Source of the DNA: Sulfurovum sp.
Lineage (GTDB): Bacteria; Campylobacterota; Campylobacteria; Campylobacterales; Sulfurovaceae
Reading direction: 5' to 3'
Assembly (NCBI GenBank): GCA_021166685.1
Contig: JAJPEU010000010.1
Span: 248,001-312,000, forward strand
DNA: 64,000 bases
Shown here in pieces: positions 1 to 64,000 of this stretch (position 1 is the first letter of the stretch; every line of letters starts with the position of its first letter). The position numbers were made by a program, and so were the translations under genes. The notes under the pieces were generated by a model. The model made no database searches and was not told the origin of the DNA. It saw only the letters and a program-made list of their open reading frames with translations.

Positions 1-1
1 G

Positions 2-1039
2 CGCGATGGACGATTTATGTCCCCCGCTTTAGAACTTTTTGATCATAATGCATTGACGGCTTTTTTTAAAGAGGCAGGGGTTGAAACCCATGCCCCGGAC
101 GGATATAGGGTTTTTCCTGTAACGCATAATGCTTCAACAGTTGTTGATGCGCTTCAAAACAAAATGGCAGGACTGGGGATAGAAGTGCTGTGCTCGCAAA
201 AAGTAATCGCCTTAAATCATGAAGGCGGCACGATAACGGGGGTACGCACGCAAAAAGATATGTTTAGTGCCAAGCATGTTGTTTTGGCAACCGGAGGCAA
301 AGGATATCCGATGTTGGGCGCTGAAGGGGACGGATATGCTTTGGCCCAATCAGTCGGACATAAAATAACAGAGCTTTATCCGGCCATGATGCCCCTTAAA
401 ACAAAAGAAAAATGGGTAGCTACCTGCAGAGCGGATACAATCGCCAAGGTAGAAATGCTTGTTAATATGAAAAAATATACCCACCTTAGAGCAAAAGGCG
501 ATCTTATCTTTACAAAAGACGGCATTCGCGGTCCTGTAGTTTTGGATTTTTCTCGAGAGATAACCCCGCTTTTGAGTAAGTTCAACGAAGTGCCTTTGCT
601 GATGAATCTCACCAAAGGAATGAATGAAGCGCAGCTGCTGCAGCATTTTAAAACCCAAATAGCGAATGATCCTCATTGCACTACCTTGCAGTTGCTTCAA
701 ACGTTACTGCCGGAGTCTGTTGCTGCGGAGCTTTGCAAAATGGCAGATGCCGATCCTTTGCTTTCTTTTGGCAAGCAAGCCGGAGCAGTCAGAGATAAAC
801 TGTTAAAACTCTTGGCCTGGACTCCCCTAACCGTCATCGGTCATGACGGCTTTAGCAAAGCCATGATCACAAGAGGCGGAATCAGCCTTAAGGAGATAAA
901 TCCCTATACGCTTGAAAGCAGAAAACTCAAAGGGCTTTATTTTTGCGGAGAGATCGTCAATCTTGACGGTCCGTGCGGAGGCTATAATCTCCAGTGGTCT
1001 TTTTCAAGCGGCGCTTTAGCCGGAAAATTGAGCACATAG
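2..1039 (+). CDS. HI0933/BaiN-family FAD-dependent oxidoreductase, 5' end outside window
   Basis: This is the C-terminal part of a flavoprotein of the HI0933 (BaiN-like) family, cytoplasmic FAD enzymes of mostly unknown substrate. The frame is open to the window edge (R-D-G-R-F before the first ATG at 17), and family members normally have an N-terminal FAD-binding GxGxxG and a GGGRCN motif about 100 residues earlier, so the true start is upstream. Visible family features are GYRVFPVTHNASTVVDAL, the ATGGKGYPMLGAEGDGY stretch of the FAD fold, and the C-terminal GLYFCGEIVNLDGPCGGYNLQWSFSSG flavin-binding end. The family is clear; the reaction is not known. It converges on proB. Confidence 0.85.
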   Translation, partial: RDGRFMSPALELFDHNALTAFFKEAGVETHAPDGYRVFPVTHNASTVVDALQNKMAGLGIEVLCSQKVIALNHEGGTITGVRTQKDMFSAKHVVLATGGKGYPMLGAEGDGYALAQSVGHKITELYPAMMPLKTKEKWVATCRADTIAKVEMLVNMKKYTHLRAKGDLIFTKDGIRGPVVLDFSREITPLLSKFNEVPLLMNLTKGMNEAQLLQHFKTQIANDPHCTTLQLLQTLLPESVAAELCKMADADPLLSFGKQAGAVRDKLLKLLAWTPLTVIGHDGFSKAMITRGGISLKEINPYTLESRKLKGLYFCGEIVNLDGPCGGYNLQWSFSSGALAGKLST

Positions 1040-1057
1040 CATTTGTGCAGCACATGA

Positions 1058-1828
1058 TTATTTCTGCGCGTTTGCGCTAAAGAGCGTTCCTAGCGTTTGC
1101 TTTTGATTTAAAAGATAGGATTCCGCTGCGGATAGATCAAAGCCGCTGCATAGAAACATTTGTCTGTGATGCCTCATCATATAATGAGCAGCTTTAAGCT
1201 TAGTGACAATCCCGCCCGTTGCAAACTCATTATTTGGGGTTGCTTCATCCAGCAGCGCACTTTCGGGAAGTTTTTGAACCAATGGATAGATTGCTGCATC
1301 GTTATACTCTTTTGGATTTTTATCATAGTATCCATCGATATCGCTCAGAATGACTAGCAAATTTGCATCAACGGCATCGGCAACATTGGCCGAGAGCTGA
1401 TCGTTATCGCCAAAAAGCTGTTCGGGTGTTGAAGTAATATCATTTTCGTTGATGATTGGCAAAATATTATTTGTCAGCAGTGCATCAATGATTTCTTGGA
1501 ACATTTTTGTTCTTCTTCTTGAGTCAAAATCATCTTCCGTTAAAAGAATTTGTGCGATATCGATATCAAATATATCAAATTTCTTTTTATACGAAGCCAT
1601 CAAAATGGGCTGTCCGGCGGATGCCAATGCTTTTTTGCCGATTTGTTTTCTCTTGTCCAACTTGAGCGCAGAGTATCCGGCTGCCACTGCTCCCGAGGTT
1701 ACCAAAATCACATCATACTTCAACTTAAGTTTCGCAATCAGCGAAACCAGATTGAGCATTCTTTCTTTTGCGATCTGGTTGTCCTGTGTCAATACGGCGC
1801 TGCCTACTTTAATAACAATACGTTGCAT
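1058..1828 (-). CDS. proB: Glutamate 5-kinase, PUA-less form
   Basis: This enzyme phosphorylates L-glutamate with ATP to give gamma-glutamyl phosphate, the first step of proline synthesis, in the cytoplasm. It is an amino-acid-kinase fold protein: N-terminal IVIKVGSAVLT, LVTSGAVAAG, the substrate loop INENDITST, FGDNDQLSA, and ATGGIVTKLKAA near residue 215. At 256 aa it ends after the kinase domain and lacks the C-terminal PUA domain of the E. coli enzyme (367 aa), as is common in Campylobacterota. AAAGGAG sits 4 bases before the ATG and fixes the start. It stands alone, without proA beside it. Confidence 0.93.
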   Translation of the reverse strand: MQRIVIKVGSAVLTQDNQIAKERMLNLVSLIAKLKLKYDVILVTSGAVAAGYSALKLDKRKQIGKKALASAGQPILMASYKKKFDIFDIDIAQILLTEDDFDSRRRTKMFQEIIDALLTNNILPIINENDITSTPEQLFGDNDQLSANVADAVDANLLVILSDIDGYYDKNPKEYNDAAIYPLVQKLPESALLDEATPNNEFATGGIVTKLKAAHYMMRHHRQMFLCSGFDLSAAESYLLNQKQTLGTLFSANAQK

Positions 1829-2007
1829 TTAACTCCTTTTTGTTTTTTTAATATCATCTATGCCTTAACTAAAATACCATAAGATTTTTAAATTTCAATA
1901 AAAAAAGTCTATTTGCTTGTGCCGGCGATTGCAATAATTGATTTTTAAAATACTATTTTTTTATTAATTATGATAGTATTATTTTATAGACGCAGAAAGG
2001 ATACAGT

Positions 2008-2694
2008 ATGAGTGTAAAAAATGCACTACTTTGGATGATATTTACTTTGGTTCCTTTGTATGCCAGGGTCGGTTTTGAATATGAGGGTATATCGGTAAAC
2101 ATGCCAGCATCTGATGCAAAAACCAAAACTATTGTTGTAAAAAGGCATATCCCCAAAGAATGTCTTAAGATACCTATCACCAATGAAACAGTTTGGACGG
2201 GAAACTATGCAAACCCAAAAGTTCCCGAAGCTTGCAAATCCACTTATGTCCACACTACGGGCAAGCTCACACCCATGATGCTGGATGAGGATATTGAAAC
2301 CTACGGAGAGCTTGAAGTGCTTGCTTTCGTTAAAGAGATGCAGAAAAACGACAAAATGCTTTTAGTCGATGCGCGCAATGACGAATGGTACGACTATAGA
2401 ACCATACCCGGTGCGGTCAATATGCCTTATCCTTATTTTAAAGATAACGATATTTTCAAAGAGGAGTTTGAAGAGATGCTAATCAGGCTTGGCGTCAAGA
2501 CGGTAAAGAAAAATGAGTATGATTTTTCACATGCCAAAACTATAGCGGTTTTTTGCAATGGTCCGTGGTGCGCCCAGTCGTCATGGATGATCAATGCACT
2601 TTTGGAAATCGAGTATCCTCATGAAAACATCAAATGGTATCGCGGAGGCATGCAGGATTGGCTTGGCGCAGGCATGACGAGTACCCGCGAATAA
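2008..2694 (+). CDS. Exported rhodanese-like protein
   Basis: A 228-aa protein with an N-terminal hydrophobic stretch (about residues 5-20, LLWMIFTLVPLYA) that looks like a Sec signal or anchor, so it probably acts in the periplasm. The rhodanese domain lies at about 105-225: LLVDARNDEWYDYRTIPGAVNMPY, the active-site loop VFCNGPWCAQS with the candidate sulfur-carrying cysteine, and a final WYRGGMQDW. The FCNGPxC loop with a second cysteine is typical of rhodaneses in sulfur-oxidising bacteria. The roughly 90 residues before the domain have four prolines and two cysteines but no domain I recognise. AGAAAGGA precedes the ATG. A sulfane-sulfur transfer role is inferred from the fold. Confidence 0.8.
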   Translation: MSVKNALLWMIFTLVPLYARVGFEYEGISVNMPASDAKTKTIVVKRHIPKECLKIPITNETVWTGNYANPKVPEACKSTYVHTTGKLTPMMLDEDIETYGELEVLAFVKEMQKNDKMLLVDARNDEWYDYRTIPGAVNMPYPYFKDNDIFKEEFEEMLIRLGVKTVKKNEYDFSHAKTIAVFCNGPWCAQSSWMINALLEIEYPHENIKWYRGGMQDWLGAGMTSTRE

Positions 2695-2700
2695 TTTATT

Positions 2701-2925
2701 TTAGAGAAAGAACATGCCTATGATGCTCAAAAGAAAAGGAAGCATGGCCAGCGTATAGATAATTTTTTGTGTTTTTGCTGCCTTGTAGACACCCCAAAAA
2801 AAGAGGCCGACCACCCCGATAAATCCTGCAAAAAAGAGATACCCCGCTGTATTGTCGGGGGGAGTTGATTTGTTTTGGGCAAACAGTGAAACAGAAATCA
2901 GCAGGAAAAAGAAAAGGCTTTTCAT
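2701..2925 (-). CDS. Small two-helix membrane protein
   Basis: A 74-aa protein with an N-terminal signal-like helix (residues 3-16, ending LFAQ) and two further hydrophobic segments at about 28-46 and 55-73. No family recognised. Its ATG overlaps the stop of the upstream 70-aa ORF in an ATGA arrangement, which suggests translational coupling and supports both being real genes. It converges on the rhodanese gene, with 6 bases between the stops. Confidence 0.55.
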   Translation of the reverse strand: MKSLFFFLLISVSLFAQNKSTPPDNTAGYLFFAGFIGVVGLFFWGVYKAAKTQKIIYTLAMLPFLLSIIGMFFL

Positions 2926-3134
2926 TGTTTTTCAATCTCCTCTTTTCCTAGTTTTTCCACCATCTTTATGCTCTCAAGAGCGTTATTGAGTATTTTTTTG
3001 GTCGAGGTGAGCGGTTTCATTCTGAGATTTGTCTGTTTTTTGTCAAGTTTTTCATTGCTGAGAATTTGCATGACTTCTTTTTCGAGTTCTGCAATGATCT
3101 CATTCATTTTCAATTCAATAAAATTTACATTCAT
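2922..3134 (-). CDS. Small charged helical protein, hypothetical
   Basis: A 70-aa lysine- and glutamate-rich protein, predicted almost wholly helical from its residue pattern (EIIAELEKEVMQILSNEKL...), with no recognised domain. It sits 22 bases downstream of mog on the same strand and overlaps the next gene by 4 bases (ATGA), so the three probably share a transcript. An internal ATG at residue 10 is an alternative start. Function unknown. Confidence 0.5.
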   Translation of the reverse strand: MNVNFIELKMNEIIAELEKEVMQILSNEKLDKKQTNLRMKPLTSTKKILNNALESIKMVEKLGKEEIEKQ

Positions 3135-3156
3135 GTTGTTTTGCGCTTTCTATTTA

Positions 3157-3690
3157 TTAATTTGCTTTGGGCCTAAAAATTTTTATGACCTCTTCGTTTG
3201 CTTGCATGTATCCCCCGCCGATCAGATCGATGCAGTAAGGCACGGCAGGGAAAACTGCATCAAGGCACTCTTTTATGGATTTTGGTTTTCCCGGAAGATT
3301 GATGATGAGCGAATTGTTGCATATCCCGGCTGTTTGGCGGGAGAGAATGGCTGTAGGAACGTATTGCAGACTCACGGCCCTCATCTGCTCTCCAAAACCG
3401 GGCAGCAGTTTTTGACAGACATTTTCGGTTGCTTCCGTAGTTACATCGCGTGCGGCGGGTCCTGTTCCGCCGGTTGTGACGATAAGGTCGCATTTTGCGT
3501 CACGTGAAAGCTCGATCAGCGTAGTCTCGATAAGGTTTTGCTCGTCAGGTATGCATCTGTAGATATAGTCACACTCGTTTAAAAGATAGGCTTTCATCGT
3601 TTCCATGATCGCCACACCCGAGACGTCTTCATAGATACCCCCACTCGCCCTGTCGCTTGTCGTTACTACGCCGATTTTGATCTTGTCCAT
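3157..3690 (-). CDS. mog: Molybdopterin adenylyltransferase (MogA/MoaB family)
   Basis: This enzyme adenylates molybdopterin before molybdenum insertion in the cytoplasmic Moco pathway. The 177-aa protein is the single MoCF-biosynthesis fold: IGVVTTSDRASGGIYEDVSG at the N-terminus, the LIVTTGGTGPAARDVTTEA substrate loop near residue 90, and LIINLPGKPKSIKECLDAVFPAVPYCIDLIGG near the C-terminus. The TxSD and TGGTG..RD motifs are those of MogA/MoaB proteins. No other Moco gene lies nearby. AGAGAGC precedes the ATG. Confidence 0.9.
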   Translation of the reverse strand: MDKIKIGVVTTSDRASGGIYEDVSGVAIMETMKAYLLNECDYIYRCIPDEQNLIETTLIELSRDAKCDLIVTTGGTGPAARDVTTEATENVCQKLLPGFGEQMRAVSLQYVPTAILSRQTAGICNNSLIINLPGKPKSIKECLDAVFPAVPYCIDLIGGGYMQANEEVIKIFRPKAN

Positions 3691-3831
3691 GCTCTCTCTT
3701 TTTTATAATAAATTAATGCGGCAATTATAGCAAAAATGATTGAGTGTTCAATGACGATGCAATCGCATCATCATTAAAAGATTTTGAATTGTGTTAAAAT
3801 ATACTCTTATGATTTCGTAAAAAGGCTTTTT

Positions 3832-5046
3832 ATGACGCAAAGACTAAAACACTATCTATCAGAATACAAGAAATCTCTTTTTCGTGTAAATCAAAAAGAG
3901 CTTTCCAGAACTTCAAAAATGCTTTTGGCGATATTTTTGTTTACTATATTTATTATGATAGGATGGGGGTTGGAGTGGCAGCTTAAGCAGGAAGAATCTC
4001 CCGGCAAAGCGTATGGTTTTGCATGCAAAGAGCTGATCAATAAAAAAGAGGATTTCAGCTTTAGGGATTTTTCAAAATATACCTATTGGCAAACGGACGA
4101 TAAGCAGAATTTTTACGGAAAAGATGCTTTCGGCGAAGATGCGATGTGTAAAAAACTTGGTGTGCTGTATAGGGCCGTATTGGACAATGCTGCATTTGGC
4201 GCCAATCAAAAAACATTGATAGAAGTTCAAAAAAAACTTCAAGAAACAAAATACAAAATACAATCGCTCAAAGATTCATACGGTGATTTGCTCCTGGAAA
4301 AAGTAGCGAAGCAGGAAAAATCAAAATCAATTTTTTCTACCGATAGCACCAAAGTCAAGCAGGAGATGCAGAAGCTTCAGGATAATGCTTCAGAATATGA
4401 AGCACACATTTTAAAACTTAGCGACTTGAGCCAGTACCCTGTGTATGGTACTTTTATCGACTATTACAAGGCGCACAAGGATGAGCTTAAAAAAGCTTAT
4501 GAAAACAAAGTACGCTATTTTTCCTTTAAGCGGACGATGCAGGCTTTTGCTTTTTTGATCCCCGTGTGGCTGCTTTTTTATCTCGTATATAAATTTATGT
4601 TGCGCCGCGAATACTATATCCTGTCGCATTTGACTTTGCATGTAGCCAATGTGGCGGCGCTGTATGCGCTTTATTATCTTGTGCTGTTTGTCTATGGTAT
4701 TATCCCGGAACTTTTCTTTGAAAAGATCATCGCTTTTTTTATGCAGCACAATATGGTGATCGTTTTAAATGTCCTGGCGATACTTTTTTTTACCGCTCTT
4801 TTTGGGATTATTATCTATAAGATTCAAAAAAACGATACCACGGGAGTCAAAAAGCGCAAACAAGAACTGCTAAACCTAAAAATGGGAAAATGCTCCGAAT
4901 GCGGATGTGTGATCGACGGCGAGTACTGTTTTGTGTGCGGTTTTCACCATACAACGCTTTGTAGGGCATGTCATCAGCCGACCTTGCGCAAGGGCGAATT
5001 CTGCCGCCATTGCGGCGCGAAGATGCAAAGCGGCGATGCTGTGTAG
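3832..5046 (+). CDS. Membrane protein with coiled coil and C-terminal double zinc ribbon
   Basis: I choose the ATG at 3832 (404 aa) rather than the upstream TTG at 3784, because the region before it holds a TATACT -10-like box at about 3801. Layout: one transmembrane helix near the N-terminus (LLAIFLFTIFIMIGWGLEW), a soluble part of about 170 residues with coiled-coil character (TLIEVQKKLQETKYKIQSLKDSY), three or four transmembrane helices at about 220-340, then a cytoplasmic-looking tail with CxxC pairs (CSECGCVIDGEYCFVCG, CRACHQP, CRHCGAKM) forming two probable zinc ribbons. I recognise no named family. Confidence 0.7.
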   Translation: MTQRLKHYLSEYKKSLFRVNQKELSRTSKMLLAIFLFTIFIMIGWGLEWQLKQEESPGKAYGFACKELINKKEDFSFRDFSKYTYWQTDDKQNFYGKDAFGEDAMCKKLGVLYRAVLDNAAFGANQKTLIEVQKKLQETKYKIQSLKDSYGDLLLEKVAKQEKSKSIFSTDSTKVKQEMQKLQDNASEYEAHILKLSDLSQYPVYGTFIDYYKAHKDELKKAYENKVRYFSFKRTMQAFAFLIPVWLLFYLVYKFMLRREYYILSHLTLHVANVAALYALYYLVLFVYGIIPELFFEKIIAFFMQHNMVIVLNVLAILFFTALFGIIIYKIQKNDTTGVKKRKQELLNLKMGKCSECGCVIDGEYCFVCGFHHTTLCRACHQPTLRKGEFCRHCGAKMQSGDAV

Positions 5047-5049
5047 CTA

Positions 5050-5208
5050 TCAAGCGCCTATGGCTCTTCCGCTCATTTTTTCGGGCGCTTTCGTATTTAC
5101 CGAACTTTTCGCCGAACTTTTAATACTTTTTAAAATGCTTTCTGCCGAAATTGTTACAAAAGCTTTTTTCCAGCTATCTTTGCTGATTTTGAAGATGAGA
5201 TTGATCAT
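5050..5208 (-). CDS. Possible 52-aa protein coupled to the GNAT gene
   Basis: Not in the supplied ORF track. The frame starts MINLIFKISKDSWKKAF, ends SGRAIGA and is basic and serine-rich. Its ATG overlaps the GNAT stop codon in an ATGA arrangement. The overlap is the only support; there is no recognised domain and no independent ribosome-binding site. It could be a chance frame between two convergent genes. Confidence 0.35.
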   Translation of the reverse strand: MINLIFKISKDSWKKAFVTISAESILKSIKSSAKSSVNTKAPEKMSGRAIGA

Positions 5209-5579
5209 TTTGCTTGTTGTCTTGCAGGGTGGCTTATAACTTTTCTAAAAGGTATCATAGTGGATTTTACAAAACCATGTTTTTCATAAAATTTATGGGC
5301 TTTGAAGTTATCGCTATCACTAAGGAGCGTTACACGCATACATCCTTTCGCTTTTATGCTTTTCGTAATAAATTCCATCAAAGATGAGCCGATATCTTGC
5401 CCACAATACCGCTTATCTACGATCATATCTTCTAAGATAGCTACTTTTGCCCCCAAAGCCGTTGAGATGGTATATAAGATATTTACCATCGCAACTATTT
5501 TGTCATCTTTCTCAGCAACAAAAATCTCTCCTATACTCTCATCTGAGATTATTTTTTTTAAAGCTCTCTGTTGTGCCAT
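5205..5579 (-). CDS. GNAT-family N-acetyltransferase, N-terminally short
   Basis: A GNAT acetyltransferase fold of 124 aa: FVAEKDDKIVAMVNILYT, then the acetyl-CoA loop motif A (ILEDMIVDKRYCGQDIGSSLMEFI, with Q-x-x-G-x-[GS] as QDIGSS) and the FYEKHGFVKS motif B. Family proteins usually have 20-40 more residues (strand 1 and helices 1-2) before this point. Here an in-frame TAG lies two codons before the ATG and only 65 bases separate it from the divergent PLD gene, so those residues are absent. It may be a decayed or minimal acetyltransferase. Substrate unknown. Confidence 0.65.
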   Translation of the reverse strand: MAQQRALKKIISDESIGEIFVAEKDDKIVAMVNILYTISTALGAKVAILEDMIVDKRYCGQDIGSSLMEFITKSIKAKGCMRVTLLSDSDNFKAHKFYEKHGFVKSTMIPFRKVISHPARQQAK

Positions 5580-5632
5580 CGCCTAATTGTTAAATTTATC
5601 TAAAAGCCTTTTTCAAAAAACTTTTTTAACGA

Positions 5633-5638
5633 TATAAT
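5633..5638 (+). promoter_or_regulatory. -10 box placing the start site on the PLD gene ATG
   Basis: A perfect TATAAT whose expected transcription start, 7 bases after its last base, falls on the A of the ATG at 5645. No Shine-Dalgarno sequence is visible, so the mRNA may be leaderless. Confidence 0.5.
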
Positions 5639-5644
5639 ATCAGC

Positions 5645-7048
5645 ATGAACCCCATAACGTATCTAACGCAGCATCCGGAAATAGTGTTATACCATGCCCT
5701 TTTGACGCTCAGCGGTGTGGTGGCATTGGGTGTGCTGCTTCATCTGCTTTATCAAAGGCGTTCTTCAAGCGCCATCGCAGCATGGCTGATGTTCATATTT
5801 CTTCTGCCCTATGTTGCCTTTCCTTTATACCTTATTATAGGCATACGAAAACGCAAAAACCGGTACAAAAAAGAGTCCGTTCTGCCAAACAGTGCCAAAA
5901 AACCAAAACACACCCCGGATACCGCCCGCAACATGCGGGGGAACGGCCCTCTGTACGATGCCGCTTTGAACGCCCGCATGGAGCTCTTTTTTGATGCGTC
6001 AGAAGCATACACTGCCCTCATGCATGCCATCGAGAATGCCAAAAGATCCATTCATATCAGCATCTATATCCTTAAGTATGACACGATCGGCAAAAGCATT
6101 TTAGGTATACTTACAAAAAAAGCGAAAGCGGGTGTGCAAGTCAAGCTCTTGATTGACTCTTTGGGTTCGGCCTCCCTTTACCTGATGCAATATAGGCTTA
6201 AAAAATTGAGAGATGCCGGTGCGGAAGTGGAATTTTTCATGCCGATATTTGAGATGCCTTTTAGAAACTATATCAACCTGAGAAACCATAGAAAAATATA
6301 TATTTTCGATGACCAAATCACGCTAAGCGGAGGCTCAAACATCTCCCGGGAGTACTTTGCCGTCCCCAAAAGAAAAAGCGAATGGGAAGATATCATGTTT
6401 TTGATAGAGGGCGAATCTGTCGAGAGCTTTTTTGAGATATTCGCTTCAGATTGGTACTATGCCTCGAAAAAAAAACTTGCGTTCAATCCTCCAGAGGAGA
6501 TAAAAAAAGCGGACATCTATGCACAAATCATACCCTCAGGGCCGGACATGCAAAGAGATACGCTTTATGAAACACTCCTTGGTGCCATATACGGCGCAAA
6601 AGAGAAGATCTTTATCATCACACCCTACTTTATACCGAACGACTCGCTTGTGGAAGCCCTCATCATCGCACGCCACAGAGGGGTAAATGTCACTCTTGTC
6701 ACCCCAAAAGAAGCGGACCATGCCATTGTCAATCTTGTACGATGCTCCTACATGAGAGAGCTTGAGGAAGCCGGGGTGAAGATCTGTCTCTACGAAAAAG
6801 CCATGCTTCATGCAAAAGCGATCATTTTTGATGAGTATAGCGCAATGCTGGGAAGCGTCAATTTTGACAACAGAAGCCTTTTTTTGAACTATGAGGTGGC
6901 GGCATTTGTCTATTCTGACAAGATCATCGCACGGATGCTCTTGTGGACCCAGATGCTCATGGAAAACTCCTCTGTCGGTACCAATCAGGCAAGTGATGCA
7001 AGAAAAGTGTTTGAAAACCTTCTGCGCATTCTCGCACCTCAACTTTAA
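5645..7048 (+). CDS. Cardiolipin synthase-like phospholipase D protein
   Basis: A 467-aa membrane-bound phospholipase D superfamily enzyme, most likely a cardiolipin synthase joining two phosphatidylglycerols. Two N-terminal transmembrane helices (about 15-36 and 43-66) are followed by two PLD repeats: the first with NHRKIYIFDDQITLSGGSNIS (HxK...D...GG.N, about 215-235) and the second with HAKAIIFDEYSAMLGSVNFD (about 392-411). Length and the two HKD motifs fit bacterial Cls (about 480 aa). A TATAAT box lies so close to the ATG that the transcript may be leaderless. The nuclease-fold gene starts 8 bases downstream. Confidence 0.88.
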   Translation: MNPITYLTQHPEIVLYHALLTLSGVVALGVLLHLLYQRRSSSAIAAWLMFIFLLPYVAFPLYLIIGIRKRKNRYKKESVLPNSAKKPKHTPDTARNMRGNGPLYDAALNARMELFFDASEAYTALMHAIENAKRSIHISIYILKYDTIGKSILGILTKKAKAGVQVKLLIDSLGSASLYLMQYRLKKLRDAGAEVEFFMPIFEMPFRNYINLRNHRKIYIFDDQITLSGGSNISREYFAVPKRKSEWEDIMFLIEGESVESFFEIFASDWYYASKKKLAFNPPEEIKKADIYAQIIPSGPDMQRDTLYETLLGAIYGAKEKIFIITPYFIPNDSLVEALIIARHRGVNVTLVTPKEADHAIVNLVRCSYMRELEEAGVKICLYEKAMLHAKAIIFDEYSAMLGSVNFDNRSLFLNYEVAAFVYSDKIIARMLLWTQMLMENSSVGTNQASDARKVFENLLRILAPQL

Positions 7049-7056
7049 GGAAAGAG

Positions 7057-7788
7057 ATGTTTAAACCAAAGCGTTTTGATAAAATTCTAAAACACCAAGA
7101 GCTAAAATTGAGAAGTGAGTTTAGCGTGCTTTGTTGGAATGTTGCAAAACTCACCCAAAAAAGCGTGTATAGAGAGTTTATAGACAAACTTATAAGAGAG
7201 CATGACTTTGATTTGCTCCTTTTTCAGGAAGTCAAAAGAAATCTCTCTTTGGAAATGGAGCTTCATGACTACTCCTATATACTCTCTCCAAATATCCAGA
7301 CACGAAAGCATATTTACGGCGTGCTAAGCGCGTTTAGGTCGTCCTGCCATGAAGATATCTGCCTTCTTAGCAAAAAGCGCGAGCTTATGTATGCCACGCA
7401 CAAAGCATCACTGATTACCCACCACATGCTCCCGGATGAAAGACAGCTTCTCGTGGTCAATCTCCACGCTATCAATTTCGTACACAATAAAGATTTCAAA
7501 CATGAGCTTGACTATCTCTTCGACACCATTCAAAACCACCGCGGTGCAATGATCGTAGCGGGAGACTTCAATACATGGAACAGGCAAAGGGTGGAGTATC
7601 TTTTGGAGTTTGCAAAAAAACTATCGTTGCAGATGGTGACTTTTGACGATGAGTCAAATATAAAAAAAGTCTTTTTAAACTCTATAGACTATATATTTTA
7701 CAGAGAGCTGAACCTCACCTACTCTGAGGTCATAGACACTAAAAAGATATCCGACCATAATCCCATCATAGCTAAATTCAACCTTTAA
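7057..7788 (+). CDS. Endonuclease/exonuclease/phosphatase-fold protein
   Basis: A 243-aa metal-dependent hydrolase of the EEP (DNase I/APE1-like) fold. Visible motifs are SVLCWNVAK (Asn metal/phosphate contact), LLLFQEVK (catalytic Glu), AGDFNTWN (Asp and Asn) and the terminal SDHNPI His-Asp pair. No signal peptide is seen, so it is probably cytoplasmic. It starts 8 bases after the PLD gene, with AAGGAAAGAG as ribosome-binding site, so the two are likely co-transcribed; a phosphodiesterase acting on lipid-related or nucleic-acid substrates is possible. The substrate cannot be read from sequence. Confidence 0.85.
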   Translation: MFKPKRFDKILKHQELKLRSEFSVLCWNVAKLTQKSVYREFIDKLIREHDFDLLLFQEVKRNLSLEMELHDYSYILSPNIQTRKHIYGVLSAFRSSCHEDICLLSKKRELMYATHKASLITHHMLPDERQLLVVNLHAINFVHNKDFKHELDYLFDTIQNHRGAMIVAGDFNTWNRQRVEYLLEFAKKLSLQMVTFDDESNIKKVFLNSIDYIFYRELNLTYSEVIDTKKISDHNPIIAKFNL

Positions 7789-7798
7789 TGTATCGGTT

Positions 7799-8611
7799 TT
7801 AGATCCTTTTTAATATCTCATCAAGCAGCGAAGTGCTGAGCATCCTTTTGAGATAGCCCAAAAGATAGGTCGCTTTGGTGATGTAGTATCTGGGTTTGGG
7901 TTTTTCAGAAAGCATGATGCGGTGCACAACGATGGCTACCGATTCGGCGGTTTCATTGAAAGGGACTCTTTTTTGGGTTCCTCCAAGGCTGTGTTTGTAT
8001 TTTTCCGCAAACACGGAGTGTTCGGTATCTACGTTTTCTTTGAGGTTTTTGATCGCATTGGGGCGGAAACGGCTGGTAATGGGGCCGGTATTGAGCAGTA
8101 CGGGATAGATGTTTGTGCCTTCAAGCTCCAGGCGCAGCGTATCGGTGAGCCCTTCGACGGCATATTTGCTTGCGTTGTAGGCGCCTCTGCCAAAAAGCGA
8201 GATGAGTCCCAGCACAGAGCTGTGCTGGATGATCTTGCCGTATCCTTGTTTTCGCATGACCGGGATAAGCTGTCTGGTGCACTCGTGCAGTCCAAAGACA
8301 TTCGTTTCAAACTGCGCTTTGAGCACATCCGTGCGGATATCTTCAAGCGCGCCGGGCTGTCCGAAGCCCGCATTGTTAAACCACGCGTCTATCGTGCCCT
8401 CTTTTTGAAGCACTTTGGCAATGACGGCGCTGATCTGCTCAGGTTTGGTTACGTCAAGCAGCATGGCCTCTTCAAATCCAAGTGCTTTGAGATTTTTTAC
8501 GTCCCGGGGGTTTCTCGCTGTGGGATAGACTTTAAAGGATTTGTCTTTGAGGTATAAAGCTGTTTCAAGCCCTATACCGCTGCTGCATCCGGTGATGACG
8601 ATATTTGCCAT
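7799..8611 (-). CDS. Short-chain dehydrogenase/reductase
   Basis: A 270-aa classical SDR oxidoreductase with the cofactor motif TGCSSGIG (residues 7-14), the NNAG motif (WFNNAGFGQ), a catalytic Ser in SSVLG and the YNASKYAVEG Tyr-Lys motif. The acidic/basic residue after strand 2 (TARNPRD) suggests NADP(H), which is inference. Substrate unknown. Its start lies 5 bases after the stop of the MagIII gene on the same strand, so the two form a transcription unit. It converges on the nuclease-fold gene. Confidence 0.85.
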   Translation of the reverse strand: MANIVITGCSSGIGLETALYLKDKSFKVYPTARNPRDVKNLKALGFEEAMLLDVTKPEQISAVIAKVLQKEGTIDAWFNNAGFGQPGALEDIRTDVLKAQFETNVFGLHECTRQLIPVMRKQGYGKIIQHSSVLGLISLFGRGAYNASKYAVEGLTDTLRLELEGTNIYPVLLNTGPITSRFRPNAIKNLKENVDTEHSVFAEKYKHSLGGTQKRVPFNETAESVAIVVHRIMLSEKPKPRYYITKATYLLGYLKRMLSTSLLDEILKRI

Positions 8612-8616
8612 AAAAA

Positions 8617-9300
8617 TTATTCCTTTGTATCCAAATGGGCTGTGAGTGTGCCTACGGCTACATTTTTGCCGCGAATATGCTCTTTGGCAAACTCTACGAT
8701 CTTGCCGTGGAAGCGTGCAAAAACCGCGTGCAGCGTGACGGGCTTTTCATAGCATTGCACGATCTTGCCAAAGTGGGCCTCGATCCCCTCCTCCATCCAT
8801 TCTTGCAGCTGCATATAGTCCTCAAACGTGTACCCTAAAGCATCCATCAGTCTTTGCGTATAGCTGTCAACGACAAAAACTTCGCGTCCGCATGCATAGC
8901 ACAGGATGGAGTCCGCGCTCTCCATGCCTATACCTTTTTGCGAAAGCAGCCATTCCCTGTCCGCCTTTTTTTTAAAAGCTTCAAAACCGCCAAAATCCTC
9001 AATCATATGTTTGCATAGCCGCTGAAGCCTTGCAGCTTTGGTGTTGTAAAAGCCGCTGGGTTTGATCAGTGAGGCGATTTGCGCCAGATCGCAACGGCTC
9101 AGTGCTTCAGGCGAGCAAAGCCCCTGCTCTTTGAGTTGCGCAAGAGACATCTCTACCTTTTCCCACTTGGTTTGCTGTGTGAGGATCGCTCCGATAACCA
9201 CTTCAAAGGTGCCGCTGTTTGGCCACCATAAGGGATCCCTTTGTGTGCGAAGATACCCCATTTTTTTAAGTGCACAAAATAGATCGTAACTGCTCTGCAC
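8617..9300 (-). CDS. 3-methyladenine DNA glycosylase, MagIII-like (HhH-GPD family)
   Basis: A 227-aa base-excision glycosylase of the endonuclease III superfamily, closest by eye to H. pylori MagIII. Shared features are WWPNSGTFEVVIGAILTQQTKWE, IKPSGFYNTKAARL, the helix-hairpin-helix QKGIGMESADSILCYAC, the catalytic-region VVDSYTQRL, and the C-terminal ARFHGKIVEF. The C-terminal four-cysteine [4Fe-4S] cluster of true Nth enzymes is absent, as in MagIII. Expected role: removal of 3-methyladenine from alkylated DNA. Confidence 0.85.
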   Translation of the reverse strand: MQSSYDLFCALKKMGYLRTQRDPLWWPNSGTFEVVIGAILTQQTKWEKVEMSLAQLKEQGLCSPEALSRCDLAQIASLIKPSGFYNTKAARLQRLCKHMIEDFGGFEAFKKKADREWLLSQKGIGMESADSILCYACGREVFVVDSYTQRLMDALGYTFEDYMQLQEWMEEGIEAHFGKIVQCYEKPVTLHAVFARFHGKIVEFAKEHIRGKNVAVGTLTAHLDTKE

Positions 9301-9474
9301 AAAAACCCTTTATTTTTTTGAAAGTATAGCAAAATTGCGATTTTATCGAGAAATCGAATCAATCGTTTTTGTATCCAGATGCAAAATGTAAAAATTGCAC
9401 TCCGACTGACATAATACATGCGATATAATACCGGATAAGTCAATAAAAATATTATATAATATAAAAGGCGTCAA

Positions 9475-10635
9475 ATGATAGAGTCGGGGTTTATGTATTT
9501 GGCTGTTTTGGCAATAATGGCGGCATCCATAGTTTTCTTGGAGCAGCGAATACAAGCTAAGATCTTCAAGTATCTTCCGGGCATCGTCGTTCTGTACTTT
9601 GCGGTGATGCTTTTTTCTACTTTCGGCGTATGGCAAAAAACAGAAAGCATCAACACTGTTTATATAACCCTCAAAACCAATCTTCTTCCGGCAATGATTT
9701 TTTTGATGCTGCTTGGAGCGGATATGCGCCAAATATTTAAGCTTGGCAAAAAAATGCTGGTCGCATTTTTTCTTGCTTCTTTGAGTATCGCGCTGGGATT
9801 TATCTTCACTTTCGCTCTTTTTCATACATATTTTGAAGCTGACGCATGGAAAGCGTTTGCTGCGCTTAGCGGTTCATGGATGGGCGGTACGGGCAATATG
9901 GTTGCTATACAGGGGGCGCTGGATGTTCCCGATAGCAAGATGGGTTACGTTCTTCTTATCGACTCTATTGATTATGCGATATGGGTGATGATCCTTTTGG
10001 CCCTGGTCCCGATTGCAAATCATTTCAATGCATGGAGCAAAGCAGATACTTCCGTCATCGATAGAGTGAGCGAGAAATTGACACAAAACAAATCCAGCGA
10101 AAAGATCGATTTTGCGTCTTTGTTTATGCTTTTGTCTTCAAGCCTATTGGTTTGTGCATTCAGTCAGTATGGGGCATCTTTTTTGCCCGAAACATCGTTT
10201 TTGAGTACTTCTGGCTGGGTTGTACTTTGCGCAACGGTTTTTGGCATCTTGTTTGCCATGACATCCTTGGCGAAACTTGCAGGCTCAATGGAGCTTGGAA
10301 ATATAATGCTGTATCTGATCGTGGCACTTGTGGCTTCTCGTGCAAATTTTTCAGAACTCACAGAAGCCCCCCTGTATATCTTTGCGGGATTTATGGTGAT
10401 TGCGGTGCATGGGGTATTGATGGTTATTTTTGCCAAACTTTTCAAGCTTGATCTTTTTGTTATCGGGGTAGCTTCACTGGCAAATATCGGCGGAGTGGCT
10501 TCGGCACCCATCTTGGCCTCGGCATACTCAAGGGCCCTTATCCCGATCGGAGTACTTATGGCGATGATGGGGTATGTCATAGGGACATTTGGCGGTTTAA
10601 CGGTAGGCAAAATCCTGCAAATGATTAGTGCTTAA
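9475..10635 (+). CDS. DUF819-family integral membrane protein
   Basis: A 386-aa inner-membrane protein with about ten hydrophobic helices and the DUF819 (YjcL-like) signatures MLLGADMRQI, GSWMGGTGNM and, near the end, ANIGGVASAPILASAYS. The duplicated helical layout and GGTGN/GGVAS motifs resemble transporter families that bind a substrate in broken helices, but the substrate of DUF819 proteins is not established. AAAAGGCG lies 5 bases before the ATG and an AT-rich TATAAT-like box at about 9455. Transcribed alone. Confidence 0.8.
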   Translation: MIESGFMYLAVLAIMAASIVFLEQRIQAKIFKYLPGIVVLYFAVMLFSTFGVWQKTESINTVYITLKTNLLPAMIFLMLLGADMRQIFKLGKKMLVAFFLASLSIALGFIFTFALFHTYFEADAWKAFAALSGSWMGGTGNMVAIQGALDVPDSKMGYVLLIDSIDYAIWVMILLALVPIANHFNAWSKADTSVIDRVSEKLTQNKSSEKIDFASLFMLLSSSLLVCAFSQYGASFLPETSFLSTSGWVVLCATVFGILFAMTSLAKLAGSMELGNIMLYLIVALVASRANFSELTEAPLYIFAGFMVIAVHGVLMVIFAKLFKLDLFVIGVASLANIGGVASAPILASAYSRALIPIGVLMAMMGYVIGTFGGLTVGKILQMISA

Positions 10636-10705
10636 TTTTTTTAAATATTTCACGATTTTCACACTGTATTTGGATAAAATATCACTTATTTATAAAGGAA
10701 ATAAA

Positions 10706-11428
10706 ATGAAAAAATATCTTAAGTACATTGCGTTGGCCGGGGCATTTTCATCAGCAGCTTTTTTTGGCGGTTGTGCAACGGATGATTATGGTTACCCAAA
10801 TGGGTATGGCTACAATGATTACGGTTACTACAACGATCCTTACCGTTCTTCTGTGTTGGCGGTCTACAGCTATCCCTACTATACTGACAGACCATACTAT
10901 ATTTATGGGGGCAGATATTACTATGGCGGGTACTACCGTGACGGATACTACTATTATCGTGGGCGAAAATTGCGCGGCGGGAAATTTTATCAGCACCATC
11001 ACACCAAGCATCGAAGAGACGTGCGCACCATAGATAGAACGCCTCAGTATCAAACTCGCAGCACACTGGGCCGCACTTACCAAGATCAGGATAGATACCG
11101 CTATATTAATACGGCAAGAGAGCGCCGAAATAGTGAAGCAACACGAAATTATCAGATACAAGAAACCAGAAGCACGCTTCAAAACCGTGACGGTTACCGC
11201 AACATGAATATTAACCGTGAAAGAGAGCGTAAAATTACACAAAAAACACTTGCCAATCAAGAGCAACGCCGTAATTTTGGTGTAAATAAAGAAAATAAAT
11301 ACAGAGAAAGAAACGCCTACCAACACAAGATACAAACACGAAAAGAGGAGCCAAAAGTAAGAGAGACGTATCGCAACAGAAACGATAACGAGGAAAATCG
11401 AGCAGCCAATCCTTTTGAGCGAAGATAG
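10706..11428 (+). CDS. Tyrosine-rich lipoprotein of low complexity
   Basis: The ATG at 10706, preceded by AAAGGAAATAAA, gives 240 aa and a lipoprotein signal with lipobox FFGGC (Cys about residue 23). The ORF-track start at 10628 is too early. After the cysteine comes a Gly/Tyr-rich stretch (about 25-90: YGYPNGYGYNDYGYYNDPY...) followed by a strongly basic, Arg/Asn/Gln-rich tail of about 140 residues. There is no recognisable domain. It resembles surface-exposed low-complexity lipoproteins; a structural or adhesive role would be a guess. Confidence 0.7.
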   Translation: MKKYLKYIALAGAFSSAAFFGGCATDDYGYPNGYGYNDYGYYNDPYRSSVLAVYSYPYYTDRPYYIYGGRYYYGGYYRDGYYYYRGRKLRGGKFYQHHHTKHRRDVRTIDRTPQYQTRSTLGRTYQDQDRYRYINTARERRNSEATRNYQIQETRSTLQNRDGYRNMNINRERERKITQKTLANQEQRRNFGVNKENKYRERNAYQHKIQTRKEEPKVRETYRNRNDNEENRAANPFERR

Positions 11429-11502
11429 CAAACCCTGCTTTATAAGAGGGAAAATGGCAAAATACAAAATAAATACCATTTTCCTTTCAGGATAAAACAC
11501 TA

Positions 11503-12576
11503 ATGAAAATCAAAGAGATCAGAACAGTTCTTTTTAAGGCGCCGCTCAAGACCCCTTTTAAAACAGCCCTTAGAAGGGTTGATCAGCTGGAAGATCTTGT
11601 TGTTGTTGTCGAGTGCGATGACGGCAGCGTAGGTTATGGCGAAGGAGCTCCCACTCCCGCAATCACGGGTGAAACAATTGGCTCAATGATTGCAGCCATT
11701 GAATACATCAAGCCTTCACTTCTTGGGCTTGATATGGAAGAGTTTGATACCGTCTTACAAAAAATACACAATTCAATAGTGAAAAATACGACAGCAAAAT
11801 CTGCAATTGAAATCGCCTTCTATGATCTTAGGGCCAAAAATCTGAAGCTTCCTCTTTACCGCATGCTCGGCGGAACACAAAAAGTTTTTAAAACCGATAT
11901 TACCATCAGCATGAACCAGATAGACAAAATGGTATTTGACAGTCTTGATGCGCTTGAAAGAGGATACGAGATACTTAAAGTTAAGGTCGGTGACAATCCG
12001 CAAAAGGATATCCAACGAATCAGGGCGATCTGGGATGCCGTGGGCAAAAAAGCAGTCTTGCGGCTTGATGCCAACCAAGGATGGAGTGCCGCTCAGAGTG
12101 TTGAAGTGCTCCAAAGTCTCGAAAAGGCAGGCATAATGCCCGAGCTTATCGAGCAGCCTGTAAAAGCAGACGATCTTGCGGGACTCAGATACATTAAAGA
12201 AAGAGTGCAAACCCCTCTGCTCGCAGATGAATCAGTTTTTTCAATCAAAGATGCCATCACCCTGCTGGAACAGCACGCCGTAGACTATATCAATATTAAA
12301 TTGGCAAAAACAGCGGGTATCACCCAGGCGCTCAAGCTTGCAGATATTGTGAACGGCTTTGGGGTCAAATGTATGCTGGGCTGTATGCTGGAAGGCCCTT
12401 TTTCTGTAGCCGCCGGCGCGCATGTCGCTTCAGCCAAAGCCCACATCATTACAATGATAGACCTTGATGCGGTGAGTCTGCTTTCACATAATCCGGTTCA
12501 AACTTCCGTGCAATTTGAAGAAAGTCAGATTGCACTTAGTGAGGAAATCGGATTGGGAGTGAGCCTTTTGTCTTAA
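11503..12576 (+). CDS. L-Ala-D/L-Glu (dipeptide) epimerase
   Basis: A 357-aa enolase-superfamily enzyme of the muconate-lactonising subgroup. It carries the diagnostic residues of dipeptide epimerases: KVKVG (KxK, near 160), LRLDANQGW (metal Asp), IEQPV (metal Glu), LADESVF (metal Asp) and INIKLAKTAGI (catalytic Lys). It is expected to interconvert L-Ala-D-Glu and L-Ala-L-Glu from murein turnover in the cytoplasm. The next gene is an NlpC/P60 murein hydrolase, the pairing found in B. subtilis ykfB-ykfC, which supports the assignment. TTTCAGGATAAAAC precedes the ATG. Confidence 0.85.
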   Translation: MKIKEIRTVLFKAPLKTPFKTALRRVDQLEDLVVVVECDDGSVGYGEGAPTPAITGETIGSMIAAIEYIKPSLLGLDMEEFDTVLQKIHNSIVKNTTAKSAIEIAFYDLRAKNLKLPLYRMLGGTQKVFKTDITISMNQIDKMVFDSLDALERGYEILKVKVGDNPQKDIQRIRAIWDAVGKKAVLRLDANQGWSAAQSVEVLQSLEKAGIMPELIEQPVKADDLAGLRYIKERVQTPLLADESVFSIKDAITLLEQHAVDYINIKLAKTAGITQALKLADIVNGFGVKCMLGCMLEGPFSVAAGAHVASAKAHIITMIDLDAVSLLSHNPVQTSVQFEESQIALSEEIGLGVSLLS

Positions 12577-12665
12577 TTTTTGCAATCTAGGATTGTTTCG
12601 TATGCTATAATAAAAGAAGAAAAGGTTCGTTTTTTTGATAAGATAAAACACACAGAAGGCAAAAG

Positions 12666-13991
12666 ATGAAAATGAAAATAGTAGGGGTATTTTTGTTGAG
12701 CATGAGTATTCTGCATGCAGAATATATTCTTAAGCAAAGCCATAGAGCCAAAAGCAAAATAGATTTGATGCCTCAAAATAAAGTTGCCGATATGAAATCC
12801 ATTCCTCAAGATCCTGCGTACTATGCAAATCAGATAAAACCATTTTCGGCACACAAGCAGCAGGCACTTGATAAAGAGTTCAATAAAAAGTATTTTTATC
12901 CTTGGGAGCTAAGCAAGCTGGATATACCTGCGGATGATTTTGGATGGGAAGAGCGTTTTGTTGTTCAAAAACCTATTTTCAGAGAAAATGGAAAAATAAT
13001 ACCTCCTTCAATCTATGGCCAATGGCTTGAAAATGCCAATATGTCACAAATAGACACCAAAAAATACAAAGCAATCACCATACGCCATACGGATGTGAAG
13101 GCATTGCCTACTACAGAATCATTTTACCGTGACCCTAAAAAAGTCGGAGAAGGTTTTCCGTTTGACTACAATCAAAACTCTACCTATCACATCAATGTTC
13201 CTCTTTATATTTCTCATTTCTCTAAAGATAAAAGATGGGCGTTTGTGCGCGGTGCATATACATTCGGCTGGGTGAAAGTGAATGATCTCGCTTTGGTTGA
13301 TAAAGTTTTTATCGAAACATTTAAAAACGGAAACTATGCAATGGTAATCAAAGACAACCTCAGGCTTTATCGCAACAACCATCAAGAAACCATAGTAAAA
13401 CTCGGATCTCTTTTCCCTGCCGCAAAAGATCAAAAACACTATCTGACTGCCTCAAGGGATACCAAAGGCAGAGCGCATATTCAAAAAGTAAGTGTACAAG
13501 ACCCCCGCACCATAGCTAAAAAACCTCTTGCTTTTACACCTCAAAATGTAGCAATGCTCGCCAAAGAGTTCTATGGGGAGCCTTATGGTTGGGGCGGAGG
13601 CTATGAATGTCGTGACTGTTCTGCTACTACGAGAGATTTTTTGGGAGCGTTTGGTATTTTTCTGGAACGCAATTCCGGCAAGCAAGCAAAAGAAGGTGAA
13701 AGAATTTCAATCGCCGGTTTGCATAAATCCCATAAAAAAAGAAAGATCATCACAGAAGCCGAACCTTTCAGGTCCTTACTTTATGTTCCCGGACATATAG
13801 TGCTTTATCTTGGAGAATATAAGGGGGAACCTGTGATAATGCATACCTATTGGGGTGTGCGAAAAAATGACGGCACCAAACTGATTACGGGGCGTACGAT
13901 CATTACGAGCACTGAACCCGGAAAAGAACGTTCAGACATCAAAGAACAGAGCAAATTAATTAATACGCTTCAAACGATTGTTTCGTTCTAA
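12666..13991 (+). CDS. SH3b/NlpC-P60 murein endopeptidase
   Basis: A 441-aa exported cysteine peptidase. The signal peptide is at residues 1-18. A middle region with SH3b-like segments (WAFVRGAYTFGWVKVNDLALVD) precedes a C-terminal NlpC/P60 domain from about 300. The catalytic Cys lies in YECRDCSATTRDF and the catalytic His in VPGHIVLYLGEY, with a further His in MHTYWG. Family members cut the gamma-D-Glu-diaminopimelate bond of peptidoglycan peptides, releasing L-Ala-D-Glu, the substrate of the epimerase encoded 89 bases upstream. Together they suggest a murein-peptide recycling pair. Confidence 0.85.
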   Translation: MKMKIVGVFLLSMSILHAEYILKQSHRAKSKIDLMPQNKVADMKSIPQDPAYYANQIKPFSAHKQQALDKEFNKKYFYPWELSKLDIPADDFGWEERFVVQKPIFRENGKIIPPSIYGQWLENANMSQIDTKKYKAITIRHTDVKALPTTESFYRDPKKVGEGFPFDYNQNSTYHINVPLYISHFSKDKRWAFVRGAYTFGWVKVNDLALVDKVFIETFKNGNYAMVIKDNLRLYRNNHQETIVKLGSLFPAAKDQKHYLTASRDTKGRAHIQKVSVQDPRTIAKKPLAFTPQNVAMLAKEFYGEPYGWGGGYECRDCSATTRDFLGAFGIFLERNSGKQAKEGERISIAGLHKSHKKRKIITEAEPFRSLLYVPGHIVLYLGEYKGEPVIMHTYWGVRKNDGTKLITGRTIITSTEPGKERSDIKEQSKLINTLQTIVSF

Positions 13992-14052
13992 TGCGGTACT
14001 TTCTTTTTTACCGATGTTAGGCTAAAATACGCTCATGAGAAAGAATGAAAAA

Positions 14053-14637
14053 ATGAAACTATTTACAACGACTGTGAATGCCGGAAAATTTAAAGGGCAT
14101 AAAATAGAGATACCTGATATCAGTACAACCCGAAGTTCAAAAGCAATACTGAGAGAATCGCTTTTTAACACCTTGCAGTTTGACATTATAGATAAAAACT
14201 TTGTAGAGGTTTTTGCCGGAAGCGGTTCTATCGGACTGGAGGCGCTAAGCCGTGGTGCAGGAGAGTGCTATTTCATCGAATATAATAAAGCGGCCTTTCA
14301 TGTCTTGGAGTCCAATGTCAAAAAACTTGATCCAAGCCATTGCCATCTCTTTTACGGTGACAGTTTTGAAAAATTTTCGGTTGTTTATGAGTTGGTAAAA
14401 AGAAGCCATGAAAAAACTTACTTTTACTTCGATCCTCCTTTTTCTACGCGTGAGGGAATGGATGAGGTTTATGATAAGACTATGGCACTCATACAAAGCA
14501 TAGAACCTGAAGTATGCGAGATGGTGATCGTGGAGCATATGACGAACTTTGAAATGCCTCATACAATAGGCGCTTTAAATTTTTTCAAACATAAAAAATT
14601 TGGCAGAAGCACCATGAGTTATTATCGACCTCTTTGA
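14053..14637 (+). CDS. rsmD: 16S rRNA (guanine-966-N2)-methyltransferase
   Basis: This enzyme methylates G966 of 16S rRNA in the 30S subunit, using SAM. The AGKFKGHKIEIPD N-terminus, TRSSKAILRESLFNTL, VFAGSGSIGLEALSRGA (SAM motif I) and YFDPPFS (the N-methyltransferase DPPY-like motif) define RsmD. The ATG at 14053 follows GAGAAAG at ribosome-binding distance and gives 194 aa. The ORF-track start at 14035 lies about 8 bases after a TAAAAT box and would need a leaderless message. Confidence 0.9.
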   Translation: MKLFTTTVNAGKFKGHKIEIPDISTTRSSKAILRESLFNTLQFDIIDKNFVEVFAGSGSIGLEALSRGAGECYFIEYNKAAFHVLESNVKKLDPSHCHLFYGDSFEKFSVVYELVKRSHEKTYFYFDPPFSTREGMDEVYDKTMALIQSIEPEVCEMVIVEHMTNFEMPHTIGALNFFKHKKFGRSTMSYYRPL

Positions 14638-14700
14638 GGACTGATATTTTCTTTACTTTTGCCGGAATCGGTGCTATACTAAATTGAAAAAAGGGTTGCA

Positions 14701-15141
14701 ATGGATTATAACGAGCAGATGAAAAAATATTATGAACGATGCAATATAGATCTGCTGAAAGGCCGTCTTAAAGCATCTTTGGAAAAAGCCAAAGAAGAGA
14801 TTAAAGAGATCAGGGTGGATGCATTGGACCTTGAAAATATGGTCTTGATTGATGTGAGAGAAGCAGATGAATTCTCTACCGGTATCATACCTGCCAAAAA
14901 GATTTTTACCATTCCAAGAGGAAAATTGGAATTTGCGGTTGATGATACTCTGGTCAATGTCAGTGACCGTCTTGTCGTTTGCTATTGCCTTAAAGGTGCA
15001 CGGGGACTGCTGGCTGCAAAGTCATTAAAGGATCTGGGCTTTGAAAATGTAGTGAGCCTTCAAGGCGGTATAGAAAATTGGGTTAAATCAGGCAAATCGA
15101 TCAAGAATTATCTTGGTTATTTTACACTTGAAAAAGCGTAA
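14701..15141 (+). CDS. Cytoplasmic rhodanese-domain protein
   Basis: A 146-aa single-domain rhodanese with a 40-residue helical N-terminal extension and no signal peptide. The domain shows LIDVREADEFSTGIIPAKKIFTIPRG, the active-site loop CYCLKGARG with candidate catalytic cysteine, and VVSLQGGIENWVKSG. It likely carries a persulfide in the cytoplasm; its partner is unknown. AAAAAAGGG precedes the ATG by about 7 bases. Confidence 0.82.
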   Translation: MDYNEQMKKYYERCNIDLLKGRLKASLEKAKEEIKEIRVDALDLENMVLIDVREADEFSTGIIPAKKIFTIPRGKLEFAVDDTLVNVSDRLVVCYCLKGARGLLAAKSLKDLGFENVVSLQGGIENWVKSGKSIKNYLGYFTLEKA

Positions 15142-15176
15142 AGATCCATGCCATTATTATCATAAAAAGAAAAAGT

Positions 15177-15929
15177 ATGAGTAAAAAAGAAGATCATATC
15201 GCCCTCTTTATAGATTGCGACAATATTTCCCATAAAGCAATCGAGGGTATTATTAGTGAATTGAGCAAATACGGTATTGTAAATATACGTCAGGCGTATG
15301 GCAACTGGACCAAAGACAATCTCAAAAACTGGGAGGAAAAACTGTTGGAATTTGCTATCAAGCCTATTCAGCAGTTTGACTACTCTAAAAATAAAAATGC
15401 AACTGATATTCTGATGACGATTGATGCAATAGACTTGCTTCACACGAAAGATATCGATGCCTTTGCTTTTGCGACCAGCGACAGCGATTTTACCCCGGTG
15501 GTTATGCGCGTACAGGCAGAGGGAATCAAAGTCTACGGCTTTGGCGAGAAAAAAACCCCAAAACCCTTCATGGCGGCATGCTCGCAGTTTATTTTCACGG
15601 AAAAATTAATGACGCCCGAGAGGAAAAATCCAAGCAGCAGCGAATCGAGTCTCGTTCAGGCCCCCATACGTAAAGGCGGAAAAGAGATGCGTGCAGATAC
15701 ATGGCTGGTTAATTTGCTTAGAAATGCCGTGGAGCAAACTATGGATGAGCACGGCTGGGCCAATCTTGCAGACGTGGGTCAATATATTAACAACAGCTCT
15801 TCCTTTTCGCCTGTCAATTATGGCTATAAAAAACTAAGCAATCTTATGGATGAGATTGACTTGTTTGATATCTATTTGGATGAGGAAAGCAAGCAGATGA
15901 GTATACGGGATAAGCGGTTTGGCAACTGA
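15177..15929 (+). CDS. NYN-domain ribonuclease-like protein with OST-HTH/LOTUS domain
   Basis: A 250-aa protein in two parts. Residues 8-140 form a LabA-like NYN (PIN-fold) domain with the acidic residues of an RNA-cleaving site: ALFIDCDNIS, NKNATDILMTIDAIDLL and ATSDSDFTPVVMRVQAEG. After a Ser/Pro linker, residues 175-245 match the OST-HTH/LOTUS fold (LLRNAVEQTMDEHGWANLADVGQYI..., KKLSNLMDEIDLFDI), an RNA-binding module. Together they suggest an RNA-targeted nuclease; the target is unknown. The message begins 35 bases after the rhodanese stop. Confidence 0.82.
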   Translation: MSKKEDHIALFIDCDNISHKAIEGIISELSKYGIVNIRQAYGNWTKDNLKNWEEKLLEFAIKPIQQFDYSKNKNATDILMTIDAIDLLHTKDIDAFAFATSDSDFTPVVMRVQAEGIKVYGFGEKKTPKPFMAACSQFIFTEKLMTPERKNPSSSESSLVQAPIRKGGKEMRADTWLVNLLRNAVEQTMDEHGWANLADVGQYINNSSSFSPVNYGYKKLSNLMDEIDLFDIYLDEESKQMSIRDKRFGN

Positions 15930-16111
15930 CAGGTTTTCTAAACGTTATCGCTCCTCTTTAAACCTTGATTTTCCCATTGTGCAATATGCGGAAAGAGCAA
16001 ACGGAAGAGCTTTGTATGACAGTTGCGTATAGCGCAGGCATTGAATACTTTACACTTTTTTAATATATAGTGATATTATAATGATATTAATTTGCAGGTG
16101 AGCAATCAAAA

Positions 16112-16918
16112 ATGAGAAAATATATCCTTCTTTATTTTATTACATTGGTTTTTCTTCAAGCAAATATTATGGATTTTATGCTATCCCCTTTCAAAGATAG
16201 CAATGAATCAAAACCGCAGATGTCTGAAATAAGCAAAAAAGAGAACAATGCATCCGATTCTCAAAAATCCCAACCGGTCAAAATAGAAGAAAATGTATCC
16301 AAGTTTCAAACGGCCAAAGCCGAAGATAAAGGTTTTTTTAAATCCGTCGTATCCTTTTTTAAAAAAGAAGACAATACAAGCAAACCTATAAAATATGAAA
16401 ATGCCAAAGAGGGAAATACCGGCATATTTGATTTCATCTTTTCCGTTTTCAGGGAAGAAAATACAACCCAACCTCCAATATCTGACACCATGAAGGCGGA
16501 TCTGGTCATGATCGTTAAATCGCAAAATGCTTTGTATCTTTCAAATAAAGGAAAAGTTTTCAGAACCTATAGAGTTGCTTTGGGAAGCAATCCCATAGGG
16601 CCTAAAGTGGCAGAAGGAGACAAAAAAACTCCGGAAGGTTTCTATACACTCGATTTTTTTAAATGCAACAGTACGTTTTATAAAGCTTTTCATATCTCAT
16701 ATCCGAATGCGCAGGATATCGCAAATGCCAGAAAATTGGGCAGAAAACCCGGCGGACAGATAATGATACACGGACAACCCAATAACAGGACATGGGCAAA
16801 AAAATATATCAAACCAAACGAGAATTGGACGGCGGGGTGCATAGCGCTTTTAAATAATGAAATGGATGAACTATTAAAATTTGTTGAGGTGGGGACCCCT
16901 ATCCTTATCAAACCGTAA
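16112..16918 (+). CDS. Exported L,D-transpeptidase (YkuD/YafK type)
   Basis: A 268-aa secreted protein: signal peptide at residues 1-18, a linker of about 110 residues with degenerate repeats (FMLSPFKDSNESKP, VVSFFKKEDNTSKP, IFSVFREENTTQP), then a YkuD domain at about 128-268. The catalytic motif is complete: IMIHGQPN supplies the His and NWTAGCIALLNNEM the nucleophilic Cys; GDKKTPEGFYTLD is the typical YafK-like segment. Enzymes of this fold make 3-3 peptidoglycan cross-links or trim or anchor proteins. The exact reaction is not readable. Confidence 0.85.
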   Translation: MRKYILLYFITLVFLQANIMDFMLSPFKDSNESKPQMSEISKKENNASDSQKSQPVKIEENVSKFQTAKAEDKGFFKSVVSFFKKEDNTSKPIKYENAKEGNTGIFDFIFSVFREENTTQPPISDTMKADLVMIVKSQNALYLSNKGKVFRTYRVALGSNPIGPKVAEGDKKTPEGFYTLDFFKCNSTFYKAFHISYPNAQDIANARKLGRKPGGQIMIHGQPNNRTWAKKYIKPNENWTAGCIALLNNEMDELLKFVEVGTPILIKP

Positions 16919-16930
16919 CGGAATTGAAAT

Positions 16931-18985
16931 CTATTTTTGTTTTACGGCCGGTTCTTCGTACTCTCCTTTTACCAGTCCTGCTTCGTAAAGGAAAGGCGAA
17001 GGCTTATACTCTACTTTTTTTTGCTTGTCGTATTTAGCCAAAGAGAGATAAAGTCTGTCTTTGGCTCGTGTTACAGCAACATAAAAAAGTCTTCTCTCTT
17101 CCTCAAGACTCCCGCCTCTGCCCATCAGTTTCCGATTTGGAAACCTTCCGTCAACTAAATCTACCACATAAACTTCAGGAAATTCTAATCCTTTACTGGC
17201 GTGTACCGTAAGCAAATTGACACCCTCTCCTTCACTCAATTCGTTTCCGCCAAGCACCATGGCATTTACAAAGCGGCTCAAATCCTTATATTGGCGCGAC
17301 AAATCAAGAAGAAGATTTGCCTTGCGCATGATACGCTCTTTGGCCTGTTTCTTTTTTTCCTTATCGATTTCGCCCGATTTTAGCCGCCCTCTTTGTGTGG
17401 AGAGTATCTCCACACTATGTTCATAGAGTGCAGACGCGATAACGGTGCGTAAAATTTCAGCAGGATTTTTAAGTGAAACCACCTTGGATATCAGAGTATA
17501 AAAATCTTTAAAAAATCTTACACTTTCCTGTGTCAATTTGGGGTGTTTCAGCAAAGGATGCGCATAAATAACCTTATCCAGTTCCATATGGTTAAATCGT
17601 GCTGCAGATCCTATCTCATGATCATCATCAAAAAGCCCCAGTTGTATATTTTTAACAGGATTGAGCTTTGGAATATTGTGATTTTTAGGCGAAAGTACAC
17701 CTTGCATTAAATATCCATTGCCAAAATGCAAAAAGCATTGAAAAAATTCTTTTGAAAGCGCTGAGCCTATACTGTTTGCATATTCAAATATATGGATAAA
17801 AGCCATCATATCTTTAGGATTAACCAGCAAGGAGAGGACGTCCAGCAGAAATTTGATCTCCTTGGTGTCAAAAAAACTTGTACCTCCTTTGCGCCTACAG
17901 GGGATTCCTACTTCGCGTAAACTGGCTTCAATTCCGTCCGCACTGGAATTATTTCTAAAAATTACGGCGATATCATGATTTGGGATATGTGTGGTCTTGA
18001 TGGAATGTGCGATAGACTGATACTGTTCAAACAGGTCATTAAACACCAAAAGTTTGGGAGGATGACTTTTTCCTGCGCGGCCTACTTCAAGTTTTTTAGG
18101 ATAGATGCGTTCATTTCGCTCTATGACGCGATTTGCAAGAGAGAGTATTGGTGCAGTGGAACGGTAGTTGGTTTTGAGTGTAAAAATTTTAGCATTTTTA
18201 TAGCGGTTAGAAAAGGTCGCAATGTTTTCTATGTTGGCGCCGTTAAATGCATAAATACTCTGATCATAATCTCCAACACAGAACAATGAGCGCGGCTTGA
18301 GCGCGTCTATCAATGCACTTTGCAGGGTATTGGTATCTTGGTATTCATCCACCAGTACTTCCTGAAATGGCATGGACGATATTTGCAGGTGATTTTTCAT
18401 ACGCAAAAGAAGATCATTAAAAGAAGCAAATCCATACTCCAGCTTTTCTTTTTCAAATTCTTCCGTGATATCCATGTAGATATCCATTAAAGTTTCATGC
18501 TCCGGATATTTCTCTAAAAACCAAATATCAAATCCTTCCAGGGAGGCATTTTGGTACAAGCTGTACATTTCATAGAGATAGGTAGCCGAAAATGGTTCGA
18601 CAGGAAGATTCATACGTGAAAAATGACGCTTTTCATAAAGGCTTCTAAAGAGGGTTTTGAGTTCCGAAGGTTGCTTGAGAGCCAAATTGGGATAGATTTC
18701 TTTAAGCCATCTATAGCATACGGCATGAAAAGTGCCTGACTGTATTTTGGAAACTACCTGTTTGGGGAAAAATCGTTCAAGACGGGCAATCATCTCTCCC
18801 GCAGCTTTGTTGGTAAAGGTAAGCAATAGTATTTTTGAAGGCTCTACGCCTGTATGCAAAAGATGGGCAATACGTCCTACAATCGTAGATGTTTTGCCTG
18901 TCCCGGCACTTGCAATAATAAGATTGTGTCCAAGGGGTGCCGTAGCAGCACTAAGCTGTTCAGCGTTGAGCGTGCTAAGAGGCAT
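16931..18985 (-). CDS. UvrD/Rep/PcrA-type DNA helicase
   Basis: A 684-aa superfamily 1A 3'-5' DNA helicase for repair and replication-fork processing. Motifs in order: ASAGTGKTSTIVGRIAHLL (Walker A), LLTFTNKAAGEM (Ia), VDEYQDTNTLQ (II), GDYDQSIYAFNGA (III), LKTNYRSTAPIL (IV), LLTVHASKGLEFPEVYVVDLVDG (V) and RRLFYVAVTRAKDRLYLS (VI). It is shorter than E. coli UvrD (720 aa) at the C-terminus. UvrD, PcrA and Rep cannot be told apart reliably by eye. The downstream end converges on the L,D-transpeptidase gene; a 112-aa gene lies 3 bases upstream. Confidence 0.9.
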   Translation of the reverse strand: MPLSTLNAEQLSAATAPLGHNLIIASAGTGKTSTIVGRIAHLLHTGVEPSKILLLTFTNKAAGEMIARLERFFPKQVVSKIQSGTFHAVCYRWLKEIYPNLALKQPSELKTLFRSLYEKRHFSRMNLPVEPFSATYLYEMYSLYQNASLEGFDIWFLEKYPEHETLMDIYMDITEEFEKEKLEYGFASFNDLLLRMKNHLQISSMPFQEVLVDEYQDTNTLQSALIDALKPRSLFCVGDYDQSIYAFNGANIENIATFSNRYKNAKIFTLKTNYRSTAPILSLANRVIERNERIYPKKLEVGRAGKSHPPKLLVFNDLFEQYQSIAHSIKTTHIPNHDIAVIFRNNSSADGIEASLREVGIPCRRKGGTSFFDTKEIKFLLDVLSLLVNPKDMMAFIHIFEYANSIGSALSKEFFQCFLHFGNGYLMQGVLSPKNHNIPKLNPVKNIQLGLFDDDHEIGSAARFNHMELDKVIYAHPLLKHPKLTQESVRFFKDFYTLISKVVSLKNPAEILRTVIASALYEHSVEILSTQRGRLKSGEIDKEKKKQAKERIMRKANLLLDLSRQYKDLSRFVNAMVLGGNELSEGEGVNLLTVHASKGLEFPEVYVVDLVDGRFPNRKLMGRGGSLEEERRLFYVAVTRAKDRLYLSLAKYDKQKKVEYKPSPFLYEAGLVKGEYEEPAVKQK

Positions 18986-18988
18986 GGA

Positions 18989-19327
18989 TTAGAGTTGACC
19001 AAGGATGTAATATGTTGGTTTATTTTCTACTTTTTTAAGAGCAATTTTATATTTTTTAGACCAATGGTCAACCAGCTCAGCAAAAGCAGAAAGATTATCT
19101 GCATTGCTGTCCTCATCGCATTTTATTTTTAAGTAGTTTTCAGAGTTTGACATTGCTATATAGCCTTTTTCTACGGCAAGAGCATCTTGAAGGGAGAGCA
19201 AATGTTTTGAGAAATGCTCAAAATTTTTTGTATTTGAAATTATTTTACTGATTTGCTCAAGTGTATGATTGTTTTGGGGGTATCCCAACTGTGCCAAAAT
19301 GGCTTCGGGTGTTAAGTCAATATGCAT
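18989..19327 (-). CDS. Conserved-looking hypothetical protein upstream of helicase
   Basis: A 112-aa soluble, mostly helical protein with no recognised domain. AGAGGAAAG sits about 4 bases before the ATG, and only 3 bases separate its stop from the helicase start, so the pair is almost certainly one transcript. A helper role for the helicase is possible from position only. Confidence 0.65.
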   Translation of the reverse strand: MHIDLTPEAILAQLGYPQNNHTLEQISKIISNTKNFEHFSKHLLSLQDALAVEKGYIAMSNSENYLKIKCDEDSNADNLSAFAELVDHWSKKYKIALKKVENKPTYYILGQL

Positions 19328-19391
19328 TTACTTTCCTCTCTTATTTAATCTAAAAAGAGATTGTATCAAAACTTTGATTAGAAGCGAGTGA

Positions 19392-19940
19392 CTAGAAAAG
19401 CGTGCTTTTTGGGCGCTCGAGCCTATCAATAAGATCCCTATAGTGCTCAACGTTTTGTAATGCTTTTTCGTAACGCCAGCGCAAGATAAACTCTATAATT
19501 TCATTTTTCAAGACAGGATCTAATGTTTCTGCTTTTCCGAAATAACCCAAAGAGATGTTTTTTGCTTTTTTCTTCCCGTTTTTGTCCGGCTCGTAGGTAA
19601 TGGCTATAATCTGTATGTACTTCCCTTCTCGCACCTCGCCAAAATCCTCCTCTTTCAAGCCGACACCGCTTAAATTCATAGCTTTATATATAAATATTTT
19701 TTCAAAATCAGGCGATTTTTCGAAGATTTTCAGTTTTTCATATAAAAATTTGAGACGCTTTGAATTCTCTTTGCGCACGTTCTCAAATTCAGTGTTTGTT
19801 TTTGGAGCAGTTTGTATCGCAGGCTTATCTTCAATGATAGTTTCCGGTTTGACTGTAGCAACAGAGCTTTTCTCTTTTTCTACCAATTTATCTTCCAGAC
19901 GGTTGGCGAGTGCTTTAAGCTTATCTAAACTGCTAGACAT
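19392..19940 (-). CDS. Hypothetical charged protein with helical N-terminus
   Basis: A 182-aa protein: N-terminal coiled-coil-like 40 residues (LDKLKALANRLEDKLVEKE), a Pro/Thr/Lys linker, then a compact C-terminal region (about 60-180) with MNLSGVGLKEEDFGEVREGKYIQIIAITYEP and a helical end. No family recognised. GAGGGAATT precedes the ATG at good spacing. It precedes the helicase pair on the same strand with a 64-base gap. Confidence 0.65.
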   Translation of the reverse strand: MSSSLDKLKALANRLEDKLVEKEKSSVATVKPETIIEDKPAIQTAPKTNTEFENVRKENSKRLKFLYEKLKIFEKSPDFEKIFIYKAMNLSGVGLKEEDFGEVREGKYIQIIAITYEPDKNGKKKAKNISLGYFGKAETLDPVLKNEIIEFILRWRYEKALQNVEHYRDLIDRLERPKSTLF

Positions 19941-20167
19941 AATTCCCTCTTTGCATGAAGTTTCGTTTGATATCTTTTCTATATTAGAAAATATTTTACA
20001 AGATATTTTCTAATATATTGTTTAATCATAGTTCATAATATTAATTTTTATTTTTTAAGTGTGAAAAAAATTTCTGCTTTGAAAAGGAGGCGTTGTTTTG
20101 CTTTCTGCTGTGATTAACCATACTTTAGATAAAATCTCAGTAAATTTTGATTAAGGAAGCATATAGA

Positions 20168-21436
20168 ATGGATTATTTACAGATCAACGGCGGGAGAAAA
20201 TTGAGCGGCAGTGTGACAATTAGCGGCGCAAAAAATGCCGCTTTGCCCATTATTGCAGCAACCATACTCAGCGATAAAGATGTAACCCTTACCAATCTGC
20301 CTAATGTTGTAGATATCCGTACTCTGCTCAAGCTTTTGACGATGCTTGGCGGCAAAGTTGAACACGAAGGGACAACAGCCAAGATCAACAACGGATCCAT
20401 AACATCAACCAAGGCAGTTTATGAAATTGTTTCTCAAATGAGAGCGTCTATCCTGGTGCTTGGTCCGCTGCTGGCACGGTTTGGAGAGTGTGAGGTAAGT
20501 TTGCCCGGAGGATGCGCCATTGGACAGCGTCCCATAGATTTGCATCTCAAGGCACTTGAGGCAATGGGGGCAAAGATAGAGATTAAGGGCGGCTATGTGC
20601 GCGCAGAAGCGCACGATGGGTTGCATGGCGCCAAGATCATCTTTGATAAGATCACCGTCGGAGGTACGGAAAACATAGTAATGGCAGCATCTCTTGCCAA
20701 AGGGGTTACAAGCATCATCAATGCCGCCAAGGAACCCGAAGTGGTACAATTGTGTGAAATGATTGCCGATGCGGGGGTTCGGATAGAAGGTATTGGCACC
20801 AACGAACTCACTATCTACGGTACAGACAGAAAGCCGCTCGCCTTCCAACCTGTGCAGATTATTCCTGACCGTATCGAAGCAGGCACTTATCTGTGTGCAG
20901 GAGCAATTACGGGCTCCGTGATTACTTTAAATAAAGTTGATGAACGGCATATCAAGGCTTCAATAGATAAACTTGAAGCGATGGGTTGCAGATTTGACTT
21001 AAGTGAAGAGAGCATTACTATCTATCCCCCCAAAGAGATTAAGCCGGTCAATATTACTACAATTGAATATCCCGGTTTTCCGACAGATATGCAAGCACAA
21101 TTTATGGCGCTTGCGGTGATGGCAAACGGGGAGAGCATCATCGAGGAGCGTCTTTTTGAGAACCGTTTCATGCATGTAAGCGAACTAAACCGCCTGGGCG
21201 CAGACATTTGGCTGAAAGGCAATATCGCCGCCGTCAAAGGGGTGGACAGGCTTTACGGCGCCGATGTTATGGCAACCGACCTGAGGGCCAGTTCGGCGCT
21301 TGTTTTGGCTGCATTAGTGGCGGAAGGTACGACAAACGTTCGCCGTATTTATCATCTGGACAGAGGATATGATAATTTGGAGGGAAAACTCTCTGCACTG
21401 GGTGCGGATATTGTGCGAAAAAAAGAAGTTAAATAA
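20168..21436 (+). CDS. murA: UDP-N-acetylglucosamine 1-carboxyvinyltransferase
   Basis: This enzyme transfers enolpyruvate from PEP to UDP-GlcNAc, the first committed step of peptidoglycan synthesis, in the cytoplasm. The 422-aa EPSP-synthase-fold protein has [15 protein letters not shown], the active-site loop [15 protein letters not shown] with the PEP-binding, fosfomycin-sensitive cysteine retained, [14 protein letters not shown] and [17 protein letters not shown]. The ATG at 20168 has AAGGAAG upstream; the ORF-track TTG start at 20147 would overlap that site. Monocistronic as far as visible. Confidence 0.95.
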
Positions 21437-21477
21437 ATTTCAATCCTATTCTCTTTTGCAAAGCAAAAATACAAGTC

Positions 21478-21861
21478 TTATTTTGCTTTGTATTCGTATG
21501 CTTTTTCTCTTTTTTGTCTCCATATCTTTTTAAGCAATACTTTATCGATTTTCAATGGATCTGATATATTGCCGTCGGGACTTTCTGTTTTTGCGGGTTT
21601 ATTTCCAACTTTGATACCGGAGGGTATCAAATCCAATGTGCCGTTTTTTTCTTGTATTGTGCCGTATTCATAATTGTTTGATTCTTTGTTGTATTTAATA
21701 ATATTACCTTCTTGATCTTCTACCCAATTAAACCATTCGTCGCCTTTAAGTTTTCCCTGAAAAGTTGAACCGTCATTTTGCTTGAATTCCATAGGGCCTT
21801 GAAAAGCAGGTACGCAAAATGCAAATGTCAACATGCCTATAAATAAAATTAATTTTTTCAT
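21478..21861 (-). CDS. Secreted protein resembling an isolated M6-protease prodomain
   Basis: A 127-aa exported protein (signal peptide residues 1-19, FCVPAFQ). The segment FKQNDGSTFQGKLKGDEWFNWVEDQEGNIIKY closely resembles the prodomain found at the N-terminus of many M6-family metalloproteases (…QPDGTTF..R..GDEW..W.ED.DGY.I…). After it come a Pro/Lys linker and a charged helical tail. The gene lies 12 bases downstream of an M6 protease that lacks this prodomain. It may act in trans as inhibitor or folding helper; this is inference. Confidence 0.7.
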   Translation of the reverse strand: MKKLILFIGMLTFAFCVPAFQGPMEFKQNDGSTFQGKLKGDEWFNWVEDQEGNIIKYNKESNNYEYGTIQEKNGTLDLIPSGIKVGNKPAKTESPDGNISDPLKIDKVLLKKIWRQKREKAYEYKAK

Positions 21862-21873
21862 GTTTGATTCCTT

Positions 21874-23457
21874 TTAATTGGTTTTTGTTGTCAAATCTAC
21901 ACTCATGATATCTCCGGGAGCAGAAATATTGGTGATACTCACGCCGCTGCCTGTGCCGTCATATCGGTTTGAATCTGGTTCGGTAGAGGGAGTAAAACTC
22001 GCATTGTTTGCTTGAAAAAAGAGATTCATGTAGTCTCCTCTGTGTATATCGGAATCCAATCCTGGATTGTTCGCCTCTTCTACATCAACCAGTTTATGAG
22101 ATTCATTTTCATTGCAGCTGTTTGTGGAGCTGCAGTCATTTAAAAGATTGTCATCGATATGCAAGATAGACAATCCCCCCTCAAAATCACCCGGCTCTTC
22201 AAGAATATACAATCCCCTGTCGTATCCGCTGTTTGCCCTGTTTTCTACTAAAAAATATTCGCCGCTGCGGCCGGTTGGAATTTTGTAAAGCATATAGTCT
22301 GCAGAAGAAGCGGCTTTTATCTGAAGCTCTTGGGCGTCGGCAACAACGGTCGGCACAACAAAGCCGCTGTATGCTTTGCTCCATCCTGTCATATGCACCG
22401 GCGTAGCGCCGGGATACAGATCGTTTTCTTTATACCCCCAGCTTCCCGCCCCCATCAAACCGAAATTTCCGATTCCCTCCGAGCTTTCATCGGTATCGTA
22501 AAGGTCCAGCAAGCCAAATACCGCATGCCCCAGTTCATGCGCGATAACACCTATGGTGGCATCATTGCCCGTAAGGGCATTAAAATGTTTTTCTCCAAAC
22601 GCGGCATACACTCCTTCGTAATCGCAACTCATGAGTTTAACACCGTCAAGTGTAGGAGGCTCGACATTGATTGATGTGTCCATGCACCATTGGTGCGCCC
22701 AAACTCCCGGATGTGCTGACGTTGCAAGTTCACCGCCGGCTGCCAAAAATATAATTTGAAGCTCCTCAGAGCTGATTTTCCCGTTATCGTCGGTATCATA
22801 CCGTGCAAAATCGATATTTTCGTTTGCGAGTATGGCCGCATTTTTTAATCTGTCTATCTTTGTTTGCAATTCATCGGGATGGTTTTCGTCTAAATACACC
22901 GTAATGATGCCGTCATTGTCTCCGTCTGTTTCTATGGCAGGCTGAAACTGAAATTTGCCATAAGAAATTTCTTTATAGTAATGATTGAGCTGTCCTTCAT
23001 TTGCACCGAATATTTTTTGGCTCCACTCAGAAGCAGAGCTTTTAAATTCATAATCATTAAACTCAATACGGATGATCACAAGCGGTATGGTTCTTGTGGC
23101 TGCATGTTCATCTGTGACGTTCACATCCATCGTGTCGCTGTCTGTTGCGCCCTCATTATCAGTGACGGTAAGAGTTAACGTGTGGATTCCGGTCGTGGTC
23201 GGCGTATAGTCAAACGAAGCCGTATCGGCTAAAACGGTACTGCCCTTTTTCCATTGATAGCTTACGATAGTTCCGTCTGTATCGTTCCCGCTGCCGAGAA
23301 TATTTACTGACTGGTTAACCTGCGCGGTTTTATCTATTCCCGCATCAGCCGTAGGGGTTTCATTTGATGTTTCAGTTTCTCCGCCGCCGCCACCCCCGCA
23401 GCCTGCCAAAGCAATGATCCCCACCAAAAAAACACCGACCAGATGAGAGTATCTCAT
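21874..23457 (-). CDS. M6-family zinc metalloprotease lipoprotein with PKD domain
   Basis: A 527-aa secreted protease. The lipoprotein signal ends at Cys20 (IIALAGC), followed by a poly-Gly linker, a PKD domain at about 32-116, and an M6 catalytic domain from about 122. The zinc site is IAHELGHAVFGLLDLYD (HELGH at 307-311). An EF-hand-like calcium loop lies at about 220-232 (YDTDDNGKISSEEL). Typical M6 enzymes begin with a GDEWxxW prodomain, which is missing here but present in the next gene. Likely an outer-surface protease. Confidence 0.85.
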   Translation of the reverse strand: MRYSHLVGVFLVGIIALAGCGGGGGGETETSNETPTADAGIDKTAQVNQSVNILGSGNDTDGTIVSYQWKKGSTVLADTASFDYTPTTTGIHTLTLTVTDNEGATDSDTMDVNVTDEHAATRTIPLVIIRIEFNDYEFKSSASEWSQKIFGANEGQLNHYYKEISYGKFQFQPAIETDGDNDGIITVYLDENHPDELQTKIDRLKNAAILANENIDFARYDTDDNGKISSEELQIIFLAAGGELATSAHPGVWAHQWCMDTSINVEPPTLDGVKLMSCDYEGVYAAFGEKHFNALTGNDATIGVIAHELGHAVFGLLDLYDTDESSEGIGNFGLMGAGSWGYKENDLYPGATPVHMTGWSKAYSGFVVPTVVADAQELQIKAASSADYMLYKIPTGRSGEYFLVENRANSGYDRGLYILEEPGDFEGGLSILHIDDNLLNDCSSTNSCNENESHKLVDVEEANNPGLDSDIHRGDYMNLFFQANNASFTPSTEPDSNRYDGTGSGVSITNISAPGDIMSVDLTTKTN

Positions 23458-23532
23458 GTGTCATCTCCTCTAAATTATTTTTTTCAGTATAACATGCAAC
23501 CATGAAAACAGAATGAAAATCAAACCGTTTGT

Positions 23533-24603
23533 TTAGATTTGGTTGGTGCCCCTGAGCACATCCAGCACATTGGTGGCATAGGAACCTTTGGGCAGAACGA
23601 AACTCAGCTCATAATGGGCTTTTTCTTCGACATAATTTTTCTTTATTTCGGTGACTTGGACCCAGGCATAGCGTCTGGCGCCGAAAATTTTGATCTCTTC
23701 ATCAAACTGCTCTTCAAAAAATCTCGCAACACCTGTGGCTCTTTTGGTTTTGCTTCCGGGCAAAAGGCCTGTAGGAGCAGTGTCTTTGGTTTCAAAACGT
23801 TCTGCTTCTTTCTCCAGCTCTTCTGCTTCAAAAAGTCTTCCGTGAGGATAGTGCATCATCAGATCCCCCTCAAGAAGCTTAAAGAAATTGGGTTGCGCCT
23901 TGACCCCTTTGAGTGCGCCGGAAGGAAGTTTCAAAACGTGTTCGGCTTCCTCTTCGCTGAACTTCTCAAGCAACAAATTAAGCTCCATGCGTTTGGCAAG
24001 CCATAAGTTAAAAAGATAGCTCTGGTAAGATCCCATCAAAAATTCACGTGTTTTTTTATCGCGGATCTTAAGTTCGCCGGACAAGAGTTTTTTGCCATCC
24101 ATCCAATTGGTTCCGTCGGTACCGAAACGCTGGTTTCCAAAGTAGTTGGGTACGCCGTTGGCTTTGATCCATTTGAGTACGGAGTCAAGTTTATCTTTTT
24201 GTATGCCCAATACTTTTTTAAGACGGATATCAAAGCGATTGCCTTTGAGGTGCCCTACACGTATTTTGTTGTTGTGTCTGACGCTTTCAAGTATTTTGAT
24301 CTTTTCATGGGTAAATGCAGCCAGCTTCTCTTCAAATTTTGCAGGCAAGGAGACCCATTGTATCGTCATAGCATGCTTGTCTTTGAGTCCGGCATAGCCC
24401 ATATCCCGTCTTTTGATACCGACATATTGGGAGAGTATATCAAGCATCTCCCACGTGGTCAGTTCTTTTTTGCGGACCTTTAACACAAGGTGCTCGCCCT
24501 CCCCCGTAAACTCATAAAGAGGTATCTCCTCTACGGTAAAATCGCGCGGAGAAGAATTGAAAACAAATTCGTTTCGAACAGGCAAAGGATAAATGGGTTT
24601 CAT
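23533..24603 (-). CDS. truD: tRNA pseudouridine-13 synthase
   Basis: TruD makes pseudouridine at position 13 of tRNA-Glu and a few others. The family's NSSPRDFTVEEIPLYEFTGEGEHLVL N-terminus, the catalytic GLKDKHAMTIQW (Asp in the D-K motif), RVGHLKGNRFDI, the NYFGNQRFG motif and a TRUD insertion domain are all present. The start MKPIYPL at 24603 is preferred over MLIM at 24612, since AGGAA sits only 2 bases before the latter. About 356 aa, as expected for the family. It follows thiL on the same strand. Confidence 0.92.
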   Translation of the reverse strand: MKPIYPLPVRNEFVFNSSPRDFTVEEIPLYEFTGEGEHLVLKVRKKELTTWEMLDILSQYVGIKRRDMGYAGLKDKHAMTIQWVSLPAKFEEKLAAFTHEKIKILESVRHNNKIRVGHLKGNRFDIRLKKVLGIQKDKLDSVLKWIKANGVPNYFGNQRFGTDGTNWMDGKKLLSGELKIRDKKTREFLMGSYQSYLFNLWLAKRMELNLLLEKFSEEEAEHVLKLPSGALKGVKAQPNFFKLLEGDLMMHYPHGRLFEAEELEKEAERFETKDTAPTGLLPGSKTKRATGVARFFEEQFDEEIKIFGARRYAWVQVTEIKKNYVEEKAHYELSFVLPKGSYATNVLDVLRGTNQI

Positions 24604-24624
24604 AATTAACATATTCCTAAAATT

Positions 24625-25458
24625 TTAATTTTTAAAATGGTGACTTTCGCAGGAAAATCGTTCATCATTGTAAACCGCTTTTGCAAATACAGTCAGAGCA
24701 GTATCTGTCTCTTTGGCTATTGCCAAAACGGTCTCAAGATTTTCCGGAGAAAATCCCACAAGCATCTCATATTCTTCACCGCTGAGTCCTATTTTCGGAT
24801 TAATGTCCGCAAGCAATTCAAATCCGTATCCGTTCGTATCCAACAGTTTATTGGTGTCGCAAAAAAGACCATCGGAGATATCCATGCCCGCATGCAGATA
24901 CGGGCGTGATTTTTTGATAAATTCGGCTCGTAATATGGGTTCATAGAATTTGGAATCACTTGAGATTTTCTCTCCCCTCATGAGCCTTTCAAGATCCCGC
25001 TTGCTCTGCCCCAATACCCCCGTAAAAGCCAACAAATCACCCCCTTGCAGCCCTTTGCGCAAAAGCGGATAAGTGCTTTGCGAAACTATAGTAATGCACA
25101 GATGCAGTTTGTCCGCCCCTATCGTATCCCCCCCGATAATTTCACATCCATACACTTTTGCCGTATCCTCAAGACTTTTCATCAACTCGTCTATCTCTTG
25201 ATTCTCAATATTTTTTGGCAAGGAAACTGATACGAGGGCGTATTTTGGCCGGGCATTCATTGCTATAGCATCAGAGAGGTTGACCAGCATTGCTTTTTTG
25301 CCAATTTGCGCCATATCCATCCAGGAGCGCTTGAAATGCACATCCTCAAAAAAGGTATCCATACTGTAAAGCATGTTCCCTATTACAGCTGCATCATCAC
25401 CTATATACTTTGAAGTAAGTTTATTGATAAGGTATTGTTCTTTGTCTATTTTTTTCAT
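24625..25458 (-). CDS. thiL: Thiamine-monophosphate kinase
   Basis: This kinase phosphorylates thiamine monophosphate to thiamine diphosphate with ATP. PurM-like fold, 277 aa, somewhat shorter than E. coli ThiL (325). Visible motifs: IGDDAAVIGNMLYSMDTFFEDVHFKRSWMDMAQIGKKAMLVNLSDAIAMNA-type N-terminal region, IIGGDTIGADKL (metal-binding GGDT), and AGMDISDGLFCDTNKLL. The truD gene starts 21 bases downstream, so they likely form one transcript. Confidence 0.9.
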   Translation of the reverse strand: MKKIDKEQYLINKLTSKYIGDDAAVIGNMLYSMDTFFEDVHFKRSWMDMAQIGKKAMLVNLSDAIAMNARPKYALVSVSLPKNIENQEIDELMKSLEDTAKVYGCEIIGGDTIGADKLHLCITIVSQSTYPLLRKGLQGGDLLAFTGVLGQSKRDLERLMRGEKISSDSKFYEPILRAEFIKKSRPYLHAGMDISDGLFCDTNKLLDTNGYGFELLADINPKIGLSGEEYEMLVGFSPENLETVLAIAKETDTALTVFAKAVYNDERFSCESHHFKN

Positions 25459-25534
25459 TGCAAAATTGTAACATACTGCACCCTATTTATACATTTTTAT
25501 AAAACTATTAAAGAAATTAATATTTACCAATAGA

Positions 25535-25540
25535 TATAAT
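25535..25540 (+). promoter_or_regulatory. -10 box of the sdhABE operon
   Basis: A TATAAT hexamer 34 bases before the sdhA ATG, in AT-rich DNA, with AAAAGGACA between it and the start codon. A plausible main promoter for the three-gene operon; no clear -35 box. Confidence 0.45.
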
Positions 25541-25574
25541 AGAACCAAATTTACTCTAAAAGGACATAGTAGCC

Positions 25575-27287
25575 ATGGATGTTAAGATCTATCAATATGA
25601 TGCAGTCATTGTCGGTGCAGGACTTGCAGGGCTTGCTGCAGCACGGGAGTTGACTGCAGCAGGCAAGAAAACAGCTGTTATCACTAAACTTCACCCTCTA
25701 AGAAGTCATTCCGGTGCAGCCCAAGGGGGGATTAATGCCGCACTTGGCGAAGGCGATTCTACAGAGCTTCATGAATTTGATACGGTCAAAGGAAGTGATT
25801 ATCTTGCAGACCAGGATTGTGTTGAGTTGATGTGCACCAAAGCACCAGAAACGATTAGATGGGCTGAACAGATGGGAGCTGTTTTTTCAAGAGACGATAA
25901 AGGTGATATCGCCATCCGTCCTTTTGGCGGACAATCAAAGCCTAGAGCCTGCTATGCAAAAGACAGAACAGGACTTACGCTTTTGCAAACCATGTATGAG
26001 CAATGTGTGCGTGAGAATGTTCAAATATTTGATGAATGGTATGCTGCAGATATTATCTACAAAGACGGTAAAGTCTCAGGTGTCGTCGCATTTGATATTA
26101 GAAATGCCAAACCGGCCATTTTCAATGCCAAAGCTACTATGTTTGCGACAGGCGGACACGCAAGGGCTTACAAGATCAACTCCAATGCCCATGCAAATAC
26201 CGGCGATTCGCTCTCTATCGTTGCGCGTCATGGTCTTCCTTTGGAAGACATGGAGTTTGTCCAGTTTCATCCAAGCGGCCTGGGAGGTTCAGGTATTCTT
26301 ATTTCGGAGGCAGCGCGCGGCGAAGGGGGAAGACTTTTTAACTCAGAGGGTGAAAGATTTATGGAAAAATATGCACCCAATGCCATGGAGCTTGCATCCA
26401 GAGATGTGGTAAGCCGTGCGATTATGCAAGAGATTCGCGAAGGAAGAGGCGTGGGCCCGAATAAAGACGCCGTAAGTATTGATCTTACGCATCTTGATCC
26501 TCAAATCATTCTTACAAGACTTCCGGAACTTAGAGAGTTGGCTATCACTTTCTTGGGGCAGGATATGCTCAAGGAACCTATTCACATTGCGGCAACCGCG
26601 CACTACTCCATGGGAGGGATTCCTGTAGATATCAACTGTCATGTGCGCAAAAACCCTAAAGAGCTTGTCGAAGGTTTTTATGCTGCGGGTGAGTGTTCTT
26701 GTGTTTCAGTACACGGCGCAAACAGACTGGGGGCCAACTCAGTTCTTGAGGCACTTCTTTTTGGAAGACATGCGGGTCAAAACATGCTTAAAGACTTAAG
26801 CACACTTGCACTCAGACCGGCAACAAGCGAAGATGCAGCCGTCATGCTGGCAGAGTATCAGTGGGTCAAAACAAACAACGGAAATGAAAAAGCAGCCAAG
26901 CTTCGAGAAGAGCTTCAGGAGAGCATGACAAAAGATGCAGGCGTCTTTAGAACAGCCGAGTCGCTCACTCGACAAAAAGAGAAGATCAAAGAGCTTCTCG
27001 CACGATACAAACATATCCGCGTGGATGATAAATCTTCTGTTTTCAATACCGAGATTCAAGAAGCGATCGAACTTGGACATATGCTGGAATACAGCCTTTT
27101 CATTGTTGAGGGTGCCTTGGCCCGCGAAGAGAGCCGCGGGGGACACTTTCGTGAAGATTTCCCGACAAGAGATGATGAGAAGTTTTTGAAGCATACCTAT
27201 GCTTATATGGATAAAGATTTCAATATTACACAAGAATATGCAGATGTAGTTTTAGGTAAGTTTGAAGTTAAAGAAAGAACATATTAA
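25575..27287 (+). CDS. sdhA: Succinate dehydrogenase/fumarate reductase flavoprotein subunit
   Basis: The 570-aa FAD subunit interconverts succinate and fumarate. It has [13 protein letters not shown] (Rossmann FAD site), [16 protein letters not shown] with the His that normally carries covalent FAD, the substrate-site segments [32 protein letters not shown], and [17 protein letters not shown]. There is no twin-arginine signal, unlike periplasmic MfrA, so the enzyme should face the cytoplasm. With sdhB and an HdrB-like third subunit it forms an SdhABE-type complex. Whether it runs as succinate dehydrogenase or as fumarate reductase cannot be told here. Confidence 0.93.
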
Positions 27288-27299
27288 GGAGATAGCAAT

Positions 27300-28289
27300 A
27301 TGAATGAAACAAAAAAAATAACCATAAAAGCATTTAGATTTAATGCTGAGACTGATTATCTGCCTTACTATAAGACTTACAAGATGGAAGTAGGAAAAGA
27401 TGAATTGGTTCTTGATCTGCTTAACCGCATCAAATGGGAACATGACGGAAGTTTTTCCTATAGAAGATCATGCCGTCACGGGATCTGCGGATCTTGTTCA
27501 ATTAAAGTAAACGGCAAACCGGTGCTCTCCTGTAAAGAAAATGTGCACGACATGATCGAACTGTTTGGAGAAGAATTGATTTTTGATCCGCAAAGCAAAA
27601 AACGTGCTGTCAAAGATATGATTATTGACAAAAAAGATTTTTGGGACAAACATCATGCGGTCAAACCTTATGTAGACGGCAATGTGGACCCTCAACCTGC
27701 ACATGAAACCCATATGACCAAAGCGCAGGTTGAAAATTTTCTTGATGCGGATTATTGTATTCAGTGCGGCAACTGCCACTATGCCTGCCCGGTACTTGAA
27801 GTAAACAGTGATTTCTTCGGACCGGCCGCTTTTGCTGCTGCTTATAGATTTTCTATTGACCCAAGGGATAATTCTGGGCGTGAAAGACTTGAGATGACAG
27901 CCCAGATGGGTCAAGGGGTTTGGGACTGTGTCAAATGTTATGAATGCGCCGAAGCATGCCCTAAAGATGTCAATCCGATCGAGAAGATCATGAAGCTTCA
28001 CAATATGCAGTTTGAGCAGGGAGTTGCCCAAAGCAATGTTGCAACACGTCACGCAGAAGGGTTTGTAAGAAGCATTAAAAAGCACGGCTTCCTGGATGAG
28101 GCAGATATTGTAAAATACTCAGAAGGACCTATCGGTGTGTTTAAGCATGTTAAAGATGCGATGAAGATGATGAAGGCGGGGAAAATTCATCTCACCGACC
28201 AGATGCCATTTGTTGACAATATGCCAAAATCTAAAAATCTTGATGAAATCAAAAAACTCATTGAAATTTCACAAACAAACAAGCTATAA
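27300..28289 (+). CDS. sdhB: Succinate dehydrogenase/fumarate reductase iron-sulfur subunit
   Basis: A 329-aa electron-transfer subunit with three cluster motifs: plant-type [2Fe-2S] CRHGICGSCSIKVNGKPVLSC (about 60-80), and two ferredoxin-like groups CIQCGNCHYACPV (about 153-165) and CVKCYECAEACPKDVNP (about 213-229). The C-terminal 70 residues exceed those of classical SdhB, as in complexes that pair with an HdrB-like subunit. AAGGAGATAGC precedes the ATG, 12 bases after sdhA. Confidence 0.93.
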   Translation: MNETKKITIKAFRFNAETDYLPYYKTYKMEVGKDELVLDLLNRIKWEHDGSFSYRRSCRHGICGSCSIKVNGKPVLSCKENVHDMIELFGEELIFDPQSKKRAVKDMIIDKKDFWDKHHAVKPYVDGNVDPQPAHETHMTKAQVENFLDADYCIQCGNCHYACPVLEVNSDFFGPAAFAAAYRFSIDPRDNSGRERLEMTAQMGQGVWDCVKCYECAEACPKDVNPIEKIMKLHNMQFEQGVAQSNVATRHAEGFVRSIKKHGFLDEADIVKYSEGPIGVFKHVKDAMKMMKAGKIHLTDQMPFVDNMPKSKNLDEIKKLIEISQTNKL

Positions 28290-28298
28290 GGAGAGAGG

Positions 28299-29186
28299 AT
28301 GAGCACATTACATTACGCACTTTACACAGGATGTACCGCAAAAGAGTCAACGCCCGAGTTGCTGTCGTCTACACTTGCCGTAGCTGAAAAATTGGGGATC
28401 AAAATCACCATACTTGAAGAAGCGAGTTGCTGCGGCGCAAGCCATTTGCAGGATTTTGACGAATTCCTTTCGCATGTGTTGAATGCCAGAAATATCTGCT
28501 ACGCAGAAAAACTTGGCCTGACAATGATCACGATTTGCAATACATGCCAAATCAACTCTGCCATGACAAAGCATAAACTGGATCATAATCCCGAGTACAA
28601 AGCCAGAGTCAACGAAAAACTGGCAGAAGTGGGACTTGAATACAAAGGTACTTCCGAGGTTAAACATTTTCTTTATGCACTGATCGATGAATACGGTCTT
28701 GAGAATATCAAAAGCAAAGTCACCACACCGCTTAGCCGTTTCAATATCGCTCCTTTTTACGGATGTCACAACATCAGGCCGTCAGAACTTCAAAACGAAA
28801 GCAACGGCGGTGAAAATCCTTACAACCCTACTTCGCTTGATGAACTTATCACTGCGCTTGAAGGGCATCCGGTTGACTATGCGAGCAAAAACAAATGTTG
28901 CGGTTTCCATGTGGATCTTCAAGCACCTCAGACAAGCAATGCACTCACAGGAAATGCGCTGCTGGATGCCATCGACAATAATGCAGACATGATCGTCACC
29001 CCTTGTCCGCTTTGTCATCTCAATATGGATATCAAGCAAGAGAGTGCCGGAAAACAGCTCGGCCGTGATATTGATCTTCCTGTGTTGCATATGCCGCAAA
29101 TGGTCGCACTTGCACTTGGCTGCACGGAAAAAGAAATCGGCCTTAAGCACCACGTTAGCAAAGCTGACCATATCTATTTGGTTTAA
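28299..29186 (+). CDS. HdrB-like (CCG-domain) subunit of the Sdh complex
   Basis: A 295-aa protein with two cysteine-rich CCG domains, as in heterodisulfide reductase subunit B and the SdhE/MfrE subunit of campylobacterial enzymes. First domain: CCGASHL and CNTCQIN; second: GCHNIRPSE, KCCGFHVD and CPLCHLNMD. In this complex type it replaces the haem-b membrane anchors and passes electrons between the iron-sulfur subunit and the (methyl)menaquinone pool. It starts 9 bases after sdhB with AAGGAGAGAGG as ribosome-binding site. A strong hairpin terminator follows the stop. Confidence 0.88.
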   Translation: MSTLHYALYTGCTAKESTPELLSSTLAVAEKLGIKITILEEASCCGASHLQDFDEFLSHVLNARNICYAEKLGLTMITICNTCQINSAMTKHKLDHNPEYKARVNEKLAEVGLEYKGTSEVKHFLYALIDEYGLENIKSKVTTPLSRFNIAPFYGCHNIRPSELQNESNGGENPYNPTSLDELITALEGHPVDYASKNKCCGFHVDLQAPQTSNALTGNALLDAIDNNADMIVTPCPLCHLNMDIKQESAGKQLGRDIDLPVLHMPQMVALALGCTEKEIGLKHHVSKADHIYLV

Positions 29187-29194
29187 TCATAGCA

Positions 29195-29225
29195 CTGCAA
29201 TCGCACATTATCTGTGCGATTGCAG
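29195..29225 (+). terminator. Intrinsic terminator after the sdh operon
   Basis: A perfect 13-bp stem (CTGCAATCGCACA / TGTGCGATTGCAG) around a TTATC loop, followed by a pyrimidine-rich stretch (CTACTCTATTTCTC). It lies 9 bases after the stop of the third sdh gene. Confidence 0.75.
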
Positions 29226-29313
29226 CTACTCTATTTCTCTTCTTAATGTATAAACTTTATACTTTTGTTTACTTTATATCATTACAATGCAGATCAAAAC
29301 AGGAAAACAACCA

Positions 29314-29754
29314 ATGATAAAAACGATACCCCTGTGGATTGCCGGCGTTCTGCTTTTGCTTCAAGCTATTCAAGTAGAGATACCAAAACCTTCCTTTGTT
29401 GATATAGAAAATGAGATAAATCCGCCCAAAGAGATTATGGCAATGCTCAAAATCTCTTGTTATGATTGCCATTCTTATCAAACAAAAATGCCATGGTACG
29501 GACATATAGCACCTTTTTCATGGAGCGTACGAAACCACATCAACAAAGGGCGCAACTGGTTGAATTTTCAAGAATGGGATGGTTACGATGAAGAGAAAAA
29601 ACAGAAAATATACAAAGGTATCGCTGAAACCATCAGCTACAGTATGCCCATGCCCATGTATCTGAGCTTTCACGACGAGGCAAAGCTTACTCAAAAGGAA
29701 AGAAATAGGATTAAAAAATGGGCACAAAACAACATAAAAGATGAAAATGAGTAA
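29314..29754 (+). CDS. Exported haem-binding domain protein
   Basis: A 146-aa protein with an N-terminal membrane/signal helix (LWIAGVLLLLQAIQV) and one c-type haem site CYDCH (about residue 50), in the haem-binding-domain family (PF14376-like) marked by SCYDCHSYQTKMPWYGHIAPFSWSV and the C-terminal LTQKERNRIKKWA. Probably periplasmic and anchored. The ATG at 29314 follows AGGAAAACAACC; the ORF-track start at 29287 adds nine residues and has a poorer site. Function in electron transfer or haem sensing is unresolved. Confidence 0.75.
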   Translation: MIKTIPLWIAGVLLLLQAIQVEIPKPSFVDIENEINPPKEIMAMLKISCYDCHSYQTKMPWYGHIAPFSWSVRNHINKGRNWLNFQEWDGYDEEKKQKIYKGIAETISYSMPMPMYLSFHDEAKLTQKERNRIKKWAQNNIKDENE

Positions 29755-29792
29755 ATAAGATAAAAATTATCCTATTTAACCTTTTTTTATGG

Positions 29793-29798
29793 TATAAT
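29793..29798 (+). promoter_or_regulatory. -10 box of the superoxide reductase gene
   Basis: A TATAAT hexamer 31 bases before the ATG at 29829, followed by a short leader with AAAGGAAA. No metal- or peroxide-regulator operator is recognisable. Confidence 0.45.
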
Positions 29799-29828
29799 TT
29801 TTATCAAACCACACATAAAGGAAAACAA

Positions 29829-30215
29829 ATGCCAAAAATTAATAAATACGTAGATATCGATACGGTAGAGAGAGAAGCAAAAAAAGATCTTATTGACAGA
29901 CATTCCCCATTTATTCACTGTGCCGATACGGCAAAAGCCGGTGAACCGTTTGAAGTGACCGTAAAAATGGGCAACGAATATACGCACCCGGATGACTTTG
30001 ATCACTATATTGAATCAGTAACGCTTTTTAACGGTGATACACTGCTTGCTAGAGCTACGTATGTGCCAGGAACCCTTGGAAATACAAAAGCGCACAACAC
30101 TACAACATTTACCATCATCCCGACCGGTAAAAAACTCAACCTTATCGCGCACGGCTACTGCACCAAACACGGTATCTGGGAAGGTACGCCCGTAGAAGTT
30201 ACTGTAGAAGGATAA
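29829..30215 (+). CDS. Superoxide reductase (neelaredoxin/class II type)
   Basis: A 128-aa cytoplasmic enzyme that reduces superoxide to hydrogen peroxide at a mononuclear iron site. The Fe(His)4Cys ligands are visible: His in DRHSPFIHC, two in EYTHPDDFDHYIES, and Cys/His in GYCTKHGIWEG at the C-terminus. The N-terminal desulforedoxin domain of desulfoferrodoxin is absent, so this is the one-iron form. It has its own promoter and terminator. Its presence fits a microaerophilic or anaerobic life. Confidence 0.9.
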   Translation: MPKINKYVDIDTVEREAKKDLIDRHSPFIHCADTAKAGEPFEVTVKMGNEYTHPDDFDHYIESVTLFNGDTLLARATYVPGTLGNTKAHNTTTFTIIPTGKKLNLIAHGYCTKHGIWEGTPVEVTVEG

Positions 30216-30236
30216 TCCTTCACTTTCTTCTTTTTG

Positions 30237-30255
30237 ATAGGGCTTTGCGCCCTAT
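30237..30255 (+). terminator. Terminator after superoxide reductase
   Basis: Stem ATAGGGC / GCCCTAT around a 5-base loop, followed by TCTGTATATTTT, 21 bases after the stop codon. Confidence 0.65.
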
Positions 30256-30307
30256 TCTGTATATTTTACTGCTTTCTAAGTTGCTTATATTTTGCTATTT
30301 TTCGTCC

Positions 30308-30838
30308 TCACTTCCCTAGCCCGAATACGTTTGAAAGCGTATTGATATAGTTAAAATACCCCGTAATCGCTACGGCTTCTACGATCTGCACATCGCTCCA
30401 CCCCATCGCTTTGAGCGCATCTATTTCTTCTTTGAGGATCTTATAATTGTCTTTGCGTGATGCTTTGATGCAGAAGTTCAGCAATGCCTTGTCTTTACCC
30501 TCTACGTGCATCGCATCTACTCCTTGCTGTATCTCTTCGATCTGCTCTTCACTTAAACCCAGCATCGCAGCAATGCTTTTGTGTACATCCACGCACATGC
30601 GGCATCCGTTCTCTTTGGAGATCAAAAGTGCAATCGCTTCTTTGATGACGTAAGGAAGTGTTGTTTCGTTCAGTAGATACCCCTGTACCATGCCGTCCGT
30701 TGCAAAATAGACTTTTTCATCAACCGCCATCAGTTTAAATATCTCCCCAAGTTGGCCGGTTTTTTCAAGGATTGGTTTTGCTTTTTCTTTAATTGCGGGA
30801 GACATTTCTTCAAATTCAGGTAATTTTATATGAGCCAT
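30308..30838 (-). CDS. AhpD-like/carboxymuconolactone decarboxylase family protein
   Basis: A 176-aa helical protein of the AhpD-like superfamily with the redox CxxC motif followed by a His: KENGCRMCVDVHKSIAAMLGLSEEQIEEI. The C-terminal DALKAMGWSDVQIVEAVAITGYFNYINTLSNVFGLG is typical of peroxidase-related members. It likely acts as a peroxiredoxin-type antioxidant in the cytoplasm. Its place beside a superoxide reductase, transcribed towards it, suggests a shared oxidative-stress theme, though they are not in one operon. Confidence 0.8.
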   Translation of the reverse strand: MAHIKLPEFEEMSPAIKEKAKPILEKTGQLGEIFKLMAVDEKVYFATDGMVQGYLLNETTLPYVIKEAIALLISKENGCRMCVDVHKSIAAMLGLSEEQIEEIQQGVDAMHVEGKDKALLNFCIKASRKDNYKILKEEIDALKAMGWSDVQIVEAVAITGYFNYINTLSNVFGLGK

Positions 30839-30987
30839 TGCTGTCCTTTGGTATAAAGTTAGATTTAATTATAGAGTTTCATCCTTAAATATAAATGCAA
30901 TAAATAAAATATAAAATCTGCTCTTTGCCATATGAAAGATAAGAAATGCTTTGAAGACACAAATGAGCAGCTCAAACATTTATCTGC

Positions 30988-30993
30988 TATAAT
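30988..30993 (+). promoter_or_regulatory. -10 box placing the start site on the UDG ATG
   Basis: A TATAAT hexamer whose expected start point, 7 bases after its last base, is the A of the ATG at 31000. No Shine-Dalgarno sequence is possible between them, so the transcript is probably leaderless. Confidence 0.55.
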
Positions 30994-30999
30994 TTCTTT

Positions 31000-31662
31000 A
31001 TGAAAAATCTTAAAAATGCACTTTTACTTAAGCAGCTGTTCCAACTCAAACAGTTGGGTTACCAGTACACCGATATCACCCCTTTTAAAGAGGATGATTT
31101 GGATTTATCTCTTCCGGGCACGCTTGATCTCTTGCAAAAGCAAGCAAATCAATGCCATCTTTGCGATCTGAGCAAAACACGCCAAAAAGTTGTGTTTGGA
31201 GAAGGAAATCCTTCGGCTGAAATTATGTTTGTCGGAGAGGCTCCGGGTGCGTCGGAGGACAGTACGGGAAAGCCTTTTGTCGGTCGCTCAGGTGAACTTT
31301 TGACAAAGATGATAGAAAATGTCCTTCTTGTTTCGCGAAATGACGTGTATATTACAAATATTGTGAAATGCCGTCCGCCGGGAAACCGAGAACCTACACC
31401 CAGTGAAGCGTATACGTGCAAACCCTATTTGCTAAAACAAATAGAACTTATCAAGCCAAAACTGATTGTAGCGTTAGGGGGTACTGCCTATTTTTATCTC
31501 ACAGGCGATGAAACCTCTATTGGCAAAGTCAGGGGTTCGATTTTTAAAAAAGAGCATTATACCGTGATACCCACGTACCATCCAAGTTATTTACTCAGAA
31601 ATCCTTCCGCAAAAAAAGATACATTTGAAGATTTGCTAAAAGTAAAAAGCCTTATGGCTTGA
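31000..31662 (+). CDS. Family 4 uracil-DNA glycosylase (iron-sulfur type)
   Basis: A 220-aa base-excision enzyme removing uracil from DNA. The [4Fe-4S] cysteines are visible: CHLCDLSKTRQKVVFG near residue 52, and NIVKCRPPGNREPTPSEAYTC near 125-145. Catalytic/uracil-binding motifs are FVGEAPGASEDSTGKPFVGRSG (motif GExPG) and the C-terminal TYHPSYLLR. This family is often annotated as phage SPO1 DNA polymerase-related. A promoter overlapping the start suggests leaderless translation. Confidence 0.9.
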   Translation: MKNLKNALLLKQLFQLKQLGYQYTDITPFKEDDLDLSLPGTLDLLQKQANQCHLCDLSKTRQKVVFGEGNPSAEIMFVGEAPGASEDSTGKPFVGRSGELLTKMIENVLLVSRNDVYITNIVKCRPPGNREPTPSEAYTCKPYLLKQIELIKPKLIVALGGTAYFYLTGDETSIGKVRGSIFKKEHYTVIPTYHPSYLLRNPSAKKDTFEDLLKVKSLMA

Positions 31663-31703
31663 TTTGAAAAATAAAAAAGAGAAAATTAGTTTATTTGAAG
31701 CTG

Positions 31704-31727
31704 CAGAGGCAGATAAAACTGCCTCTG
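31704..31727. terminator. Bidirectional terminator between UDG and acs
   Basis: A 9-bp inverted repeat CAGAGGCAG / CTGCCTCTG with a 6-base loop, flanked by A-rich DNA on one side and T-rich on the other, between the convergent stops at 31662 and 31735. Confidence 0.6.
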
Positions 31728-31734
31728 TGTAAAA

Positions 31735-33693
31735 TTATAGTCGGCAAGATTTTACGATTGATTCGATTTTGCCTACGATGGATGGATCTTCCAATGTAGA
31801 AGTATCCTGTGTAATTTCTTCATTTTTAACAATGCTTCGCAATATCCTTCTCATGATCTTGCCGCTTCTTGTTTTTGGAAGATCCGGAACAAACACGATA
31901 TCATCACATAGTGCAATTGCGCCGATCTCTTTTTTGATGATATTGTTTATCTCTTTGGTTAGCTCAATTTCTTCTGCCAAACTTTCTTCTGATTTGAGAA
32001 CGATATAGGCAAAGATCCCTTCTCCTTTGATCGGATGAGGTTTGCCTACCACAGCCACTGCCGCAACATTCGAATGCTTTTTAATCGCTGCTTCAACTTC
32101 GGCTGTTCCCATTCGGTGCCCTGATACATTGATAACATCATCCGTTCTTCCGGTAATGGTAATGTATCCTTCTTCATCGATCATCGCACCGTCACCCGTA
32201 AAGTAAACCGGTTTACCGTCTTTTTTGCAATCCCCAAAATAAGATTTTACGAATCTTTCAGGGTCGCCCCAAATCGTTCTGATCATGCTTGGCCATGGTT
32301 TTGTAATGCACATGAAACCTTTTTCCCCTATCGGCGCAGGATTTCCTTCTTCATCGATAACCTCTGCTATGATCCCCGGAAGTGCAAACGTAGCGCATGC
32401 AGGCTTGATAGGCGTTGCTCCAGGAAGCGGGGAGATCATGTGCCCGCCTGTCTCTGTCTGCCAGTAGGTATCCACAATGGCACATTTGCTTCCGCCGATC
32501 TCCTCATAATACCATTTCCATGCAGCCGGATCGATCGGTTCACCGACCGTTCCCAAAACCCTAAGCGAACTTAAATCATATTTTTTAGGCTCATCTTGCC
32601 CTGTCTTATGGAGAAGTCTGATCGCTGTAGGCGCTGTATAGAATTGATTAACCTGATACTCTTCTACCATTCTCCAGCATCTTCCTGCATCAGGGAATGT
32701 AGGCACACCTTCAAACATTACGGTGGTTGCACCCGCAGCAAGCGGTCCATAGACAATATAGGTATGTCCTGTAATCCAACCTACATCCGCTGTGCACCAA
32801 TACGTATCATTCTCTTTAAGATCAAACACCCATTCCATCGTCATTTGTGCCCAAAGGATATATCCCGCACTTGAATGCTGTACCCCTTTTGGTTTTCCGG
32901 TACTTCCTGAAGTATAAAGCAAGAAAAGAGGATCTTCGCTCTCCATTGGCTCTGCTGCACATTTGGGTGATTCGTTTTTTACAAGTTCGTTATAGGCATA
33001 ATCGCGTCCCGGTTCCCAGTGGATTTCTTCGCCGTTGCGTTCAACCACGCACACCGCCTGAACGCATTCGCATCCTTTACTGAGCGCTTCATCCACTACC
33101 GGTTTGAGCATATAAGGGTTGCCTTTTCTGTAGGCTCCGTCTGATGTTACAACAAGTTTTGCTTCAGCATCGATAATTCTGTCCCTCAATGCCTCAGCAC
33201 TAAATCCGCCAAACACCACAGAGTGAATAGCTCCAATCTTTGCGCAGGCAAGCATACTGATTGCAGCCTCAGGGATCATCGGCATATAAAGCACTACCCT
33301 GTCACCCTTTGTGATGCCAAATTGATTTTTAAACATATTGGCTGTTCTGTTAACCTCGTAAGCAAGTTCTCTATAGGTAAGTACTTGCTGGTCGCCGTTA
33401 TCTCCTTCAAAGATAATAGCTGCTTTGTTTTTACGCGTCAACAAATGTCGATCGATACATTGGTGTGCTACATTGAGCTGTCCACCCTCAAACCACTTGT
33501 AGAAGGGTGCTTCGCTTTCATTGAGTACCGTATCAAACGGTTTAAACCAGTCAATTTTTTCTTTGGCGTAGTCACCCCAAAAACCTTCATAGTCTTCTTT
33601 TGCTTTGTTCATTAATGCATGGTATTCATCCATGTTTTTAATGGCAGCAGTTGAAGCATAGTGTGGATTTGGTTGATAGATCTCTTGTAACAT
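31735..33693 (-). CDS. acs: Acetyl-CoA synthetase
   Basis: This AMP-forming ligase makes acetyl-CoA from acetate, ATP and CoA in the cytoplasm. The 652-aa length matches Acs. Visible motifs: [16 protein letters not shown] (A3 P-loop), [32 protein letters not shown] (A5), YFTGDGA (A7), [20 protein letters not shown] (A8 hinge) and the C-terminal [11 protein letters not shown] with the acetylatable Lys. It heads towards the UDG gene and shares strand with the acetate uptake genes upstream (actP, DUF485), so this is an acetate-use locus. Confidence 0.95.
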
Positions 33694-33706
33694 TATTTTC
33701 TCCTGT

Positions 33707-34321
33707 TTATTTTAGTTTAATGGTATGTTTTAATTTTAAATACATCATAGCTGTCATGATGGCATCATTGAGTGCATCATGTGCCTTTAATCTAGGCAGT
33801 GCTAAATTCGCCACTATTGTATCAAACCTTAGGTCTATATTCCCTTGAGGGATAGTGGAAATTTTTTTATCATAATAAAGTGCTGATACCTCCTCTTGCT
33901 TGTTGGGTAATGTAATTCCGAACATTTTTTTGGTATATTTATTGATCATTGCAACATCAAATTCCAGATAATATCCTGCCAATATTCTATTGCCTATAAA
34001 ATGCAAAAACGATTCAATCGCCTCTTCGATGGCAACAGCATCGTGAAGATCGCAATTTCTAATCTGATGTATTTTGATGCTTTCGTGAGCAATTCCCTTT
34101 TTTTGCTGTACAAAGATATGCAATGCTTGATCTGTAAGGATTTTGTCGCCCTTAATCTTAACCGCACCGATTGAGACAATATGATCTTTTTGGGGATCAA
34201 GCCCGGTTGTTTCGCAGTCAAAGACCACAACCTCGTCACCGGGAATCTCATCAAATAAAAAAGCAAAGCGTTCATCGCTCAAATGTTTGCGATTCCATTT
34301 GCGTTTTAGACTTTCAAACAT
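33707..34321 (-). CDS. DEDDh 3'-5' exonuclease (DnaQ-like)
   Basis: A 204-aa exonuclease-fold protein: [26 protein letters not shown] (ExoI), [19 protein letters not shown] (ExoII) and [20 protein letters not shown] (ExoIII with the His). It resembles the epsilon subunit of DNA polymerase III or a stand-alone DnaQ-like exonuclease. Such a gene directly downstream of the CBS/DUF294 protein is a recurrent pairing near actP/acs in proteobacteria; here their coding regions abut with no gap (34321/34322). Confidence 0.85.
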
Positions 34322-36148
34322 TTATCCCACCATAGAAAGATGAAAATGGTAACTGATCATCTTTTTGAACGAATGGACACTTTTAATCGCTTCTTTTAGT
34401 AGATCACGCTCCAGCTTTCCTATCTCAACAATCGAAATATAGTTGTCTATTTTTTTACCTTTTGCTGATTTTTCCAATTGCGAATGCAATCTTAAAGTAT
34501 TGATCACTTCAAAAGCCTCGATCAACTCGCTGGCATCTTCTTTGTTCATAAATCCTATATTGTTTAACGCTTTGATGCGCAAAATCGTATTGGTTGGTTC
34601 AATCGCATGCTCAAGAGCCAGCGCACGAACCCCGTGAACCAGTGCAAAAAGTGCACCTTTTTTGATATCAATTTCATTTTGATGCTCTTTTGCACCTGTA
34701 ACAAATTGGGAAAAGAGCCCCAAAGCGGATTCAAAATGCTCAATAGGTTTTGCAAAATGCGTTAAGACACTTTGATAGCCGCTCATTTTTTCTATAAGAT
34801 ATCCTCTAAGCTGAGTATGCAGGTTTTTTTCTCCGGCTATTGCAACAGAATCAAATAAAATTGCCATATTGATAAAGCCTTCATGTGTTTGCCCTTCTAT
34901 CCAGCTGTCTATATCATTTTTATAGCCGTCGATGGACTTGCGCCACTGAGGATTAATCACCATGACATTGCCGCTGCAGCGGGGAAACCCTATGCTGTCC
35001 AGCGTAAGAATAAACGTTTGTGTGATTTCTTCAATGTTGTCAGGCAAAAATCCCTCTTCAAATATTAGAGCATTGTCTTGATCTGTTCGCAGGATCTGCT
35101 CTCCCCTTCCTTCGCTTCCAAGCAGGATCAATGTACATTTTTCATGCCAGGATTTAGGAAAAATCATCTCAAAAAGTCTAAGATACATTTTTTTATTGAT
35201 TTCAGAAACCAGTTTGGCAATATATCTGCTCTTGACACCTTTGGCATGCAATGCACTGATCATGATCTCTACTCTTTTGGCCGCATCGGTCACTGCTTCG
35301 AGGGTAGATGCCTTCTCCATCTGTGCCGAGATGAGATGAGATTGGTTGGAAAAAAAACTCAATAGGTCAATGAGTTCCAAAACCCCCAAAACCTCTCCTG
35401 CCTTATCAAGTACCGGAAGATGTTTGATCGTACGCTCAGTCATCAAAAGCAAAATATTAAAAAGCAATTCCCCCTCTTCTATGGAGATCACGGGGTAACT
35501 TTGTATGTCTGAAAGACGATGAAGTTCTTGACTTTGCTGATACAATATATAGTATCTAAGATCAGCATCGGTAACAATGCCGTATCCCTGCGGATTTTTA
35601 ACAATGACCGAAGTAGCATTGCACTCTTCCATTTTTTTCAAAGAATCTATGATGGGCATGTCAGAAGCCAGCACACACGCATTGTGCAAGATGCTCTTAT
35701 CCACTCTTGCCATCATCAGATCACTCATCGCTGCATATTCGCGTTTTTCTTTAAGCATTTCAAGACGTTCAACGATTGAAGAAAAAAAATAATCCTTAAA
35801 TGCCTTATTTGCTTCGCAGAGTTTCAGAAACACCTCTTTATTGATTTCATAACAAATCAATTCTTCTGTTACTTTGTATTGATAAAGAGACGCTTGATTT
35901 TTAAGAAGCTCAATCCCGCCAAAGGCATCATGCGTTCTATAAACATCGATAAGCTCATCGTCATTATTTACTTCGACCATTCCTTTGATGATAACAAACA
36001 GTTTGTCAAAAAGAAAAGTAGGCTCTATCAGTACCGTATGATTTGGATAGTAGGCGATCTGAGCATTGCGCTCGATTAAAGCAAAAGCGGCATCCTCTAA
36101 AAATGAAAATGGGGGATAGCCTTTAAGTGTTTCCAGTAGTGCAATCAT
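34322..36148 (-). CDS. cNMP-binding/CBS/DUF294 nucleotidyltransferase-like regulator
   Basis: A cytoplasmic protein of 608 aa from the ATG at 36148, which has TAGGAAATTGC before it; the ORF-track start at 36190 lies inside a hairpin. Domains: cyclic-nucleotide-binding-like β-barrel (about 1-125), a pair of CBS domains (about 140-265), then a DUF294 nucleotidyltransferase-like domain with LLGSEGRGEQILRTDQDNALIFEEG (about 340-365) and a helical DUF294-C tail. The GSxGRxEQxxxTDQDNA motif is the GlnD-like transferase site. Such proteins sit next to actP/acs in many bacteria and are thought to signal in acetate metabolism. Confidence 0.85.
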   Translation of the reverse strand: MIALLETLKGYPPFSFLEDAAFALIERNAQIAYYPNHTVLIEPTFLFDKLFVIIKGMVEVNNDDELIDVYRTHDAFGGIELLKNQASLYQYKVTEELICYEINKEVFLKLCEANKAFKDYFFSSIVERLEMLKEKREYAAMSDLMMARVDKSILHNACVLASDMPIIDSLKKMEECNATSVIVKNPQGYGIVTDADLRYYILYQQSQELHRLSDIQSYPVISIEEGELLFNILLLMTERTIKHLPVLDKAGEVLGVLELIDLLSFFSNQSHLISAQMEKASTLEAVTDAAKRVEIMISALHAKGVKSRYIAKLVSEINKKMYLRLFEMIFPKSWHEKCTLILLGSEGRGEQILRTDQDNALIFEEGFLPDNIEEITQTFILTLDSIGFPRCSGNVMVINPQWRKSIDGYKNDIDSWIEGQTHEGFINMAILFDSVAIAGEKNLHTQLRGYLIEKMSGYQSVLTHFAKPIEHFESALGLFSQFVTGAKEHQNEIDIKKGALFALVHGVRALALEHAIEPTNTILRIKALNNIGFMNKEDASELIEAFEVINTLRLHSQLEKSAKGKKIDNYISIVEIGKLERDLLKEAIKSVHSFKKMISYHFHLSMVG

Positions 36149-36167
36149 ATGCAATTTCCTATCAAGC

Positions 36168-36185
36168 AAGCCGCAGAAGCGGCTT
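36168..36185 (-). promoter_or_regulatory. Hairpin between actP and the DUF294 gene
   Basis: A GC-rich 7-bp stem AAGCCGC / GCGGCTT with an AGAA loop, 18 bases after the actP stop. No U-tract follows on the minus strand, so it is more likely an mRNA-end stabiliser or attenuator than a full terminator. Confidence 0.4.
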
Positions 36186-36202
36186 TGCATCGCTTCATGC
36201 GT

Positions 36203-37873
36203 TTAGTGTGCCGATGCACCTTCTGCTCCAATACCTGTTTGAGATCTGATATCTTGCGCATCAAATGCTTCTATCTCACGTGCTGCATCATCGCTCTTAT
36301 CGGTAACCGAGAAGAACCAAATCGCTATAAATGCAGCTGTCACAGAGAAAAGTGCCGGGTGCTTATAGGGGAATATAGCCTCAGTATAGCCAAGAACCTC
36401 TACCCAAATAACAGGACTGATAATCAATAAGATAACTGTCGTCAAAAGCCCTATAAATCCGCCAATTACCGCACCGCGTGTCGTCAGTTTTTTCCAGAAC
36501 ATTGCCAAAAAAAGCACAGGGAAGTTCGCTGACGCTGCAATCGCAAACGCAAGTCCAACCAAAAATGCGATATTTTGTTTTTCAAAAGCAATTCCAAGTA
36601 AAATGGCAATCACACCAAGTCCCACCGTTGCCATTTTGGAAACTTTCATCTCTTTGGCTTCATCTACTTTGCCTTTCATGAAAACATTAGCATAAAGGTC
36701 ATGCGAAATAGCTGATGCTCCCGCCAATGTAAGTCCTGCAACCACCGCCAAAATCGTAGCAAATGCCACTGCAGAAATAAAGCCTAAGAAGAAGTTTCCT
36801 CCTACCGCATGCGACAGATGCACTGCTGCCATATTGTTACCGCCCAAGATAGGTGCACCGCCCTCGATGGCCTGCTTGGCAAGATCAAGATATTCAGGGT
36901 TGTTGAGTACCATGACGATAGCCCCAAATCCGATAGTAAACGTAAGAATATAGAAATATCCGATAAAGCCTGTTGCATAGAATACAGATTTTCTCGCTTC
37001 TTTGGCATCGGCAACCGTGAAAAATCTCATCAATATATGAGGCAGTCCGGCAGTTCCCAGCATCAATGCAAGTCCAAGAGAAATCGCAGAAACAGGATCA
37101 GACACCAATCCGCCGGGACTCATAATCGCTTCACCTTTAGGGTGCACCTCTACTGCTTTTGCAAAAAGCGCTTCAAAACTGAAACCAAAATGTGCCAATA
37201 CTGCCAGTGCCATAAACGTAGCTCCCGCAAGCAGCAGACATGCTTTGATGATTTGTACCCAAGTAGTGGCAAGCATTCCCCCAAAGGTCACATACATGAT
37301 CATTAGAGCACCGACAAGCACTACCGCCCATGAGTAAGGAAGTCCAAAAAGAAGCTGTATAAGCTGTCCTGCTCCAACCATTTGAGCGATGAGATACAAT
37401 ACAACCGTAGCAATCGCCCCTGAGGCTGCCATGCTTCTGATAGGTCCTTGTTTAAGTCTGTAAGCAACTACATCTGAAAAAGTATATTTTCCGAGGTTTC
37501 TTAGTCTCTCAGAGACCAAAAATAAAATAACAGGCCAGCCCACCAAGAACCCGATCGAATAGATCAGCCCATCATATCCTGCGCCGTAAACCAGTGCCGA
37601 AATTCCCAAAAAGGAAGCCGCCGACATATAGTCTCCTGCGATCGCCAATCCATTTTGAAATCCTGTAATTCCTCCGCCGGCAGTATAAAAATCTTTAGCG
37701 GTTTTCGTTCTTTTGGCCGCCCAATAGGTAATGCCCAAAGTCCCTGCCACAAAAACTAAAAACATAATAATAGCCGAGACATTCAGAGGCTGCTTTTGCA
37801 CCTCACCCTCTAGCGCGCCCGCTGCAAATACCATGGCCCCCAGTGCCATGAAAGATAGTAAAATTTTCTTCAT
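36203..37873 (-). CDS. actP: Cation/acetate symporter
   Basis: A 556-aa sodium:solute symporter family (SSS) permease of the ActP type, inner membrane, with 13-14 hydrophobic segments after a signal-like start ([18 protein letters not shown]). Family segments include [50 protein letters not shown], visible in short as [10 protein letters not shown], and [18 protein letters not shown]. It imports acetate with a cation. It lies directly after its usual DUF485 partner (10 bases), and upstream of regulator, exonuclease and acs. Confidence 0.92.
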
Positions 37874-37883
37874 CTTCGCCCTT

Positions 37884-38192
37884 TTATTTTAATGCCTCTT
37901 TGACTTGACGGCTCAAGTCGTCAAATTCGGTGTTGGCTCTTTTGACATAAACTCCCGTCAAGATAAAAGCAATCACAATAATTCCTACACCTATGGGAAT
38001 ACCCCATGTGGTAACACCAGAGCCCAGCTTAGTGCCAAGCAAACTCGGATCAAATGCGATAACCAAAATAAATCCATAATAAATTACCAGCATAACAATA
38101 GAAAGCGTCCATGCAAAACGGCTTCTTTTTGAAACAAGTTCTTGGTATTTAGGATCGTTTTTGATCTGCTCTACAGTTTCTTTTTTCATCAT
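37884..38192 (-). CDS. DUF485 membrane protein (YjcH-like)
   Basis: A 102-aa inner-membrane protein with two transmembrane helices (about 27-50 and 62-85) and a cytoplasmic charged tail (RQVKEALK). DUF485 proteins are the constant upstream neighbour of actP and are presumed to assist the symporter. ATGATGAAAAAAG start with AAGGAGAAATG upstream. A second in-frame ATG follows immediately. Confidence 0.85.
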
Positions 38193-38201
38193 TTCTCCTT
38201 G

Positions 38202-39536
38202 TTAGAAATTATAGTTTACGATAAAGCGATACTCATCCCAGTCGGTTCCCGGAGCAAAATCTGTCGTAAAATTGGCTCTGAGTTTAAACTCGACATTTTT
38301 CATGGAGTCGGGAATATAAGAGAAGTCAAGCCCGCTCTCTTCTGCTTCCCATGCAGTGCCCGGCTGATACGTGTTATCCGCTCCTATATCATAAGATGTA
38401 TAGTAAGCTGTCGCAACCAACGGCATACCAAGGTCTTTTAGATTATAGGTTGCGGCCGCTTTCCATGCGTCGGTATCGGCAAAGAACATATGTCTGGTTA
38501 CCATTCCTTGCGTAAAGGCCGGCATGCCGCCCCATGGACTGATGATACCGCCGTTTGTTACGGTTGCATCATCTGAGCCTGTGGTTGAAAATGCCACAAA
38601 TCCGCTTAGGGCATTATAGGCTGCGCCTAATTTGGCTCCAAAATAGTTACTGTTTACATCGCCCGCAAGCTCGTCGCCCACTTCGCTTTCATAGATGTAT
38701 TGTGCAGAAGCATTCATTTTTACTGCGCTATTGAGCAGACAATCCCATCCGTAATCTGCCTGAAGATAGAGAGCGTTTAAGATATCATGGGCATAATAAT
38801 CCCATGCCTGAAGCGTCAAACCGGGGATGCCTTTGTAAATCGCAGCCGCAGCCGTTACACCATCAGTATCGGCTCCTGTACCCAGTGCAATCTCGCCCAT
38901 ATCTTCAAATTCACCGCTTAGTCCAAGGCCATCAACCGCCAAACCATATCCATAGCCACTTTGAATACCAAGATTACCTATTCCGTCAGCATAAATATTT
39001 CCGAACGTTCCTACAGTCTCTTTAGTCACATGCGCCAAAATAAGGGTTGTGTCCTTAAGATCTGTGTTGCTGAGCACTGCCGCTTCAAAAAGGTTAGGCA
39101 GCATTCTGGCCTCATCGCTTCCTGCCATCGGCGTATCAAGTCTTTGACGGCCCACTTTGAACGTGGTGTTGTTTCTTTTGTAGTTCATATACAGTTCGCC
39201 CAAGAATGTATACGAATCCAAACCGTCACCAAAAAGCGACGGATCGTAGCTGGTTGCTTCTGTAGAACTGCCGTGGATATCCACTTTGTTTGTAGAATAT
39301 CCTTTGGCGCCGATGCTTAGTCCGTTCCATGGTGCCGTTTCATATCCGAAATATCCGCCCACCGACAAAGAATTTCGGTTGATTGTCGCTCCGGCATTGT
39401 AGGTTCTGTCGATATAGAATGTTCTAAATACCCCCGAAAATTCACCTTCGCTCAAGGCTTCCTCTAGCGTTTCAGCTCCCATAGCACCGCTTGAAAGCAT
39501 TGCTACTGTAACCAAACTTAACGCAATTTTTCTCAT
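38202..39536 (-). CDS. Outer-membrane porin (OprD/major-OMP type)
   Basis: The ATG at 39536, with TTGGAGGAAAAT before it, gives 444 aa with a clean signal peptide (residues 1-21, ending GAMGAET). The mature part has alternating β-strand pattern with many aromatic girdle residues, FSGVFRTFYIDRTYNAG at the front and ends YRFIVNYNF with terminal Phe, as required for outer-membrane insertion. It resembles campylobacterial OprD-family porins. Its position in front of DUF485-actP suggests passage of acetate or other small carboxylates. A perfect palindrome lies in its leader. Confidence 0.8.
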   Translation of the reverse strand: MRKIALSLVTVAMLSSGAMGAETLEEALSEGEFSGVFRTFYIDRTYNAGATINRNSLSVGGYFGYETAPWNGLSIGAKGYSTNKVDIHGSSTEATSYDPSLFGDGLDSYTFLGELYMNYKRNNTTFKVGRQRLDTPMAGSDEARMLPNLFEAAVLSNTDLKDTTLILAHVTKETVGTFGNIYADGIGNLGIQSGYGYGLAVDGLGLSGEFEDMGEIALGTGADTDGVTAAAAIYKGIPGLTLQAWDYYAHDILNALYLQADYGWDCLLNSAVKMNASAQYIYESEVGDELAGDVNSNYFGAKLGAAYNALSGFVAFSTTGSDDATVTNGGIISPWGGMPAFTQGMVTRHMFFADTDAWKAAATYNLKDLGMPLVATAYYTSYDIGADNTYQPGTAWEAEESGLDFSYIPDSMKNVEFKLRANFTTDFAPGTDWDEYRFIVNYNF

Positions 39537-39560
39537 ATTTTCCTCCAAATCAATTTTGAT

Positions 39561-39577
39561 ACACTCATTATGAGTGT
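39561..39577. promoter_or_regulatory. Palindrome in the porin leader, candidate operator
   Basis: A perfect 17-base palindrome, ACACTCAT-T-ATGAGTGT, 24 bases upstream of the porin ATG and between the porin and the response-regulator gene. It may be an operator or a 5'-UTR hairpin near the ribosome-binding site. Confidence 0.5.
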
Positions 39578-39668
39578 TAAAAATAGCATTAACATAGCAT
39601 GAGATAAAAAATAGAAACAAAAAGAAAGTGATGTATAGTTTTGTTACACAAAAAAGGAAACAAGGTGT

Positions 39669-40331
39669 TTATTTGATACGTTTTAGCCTGTATCCAATCC
39701 CTTTAAGGCTCTCTACGATATCTTCCTTGAGAATCTGTCTGACCCTGTGGACTTCTGCTCTGATCGTAGCATTGTCTATATCGTTTCTGTCCCACACATC
39801 ATAGCGCAGCATGTCAAAATCAACGATTTTTTCTATATTTGAAGCCAGCAGTTCTATAATCTGAGCCTGTTTGGGCGTAAGCGTCTGTTCCTCATTGTCA
39901 AAAAAAAGCCGTTTATTTTGCAGATCGTACGCGTACATTTTGCTGATTTTGACATGATTTTTTGACGTAATGTCTGCCATTTTGAGCAAACGGTCTATAT
40001 GCAGCGTAAGCTCTTTAAGATGAAACGGTTTTTTAAGGTAATCATAACATCCCAGCTCGTATGCTTTGCTGATCTGCTCTATTTGGGTGATTGCCGAGAT
40101 AAAGATTGTCGGAATGTATCTTTTGTCATTTTGAAGTTTTTCTAAAAGCGCAAGGCCGTTTATGGAGGGCGTATTGATATCAAGGATCAACAAATCATAC
40201 TCGCTTTGGCTGATCATCTCGTATGCTTCCAGACCGTCTTCGCCCATCTGTACAAGATAGCCCGTTTGCGTCAAATACTCTGCGATAGCGCTTTGGAGCA
40301 TCTTTTCATCTTCAAGCAAAAAAACCTTCAT
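39669..40331 (-). CDS. OmpR-family response regulator
   Basis: A 220-aa two-component regulator. Receiver domain at 1-120 with acidic pocket VFLLEDEKML, phospho-acceptor in LLILDINTPSINGL, and switch/Lys in DYLKKPFHLKEL. The C-terminal winged-helix DNA-binding domain is at about 130-218 (TLTPKQAQIIELLASN...VHRVRQILKEDIVESLKGIGYRLK). It overlaps the kinase gene by 4 bases (ATGA), so the two are translated together. The porin and acetate genes follow on the same strand and are its likely targets. Confidence 0.92.
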   Translation of the reverse strand: MKVFLLEDEKMLQSAIAEYLTQTGYLVQMGEDGLEAYEMISQSEYDLLILDINTPSINGLALLEKLQNDKRYIPTIFISAITQIEQISKAYELGCYDYLKKPFHLKELTLHIDRLLKMADITSKNHVKISKMYAYDLQNKRLFFDNEEQTLTPKQAQIIELLASNIEKIVDFDMLRYDVWDRNDIDNATIRAEVHRVRQILKEDIVESLKGIGYRLKRIK

Positions 40332-41923
40332 GGAGATACCTTTTTAAAATAGTAAGAAAACGTAGTGAGTTTGTCATCTGAATCAACCTCGATCCTGATG
40401 TCCTCTTTTTGGCAGATGGCGCCTACGATCTCAAGGCCCAAACCAAATCCGCCTGCTTTGGTCTCTTCTTGATGAAATGCTTCAAATATCTGCTTTGTGT
40501 CTTCTATTTTTTTGGAATGCGTAGAGCATTTTAAGACGGCTGTATCTTTTTCTTTGTACAGTCTGATCTCTATCTCTGTTGATTTCTTGGCATATTTAAC
40601 GGCATTTGAAAGGTTGTTGTCTATAATACGCTGCAACTCTATTTCGTTAAAATAGATCACAATCCCCTCTTCAATCTCTTCTTGAATTTTATGTCCGTTG
40701 CCTACGGCAATTTCTTCAAAGAATACAATGCGCTCATGCAGGAAGGCAGAAAAATTGATCCAATGCTTCTCGTAAACGATGCGGTCTTTTTTCACCATAT
40801 AGCTGAGATCATCGTAGATATTGGCAATCATCTTGCTTGCCGCTTCTATTTTGGAAAGATAACTGTTTTGTCCGTACTTCATCTTATAGATATCTATATG
40901 CGTCATGATCACGGCTAAAGGCGTATTGATCTCATGGATAGAATGTTTGATAAAGCTGTCTTGCATATTTACCAGCTGCTTGTTATACTCCATCTGTTTT
41001 TGCAGTTTTGCTGTTTTTTCCAAAACCTTTTTTTCCAAAGAGGCATTGAGCTTTTTAAGTTCATAATTTTTTTGGTGCACGGCACTTACCATTTCATTGA
41101 CATATTCAACCAAAATATGAAACTCTTTAAAGTATATCTGTTTTTTATCGATCACCATATAGTGTTCGACAGCTTTTTTGAAAAAATCCCTAAACGTGTC
41201 TATCTCGTTGCGAACAATCCCGTTGATCAATTTCATACCTGCAAACGCCAAACCAAACAAGATCGTAGCGAGCGTCAAAATCTCCATCATGTATTTGATC
41301 AAACGCTCCTTTAGGACGCGTTTTCTTTCCATCATAAGATTTTCGATCTCATCAAGATAAACTCCCGTCCCGACAAGCCAGCCGTACGGCTCAAATCCGG
41401 TCACATAAGAAATTTTTTTTGAAATTTTTTTTGTAACCGGATTATCCCAAAAGTATTCAACATACCCTCCGCCCGTTTTGGCTTTTTTTATAAGCGCGCC
41501 AAGCACATCAAAACCGTTTGCGTTTTCCAGCTGGCTCATTTTTTTGTTAAGATTTTTAGGTTTATTCGGATCGGAGATGTTTGACCCCTCAAGGGTATAG
41601 ATAAAAATATAGCTGCTGCTGTTTTTTTTGCTAAAAAGATGTTCGATGGAACTGACTATCCTCTCTTTGAGCATTTCTTGATCTTGGATTTTGGATCTGT
41701 CGTGTTCGTGCCGAATGTAGTCTAAAACCCGTTTTGCCTCATCTTGGATATGCTGTTTTTGTGCCGTCAAATAGGTTTGACGTAAAAGCACTTCTTCTTG
41801 TTCAAAATCTCTATATTCCTCAAAGATGACAAGAAAAGTGAAAAGGATAGCAAACAGAAAAAGAATTATCACCCCGTACAGGTTGATTGCACTTAGACTG
41901 ATCTTTTGAAAATATATTTTCAT
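40328..41923 (-). CDS. Cache-domain sensor histidine kinase
   Basis: A 531-aa inner-membrane kinase. Transmembrane helix 1 at about 13-33, a periplasmic Cache_2-type ligand domain at about 40-190 (SSYIFIYTLEGSNISDPNKP, GYVEYFWDNP, GWLVGTGVYLDEIE), transmembrane helix 2 at about 210-230, coiled coil, then a HisKA region with phospho-acceptor His in SFIKHSIHEINTPLAVIMTH and an HATPase with NLSNAVKYAKKS and GGFGLGLEIVGAI. Single Cache_2 domains often bind small carboxylates; with acetate genes downstream, acetate or a C2-C4 acid is a reasonable ligand guess. Confidence 0.9.
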   Translation of the reverse strand: MKIYFQKISLSAINLYGVIILFLFAILFTFLVIFEEYRDFEQEEVLLRQTYLTAQKQHIQDEAKRVLDYIRHEHDRSKIQDQEMLKERIVSSIEHLFSKKNSSSYIFIYTLEGSNISDPNKPKNLNKKMSQLENANGFDVLGALIKKAKTGGGYVEYFWDNPVTKKISKKISYVTGFEPYGWLVGTGVYLDEIENLMMERKRVLKERLIKYMMEILTLATILFGLAFAGMKLINGIVRNEIDTFRDFFKKAVEHYMVIDKKQIYFKEFHILVEYVNEMVSAVHQKNYELKKLNASLEKKVLEKTAKLQKQMEYNKQLVNMQDSFIKHSIHEINTPLAVIMTHIDIYKMKYGQNSYLSKIEAASKMIANIYDDLSYMVKKDRIVYEKHWINFSAFLHERIVFFEEIAVGNGHKIQEEIEEGIVIYFNEIELQRIIDNNLSNAVKYAKKSTEIEIRLYKEKDTAVLKCSTHSKKIEDTKQIFEAFHQEETKAGGFGLGLEIVGAICQKEDIRIEVDSDDKLTTFSYYFKKVSP

Positions 41924-41948
41924 TTTCTTTGGGTCGCATCCTGTTTGA

Positions 41949-42980
41949 TCAGATGATGATTTTGTCGACTACGTTCAGCCCAAACCCGCTTAGGCCTACA
42001 AATTCAGTCTCTTTGTTTGTCGTAAGAAGATTGATATTTTTGATGCCGAGATCTTTGAGTATCTGCGCCCCTACGCCAAACTCTTTGGCTTGTTCGTGAG
42101 AAATGGTTTTGGTATCCAGAAAGATCAGCGTTCCTCCGTTGGTCTTAAGGTACTCCATGGCGTTATGCAGAGTGTTGAAACGTTTGTCGTCGAGTATCAG
42201 ATCGATGTCAGAGCCGATATTGTGAAATTTTACATTGGATGTTTCGTGCACCTTATAAAACTGCACAACCGTATGTATCCTCTCAAGATGATCCACATAC
42301 GTCATCTTTTTTACTTTTGTGCCTCTAAGTTCACTCTCTTCTAAAGAGAGACGTTTGATAAGCTGTTCGTTTGCCAATCGATACTCAACGATATCAGAGA
42401 TATAAACAATGGACAGGCTGTGCGCTGCAGAAAAAGTTTTCAGATCATCCATCCGCGCCATCGTACCGTCATCTTTGATGATCTCGCATATCACCGCTGC
42501 GGGCGCCAAACCTGCAAGTTTGCAAAGATCGACCGACCCCTCGGTATGTCCGGTGCGCACCAGCACGCCCCCGTCTTTGGCGATCAAAGGAAAGATATGC
42601 CCCGGACGCACGAAATCCTCAGCAACCGTCAAAGGATGGGCGAGCTTGCAGATACAGTCATCCCTCTCATGCGCAGAGATGCCTGTCGTAGCCGTTTTTG
42701 AATCTATAGAAACAGTAAAAGCTGTTTCATGGTTTGAGACGTTGCGGCTCACCATCGGCACGAGGTCAAGTTTGGCAGCTATTTCATTGGTGATAGGCGC
42801 ACAGATAAGCCCTCTGGCCTCTTTTGCCATAAAGTTCACCATTTGCGGAGTAGAAAATGTGGCAGCATAGACCAGATCCCCTTCGTTTTCGCGATCCTCA
42901 TCATCCATCATAATGACCATCTTGCCATGTTTGATATCCTGGATGGCCTTCTCTACTCTTTTTATCGCCTCTTGTGACAT
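41949..42980 (-). CDS. ribBA: 3,4-dihydroxy-2-butanone-4-phosphate synthase with degenerate GTP cyclohydrolase II domain
   Basis: A 343-aa riboflavin-pathway protein. The N-terminal RibB domain (1-205) is intact: MVIMMDDEDRENEGDLV, FMAKEARGLICAPI, DSKTATTGISAHERD, RPGHIFPLIAKDGGVLVRTGHTEGSVDLCKLAGL. The C-terminal half aligns with RibA by length and position, but the zinc-binding Cys triad (GDxxxSxRCDCGxQL) and the catalytic loop are missing, so GTP cyclohydrolase activity is not expected. This hybrid is known from Helicobacter/Campylobacter relatives. A separate functional RibA should exist elsewhere. Confidence 0.88.
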   Translation of the reverse strand: MSQEAIKRVEKAIQDIKHGKMVIMMDDEDRENEGDLVYAATFSTPQMVNFMAKEARGLICAPITNEIAAKLDLVPMVSRNVSNHETAFTVSIDSKTATTGISAHERDDCICKLAHPLTVAEDFVRPGHIFPLIAKDGGVLVRTGHTEGSVDLCKLAGLAPAAVICEIIKDDGTMARMDDLKTFSAAHSLSIVYISDIVEYRLANEQLIKRLSLEESELRGTKVKKMTYVDHLERIHTVVQFYKVHETSNVKFHNIGSDIDLILDDKRFNTLHNAMEYLKTNGGTLIFLDTKTISHEQAKEFGVGAQILKDLGIKNINLLTTNKETEFVGLSGFGLNVVDKIII

Positions 42981-43150
42981 CTTTTCACATCTCCCCGGTT
43001 TTTACTTGTTTTAAATTGATTATGAAGCAAACATTATACCTTGTTGCACTTGATTTCACAACTTTTATGATTTTTTTACAAATGGGTCTTGACATGTGTG
43101 TATCTTTGGGGTATAATGCCGTCCACATAAGCAGTTAGACTTGTGAAGAT

Positions 43151-43225
43151 TGGGGTATCGCCAAGCGGTAAGGCCTCGGTTTTTGGTACCGATATTCGGG
43201 GGTTCGAATCCCTCTACCCCATCCA
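43151..43225 (+). tRNA. tRNA-Gln (anticodon TTG)
   Basis: Full cloverleaf: acceptor TGGGGTA / TACCCCA, anticodon stem TCGGT / ACCGA around a loop with TTG, T-arm GGTTCGAATCC, and an encoded CCA. Part of a tRNA cluster that marks the left edge of the island. Confidence 0.95.
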
Positions 43226-43260
43226 CTAGGATTTTTCAAATCCTTCTTTTTTTCAATTGT

Positions 43261-43339
<79 letters not shown>

Positions 43340-43407
43340 TATTTTCTTCTGAATATTTTCACTGATCTGAATCTTTTTTTAAGCAAACAATTTACCACAA
43401 CAAATGT

Positions 43408-43484
<77 letters not shown>

Positions 43485-43673
43485 ACAAATTTCATCCCCT
43501 AAAAACCGTTAATATATGTCTCTTAACAAATCATAAATTATTTCTGTAAATACCGAGGGTACACTTTGGGGTACACTTTTGTTATGCACGTTACATTAGA
43601 TCAGGAATTCGTTAAAGAAAAATTGATCTAGATAACTATACTGTTTTTAGTATGTTCTCATGGTATATTTTAT
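43485..43673. other. Left end of island, non-coding
   Basis: No credible gene. It holds a pair of GGGTACACTTT repeats at 43557 and 43569 (12-base pitch) and a 15-codon open frame from 43583 that I do not call as a gene. Confidence 0.5.
43557..43579 (+). repeat. Integrase arm-type-like direct repeats, left
   Basis: Two GGGTACACTTT units at a 12-base pitch. The same pair, GGGTACACTTC and GGGTGCACTTT at the same pitch, lies next to the integrase start at the right end. Position and spacing fit arm-type binding sites of a tyrosine integrase. Confidence 0.5.
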
Positions 43674-44534
43674 CTACTTAGTATTGCTTGGATATTGTTG
43701 ACCATAATATTTACATGCTAAATAACTTGTAATTTCATCTGCAATTAAAGAAGTAAGACTATCATTACTTCCTCCAAACAATCCACCAATTATCTCCTTT
43801 TGTGAAATAAGCTCATCAACTTTTTTGTTGCCGATATAGAACTCTGCTTTCGTTATAAGGGATGATTTGTGATCCTCTGCAGCGGACATACCACCAAATA
43901 TCCACCTACCTAATTGACTGCCCTCTTGTTGGCTCAACAAAGACAATTTTATAATCATACCGTTTCCACTAGAAATTGATAGTCCTTCTAATCGTTGTTG
44001 TACTTTTGATGTAAGGGTTTCAATATTTTTATCACCAGAGCCAACAACGGAGATAGAAGATATTGCACTTCCGTCTAACGGTATGGATACTTTTTTGTTT
44101 TTTTGAAGAATTTGTTTATTGTCTTTTGAAATTTCACTAACTGAACTTTCTTTCAGATGGACCCTTTGAGCTGCAAGCCCCATTGACATATCAGCTTCGT
44201 ATATATATCGTTGATTAGGCTGGAACTGTTTGCACATGAAAGATGAATTTTCATAACCCATTGCAGCTATCCAGTGTCGCCCTGGTGTTAATTCATAATA
44301 TGCATAAGTTTCATGTGCTAATGAGTCAAAAACTTTATTGTCAATATTTATATTTATTGGATGCTGCGTATCTGTATGTATAAATAAGTGAGATTTTTTA
44401 GTATTAGTTCCTTGGATTGTTTTATAGTCGTCTATGTTTGATGTTGCCATTGGTACTGTCGGCAATTTCGGAACACATCCAGTAACAAATAATGCTGCAC
44501 TAGTTGCTGTAATTATTTTTGTAATTGTTTTCAC
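43674..44534 (-). CDS. Island-borne lipoprotein of unknown function
   Basis: The start is best placed at the GTG at 44534, with AGGAAACAA directly before it, giving 286 aa with signal VKTITKIITATSAALFVTGC and lipobox Cys about residue 20. The ORF-track start at 44606 would put 24 extra residues before the signal. The mature protein has a β-rich part (about 50-140, THETYAYYELTPGRHWIAAMGYE-like) and a C-terminal region with SLLSQQEGSQLGRWIFGGMSAAEDHKSSLITKAEF, resembling the DUF4410-like lipoprotein style. Last gene of the island on its left side. Function unknown. Confidence 0.6.
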   Translation of the reverse strand: MKTITKIITATSAALFVTGCVPKLPTVPMATSNIDDYKTIQGTNTKKSHLFIHTDTQHPININIDNKVFDSLAHETYAYYELTPGRHWIAAMGYENSSFMCKQFQPNQRYIYEADMSMGLAAQRVHLKESSVSEISKDNKQILQKNKKVSIPLDGSAISSISVVGSGDKNIETLTSKVQQRLEGLSISSGNGMIIKLSLLSQQEGSQLGRWIFGGMSAAEDHKSSLITKAEFYIGNKKVDELISQKEIIGGLFGGSNDSLTSLIADEITSYLACKYYGQQYPSNTK

Positions 44535-44926
44535 TTGTTTCCTTATTATCTTATTTTTGCAAGTTCTAAAATTATTCATGTAATATAATAGTGAAATGTT
44601 TATCATTTTATGGAGTACTTTATGTATACAAATAATTTAATTTTTATACTGTAGCAATTATACTCATTATGACAGGATTCATCCTCTGCCTCCTTTTAGT
44701 CCCAAATACAGCAAGTAAACAATCAGATGTATCAGCAAAAACAAGATAAAAAAACAAACTATCAACTCCAGCAGATTAACAATAATCTTAATGGAATCCG
44801 GAATGGATATTGATTGAGAAAAGACCTTTAAGAGGTCTTTTTATAACAAAGTAATGCATATAATCATTCGCCAATTTTCTAACAAAAAGCTTCTAATCAA
44901 ATTTGATATGAGGTGTATTCTAAAAG
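44535..44926. other. Intergenic region with possible degraded small ORF
   Basis: On the plus strand there is a short hydrophobic frame (MTGFILCLLLVPNTASKQ..., 26 aa from about 44669) with an alternative upstream start in another frame (MYTNNLIFIL, stop). A one-base frameshift would join them into a roughly 40-aa single-helix protein. A terminator at 44818 follows. I cannot support a gene call. Confidence 0.3.
44818..44843 (+). terminator. Intrinsic terminator
   Basis: AAAAGACCT / AGGTCTTTTT stem with a short TTAAG-type loop and a T-run. It would end a plus-strand transcript from the region at 44600-44800; by symmetry it could also act on the minus strand. Confidence 0.6.
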
Positions 44927-45295
44927 CTATACTCCGTATCTGTAAGCTAGATAAACTCTAACCGTATCGAGTAAAGCTTCTGCATCCTTTCTGTGCTCAA
45001 AGAACGCTATAGGTATTTCATAGCCATGAATACTTAACGGTTTTATCACAACTGCAATGGCATACTTTTCATGAGGTGCTGTAGCACCACCTGGGTCTAT
45101 CTTCATTAAAGTAACACCATCTACAACGTCTGTATCTCTGCAGAAGATGTCCAGTTTCCAGTTTTCTACTAGTATCTTCTGTGTTTGTAAAGCTTTTATC
45201 TTTTGTTTGATTTTGTCTGCTTTGACCACATCATCACCAGTGAGAAGTTCACTAGATCTGGTATAGTCAAACAGTCTGTACTGACGGTACCCCAT
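44927..45295 (-). CDS. Island hypothetical protein
   Basis: A 122-aa soluble protein, last of a five-gene operon. Middle part with MKIDPGGATAPHEKYAIAVVIKPLSIHGYEIPIAFFEHRKDAEALLDTVRVYLAYR, which reads as a small α/β domain. No family recognised. Its ATG overlaps the upstream stop (TGATG, one base), so it is translationally coupled. Confidence 0.6.
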   Translation of the reverse strand: MGYRQYRLFDYTRSSELLTGDDVVKADKIKQKIKALQTQKILVENWKLDIFCRDTDVVDGVTLMKIDPGGATAPHEKYAIAVVIKPLSIHGYEIPIAFFEHRKDAEALLDTVRVYLAYRYGV

Positions 45296-45783
45296 CAGGC
45301 ACTCCTCTGTGCTTCAAGTACATGGATGACATAGTAGTTAATCACTGAGCCAAAGAGAGTCTCAATAGCACGCTTGAGTGCCCTTGTCTCTGCTCTTGCA
45401 TTCATAAAGTGAAGTCCACCATTACCTTTGAGTTCTGAGAACTCGCAGATGCCCATACTGTCTGATTGCCTTCGTATGGAGCCAGTTTCGATACGGAGTG
45501 TCCCTAAAACCTGAGCATACTTCTCGGTTAGCTGTCTATCCTGTATCTTCCAGCTGTAAGAGATGGGTAGAGATGAGAGTATCTTAATGAGTGCATCTCT
45601 TTTTGCTTCCCACACTCCATTGATGTTTACAAAGTCATTTGGGGTGAGAAGTTTGTATGCTTGTACTTTGGTCTGTTTGATAAGTTCATAATCTGTACGA
45701 TTCTTAGCAGCAATCAGGATTTCTCCTGTCTTGCTGTCTATCTCCATAATCTCTGCTCCTGTGCTGATAGTTCTTGTGCTCAT
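45295..45783 (-). CDS. Possible phage-type single-strand annealing protein
   Basis: A 162-aa protein. The segment ELKGNGGLHFMNARAETRALKRAIETLFGSVINYY near the C-terminus recalls the A-x-T/E-R-A-x-x-R-A-x-x pattern seen in Rad52/ERF-like annealing proteins of phages and mobile elements, and the N-terminal half has the short β-rich look of that group. The neighbour is Gp157-like, which often accompanies such recombinases. This is a weak, pattern-based call; it may equally be an unrelated DNA-binding protein. ATGA overlap with the upstream gene. Confidence 0.45.
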   Translation of the reverse strand: MSTRTISTGAEIMEIDSKTGEILIAAKNRTDYELIKQTKVQAYKLLTPNDFVNINGVWEAKRDALIKILSSLPISYSWKIQDRQLTEKYAQVLGTLRIETGSIRRQSDSMGICEFSELKGNGGLHFMNARAETRALKRAIETLFGSVINYYVIHVLEAQRSA

Positions 45784-46352
45784 GATGCTACCTCCTCTTT
45801 TGATACTAATGTTGTATTGTTTACACCCCTGCGTTTGTTGATTTTTATTTTTGCAGGTTTGGGAATACTTATCACCTCTAAACTGGAATGTTCTTGTATG
45901 ATATTGGCGTACTTGTCGCTGGTATAGAAGTGAAGCACTTTCTCTTCATCTATGACCTTCTTATAGAACCCTGCCTCAATGAGTGCTTCTTCATTGTGTA
46001 CTACCAGTTTGGTCTTGTCTGCTGTGGTTGCACCTGTAAATGTAATACTTGAGATGCCTGCACCATCGAGTTTGTCTATACCGTACTCTAGGAATATTTC
46101 TGCACCTGTAGTAAGTACAATCTCTTTTGCTGTTTTAAGACTGCTCTTGAGCTCCTGAAGCTCTTTTATCTCTTCGTCTATACTTTGTATCCTGTTGTCG
46201 ATAGAAAGGACTGAGAAGCCTATATAATCAGCTTTTCTTGTGTAGTCCTTGTCTGATTCGAGGATGGCTCTAAATTCCTCTTTGAGCCACTCTGTCGTTT
46301 TAGCTGTCGCACTCTGTACTGTCTGTTCAAATCTGTATCTTGTTGTTTTCAT
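45780..46352 (-). CDS. Gp157-like phage protein
   Basis: A 190-aa protein with the layout of siphovirus Gp157-family proteins: helical N-terminus, a central coiled coil (SVLSIDNRIQSIDEEIKELQELKSSLKTAKEIV) and a β-rich C-terminal part with lysine-rich end (KPAKIKINKRR). Gp157 proteins are linked to phage recombination and to resistance of Streptococcus to phage; their activity is not settled. It begins 1 base after the preceding gene and overlaps the next by 4 bases. Confidence 0.5.
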   Translation of the reverse strand: MKTTRYRFEQTVQSATAKTTEWLKEEFRAILESDKDYTRKADYIGFSVLSIDNRIQSIDEEIKELQELKSSLKTAKEIVLTTGAEIFLEYGIDKLDGAGISSITFTGATTADKTKLVVHNEEALIEAGFYKKVIDEEKVLHFYTSDKYANIIQEHSSLEVISIPKPAKIKINKRRGVNNTTLVSKEEVAS

Positions 46353-46353
46353 C

Positions 46354-46575
46354 TTATGCTCCTAGTTTTGGATAATAGTCGATGTTGTTGACTGCTTTTA
46401 AAGTGTTATAGTGTACAATTGAAGCCCCTGTAGTTGAGGACATTTTGATGTCTTCTTCTACTTCTTTTGTATCACTTTCACTCACCTCTTGGTCGCATAC
46501 CCATTCCATATAGCTGACATATTGGTCAAACTCTGTCTCACGGATACGTTGTAGTTCATCTTTTATTTTTGACAT
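46354..46575 (-). CDS. Small acidic island protein
   Basis: Start at 46575, because AGGAGGTAATCATC lies directly before this ATG; the ORF-track start at 46596 precedes that site. The 73-aa protein is acidic (KEVEEDIKMSS) with a helical front half (MSKIKDELQRIRETEFDQYVSYMEWV). No family recognised. It is between ardA and the Gp157-like gene. Confidence 0.6.
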   Translation of the reverse strand: MSKIKDELQRIRETEFDQYVSYMEWVCDQEVSESDTKEVEEDIKMSSTTGASIVHYNTLKAVNNIDYYPKLGA

Positions 46576-46656
46576 GATGATTACCTCCTGTGTCAAAACG
46601 TGTTACTGACTGCATAGCAGCACTGCTGGTTCTAGTTTAGGCACTTTACGGTGCAG

Positions 46657-47193
46657 TTAGCCAATGTACTCATAGACATCACCGTCTATCTCCCAATAGG
46701 TTCCGTCATGCTCAAGGTCTCTAGCGATACCGTCATAGTCAATGTTGTTGGCGATAAGGTCTGGGATATCTTTGAGGTTGTAGCAGCTATCTATGAGGTC
46801 ATAGGCGACATCTTCCATCGTGTAGTTGTGGTAGACCGTGACATCTTCCGCTCTGCTGATGGCATCTTCTATATCTATAGTGATACCCTCATCAAGTAGG
46901 AACTTGACTGCTTTGAGTTTGTTTTTGGGAAGGTCTGAGAGTAAGTTCAGTTCATCATTGAGTTCGTAGATGTTTTCATATTCATCTATCTCTTTAATAT
47001 CTATATCATCCCATTCATAGTCAGTGATGAAGTACTCTTCATGGTTCTCTTCTCCTGTTACCTGTTCACCTTCACTAAGTACTTCTGAGATGGCTTGTGA
47101 GAGCTCAAACTTTGTAAGTGGTAGCTGAATCCACGTTCCTGATAGACAGCCTGCGTTATAGGCTGCTAAGTCTGTTAAAAAGATTTTTAACAT
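46657..47193 (-). CDS. ardA: ArdA-type antirestriction protein
   Basis: A 178-aa strongly acidic protein with ArdA marks: IFLTDLAAYNAGCLSGTWIQLP at the N-terminus (AAYNxGxLxGxWI/L), YFITDYEWDDIDIKEIDEYENIYELN in the middle, and the C-terminal NIDYDGIARDLEHDGTYWEIDGDVYEY. ArdA dimers mimic bent B-DNA and block type I restriction enzymes during entry of mobile DNA. It heads the five-gene operon, with AAAAGGAG before the ATG. The same island carries its own type I system. Confidence 0.88.
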   Translation of the reverse strand: MLKIFLTDLAAYNAGCLSGTWIQLPLTKFELSQAISEVLSEGEQVTGEENHEEYFITDYEWDDIDIKEIDEYENIYELNDELNLLSDLPKNKLKAVKFLLDEGITIDIEDAISRAEDVTVYHNYTMEDVAYDLIDSCYNLKDIPDLIANNIDYDGIARDLEHDGTYWEIDGDVYEYIG

Positions 47194-47498
47194 GGTTGAC
47201 TCCTTTTGGTTTGATTTAGTTTAGACTCATTGCGGAGTTGGAACCAGTAAGGGAGAGTGGTTTTGGGCTTGCGTGTATTTTTGATGGGTGCGATAGCAAT
47301 TTAAGTGAAGGAAGGAAGGAAGGTGTCAGTGAATCGGTGTAGTTTGTATTGGTAAGAAAATTTGTACTGGTTTGAAAAAAAGGATTGTTATTGTTGAGTC
47401 GGGGGGTGGTGTTCAGGTTAAGTCCAGTAGAAGCTCCTACTGGGGTCGTGCTAAAATATTATGGGTTGGGGGATATTTTGGAAAAACAACTTAAATGT
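47194..47498. other. Intergenic region upstream of ardA
   Basis: No gene found. It holds a short AAGG tandem (four units near 47309) and a 7-bp inverted repeat CCAGTAG / CTACTGG near 47432. The ardA-operon promoter should lie here but I cannot pick a clear -10 box. Confidence 0.4.
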
Positions 47499-48506
47499 TT
47501 ATGGCATTGTTTTTTGTGAAGAAGCTACTGATGTAAGATTTTTATCTAAACTTACACAACGAACATTCTTTTTAATAAATTTAATGTCGGAGTTACCGTA
47601 TCCAGCCTTGAAGAACACACCCCATACACTATCAACTTGTGTATTGTCAGTATTCAATGTGTCACTCCAATATGTGTAAATGTCGAAACCTTCTGCCTGA
47701 TAGCATGATTGATAACTAGTATTTGCACGATTTTTATCGGTGATTATGTTCCAATCATCATCACCATTAATCACATTTGTTCCTCCACAATCACTCACAA
47801 CTTTTCTCAACTCCTGATAAGTAGGTAATTTTCCTTCGCTAGCCTTGCAAATATTATAAGCGCTATCCCAAGAAGCTGTACAAAATCCGGCACTTATGGT
47901 TCCACCATTAGATGTACACGTATAATCGGATGGGTCTATCCACTTACCATTATTTTTTATTTTTTTATTCAAGCTATTATTGGATTCAGATTGTAGTTTT
48001 TTTTGATAATCTGGCTGTTGTTGTTGCTCATTTTTGGAAACTAGGATTGAGATAATTATACTGATAATTAAATATATGGCAAATAAAATCATAAAACCAT
48101 TTGAATTACTTGATTTTGCTTCTTTTTGTAATGGTTTTCGAAATCTCTCTTTCCGCTCTTTTTCTTCCCTTTCCCTTTCTTTTTCTTCTTTCTCCTTTCT
48201 CTCTTTAGCCTTCTTTTCTTCGAGAATAGGATCCTTGAAGCCATTTTTTATATAAGTAAATAGACTTTCTCTTGACATCTCATCAAAAGCAATTTTAAGT
48301 GCATCAAATTGATCCTTAATCGACTGTACTCTGTATTGCATATACTTTGCTTCAGCTTTTGACTCTATTCCATCAGAATGAGCCAAAGCTTTTGCCCATA
48401 AGCCTTTGGTGCGTATGCCTTGCTCAATCTCTTCAAGTACATATTCATATAATATTTCATCTTGAGCTCGATTTGAAATTGCCATTTTTTTTAGTTTGTT
48501 AAACAC
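47499..48506 (-). CDS. Coiled-coil transmembrane protein with C-terminal DUF1566/Lcl-like domain
   Basis: A 335-aa protein starting at GTG 48506 (AAGG about 9 bases before); an ATG at 48482 is the alternative. Layout: cytoplasmic N-terminal domain (ILYEYVLEEIEQGIRTKGLWAKALAHSDGIESKAEAKYMQYR, about 15-65), a long K/E coiled coil (about 110-130), one transmembrane helix (GFMILFAIYLIISIIISILV, about 143-162), and an extracytoplasmic cysteine-rich domain with WDSAYNICKASEGKLPTYQELRKVVSDCGG, the pattern of DUF1566/Lcl. Function unknown; carried as cargo. Confidence 0.65.
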   Translation of the reverse strand: MFNKLKKMAISNRAQDEILYEYVLEEIEQGIRTKGLWAKALAHSDGIESKAEAKYMQYRVQSIKDQFDALKIAFDEMSRESLFTYIKNGFKDPILEEKKAKERKEKEEKEREREEKERKERFRKPLQKEAKSSNSNGFMILFAIYLIISIIISILVSKNEQQQQPDYQKKLQSESNNSLNKKIKNNGKWIDPSDYTCTSNGGTISAGFCTASWDSAYNICKASEGKLPTYQELRKVVSDCGGTNVINGDDDWNIITDKNRANTSYQSCYQAEGFDIYTYWSDTLNTDNTQVDSVWGVFFKAGYGNSDIKFIKKNVRCVSLDKNLTSVASSQKTMP

Positions 48507-49027
48507 TGAGATACCTTATTTAATTATCTATTATCAAATATTATACATAAATCAAACTCAATTTAACTGCAACTCAATCTTAATAAATGTGTAATTCTTA
48601 TATTTACACTCCCTTTAAGTATTTTTCACACCTTTTTAGCAGATAGGATTTAATCTGATATCTTTAGAGCCATGAAGATGACCGCATATACCTCCTATAC
48701 GGGAAAGTTAGCATTTAGGGTGGGTTTACATACTAGAAAATGAGTATTTTGGTCACTTATATTATAAAATATAAACTATCTATTTGTTGCGTATGCAAGG
48801 CTGCCACCGAGATAAATATCACGATGTATGAGCCAAGTAGATATAAGACGTTCCCGTAGACACGGAGTGCAAACGTAGTGTCAAGGTGGTTGTCGTTAGC
48901 TACGCAGGTGAAGGAGTCGTGGAGTTTATCGAAGAGTGGATAGGCTTGCATACACTATACACAGTCTGACAAAAATGTCTTTTATGGGAAAACTCAGATG
49001 AGTTAATATAGAAGAAATAATTTTATC

Positions 49028-49097
49028 CACCGTCTACGCTACTGGTACTGCAATCGGTTCGCTTTGCTCACCTCAATTGTACCCCGCTTCGACGGTG
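49028..49097. repeat. Nested inverted repeat, possible structured RNA
   Basis: Outer stem CACCGTC / GACGGTG and inner stem GGTAC / GTACC with a roughly 30-base apical part. The two nested helices in one 70-base element suggest a fold, on either strand. Confidence 0.35.
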
Positions 49098-49142
49098 ACA
49101 GAGGAAGAAGAAGGTAGATATATTTTAAAATACTGTTATATC

Positions 49143-49254
49143 ATCATGTCATTTGTGACGGATATGACACACTACAAATATAATTTTATGAGCTATAGAT
49201 TATGTAAATAAAAAATGTTTTTTACAGTGTCATCTTCGTCACAAATGACATGAT
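49143..49254. repeat. 28-bp inverted repeat downstream of hsdR
   Basis: Arms at 49143-49170 and 49227-49254 match at 25 of 28 positions across a 56-base centre. Each arm contains GTGACGnnkATGACAC, related to motifs at 56906 and 56992. It lies 11 bases beyond the hsdR stop. Confidence 0.6.
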
Positions 49255-49265
49255 TTTAATCCTAT

Positions 49266-52200
49266 CTATTTACTCCACTCGTCACTGAGCACTTCAGCCT
49301 GTCTCATGACCATATCCATTGCTTGTGCCTGTTTGTCTGGTGGATACTTGTAGCGTCTTAGGATAATCCTGATCATATTTCTCATCTTGGCTCTTACGCT
49401 TTCTCGCTTCTGCCAATCCACACTTACACTGCTTCTTAGTTTTGAGGTAAGCTCTTGGGCAATCTTTTTGAGCACTTCATCGCCCATCTCTCTCAGCGCA
49501 GATTCGTTTTCCGCCAGTGCATCATAGAAGGCAAGCTCATCAAAGCTCAGTCCTAACTCTTCTCCATGTTTAGCAGCTTTTGCGAAGTCTTTAGCCATCT
49601 GTATCAGCTCTTCTATGACTTTTGCAGTTTCTATGGCTCTGTTGTGATACTTGCCCAGTGTTGCTTGGAGTCTGTCGCTAAACTTCTTCTCTTGGACTAC
49701 ATTGTTTCTTGTTTTGGCTTTGATGTCATCCCTGAGCAGTCTTTCCAGTAGTTCCACGGCTAAGTTCTTGTGAGGCATGTTTGCCACATCTTCCAAGAAC
49801 TCGTCACTGAGTATGCCTATGTTGGGTTTCTCTAGTCCTACGAGTGAAAAGATATCTTCCACTCCTTCTGAGATAAGGGCATTGTCTATAATCTGCTTAA
49901 TGGCTTTGTTGGGGTCTTTCTTGGTTGGCGTAGCGGTTCCAGCTTTCTGTATCACTGCTTTAACAGCTTGGAAGAAGGCTATCTCTTCTTTGTGTGCTTT
50001 GGCTTCATCTAGCGTGCCACATAGACTGAACGCTTTAGTCAATGACAGTACTTCATCTTGGTATCGTTTCTTTCCATCATCAAGCCCTAGTATATGGTTA
50101 GCTGCTGGAGCTAAGAGCATATGCGCTTTAGTCTTGTATTCCAAGTAGTCAAACCCATGATACATATTGCCTACGATGTCCAATCTCTTTAGCATCTCTG
50201 CGAGTGCTTCTGCTATATCTAACGTGCCAGTACCTCTGCCTCCTGCTCCAGTGTAAGTCTGTAGTGCATGTTTCAGCTCATTGGCTATACCGATATAATC
50301 AACGACTAAGCCACCTTTCTTATCTTTAAATACCCTATTTACCCTAGCGATGGCTTGCATGAGGTTGTGAGACTTCATAGGCTTGTCTATGTACATAGTA
50401 TGCAAGCTTGGTGCATCAAACCCCGTTAGCCACATATCTCTGACTATGACCAGCTTTAGTTCATCATCTACATCTTTGATGCGCTTCTCTAAGTCTTTCT
50501 TGATTTGCTTGGAGTAGATATGTTTCTGTAGCTTGGCATCATCACTGGCTGAACCTGTCATGATGATTTTGATAGCACCTTTGGTTGGGTCTTCACTGTG
50601 CCACTGCGGTCTAAGAGCAACGATAGCATCATAAAGGTCTACTGCTATCTGCCTACTCATGGCTACTATCATACCTTTACCGTCTATAGCGGCAGTTCTC
50701 TCTTCAAAGTGTTCTACTAAGTCTTTGGCAATCTGTTTTATCCGTGGTTCTGAGCCTACCAGCTTCTCTAAAGCACTCCACTTGCTCTTAAACTTCTCTT
50801 TATCGGCTGTTTCTTCATCTATTACCAGCTCACCCACTTCTGCATCTATCTCTTTGAGTACAGCTGCATCCAAATCCAGCTTAGCCAGTCTGCTCTCATA
50901 GTAGATGGGAACAGTCGCACCATCCCTGACGGCATCTTCTATGTCATAGATAGAGATATAATCCCCAAATACGCTTCGTGTGTCTTTGTCTTCACTCTCT
51001 ATGGGTGTACCTGTAAATCCGATGAATGTAGCATGAGGTACTGCATCTCTGAGGTGTTGCGCATAGCCGTACTTGAACTGACCCGTTTCACTGTTTAGCA
51101 TCGCATCAAACCCGTACTGGCTTCTGTGCGCTTCGTCTGCTATGACTACGATGTTGTCTCTTTCGCTGAGTACGGGAAATCTGCTCTCTTCTTTTTTGAG
51201 TGAGAACTTCTGCATGGTAGTAAAGATGATGCCGCCAGAGGGCTTGTTTCTAAGCATCTCTCTAAGCTCATCTACACTGTCCACCTGTACAGGGTCTTGA
51301 CCCAGCAGCATCTTGGCACTGCTAAAGGTAGCGTAAAGCTGACCATCCAAGTCATTTCTGTCTGTAACGATGAGAAGGGTAGGATTTTTCATCGCTGCTT
51401 GTTTGGTGAGCTTCCCTGCAAAACATGCCATAGAGATGGACTTCCCTGAGCCTTGCGTGTGCCATATGACACCCCCTCTTTTTGAGCCGCCTGTAGAAGC
51501 TTCTATGACTGAGTGTACCGCTTCACGTACTGCGTGGAACTGGTGGTAGCCTGCTATCTTCTTGATGATACTCTTGCCGTCATCTTCAAAGAGTATGAAG
51601 TTCTGTAGATAATCCAGTAGATGTTCTTTGTCAAAGAATCCTTTAATGAGCGTATCGAGCTCATACTCCAGAAGCGGTCTGTCGTTTTCATCTTTGATGG
51701 TTCGCCAGTACATGTAACGCTCATCTGTAGCAGTCAGTGACCCTACTCTGGCATGGATACCATCACTGATGACTAAGGCTTCATTGTAAACAAATAAATC
51801 CTCTATCTCGTCTTTATAGGTTTGCAGTTGGTTGTAGGCTTTGAAGATGTCTGCATTGGTATCTGCTGGGTTTTTTAGCTCTATCACCGAGACAGGCAAA
51901 CCGTTGATGAAAACAACAAGGTCGGGTCTTCTGTTGCCTTTAGTGCCTTTGATGGTGTATTGATTGACCACCAGAAAATCATTGTTTGCAGGGTTCTCAA
52001 AGTCGATGAGCTTTACCACATCCCCTCTGGTTTCATCACCGTTTTTTACCTCTACGGAGATACCCTGCAAGAGCATCTGATGGAAAGCTCTATTGTTTTG
52101 TATAAGGGTGGCATGTTGTGGTTTTTTGAGTAGATGGATGGCTTCATCTATGGCTGTAACAGGAAGTGTAGGATTGAGCTTTGTGAGGGCTGTATGAAGT

Positions 52201-52370
52201 CTGTTGGATAGTAGCACTTCTTGGTAGTTGGCTCTTTGAGGAGTCTCACTATCGGGTGCTATGTCGTAGCCATGATAGTAGTCGTATCCTAACTCTTTAA
52301 ACCACTCCAGGGCTAGCTGTTCTACTTGGTCTTCATTTATCACCACTTGTCTCCTCAAGTAGCTAGCCAT
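49266..52370 (-). CDS. hsdR: Type I restriction enzyme, restriction/translocase subunit
   Basis: A 1034-aa HsdR. The N-terminal PD-(D/E)xK nuclease has Asp150 and E164-L-K166 ([20 protein letters not shown]). SF2 motor: [11 protein letters not shown] (Walker A, 304-314), DEAHRSQYG (II), GFTGTP (III), [22 protein letters not shown] (V) and [18 protein letters not shown] (VI). The C-terminal region should contact the methylase. It translocates and cuts foreign DNA at a distance from unmethylated sites. Last gene of the operon, 6 bases after the DUF3037 gene. Apparently intact. Confidence 0.95.
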
Positions 52371-52376
52371 TTATCT

Positions 52377-53093
52377 CTATTGAGCAATTAGTTCTAAATA
52401 GTGAGCTATTTGTTCTTTTTCTTTATATGGATATGTGTCTACAAAGTTATGCTCTAATTTCTTTAAATATTGATTTTCTGGATTAATTTTGCCAGAAATA
52501 TTCAAAAAGTCATATCTACTATTATTATTATCTCGAGTCGCCATAACCATTCTGGTTACATCATGCTTTACAGTCATTTTACCAACGATTGAATGATGTA
52601 TAATATGTTTTTTTATACTCTCTACTTCAAAATCAAATTCGGTAGACTGATTGGTTCGTAAACGAATATAATTTCTAAAAGATTGACTTTTTGCAAGTTT
52701 AATACTTTGCTCTAAAATCTCTGCTTTTTCATCTTTTTTATTTTCTGTTTGAATTTTAAAGCCTATATAATCGTCAAAAATTTCTTCAAGTACTTCATCT
52801 TCCATTTTTTCAGATGCAGATTTTCTTTCCTCACTAAAACGGAAGTTATGGAAATAGTGTTTACCTTCCAATAAACGATGATCTAACGCTAATTCATTTA
52901 GATATTCAATTACGCCTAAAAATTTCTTTTTTTCTCCAATAAGTGCAGAACAATACATATTCCTAGCTTCATCTTCTTTCAGAATACGGTTCTTTCCTTT
53001 TCCAGAAGTGAGCATAACACCAACATTAATAAACTCATCACTCAAAATATGAGGGAAATAGCGTATCACTTGATAGGTATAAATTTGTCTCAT
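52377..53093 (-). CDS. DUF3037 protein, partner of the HipA-like kinase
   Basis: The start at 53093 is fixed by AAGGAGGGGAAG directly before the ATG (238 aa); the ORF-track start at 53114 is within the upstream gene. The N-terminus YTYQVIRYFPHILSDEFINVGVMLTSG is the DUF3037 hallmark (Y.v.RY.PD...gEfvNVGV.l). The rest is helical and charged. DUF3037 genes commonly follow a HipA_2-type kinase gene, as here. Biochemical role unknown. Sited between hsdS and hsdR in one operon. Confidence 0.8.
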   Translation of the reverse strand: MRQIYTYQVIRYFPHILSDEFINVGVMLTSGKGKNRILKEDEARNMYCSALIGEKKKFLGVIEYLNELALDHRLLEGKHYFHNFRFSEERKSASEKMEDEVLEEIFDDYIGFKIQTENKKDEKAEILEQSIKLAKSQSFRNYIRLRTNQSTEFDFEVESIKKHIIHHSIVGKMTVKHDVTRMVMATRDNNNSRYDFLNISGKINPENQYLKKLEHNFVDTYPYKEKEQIAHYLELIAQ

Positions 53094-53106
53094 CTTCCCC
53101 TCCTTT

Positions 53107-53859
53107 CTATTCAAATATCTTGTTGCTTACAGCTCGTGCACATAAAATCACTTCAAGATATATCCTGTCATTATAGGTTTCCCACTCTTGGGGGATTTCC
53201 TCTATAATTTCGTGTATTATACCTTCTATTTCCTGCGGTTTCAAAGTAACTCTAGTTAAATTATTGCGCAATAAGTAGCCTGGTCTTTTTACTACATTGC
53301 ATGTCTGAAAATACATCATTCTGTCATTAATGGTGTTCGTGATAATATCTTTGTATACATCTATACTATCCATTGCCAGCCCCCAATCTATCGCATAATA
53401 TCGATTACTGACTGTTTGATCTTTTAAGATGTTTGGATTCTCAGTATCACGATCATCATTTAGCAAAATATTATCTATAGTTCTAAGATGCTTGATAAAA
53501 TTTTGATTTTCAATCTCTCCCTCTACTTTTTCACAATTGTCTTTATAGGGTATTGCTATATTTGTTCCTAAAGAATTAGACATATAGAATAAACTAAGCG
53601 GATCGATAGTTGCATTTTCTGCAAGTTCTAGTGCCGCTTCATCTATCTGTATCAACTTTAATTCCAACGGAGCAATCTGCCAATCTAGTTTCTCTAACAA
53701 TTTATACGCTATAAATTCATTGGTAATTCCACGGTCTTTCCTTGCCATGCCATCGGTACGAAATTTTACGACATAAACTTCACCGTCACTCGCTTTGACT
53801 TTTATGGGTTTGGTTTTTCCATAAGGCAAAGTTTCTATAATTTTATCGATATAAAGCAT
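53107..53859 (-). CDS. HipA-like kinase nested in the restriction operon
   Basis: A 250-aa kinase-fold protein of the small HipA-like (HipA_2) group. ATP-binding Lys32 in VYVVKFRTDG, helix C Glu in TNEFIAYKLL, a catalytic loop IDNILLNDDRDTENPNIL with N-x-D-R-x-x-x-N (Asp136, Asn141), and the metal-binding YAIDWGLAM (Asp158). It is much shorter than HipA (440 aa) and lacks HipA's N-terminal subdomain, and there is no HipB-like HTH partner. Its ATG overlaps the hsdS stop (TAATG). A protein- or small-molecule kinase is inferred; the target is unknown. Confidence 0.78.
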   Translation of the reverse strand: MLYIDKIIETLPYGKTKPIKVKASDGEVYVVKFRTDGMARKDRGITNEFIAYKLLEKLDWQIAPLELKLIQIDEAALELAENATIDPLSLFYMSNSLGTNIAIPYKDNCEKVEGEIENQNFIKHLRTIDNILLNDDRDTENPNILKDQTVSNRYYAIDWGLAMDSIDVYKDIITNTINDRMMYFQTCNVVKRPGYLLRNNLTRVTLKPQEIEGIIHEIIEEIPQEWETYNDRIYLEVILCARAVSNKIFE

Positions 53860-55178
53860 TACAATCTCTCACTATTGATATCTGACACATCCAGCTCACC
53901 TGATAGGAGTTTTGGAAGAAGACTGTCTCTTGTTTTTTGGAGGGTTCTTATTTGTTTTATATTCTCATTAAATTTATCAAATAAAGGCTGTGTTATATTG
54001 CCAAATACTTGCATTAATTGATATGTTGGTATCAGCATATCAAAAGAATCTAGCCAACTTTTACTCAAGTGCAGAACTGTTGTTCCAGATGTGTGCCCTA
54101 AAATATAACCTTGAAATGATGGCGTCTTAAACAATTGATATAGAAACATTTTATTTACTTTATCTGTAATAGTCCTGACAATTCCAACATCTAATGAAGC
54201 CACAAATACATCTACTTCTTCGTCATCTAGCACTATTGCGGGTTTGCCTATAACATCTGCTGCTTGTGTTACATCTGTATAGGCAATAACCATTTCCCCC
54301 GGCTTAACTACTTGCTCTGGTTTATATGTCCCAGTATACGGTTTTAAGCCATCGGTTCTGTACCCACCGCCTCTAAGAAATGATTTTAAAGTAACTAATG
54401 ATGTTCTAGATTCTTGTAATTCACTGCTTTTGTATGACTTTCCCTTTACTACTTTTATATGATTTGAAATGGTTTCAACTTCCCACCCCTTAGGAATCAT
54501 CCCCAACTCACTCTCTACAAACTCACTAGGAAATAACTCCAATACCTCTTTGGAAATCCCAAGCTCCTTAGCTACTGCCTCTACCTCTTCATCACTGCTA
54601 CACCCTGCTTTAGCATGTACAGGGTCAAAATCTACAAACCAAGACTTAAAGAGTGCCTGAGCCATCTCTTCTAGTGTCTGATTCATCTTGCGGTTGAGTT
54701 CTATTTTGTCATCTAGGGTTGAGAGGATGTAGGCTATCATTTTTTGGGTTGGGAGGGGTGGCAGTTTAACCTCATAATTCATAATTGCTGATTTATCACC
54801 CCTAGGCATTTTAGTACCCTTAGCCGATGTAACTGTGTATTGAATAAAGGCTTCATCAGAGATTATATAATACAAATATTTATCATGTAAAACTTCCAAA
54901 TTTTTACTTCTGATCACCAATACATCTGTGGATACGCCGCCAGAGAACTTTGCAAACCATATCTTCTTAAAATATGTTCGTATATTAGAAAATAAAACAT
55001 CTCCCATTTCAAATGAATTAGTTTTGGGTACTGATGGCAAGGATGATGCTAAAGTAATGCCTCCCTTATCTGGAAGCATATTTTCTGTAGATATATACTC
55101 CTCTAAGTCAATATCCTTTGTATTTCTTTTCTCAGATACATAAGTAGCAATCTTAGATAGCTCAGACCTCATACCCAA
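53859..55178 (-). CDS. hsdS: Type I restriction enzyme specificity subunit
   Basis: A 439-aa HsdS with two target-recognition domains and two helical spacers: TRD1 about 1-150, conserved helix 1 about 150-195 (PPLPTQKMIAYILSTLDDKIELNRKMNQTLEEMAQALFKSWFVDFDPV), TRD2 about 220-390 (GMIPKGWEVETI...) and helix 2 at the end (NIKQIRTLQKTRDSLLPKLLSGELDV). The FKSWFVDFDPVHAK and LLPKLLSGE segments are typical. It directs a bipartite recognition sequence that cannot be read from the protein. It overlaps the end of hsdM by 17 bases and the kinase start by 1 base. Confidence 0.93.
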   Translation of the reverse strand: MGMRSELSKIATYVSEKRNTKDIDLEEYISTENMLPDKGGITLASSLPSVPKTNSFEMGDVLFSNIRTYFKKIWFAKFSGGVSTDVLVIRSKNLEVLHDKYLYYIISDEAFIQYTVTSAKGTKMPRGDKSAIMNYEVKLPPLPTQKMIAYILSTLDDKIELNRKMNQTLEEMAQALFKSWFVDFDPVHAKAGCSSDEEVEAVAKELGISKEVLELFPSEFVESELGMIPKGWEVETISNHIKVVKGKSYKSSELQESRTSLVTLKSFLRGGGYRTDGLKPYTGTYKPEQVVKPGEMVIAYTDVTQAADVIGKPAIVLDDEEVDVFVASLDVGIVRTITDKVNKMFLYQLFKTPSFQGYILGHTSGTTVLHLSKSWLDSFDMLIPTYQLMQVFGNITQPLFDKFNENIKQIRTLQKTRDSLLPKLLSGELDVSDINSERL

Positions 55179-56757
55179 GCCCCGTCAAGTTCTTTATTAT
55201 CATCCCTTCAAGTCGTGCCGACTCTTTAAACTGCTCACTAAGAGTTGCCGTAAGTGCTTCCATCTTCTCACTAAACGGTACTCCATCATCTTCCTCTTCA
55301 GCGGTACCCACATATCGCCCAGGGGTGAGAATATACTCTTGCTTTGCTATCTCTTCAGTGGTTGCAGCATAAAACTCTCCTGCTACATCTTCATAGCCTG
55401 TGTTTGTTTTAAACTTGTGAAACATATCTGCAAGTGCTTTGGTGTCCTCATCACTAAATGCTTTTTGTTTTCTGTCTAGCATGTGCCCTACATTTCGAGC
55501 ATCTATAAAGAGTGTTTTGTCTTTTTGGGCTTTGTTACGGTTGAGTATCCATATACAAGCGGGTATCTGCGTATTGGCAAAGAGTTGTGAAGGAAGCGCT
55601 ACGATGGCTTCTATAAGGTCGGCTTTTACCAGTGCCGTTCTGATGTCCCCCTCTCCTGAAGTGTTAGAACTGAGTGAGCCATTGGCAAGCACAAGTCCTA
55701 CTACTCCATGGGGGCTTGTGTGGTGCAGCATGTGTTGTATCCATGCGTAGTTGGCATTGCCTTGGGAAGGGGTGCCGTACTTCCATCTTGCATCTCCTTC
55801 TAAGCTACCATCCCACCATTCGTTTTGATTAAAAGGTGGGTTAGCCAGTACAAAGTCTGCTCTGAGGTCTGGATGCTGGTCACTCGTAAAGGTATCTGCT
55901 GGCTCTTTTCCGAAGTTGAAGTCTATACCACGAATCGCCATATTCATAGCAGCCAGTCTCCATGTGGTTGGGTTTGATTCCTGCCCATAGACAGAGATGT
56001 CCCCTAGCCTTCCGTTGTGAGCTTCGATGAACTTTTCAGAAGAGATAAAAAAACCACCGCTTCCCATAGCAGGGTCATAGATACGACCTTTGTATGGCTC
56101 TATCATCTCTACTATGAGATTGACTATGGATTTTGGTGTGTAGAACTGCCCACCTTTTTTACCCTCTGCTGCTGCAAATTGACCTAAAAAGTACTCATAC
56201 ACATGCCCTAGTATATCTTTTGATTTTAATGTGTCGTGCTTAAAAGGGATGGTTGCAATGAGGTCTAACAGGTCTGCCAGTTTATTTTGTTCTATCTGTA
56301 GCTGTGCGTAGTTTTTGTTGAGGATGCGTTTAAGCTTGGGGTTCTCTTTTTCTATGAGCTCCATCGTGTCATCGAGTAACTTACCCGCACCCTTGAACTC
56401 ACCACCTAGAGGCATAGGTGAACCCATGGAGAGTCTGATATTATCTTGCAGGTAATGCCATCTAGCAGCCTGTGGTACCCAAAACACATTTTTCTCGGTG
56501 TAGTAGTCTCTTGTCTCTAGCTCTTCATCAATCACCTCTTGCTCAACGTCTTCACCCAAGAAGTAGTCATGGTCTGGATTGGCAAACGCAACTTTGAGCT
56601 CCAGCCTTCTTGTCTCAAAGCTGTCTGATACATACTTGACAAACACCATACCCAGTACCACATGCTTGTAGACTGCTGCATCTAATGAGGGAAGCAGTTT
56701 ATTTGCAGCTGTCCATAGCTTTTTTTCTAAATCTTGTAAGAATTTCTGTTCTGCCAT
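55162..56757 (-). CDS. hsdM: Type I DNA methyltransferase subunit
   Basis: A 531-aa N6-adenine methylase with HsdM N-terminal helical domain (FLQDLEKKLWTAANKLLPSLDAAVYKHVVLGMVFVKYVSD), SAM motif I in YDPAMGSGGFFISSEKFI, and the catalytic NPPF in LANPPFNQNEWWDG. GKKGGQFYTPKSIV is also characteristic. It methylates the site defined by HsdS to protect host DNA and is required for restriction. First gene of the operon, with AGGACGC before the ATG. Confidence 0.95.
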   Translation of the reverse strand: MAEQKFLQDLEKKLWTAANKLLPSLDAAVYKHVVLGMVFVKYVSDSFETRRLELKVAFANPDHDYFLGEDVEQEVIDEELETRDYYTEKNVFWVPQAARWHYLQDNIRLSMGSPMPLGGEFKGAGKLLDDTMELIEKENPKLKRILNKNYAQLQIEQNKLADLLDLIATIPFKHDTLKSKDILGHVYEYFLGQFAAAEGKKGGQFYTPKSIVNLIVEMIEPYKGRIYDPAMGSGGFFISSEKFIEAHNGRLGDISVYGQESNPTTWRLAAMNMAIRGIDFNFGKEPADTFTSDQHPDLRADFVLANPPFNQNEWWDGSLEGDARWKYGTPSQGNANYAWIQHMLHHTSPHGVVGLVLANGSLSSNTSGEGDIRTALVKADLIEAIVALPSQLFANTQIPACIWILNRNKAQKDKTLFIDARNVGHMLDRKQKAFSDEDTKALADMFHKFKTNTGYEDVAGEFYAATTEEIAKQEYILTPGRYVGTAEEEDDGVPFSEKMEALTATLSEQFKESARLEGMIIKNLTGLGYEV

Positions 56758-56893
56758 TTAGCGTCCTGATAGTTGTTTTAAATATTATAACTGATTAGGC
56801 TATGGGTGACTTTAATACGAATGATTATACAGAACAAATAGAGTGCAGTTTTCAGAAGATTTGGTGTGATTTTCAATGGAGTATGGGGATAAG

Positions 56894-57007
56894 TGTGTGA
56901 CACCCGTGACGTCGATGACGTCTTAAAAGATAAAAAAGTTACCATAGCTGATGGTATGGTGGGTAAATAATCTTTTATTTGAGTGTCACGCAAGACATCT
57001 GCGTCAT
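56894..57007. repeat. Inverted motif pair between hsdM and the primase-helicase gene
   Basis: GTGACGTCGATGACGT at 56906 and, inverted, ATGACGCAGATGTC (complement of 56994-57007), each with a nearby GTGACAC-like sequence. They resemble the arms at 49143-49254. The second overlaps the stop of the helicase gene. Candidate origin or binding sites. Confidence 0.45.
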
Positions 57008-58512
57008 GCAGTGTCTTGTTTTTTCATGTAAAACCCTCTACCTATGTTTTTGCGTCCATTTTCAAAACCACGCTCTGTGAGTTCTTTGGAAAATTCGCTT
57101 TTTACCAGTGCTCTGTAGCCTGAGTCTTTGCACAGGCTCTCATACTCTTTGTAGATGTCTTTAATCAATCGAAACGAAGTTGCATCTGGCACAAGAGTGT
57201 ACTCTTCAAGGTATAAAAGCACTGTATCGCTTTCTCGCTTATAGGCTTGGAGTGCCTCTGTTGCAGCCGTACACTCGCTAAACTTCTTTTGTGCTAACAA
57301 TCTGTCAAGCCCTTCTATCACCCAGTTGAGCACCCCTGCCAATTCACTTTGTATGATTTTGGTATGCAGCTCAGGGTCTTTCTCTTCATTGGAGATTTTT
57401 ACAGTAAAAGGAATAATCAAAAAACGTCTAAAATAGGCATCGGATCGCTCTAGCACCTGCGGGAGCTTGTTGGCGTTGAATACAAATTTGCAGTTGTTCA
57501 CCAAATCAAAGCCTGTTTTATACTTTTCTCTGGCTGCTACAGATTCTCCCGATACCAAACGTTTAAATATATCTACATCGATATCTTTCCCTCTGATTTC
57601 TGAGCCATAATTGAGCAGTTTGTCTGCTATCTTTGACAAGTTGTCCATGCTATCGTATCCTGTGAGGTCTCCAAGCGTTTTTGTGGATACATTCTCTTTC
57701 CCAAGAAGTGCATTGATAATTTCAAACATTACACTCTTTCCGTTTTGTCCACCACCAAGCAGTATCATTGACACTTCAAGTTTGAGATGCTTCACAAATA
57801 CATATCCAAGAAACTCTTGCAGTACCATTTGGCTTGAGGGGTCTGGAAGCACCCTGTCTAGGTACCTATGGAACAACGGAGCTTTTGCAGACGGGTCATA
57901 CTTAAAAGGCAAAACATAGGTCATATAGTCCAGTGCATTATGCTCTTTAAGGGTATGACCATTTTCTGTAATCTCAAGCGTTCCATTGAGTAGGTTGATC
58001 TTTACAGTGTTGTCGTCAGAGACTTTATTCATTAGTGGGGCTGTACTAACAATCTGCTCCAAGCCCTTTTTTGTAAAACCAGAAGTCTGTGCTGTTGCTG
58101 GACTATAGTAGCCTAGCTTTGCAGCAGCTATCCCAAAAAAAGTTTTTAGCTTCTCATCTTCAACTCTTTGCCACACTATCCCGTTAAAAAGATAAGAAAC
58201 ACCATTTTTTTTGGCAAGCATCAATCCATGCCTACTTGCTACTTTTCCGATTTCACATGCGATAGCTACGACATATAAATCCTGTGGAACTTTAAGCGGG
58301 TCAACCATGTCCGGGCATTCATTCATTCGGTATTTGAGGAGTTCATCACCGTAGTCGTGCTGCAGTGTTTGCACAAGTTCGACACTTTTAATGTTAGATA
58401 ATATCTTCAAGAGAATCTCTTCGACTGTATTCAAATGAATATCCTGTGTTTCATAGCAGTTTTCTTCAAAAATCGCTGGAGTAAAATATGGTATAATCTC
58501 AGATGTTTTCAT
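57004..58512 (-). CDS. P4/D5-type replication helicase (SF3, primase C-terminal family)
   Basis: A 502-aa protein with a D5-N-like domain (about 90-230, NGIVWQRVEDEKLKTFFGIAAAKLGYY) and an SF3 helicase core: LLGGGQNGKSVMFEIINALLG (Walker A, 252-260), NYGSEIRGKDID (B region), VFNANKLPQVLERSDAYFRRFLIIPF (sensor/C motif). The primase domain of full-length P4 alpha is not seen in the first 90 residues. It would start replication of the excised element. AGGAGGCATAG precedes the ATG. It is preceded by a small ORF overlapping its start. Confidence 0.85.
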   Translation of the reverse strand: MKTSEIIPYFTPAIFEENCYETQDIHLNTVEEILLKILSNIKSVELVQTLQHDYGDELLKYRMNECPDMVDPLKVPQDLYVVAIACEIGKVASRHGLMLAKKNGVSYLFNGIVWQRVEDEKLKTFFGIAAAKLGYYSPATAQTSGFTKKGLEQIVSTAPLMNKVSDDNTVKINLLNGTLEITENGHTLKEHNALDYMTYVLPFKYDPSAKAPLFHRYLDRVLPDPSSQMVLQEFLGYVFVKHLKLEVSMILLGGGQNGKSVMFEIINALLGKENVSTKTLGDLTGYDSMDNLSKIADKLLNYGSEIRGKDIDVDIFKRLVSGESVAAREKYKTGFDLVNNCKFVFNANKLPQVLERSDAYFRRFLIIPFTVKISNEEKDPELHTKIIQSELAGVLNWVIEGLDRLLAQKKFSECTAATEALQAYKRESDTVLLYLEEYTLVPDATSFRLIKDIYKEYESLCKDSGYRALVKSEFSKELTERGFENGRKNIGRGFYMKKQDTA

Positions 58513-58600
58513 CTATGCCTCCTATCTCAGATATAATGGAAAATTTGGCTACATTGAGGCGGCAACCTCTGTAGCGTATTTTGATTGATTTTCTGTTCAT
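58499..58600 (-). CDS. Possible 33-aa coupled small ORF
   Basis: Too short for the ORF track. It begins MNRKSIKIRYRGCRLNVAKF and is basic. Its ATG overlaps the stop of the upstream 56-aa gene (ATGA) and its stop lies 13 bases inside the helicase gene, so it may serve to couple translation. No domain; the overlaps are the only support. Confidence 0.35.
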   Translation of the reverse strand: MNRKSIKIRYRGCRLNVAKFSIISEIGGIDENI

Positions 58601-58767
58601 ATAAAATCTCCTCTTGTTCCGTTGATAACTTTTCTGGCAAAGCTTTTTAAGCGTTGCGCCTCGTCCATATCATTAGCGTAAAACGCCGCCAGTACGACAT
58701 TTCCTGACATTACCCTGACACGATATTTCGTTCGTGTTCTCTGTTCGTCTACATAGATTTTTATCAT
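58597..58767 (-). CDS. Small basic island protein
   Basis: Start at 58767, where AAAGGATACCTT precedes the ATG and the ATG overlaps the stop of the upstream HTH gene (ATGA); this gives 56 aa rather than the 69 of the ORF track. MIKIYVDEQRTRTKYRVRVMSGNVVLAAFYANDMDEAQRLKSFARKVI reads as a small α/β protein with two strands and a helix. Function unknown. Confidence 0.55.
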   Translation of the reverse strand: MIKIYVDEQRTRTKYRVRVMSGNVVLAAFYANDMDEAQRLKSFARKVINGTRGDFI

Positions 58768-58958
58768 AAGGTATCCTTTGCATTGTCTTTTTGCTTTTCG
58801 ATCCATGCTTGAAGTTCTTCTACTTTAAAGTAGTTCCTGTTGCCTATTTTCACGGCGGGTATGAACTCACCTCTCATGTATAGCTTTGTCATGGTGTTTT
58901 TTTTGAGTCCGAAGATCTCTTCCATTTCTTTAAATGTTATTAGTTTTGGCATTTTCAT
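58764..58958 (-). CDS. AlpA/excisionase-like helix-turn-helix protein
   Basis: A 64-aa MerR-like winged-helix DNA-binding protein: LITFKEMEEIFGLKKNTMTKLYMRGEFIPAVKIGNRNYFKVEELQAWIE, the standard helix_turn_helix_17/AlpA pattern. AlpA-type proteins in P4-like elements activate the integrase or act as the excision factor. It starts the short operon that leads to the SF3 helicase. Confidence 0.85.
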   Translation of the reverse strand: MKMPKLITFKEMEEIFGLKKNTMTKLYMRGEFIPAVKIGNRNYFKVEELQAWIEKQKDNAKDTL

Positions 58959-59080
58959 GCTCCTGTTTATGTTGGATTTAACAGCGCTGTTAATGAAATA
59001 ATGCCTACCTGAGGCTCCATAGCAAACGTAAAAGTAAGGAAAAAATGGGAGTTTTGGGGATAAAAAGGAGAGATGCCCTA

Positions 59081-59722
59081 CTAAAGGGCGTTTGTGGCAA
59101 TTTTCTCTAAGATAATTTTGTTGTTTATTTCTGGTAAAAGTTTTATGAGTATATCTTTTAGGGCTTGTCTCTTCTGATTTTCTGCATATTTTTCTCTGAT
59201 ATGGATGGCTATTGTCAACTCTAGGGGTATATCATTTTCTTTAATTCCTAGATTTATGAGAGTTTGTTTGGTCTGAATGAGTTTTGTTGGTGAGATTTCA
59301 TGTGCATGACTAATAGCATGTAGGATTTTAGGATAAAGCTCACTTGCATGCTCAAGGTGTTCATTGCCTCCTTCATAATACTCTTGAAAGATTTTATCTG
59401 AAATGGCTGCAACATAATCTAATTCGATATCTACACCAAATACATCGTTTATGTACATGTTTGTACAATTGATCTCATATAAGACTAAATCTATTTCATG
59501 ATCAAGCGTTTCCTGATCCTTGAGATATTCTCGAGCCGTTATAGGTTCGTGACCATACTTTTTGATGTACTTGTTGTACATTTTTAGTTTGTCAGGTTTT
59601 TCTCCAGAGCCTGTTACAATAGTTCTTTTAAAATCATCAGTTTTTTGCTTCTCTTTTTTAGCCCTTTCTTTTCTTTCTTTTGAAGATATTGTATTTTTTA
59701 GTATTTCTTGTATTGATTTCAT
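59081..59722 (-). CDS. Hypothetical island protein downstream of integrase
   Basis: A 213-aa protein with a very basic N-terminus (SSKERKERAKKEKQKTDDFKR) and a helical remainder, no recognised family. It starts 3 bases after the integrase stop, so the two share a transcript. Lysine-rich head suggests nucleic-acid contact; this is a guess from composition. Confidence 0.55.
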   Translation of the reverse strand: MKSIQEILKNTISSKERKERAKKEKQKTDDFKRTIVTGSGEKPDKLKMYNKYIKKYGHEPITAREYLKDQETLDHEIDLVLYEINCTNMYINDVFGVDIELDYVAAISDKIFQEYYEGGNEHLEHASELYPKILHAISHAHEISPTKLIQTKQTLINLGIKENDIPLELTIAIHIREKYAENQKRQALKDILIKLLPEINNKIILEKIATNAL

Positions 59723-59725
59723 TTG

Positions 59726-60907
59726 CTACACCTCTACCCATTTGGTATCTGGGTCTATTTCACCATTTACCTTTTGCAGAAAGAAACTATAGACGCTGTC
59801 GGCTAATTTGGCGTTTGCGCTTGCATATCGTGCTGTGATTGAGCTTCTTGTATGTCCTAATACCAGCGCACTTACCTCTTCTGTGATACCGCTGTCACGA
59901 AGTATGGTAGCGATGATATGTCGGAGGTCATGAATATGTAGATCTTTTAGCCCTGCTGTTTCTAATACTTTTTTCCAATGATGTCGAATTGTTGACCCAT
60001 TCATTACAGTGTCTTTTTCACTTGGATGAATAAGATTTGTCTTATCTTCTAGGCTCTCGAACATTTCAGGTCGAAGTACGAATGTTAGTTTTTTACCGCT
60101 TTTTGAGTTGTCTTGATGGATATCAAACATGCCTTTGTCCAGATCTATATCTTTTATGCTGAGGGATAGTACTTCATTTAAGCGCCTACCAGTAGCAAGC
60201 CATGTAAAGACATGCCTATACTTGGGGACAGGATAAGCAAGCATAGCATCGTAGAGTTTTTTTACTTCTGGCAGACTCACCACAACTTCTCGTACATTAT
60301 TTAAATCTCCTACGTCTATTTCTGCAGGATTTAATTCATTAATTTTATTTTCTTTATAGTAACGCTTCATAAGTGGAGACAATGCTTCGACTACTTTTTT
60401 AGCTGTTCTGAGAGAACGCTGTTTTTTAATTTTAGAGATAAGAGATTCTATGTCTTCTCTAGTAATGTCTGTCAGAAGCATTTTAGACAGCTTGCTTGGC
60501 TTTATCCAGGCATTATAAAATGATTTCATATCTTTAGCCGTGGAAGTCTTCCATGATTCTTTATTATTTACTGTGGTTTCCTTGTGCTTAACGTAGCGTT
60601 CCCAATATTCATCTAGGGTCGGGACTTTTGTTTTTTTCTCTTTTGGCTCAAATACCGTACTTCTTTGCTCTGTTGCACTATCGATTGCTTGTAATAGTGT
60701 TTGATGCTTTGAAAATGTAAAAGTCTTCTTCATGGGTTTCCCATCTTTTTTTAAACGTAAAACCAACTTGAAGTCTTGTTTAAATTTTTTAGGAGCATTT
60801 GAAGAGTTAATTTCTTTGACTCCAGAAAAAGTGTCATCAATATCTACCAAATAGAGACCCTTACAATTTCTGTTCGGTAGATTTATCTTAATCAGAGTTT
60901 GTGCCAT
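59726..60907 (-). CDS. Tyrosine recombinase (site-specific integrase)
   Basis: A 393-aa phage-type integrase that would insert and excise the island at tRNA-fMet. N-terminal arm-binding and core-binding domains (about 1-190) precede the catalytic domain with Arg in WLATGRRLNEVLSL (about 241), the H-x-x-R box HIHDLRHIIATILRDSG (His326, Arg329), His in LVLGHTRSS (about 352) and nucleophile Tyr361 (TARYAS). All catalytic residues are present, so it appears active. It lies at the right end, with arm-like repeats just before its start. Confidence 0.93.
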   Translation of the reverse strand: MAQTLIKINLPNRNCKGLYLVDIDDTFSGVKEINSSNAPKKFKQDFKLVLRLKKDGKPMKKTFTFSKHQTLLQAIDSATEQRSTVFEPKEKKTKVPTLDEYWERYVKHKETTVNNKESWKTSTAKDMKSFYNAWIKPSKLSKMLLTDITREDIESLISKIKKQRSLRTAKKVVEALSPLMKRYYKENKINELNPAEIDVGDLNNVREVVVSLPEVKKLYDAMLAYPVPKYRHVFTWLATGRRLNEVLSLSIKDIDLDKGMFDIHQDNSKSGKKLTFVLRPEMFESLEDKTNLIHPSEKDTVMNGSTIRHHWKKVLETAGLKDLHIHDLRHIIATILRDSGITEEVSALVLGHTRSSITARYASANAKLADSVYSFFLQKVNGEIDPDTKWVEV

Positions 60908-60919
60908 ATATGTTCCTTA

Positions 60920-60961
60920 GGGTACACTTCAGGGTGCACTTTTGTAGATATAAGTGTACCC
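60920..60961. repeat. Integrase arm-type-like repeats, right
   Basis: GGGTACACTTC and GGGTGCACTTT at a 12-base pitch, plus one inverted copy (AAGTGTACCC at 60952), directly before the integrase ATG. Matches the pair at 43557. It may serve both recombination and integrase autoregulation. Confidence 0.5.
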
Positions 60962-61043
60962 TAATAGGCATAAATAGGAACTTTAATATATTTGTTATTT
61001 ACGCTATATAAGGGATTAGGAAGAATTAGGAATAGTTTTAAAT

Positions 61044-61095
61044 TCGGGCTCATAACCCGAAGGTCGTCGGTTCAAATCCGGCTCCCGCAACCAAT
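61044..61095 (+). repeat. attR candidate: right copy of 52-bp repeat (tRNA-fMet 3' fragment)
   Basis: A tRNA-fMet 3' part from the anticodon stem to the CCA without its 5' half. It matches 43288-43339 with one mismatch and marks the right end of the island. Confidence 0.75.
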
Positions 61096-61163
61096 CACAA
61101 ACCCCTAAAATACGATATTTGCGACGACTTTGAGAGTCTTCTCAAAAACTTATATTCTCCTGA

Positions 61164-61183
61164 ATGTCACCATGCATGTCACC
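61164..61183 (+). repeat. Arm-like repeats outside the island
   Basis: Two ATGTCACC units at a 12-base pitch, 69 bases beyond the tRNA fragment. Same pitch and distance as the left arm repeats, but a different sequence; possible trace of a second integrated element. Confidence 0.35.
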
Positions 61184-61262
61184 CTCAAGAAACGGATTAA
61201 ATGAACTCCTGATTTCGTCAATTCTAACGCCAATTCTAATCACAAGTGCAATTCCACCTCAA

Positions 61263-61478
61263 TCAAGCAGCTAAAACTTTAGCGAATTCTGTAAAAAATA
61301 CTTCATGCGGTGTCTTGTAGCCGAGTATTTTCCCGAGTCTGTGGTTTAGCCTCTCCTGCATGGTAATAATTTCCTCCTTAGAGACCTGTGCAAGATCAAT
61401 CTTCTTTGGCAAATATTGTCTGATCAATCCATTGGTGTGCTCATTCAATCCTCTCTTCCATGAAGAGAAGAGCTTAGT
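61263..61478 (-). pseudogene. IS30-family transposase, 3' fragment
   Basis: Only the last 70 or so codons remain: FSSWKRGLNEHTNGLIRQYLPK... and the C-terminal RLGKILGYKTPHEVFF, the end of an IS30-family DDE transposase. The frame is open back to the ftsZ junction near 61478 and has no proper start; the ORF-track ATG is internal. The DDE catalytic region before it is gone. Downstream, 61225-61260 could be the element's right terminus. Confidence 0.8.
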
Positions 61479-61779
61479 GCTTCAAGGCTTCCTTGATGAC
61501 TTCATAGCTTTCAAGCGCTGCTCTTTTGCCAAGCTCTGGATCCATGCCCGCACCTTGCCCTTTGGTGGTATTGGGCCCCAATAAAATTTTTTCATCGGCT
61601 ATGCAGTCTTCCAACGCCTGCGCATCGGTATTGGCTGAAACCAGTTTGATTTGATCACTGATCGCACTTTTTGCAAGCTGATTGATCATATTACCACCTG
61701 CTCCACCAACTCCTACTGCAGTGATTTTTACGTTACTTGCCGTAGAAACTTTTGTTACGATAATATCAAATTCATCCAT
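61474..61779 (-). pseudogene. ftsZ: ftsZ, 5' fragment truncated by IS30 junction
   Basis: It encodes the first 100 or so residues of a cell-division GTPase: KITAVGVGGAGGNMINQLA, VSANTDAQALE, LGPNTTKGQGAGMDPELGKRAALESYEVIKEAL, then stops two codons later, just before the G-box that carries the GGGTGTG motif. The true start is the ATG at 61779, with GAGGAAATAAAG before it. Sequence downstream of the break is IS30. A non-functional duplicate or relic; a complete ftsZ must exist elsewhere in the genome. Confidence 0.8.
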
Positions 61780-61966
61780 CTTTATTTCCTCTTTCAAACC
61801 TAACCTCCAATTTTGATATAAAATCTAATACATATTATATAGTAATTTCCAATAAATCAATCTGCGATAATGAACCGCTTGTTCTATTTTCTCATACTAT
61901 CATCCCTGAGATCAAAAAACAATTCGATCTGTACGTTTTAAAAGCCTGAATACAAAATCCCGGTGC

Positions 61967-63985
61967 TTATAGCAGCACCTGCTCCATCATCTGAACAAAT
62001 CCTCCAATCTTTTCAATCGGTTCTTTTTGCAAATAGAGTTGTTTAATGCGTTTGAGAACCATCGCTTCGATGCCTTCCAAATTTGATAATTTTATCTCTT
62101 TTTGCAAATTGGCATAGACTGCATCCGAAAGCGGTTCGAGATTTTGATGCCGGTTTGCCTGATTCATAAAGACCCATATCTCTTCTAAAGTTTTCGAGTG
62201 CTCGATCTTTTCTTTGAGGATAGATATGTTTGCATCCAGCAAACGATCCTCAAACTTCTGCGTAAATAGTCTCCAGCACCTATATTTGTCAAGTTCCCAC
62301 ACTTCGCCGCTGAAACCTTCTTCTTTGAATGATTGGACGAAGTCGCTAATTCTGCTTAGGCCGTGCAAAGATTTGATTGCAATAAACTTCTGCGGTTTTT
62401 TGACAATAAAAGCTTGCAGCGCATGAATATGCCTGGAGACTTCAGCCGTAAACGGAAAAAACGGGTCATGATTTTCCAGCAAATTCCTCAGATACAGCAT
62501 GCTGATCTCTTTTTGCAATTTTTGAACAAATGCCACATCAAAGAGCGCTTCAAGCTCTTCTTTGGTACTGCTCTTTTCTAGCAATGTGTGATGACGGCAC
62601 ACACTGCACTCCATGTACAGATCGCCGTCTTTGGTAAAATAGCGTGTTTTCTCGTCTGCAATCAAACCGCAGGCTTTGCATTCTAAGCCTTTTTTTTCAA
62701 TGCCCTGCTCATCGCCACATGAAGCGCAAACCCTGTAAACGCTGTTGTATTTTTCACTAACGCGCGTAAAAAAAGTATCGCCTCCGCACTCTTTGCATAC
62801 GGGCTTCATTTTTGCTTTAGGCTGCCTTTCCTCGATAGGTTTTGTGGGCAGCCCCAGCGTGTCAATCACGTTTGAGCAATCTAAAATGATTGCATCTTGT
62901 TTCCCTTCGCTCAATCTAAGAGCACGGCCAACCATTTGGCGGTAAAGATTCTGAGATTGCGTGGCTCTTGCCAGCACAATGCAGTCTGTCGCCGGATAAT
63001 CAAATCCTGTTGTAAGCATCATCGGATTGGAGAGCATTTTGAGTTTTCCTTCCTTGTAGTCGTCCATAATCCGGTCTTGCTCAATCTTTGAAAGTTTTGA
63101 GTGGATTGCTTTGGCCGGCACTCCATGATCACTGTAAGCTTGCGCCATTGCTTCTGCATGTGCGATATTGATGCAAAAAGCCAATGATGCTTTTCTTTGG
63201 ATGATGACATCTTTTGTGCTTTGAACTATTTTTAAAATGTTTTCTTGATTGTTAAAAGCTTTGTCCAATTCGTTTTGATTATAGTCTCCGCCGACTAAAC
63301 CGATAGGCGAAAGATCGACTTTGACCGGCGCATAGCACAACGGATAGACCAGGTAGCCGTTTTCAAGCATATACTTAAGTCCGTACTTGTCGATATGATA
63401 TCCAAAACCTTTCAGCAAAACGCCGTCTTGGTCATACGGCGTAGCAGATAAGCCGATCAGTCTGCCGTCAAACTCTTCAAGCAGCTGCTCGATCATCTTG
63501 CCGCTGAAACCATAATGGATCTCATCAATGATGATCATCGTAGGATCAAACCCAAGTTCTCTTTTATGCGCTGTTTGCAGCGTTGAGATAAACATATGAC
63601 AACCTGCATCGTACTCGCCCGGACCATGGATGATTTGGGGGCGGAGTTCCAAAAACGTCTCTTGCAATTGTTTCAATAAGATAACTTTCGGGGCGACGAC
63701 CAAAACGATACCGCCTTTTTCTATCTCATCCTTGGCTATTTGCGATGCTATCACAGACTTTCCGGCCCCTGTCGGCGCTTCGATTAAGACGGATGTATCA
63801 AGAATCGAAACTTGTTTGATGATGCTCTCCTGATAGGATCTCAGCCGAAATTTATCCGGCCGCTTCTCTTTGGGCAGCAGTCTGTATGTATAGGGCCTCG
63901 TGTTCAAATTGATTGATATGAGGTTGAATTTTTCTGCATAGTAAGACGGATGTTGAAACTCCTGTTTGGAGCGGTATTCGGGCAT
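61967..63985 (-). CDS. DEAD/DEAH-box helicase with zinc-ribbon region
   Basis: A 672-aa SF2 helicase. Motif I EAPTGAGKSVIASQIA (about 65-80), II IIIDEIHYGF, III GLSATPYDQDG, V MLTTGFDYPATDCIVLARATQS, VI NLYRQMVGRALRLSEGKQ, as in SSL2/restriction-type helicases. Then a cysteine-rich stretch (about 400-470) with CKECGGDTFF, CASCGDEQG, CKACGLIAD, CSVCRHH, which makes two zinc ribbons, and a helical C-terminal domain of 200 residues. Likely chromosomal, outside the island. Substrate unknown; a repair or RNA role is possible. Start close to the window edge, with GGATATACACT before it. Confidence 0.82.
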   Translation of the reverse strand: MPEYRSKQEFQHPSYYAEKFNLISINLNTRPYTYRLLPKEKRPDKFRLRSYQESIIKQVSILDTSVLIEAPTGAGKSVIASQIAKDEIEKGGIVLVVAPKVILLKQLQETFLELRPQIIHGPGEYDAGCHMFISTLQTAHKRELGFDPTMIIIDEIHYGFSGKMIEQLLEEFDGRLIGLSATPYDQDGVLLKGFGYHIDKYGLKYMLENGYLVYPLCYAPVKVDLSPIGLVGGDYNQNELDKAFNNQENILKIVQSTKDVIIQRKASLAFCINIAHAEAMAQAYSDHGVPAKAIHSKLSKIEQDRIMDDYKEGKLKMLSNPMMLTTGFDYPATDCIVLARATQSQNLYRQMVGRALRLSEGKQDAIILDCSNVIDTLGLPTKPIEERQPKAKMKPVCKECGGDTFFTRVSEKYNSVYRVCASCGDEQGIEKKGLECKACGLIADEKTRYFTKDGDLYMECSVCRHHTLLEKSSTKEELEALFDVAFVQKLQKEISMLYLRNLLENHDPFFPFTAEVSRHIHALQAFIVKKPQKFIAIKSLHGLSRISDFVQSFKEEGFSGEVWELDKYRCWRLFTQKFEDRLLDANISILKEKIEHSKTLEEIWVFMNQANRHQNLEPLSDAVYANLQKEIKLSNLEGIEAMVLKRIKQLYLQKEPIEKIGGFVQMMEQVLL

Positions 63986-64000
63986 AGTGTATATCCGATA

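Follow-up and report, generated by a model that had tools for sequence, protein, structure and literature searches.

A small HipA_2 kinase and a DUF3037 protein, encoded between hsdS and hsdR in the 64,000-nucleotide stretch of Sulfurovum sp. DNA analysed here (the window), are best explained as a HipAD-type (PDC-M66) anti-phage kinase toxin-antitoxin pair that is autonomous of HsdR and occupies, as cargo, the slot between these two genes in a seemingly intact type I restriction-modification (R-M) system. The probability assigned to this reading is roughly 0.78. Nested within the R-M operon, the pair is probably a self-contained second anti-virus module. Both the HipAD module and the habit of nesting at the hsdS-hsdR position are already known, and thus the locus is a fresh example rather than a new type of system. 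The observations in its favour are family membership by sequence, integrity of the active site, recurrence, mobility and the pattern of decay. Counting against it are the low identity to the tested homologues (23-25%) and the short Pfam match of the DUF3037 protein.

The operon occupies a single strand in the order hsdM-hsdS-kinase-DUF3037-hsdR, with the coordinates and spacings given in the initial annotation:

55162-56757, minus strand: hsdM, type I methyltransferase subunit, 531 aa (Pfam N6_Mtase, 1.4e-107; HsdM_N, 9.5e-19)
53859-55178, minus strand: hsdS, specificity subunit, 439 aa (Pfam Methylase_S, 2.3e-16; PADLOC Specificity_I, 1.2e-92)
53107-53859, minus strand: HipA_2 kinase, homologue of PDC-M66A and the HipAD toxin, 250 aa (PF20613, 4.4e-15; PDC-M66A, 1.1e-5)
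52377-53093, minus strand: DUF3037 protein, homologue of PDC-M66B and the HipD antitoxin, 238 aa (PF11236, 1.8e-5; PDC-M66B, 2.1e-6)
49266-52370, minus strand: hsdR, type I restriction subunit, 1034 aa, apparently intact (Pfam HSDR_N, SWI2_SNF2, T1R_D3-like and T1RH-like_C; TIGR00348, 2.9e-200)

The Pfam assignments of all five proteins lie above the Pfam cut-offs, and full-length hsdM, hsdS and hsdR genes share one operon, as expected of a type I R-M system. The hsdS stop and the kinase start share 1 bp (TAATG), the DUF3037 ATG at 53093 follows the kinase stop after 13 bp, and the spacing between the DUF3037 gene and hsdR is 6 bp. A strong AGGAGG ribosome site stands just 5' of the DUF3037 gene, scoring -12.1 kcal/mol in the window versus -3.5 for the kinase. 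The generalization that the antitoxin has the stronger ribosome site was rejected, as it held in only 6 of 14 pairs, a count made with incorrectly placed DUF3037 starts for L007 and L010. A promoter scan gave a signal close to the shuffled level. The same gene order is found in a second Sulfurovum locus, L025, from a metagenome-assembled genome (G504), with identities to the window of 83% for the kinase, 75% for DUF3037, 87% for HsdR and 85% for HsdM. Between these two loci the dN/dS ratio is approximately 0.07 for the kinase and 0.13-0.18 for DUF3037, indicating purifying selection, with dS near saturation. Because the order is shared and both nested genes are under purifying selection, the arrangement is not a product of chance. 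In L025, a RES-domain protein of a toxin-like family (8874-10001) separates hsdS from the kinase and overlaps the kinase start by 1 bp.

The sequence features of HipAD (PDC-M66) are found in the window pair: a HipA_2 kinase with an intact active site, and an adjacent, downstream DUF3037 (HipD) gene. The catalytic motifs named in the initial annotation (K32, N134-x-D136-R137-x3-N141 and D158-W-G) were read correctly and are conserved among relatives, where K32, N134, D136, R137 and N141 are invariant and D158 is invariant or nearly so. Phage PhiR5_1, whose record annotates the pair as HipA toxin and HipD antitoxin, provides a link to the named system; the window kinase is 23% identical to its HipA over 228 aa (E=3e-8; profile match 98%), and the window DUF3037 is 25% identical to its HipD over 142 aa (E=2e-6; profile match 94%). 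On these alignments the window pair is homologous to HipAD (HipA toxin and HipD antitoxin, DS-6), and DUF3037 is the probable antitoxin, a role that the initial annotation overlooked, with a Pfam match in which just 26 N-terminal residues align to PF11236. The AF2 model of the kinase (pLDDT 82) has Fam20C-type kinases and the HipA-like CtkA as its top PDB matches, with modest scores. The DUF3037 model (pTM 0.50) gave no significant match in a fold search against the PDB, and inhibition by DUF3037 thus gains no support from structure. As the initial annotation also observed, there is no HipB-type antitoxin: the kinase is neighboured by hsdS and DUF3037, with no adjoining HTH gene as in HipBA. 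Neither protein falls among the PrrC/RloC-family anticodon nucleases, as both belong to other families in Pfam and PADLOC. Full-length HipA matches (399-451 aa) in the Campylobacterota profile search were excluded as belonging to another family.

The initial annotation held that such pairs have no settled function, a view not supported in light of the protection from phage that homologues confer on E. coli (PMC12548924, PMC13092281). In the retron-Sda1 operon, the HipA_2 kinase is required for defence against Bas51 and deletion of DUF3037 is toxic, while the retron is dispensable (PMC12548924). For DS-6, renamed HipAD, a catalytic kinase mutant is devoid of defence and a kinase-DUF3037 complex is predicted by AF3 (PMC13092281, citing Brenes and Laub 2025). 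The PDC candidates of PADLOC were nominated through "guilt-by-embedding", according to the account of Payne et al. 2024 within PMC12988326. Because the homologous HipAD has been experimentally tested and works without restriction genes, the function of the pair is less open than had been held.

Recurrence was surveyed by profile searches of overlapping sets of Campylobacterota genomes, and the frequencies apply to Campylobacterota. Small HipA_2 kinases or their remnants were found in 24 genomes, in the following contexts:

Type I hsd operon in or beside the kinase (12/24; 11 with a kinase and 1 with a kinase remnant): G000, G504 (L025), G518, G636, G138, G385, G014, G202, G147, G759, G645, G131
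CI-type repressor as neighbour (5/24): G170, G073, G568, G188, G193
Other or unresolved context (7/24): G540, G406, G210, G292, G687, G633, G083 (truncated kinase)

The pair therefore recurs inside hsd operons in this phylum, and the outcome named in the initial annotation as refuting it, a pair mostly outside defence loci and in no further hsd operon, was not observed. Among the hsd-associated genomes, G504 is the one whose hsdS and kinase are separated by the RES-domain gene, G759 has the kinase adjoining an hsdR fragment, G645 carries it at the operon end, and G131 retains a kinase remnant with DUF3037. The gene orders differ (M-S-K-D-R, R-K-D-(x)-S-M and R-M-S-K, where K is the kinase and D is DUF3037), and so several hsd families, at least three operon families, host the kinase. 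In the phylogeny of the kinase, five changes of the hsd label are needed, of which well-supported branches enforce three, and hsd and prophage members interleave. The pair is likewise found without hsd genes, in phages, prophages and elsewhere. In E. coli, the phage version occurs in 289 of 5,426 genomes, and in the four records inspected (PhiR5_1 and three genomes) its neighbour is a CI-type repressor, within lambdoid regions. A position directly downstream of a CI-type repressor is also seen in Campylobacterota and E. coli prophages or prophage-like regions, namely L040, L041, L083, L085-L087 and L089-L091. A kinase search of viral contigs returned no matches, and a profile search of genome contigs, using an alignment with a conserved stretch, found L025 alone.

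The tight insertion between S and R had been taken in the initial annotation to imply functional linkage, an argument not supported by the contents of the slot itself. Upstream regions of 36 hsdR relatives were sampled, of which 31 were assessable in having both S and R recognised. The gap was occupied by at least one ORF of at least 100 aa in 27 of these 31, and in 23 the ORF lay on the same strand. The contents include the following:

Hachiman: L050, L052, L059 (L052 assigned solely from the size and order of its genes alongside L050)
Dsr1: L072
AbiP2: L064, L076
DRT4: L067
AriA/OLD-like: L070, L060
RloC/PrrC-like AAA_13: L056
GmrSD-like: L051
FRG with PDC-M04: L057
PDC-S19: L068
PDC-S22: L053
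PDC-S42: L049
Mrr-STAND: L063
Fic: L081

In Campylobacterota the S-R gap serves generally as a docking site for unrelated defence systems, known and candidate. Since the slot holds such a variety, an inference from position to function is weakened, and a dedicated regulator of HsdR is argued against. The junction may also be empty, as in L046, where hsdR is 80% identical to that of the window and follows hsdS at 59 bp.

Decayed copies of the pair bear on the roles of its two members. In L045 (G131; 8200-9800, minus strand), the kinase is missing residues ~24-206 and with them its entire catalytic core, while DUF3037 retains an open frame from end to end (53% identical to the window) and hsdR is full length (74% identical); this DUF3037 is an apparent orphan antitoxin. 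In L043 (G147), DUF3037 is frameshifted, the metal-binding Asp of the kinase is replaced (D158 to G) and hsdR is interrupted. Read from these sequences, the decay in both loci fits a toxin and antitoxin, of which the antitoxin could be lost only once the toxin was dead. The copy in Campylobacter phage PP935708 (L024:6749-7500) is a poorer fit, with an intact kinase and a DUF3037 frameshifted after ~117 aa; the truncated protein may be enough, or the record could contain an error.

The operon travels on an integrative element of 17.8 kb (~43340-61095) inserted in tRNA-Met, delimited by the recurrence of a 52-nt tRNA-Met repeat next to an integrase. Besides the hsd operon, the features of the element are:

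43288-43339, plus strand: attachment repeat of 52 nt, the 3' part of tRNA-Met (43261-43337; tRNA called by ARAGORN)
61044-61095, plus strand: second attachment repeat, beside the integrase, 98% identical to 43288-43339 (no tRNA called by ARAGORN)
59726-60907, minus strand: tyrosine integrase (Phage_integrase, 2.8e-21)
57004-58512, minus strand: P4-type primase/helicase (TIGR01613, 1.5e-51; D5_N, DUF5906)
46657-47193, minus strand: ArdA-type antirestriction protein (PF07275, 6.6e-29)

An ArdA-type antirestriction protein and a type I R-M operon thus share one element. In L025, the same operon adjoins a different integrase (34% identical).

Under the preferred reading, the HipA_2 kinase would be held inactive by DUF3037 (HipD) and released upon infection. 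The released kinase would phosphorylate a host factor, most likely a translation factor, going by the analogy of HipA and HipT, and the resulting growth stop would keep the phage from propagating. The pair would be transcribed and mobilised together with the R-M genes yet act without HsdR. Activity, trigger, target and HsdR independence are here what we infer for the Sulfurovum copy. That DUF3037 may neutralise a toxic kinase is supported for the homologue (PMC12548924) and agrees with the decay of L045 and L043, and phage protection by the window pair would follow the protection demonstrated for homologues (PMC12548924, PMC13092281). Of the two roles proposed in the initial annotation, an abortive-infection arm is supported, in that this is a defence-type module with matching anatomy; the trigger suggested there, kinase firing upon restriction failure, may apply.

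Such a trigger is central to a different account, in which the pair acts as a PrrC-like guard: the HsdM/S/R complex would silence the kinase or be sensed by it, and a phage or plasmid antirestriction protein that disables the complex would cause the kinase to fire. The precedent is PrrC, encoded within a type IC locus, kept silent by EcoprrI and switched on by Stp, an antirestriction peptide (PMC2610378, PMC12707154). Recurrence of the pair across several hsd families, the retention of kinase, DUF3037 and hsdR at 75-87% identity between the window and L025, and the presence of ArdA on the same element all favour a guard. Nevertheless, homologues are found, and function, where hsd genes are missing (PMC12548924, PMC13092281), the S-R slot houses unrelated modules, the DUF3037 of L045 persists without a functional kinase, and hsd and prophage members are intermingled on the kinase tree; a guard is accordingly considered unlikely. 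A narrower form, doubtful to a marginally greater degree, would confine the change to the hsd-embedded HipAD lineage, rewired such that kinase release depends on the R-M complex or on its inhibition, as for PrrC, with the prophage relatives remaining autonomous. If true, rewired HipAD would guard type I restriction by means of a kinase.

Two further accounts dispense with a guard. The pair could be an addiction or passenger module whose main effect is to stabilise the element or the R-M operon and which does little against phage; this would suit its toxin-antitoxin anatomy on an integrative element and its frequency in prophage-like regions. Such a module is improbable given the measurable, kinase-dependent phage protection afforded by homologues (PMC12548924, PMC13092281). 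The other role raised in the initial annotation, phosphorylation of HsdR (or HsdM) as a means of adjusting restriction, for instance while the element is being transferred, draws on adjacency and likely co-transcription only, and is the most improbable of all. Homologues work without hsd genes, phage and prophage copies have no adjoining hsdR, and relatives of the window hsdR persist beside an empty junction (L046) or a kinase that has lost its core (L045).

Comparison with known systems places the window pair closest to HipAD (DS-6, PDC-M66), with which it shares both families, their order and adjacency, conserved catalytic residues and residence on mobile elements. It differs from the E. coli phage version in sequence, as quantified above, and in its hsd rather than lambdoid immunity context; additionally, the tested DS-6B has an extra DUF1829, whereas the window DUF3037 protein is of 238 aa. 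HipBA and HipBST likewise employ a HipA-superfamily kinase toxin controlled by a neighbouring gene, but their antitoxin is HipB (HTH) or HipS, while the window kinase is minimal and partnered by DUF3037. The nesting has its own parallels. In the RRDM island of EPEC, the toxin-antitoxin defence pair DarTG2 lies between hsdS and hsdR of a type I R-M operon, a site described by the authors as a potential recombination hotspot (PMC12255303); this is an unrelated toxin-antitoxin family and not a kinase, and its operon starts with an RptR repressor gene, of which none was seen in the window operon. PrrC in EcoprrI and the rlo genes of Campylobacter jejuni, the latter from the same phylum as the window copy, are also translation-disabling effectors within type I hsd loci (PMC2610378, PMC12707154), although they are anticodon nucleases of other protein families, and control by the R-M enzyme belongs to PrrC. 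TgvAB of Vibrio cholerae is a two-gene defence embedded in the type I R-M cluster of VPI-2 and protects independently of HsdR restriction activity (PMC11411939), but it is a GmrSD-like, modification-dependent restriction system and no toxin-antitoxin.

The locus links the recently tested HipAD family to the older observation of extra genes in Campylobacterota type I hsd operons. Occurring in at least three hsd families and beside prophage repressors, the module forms a natural series in which to ask whether nesting alters the conditions under which a toxin fires, and the matched loci L025 (kinase present), L046 (absent) and L045 (core deleted) allow a direct test of that effect. In L093, a YhcG-type nuclease (DUF1016/PDDEXK; 1387-2415) lies between hsdM and hsdS of an operon that also has the kinase pair.
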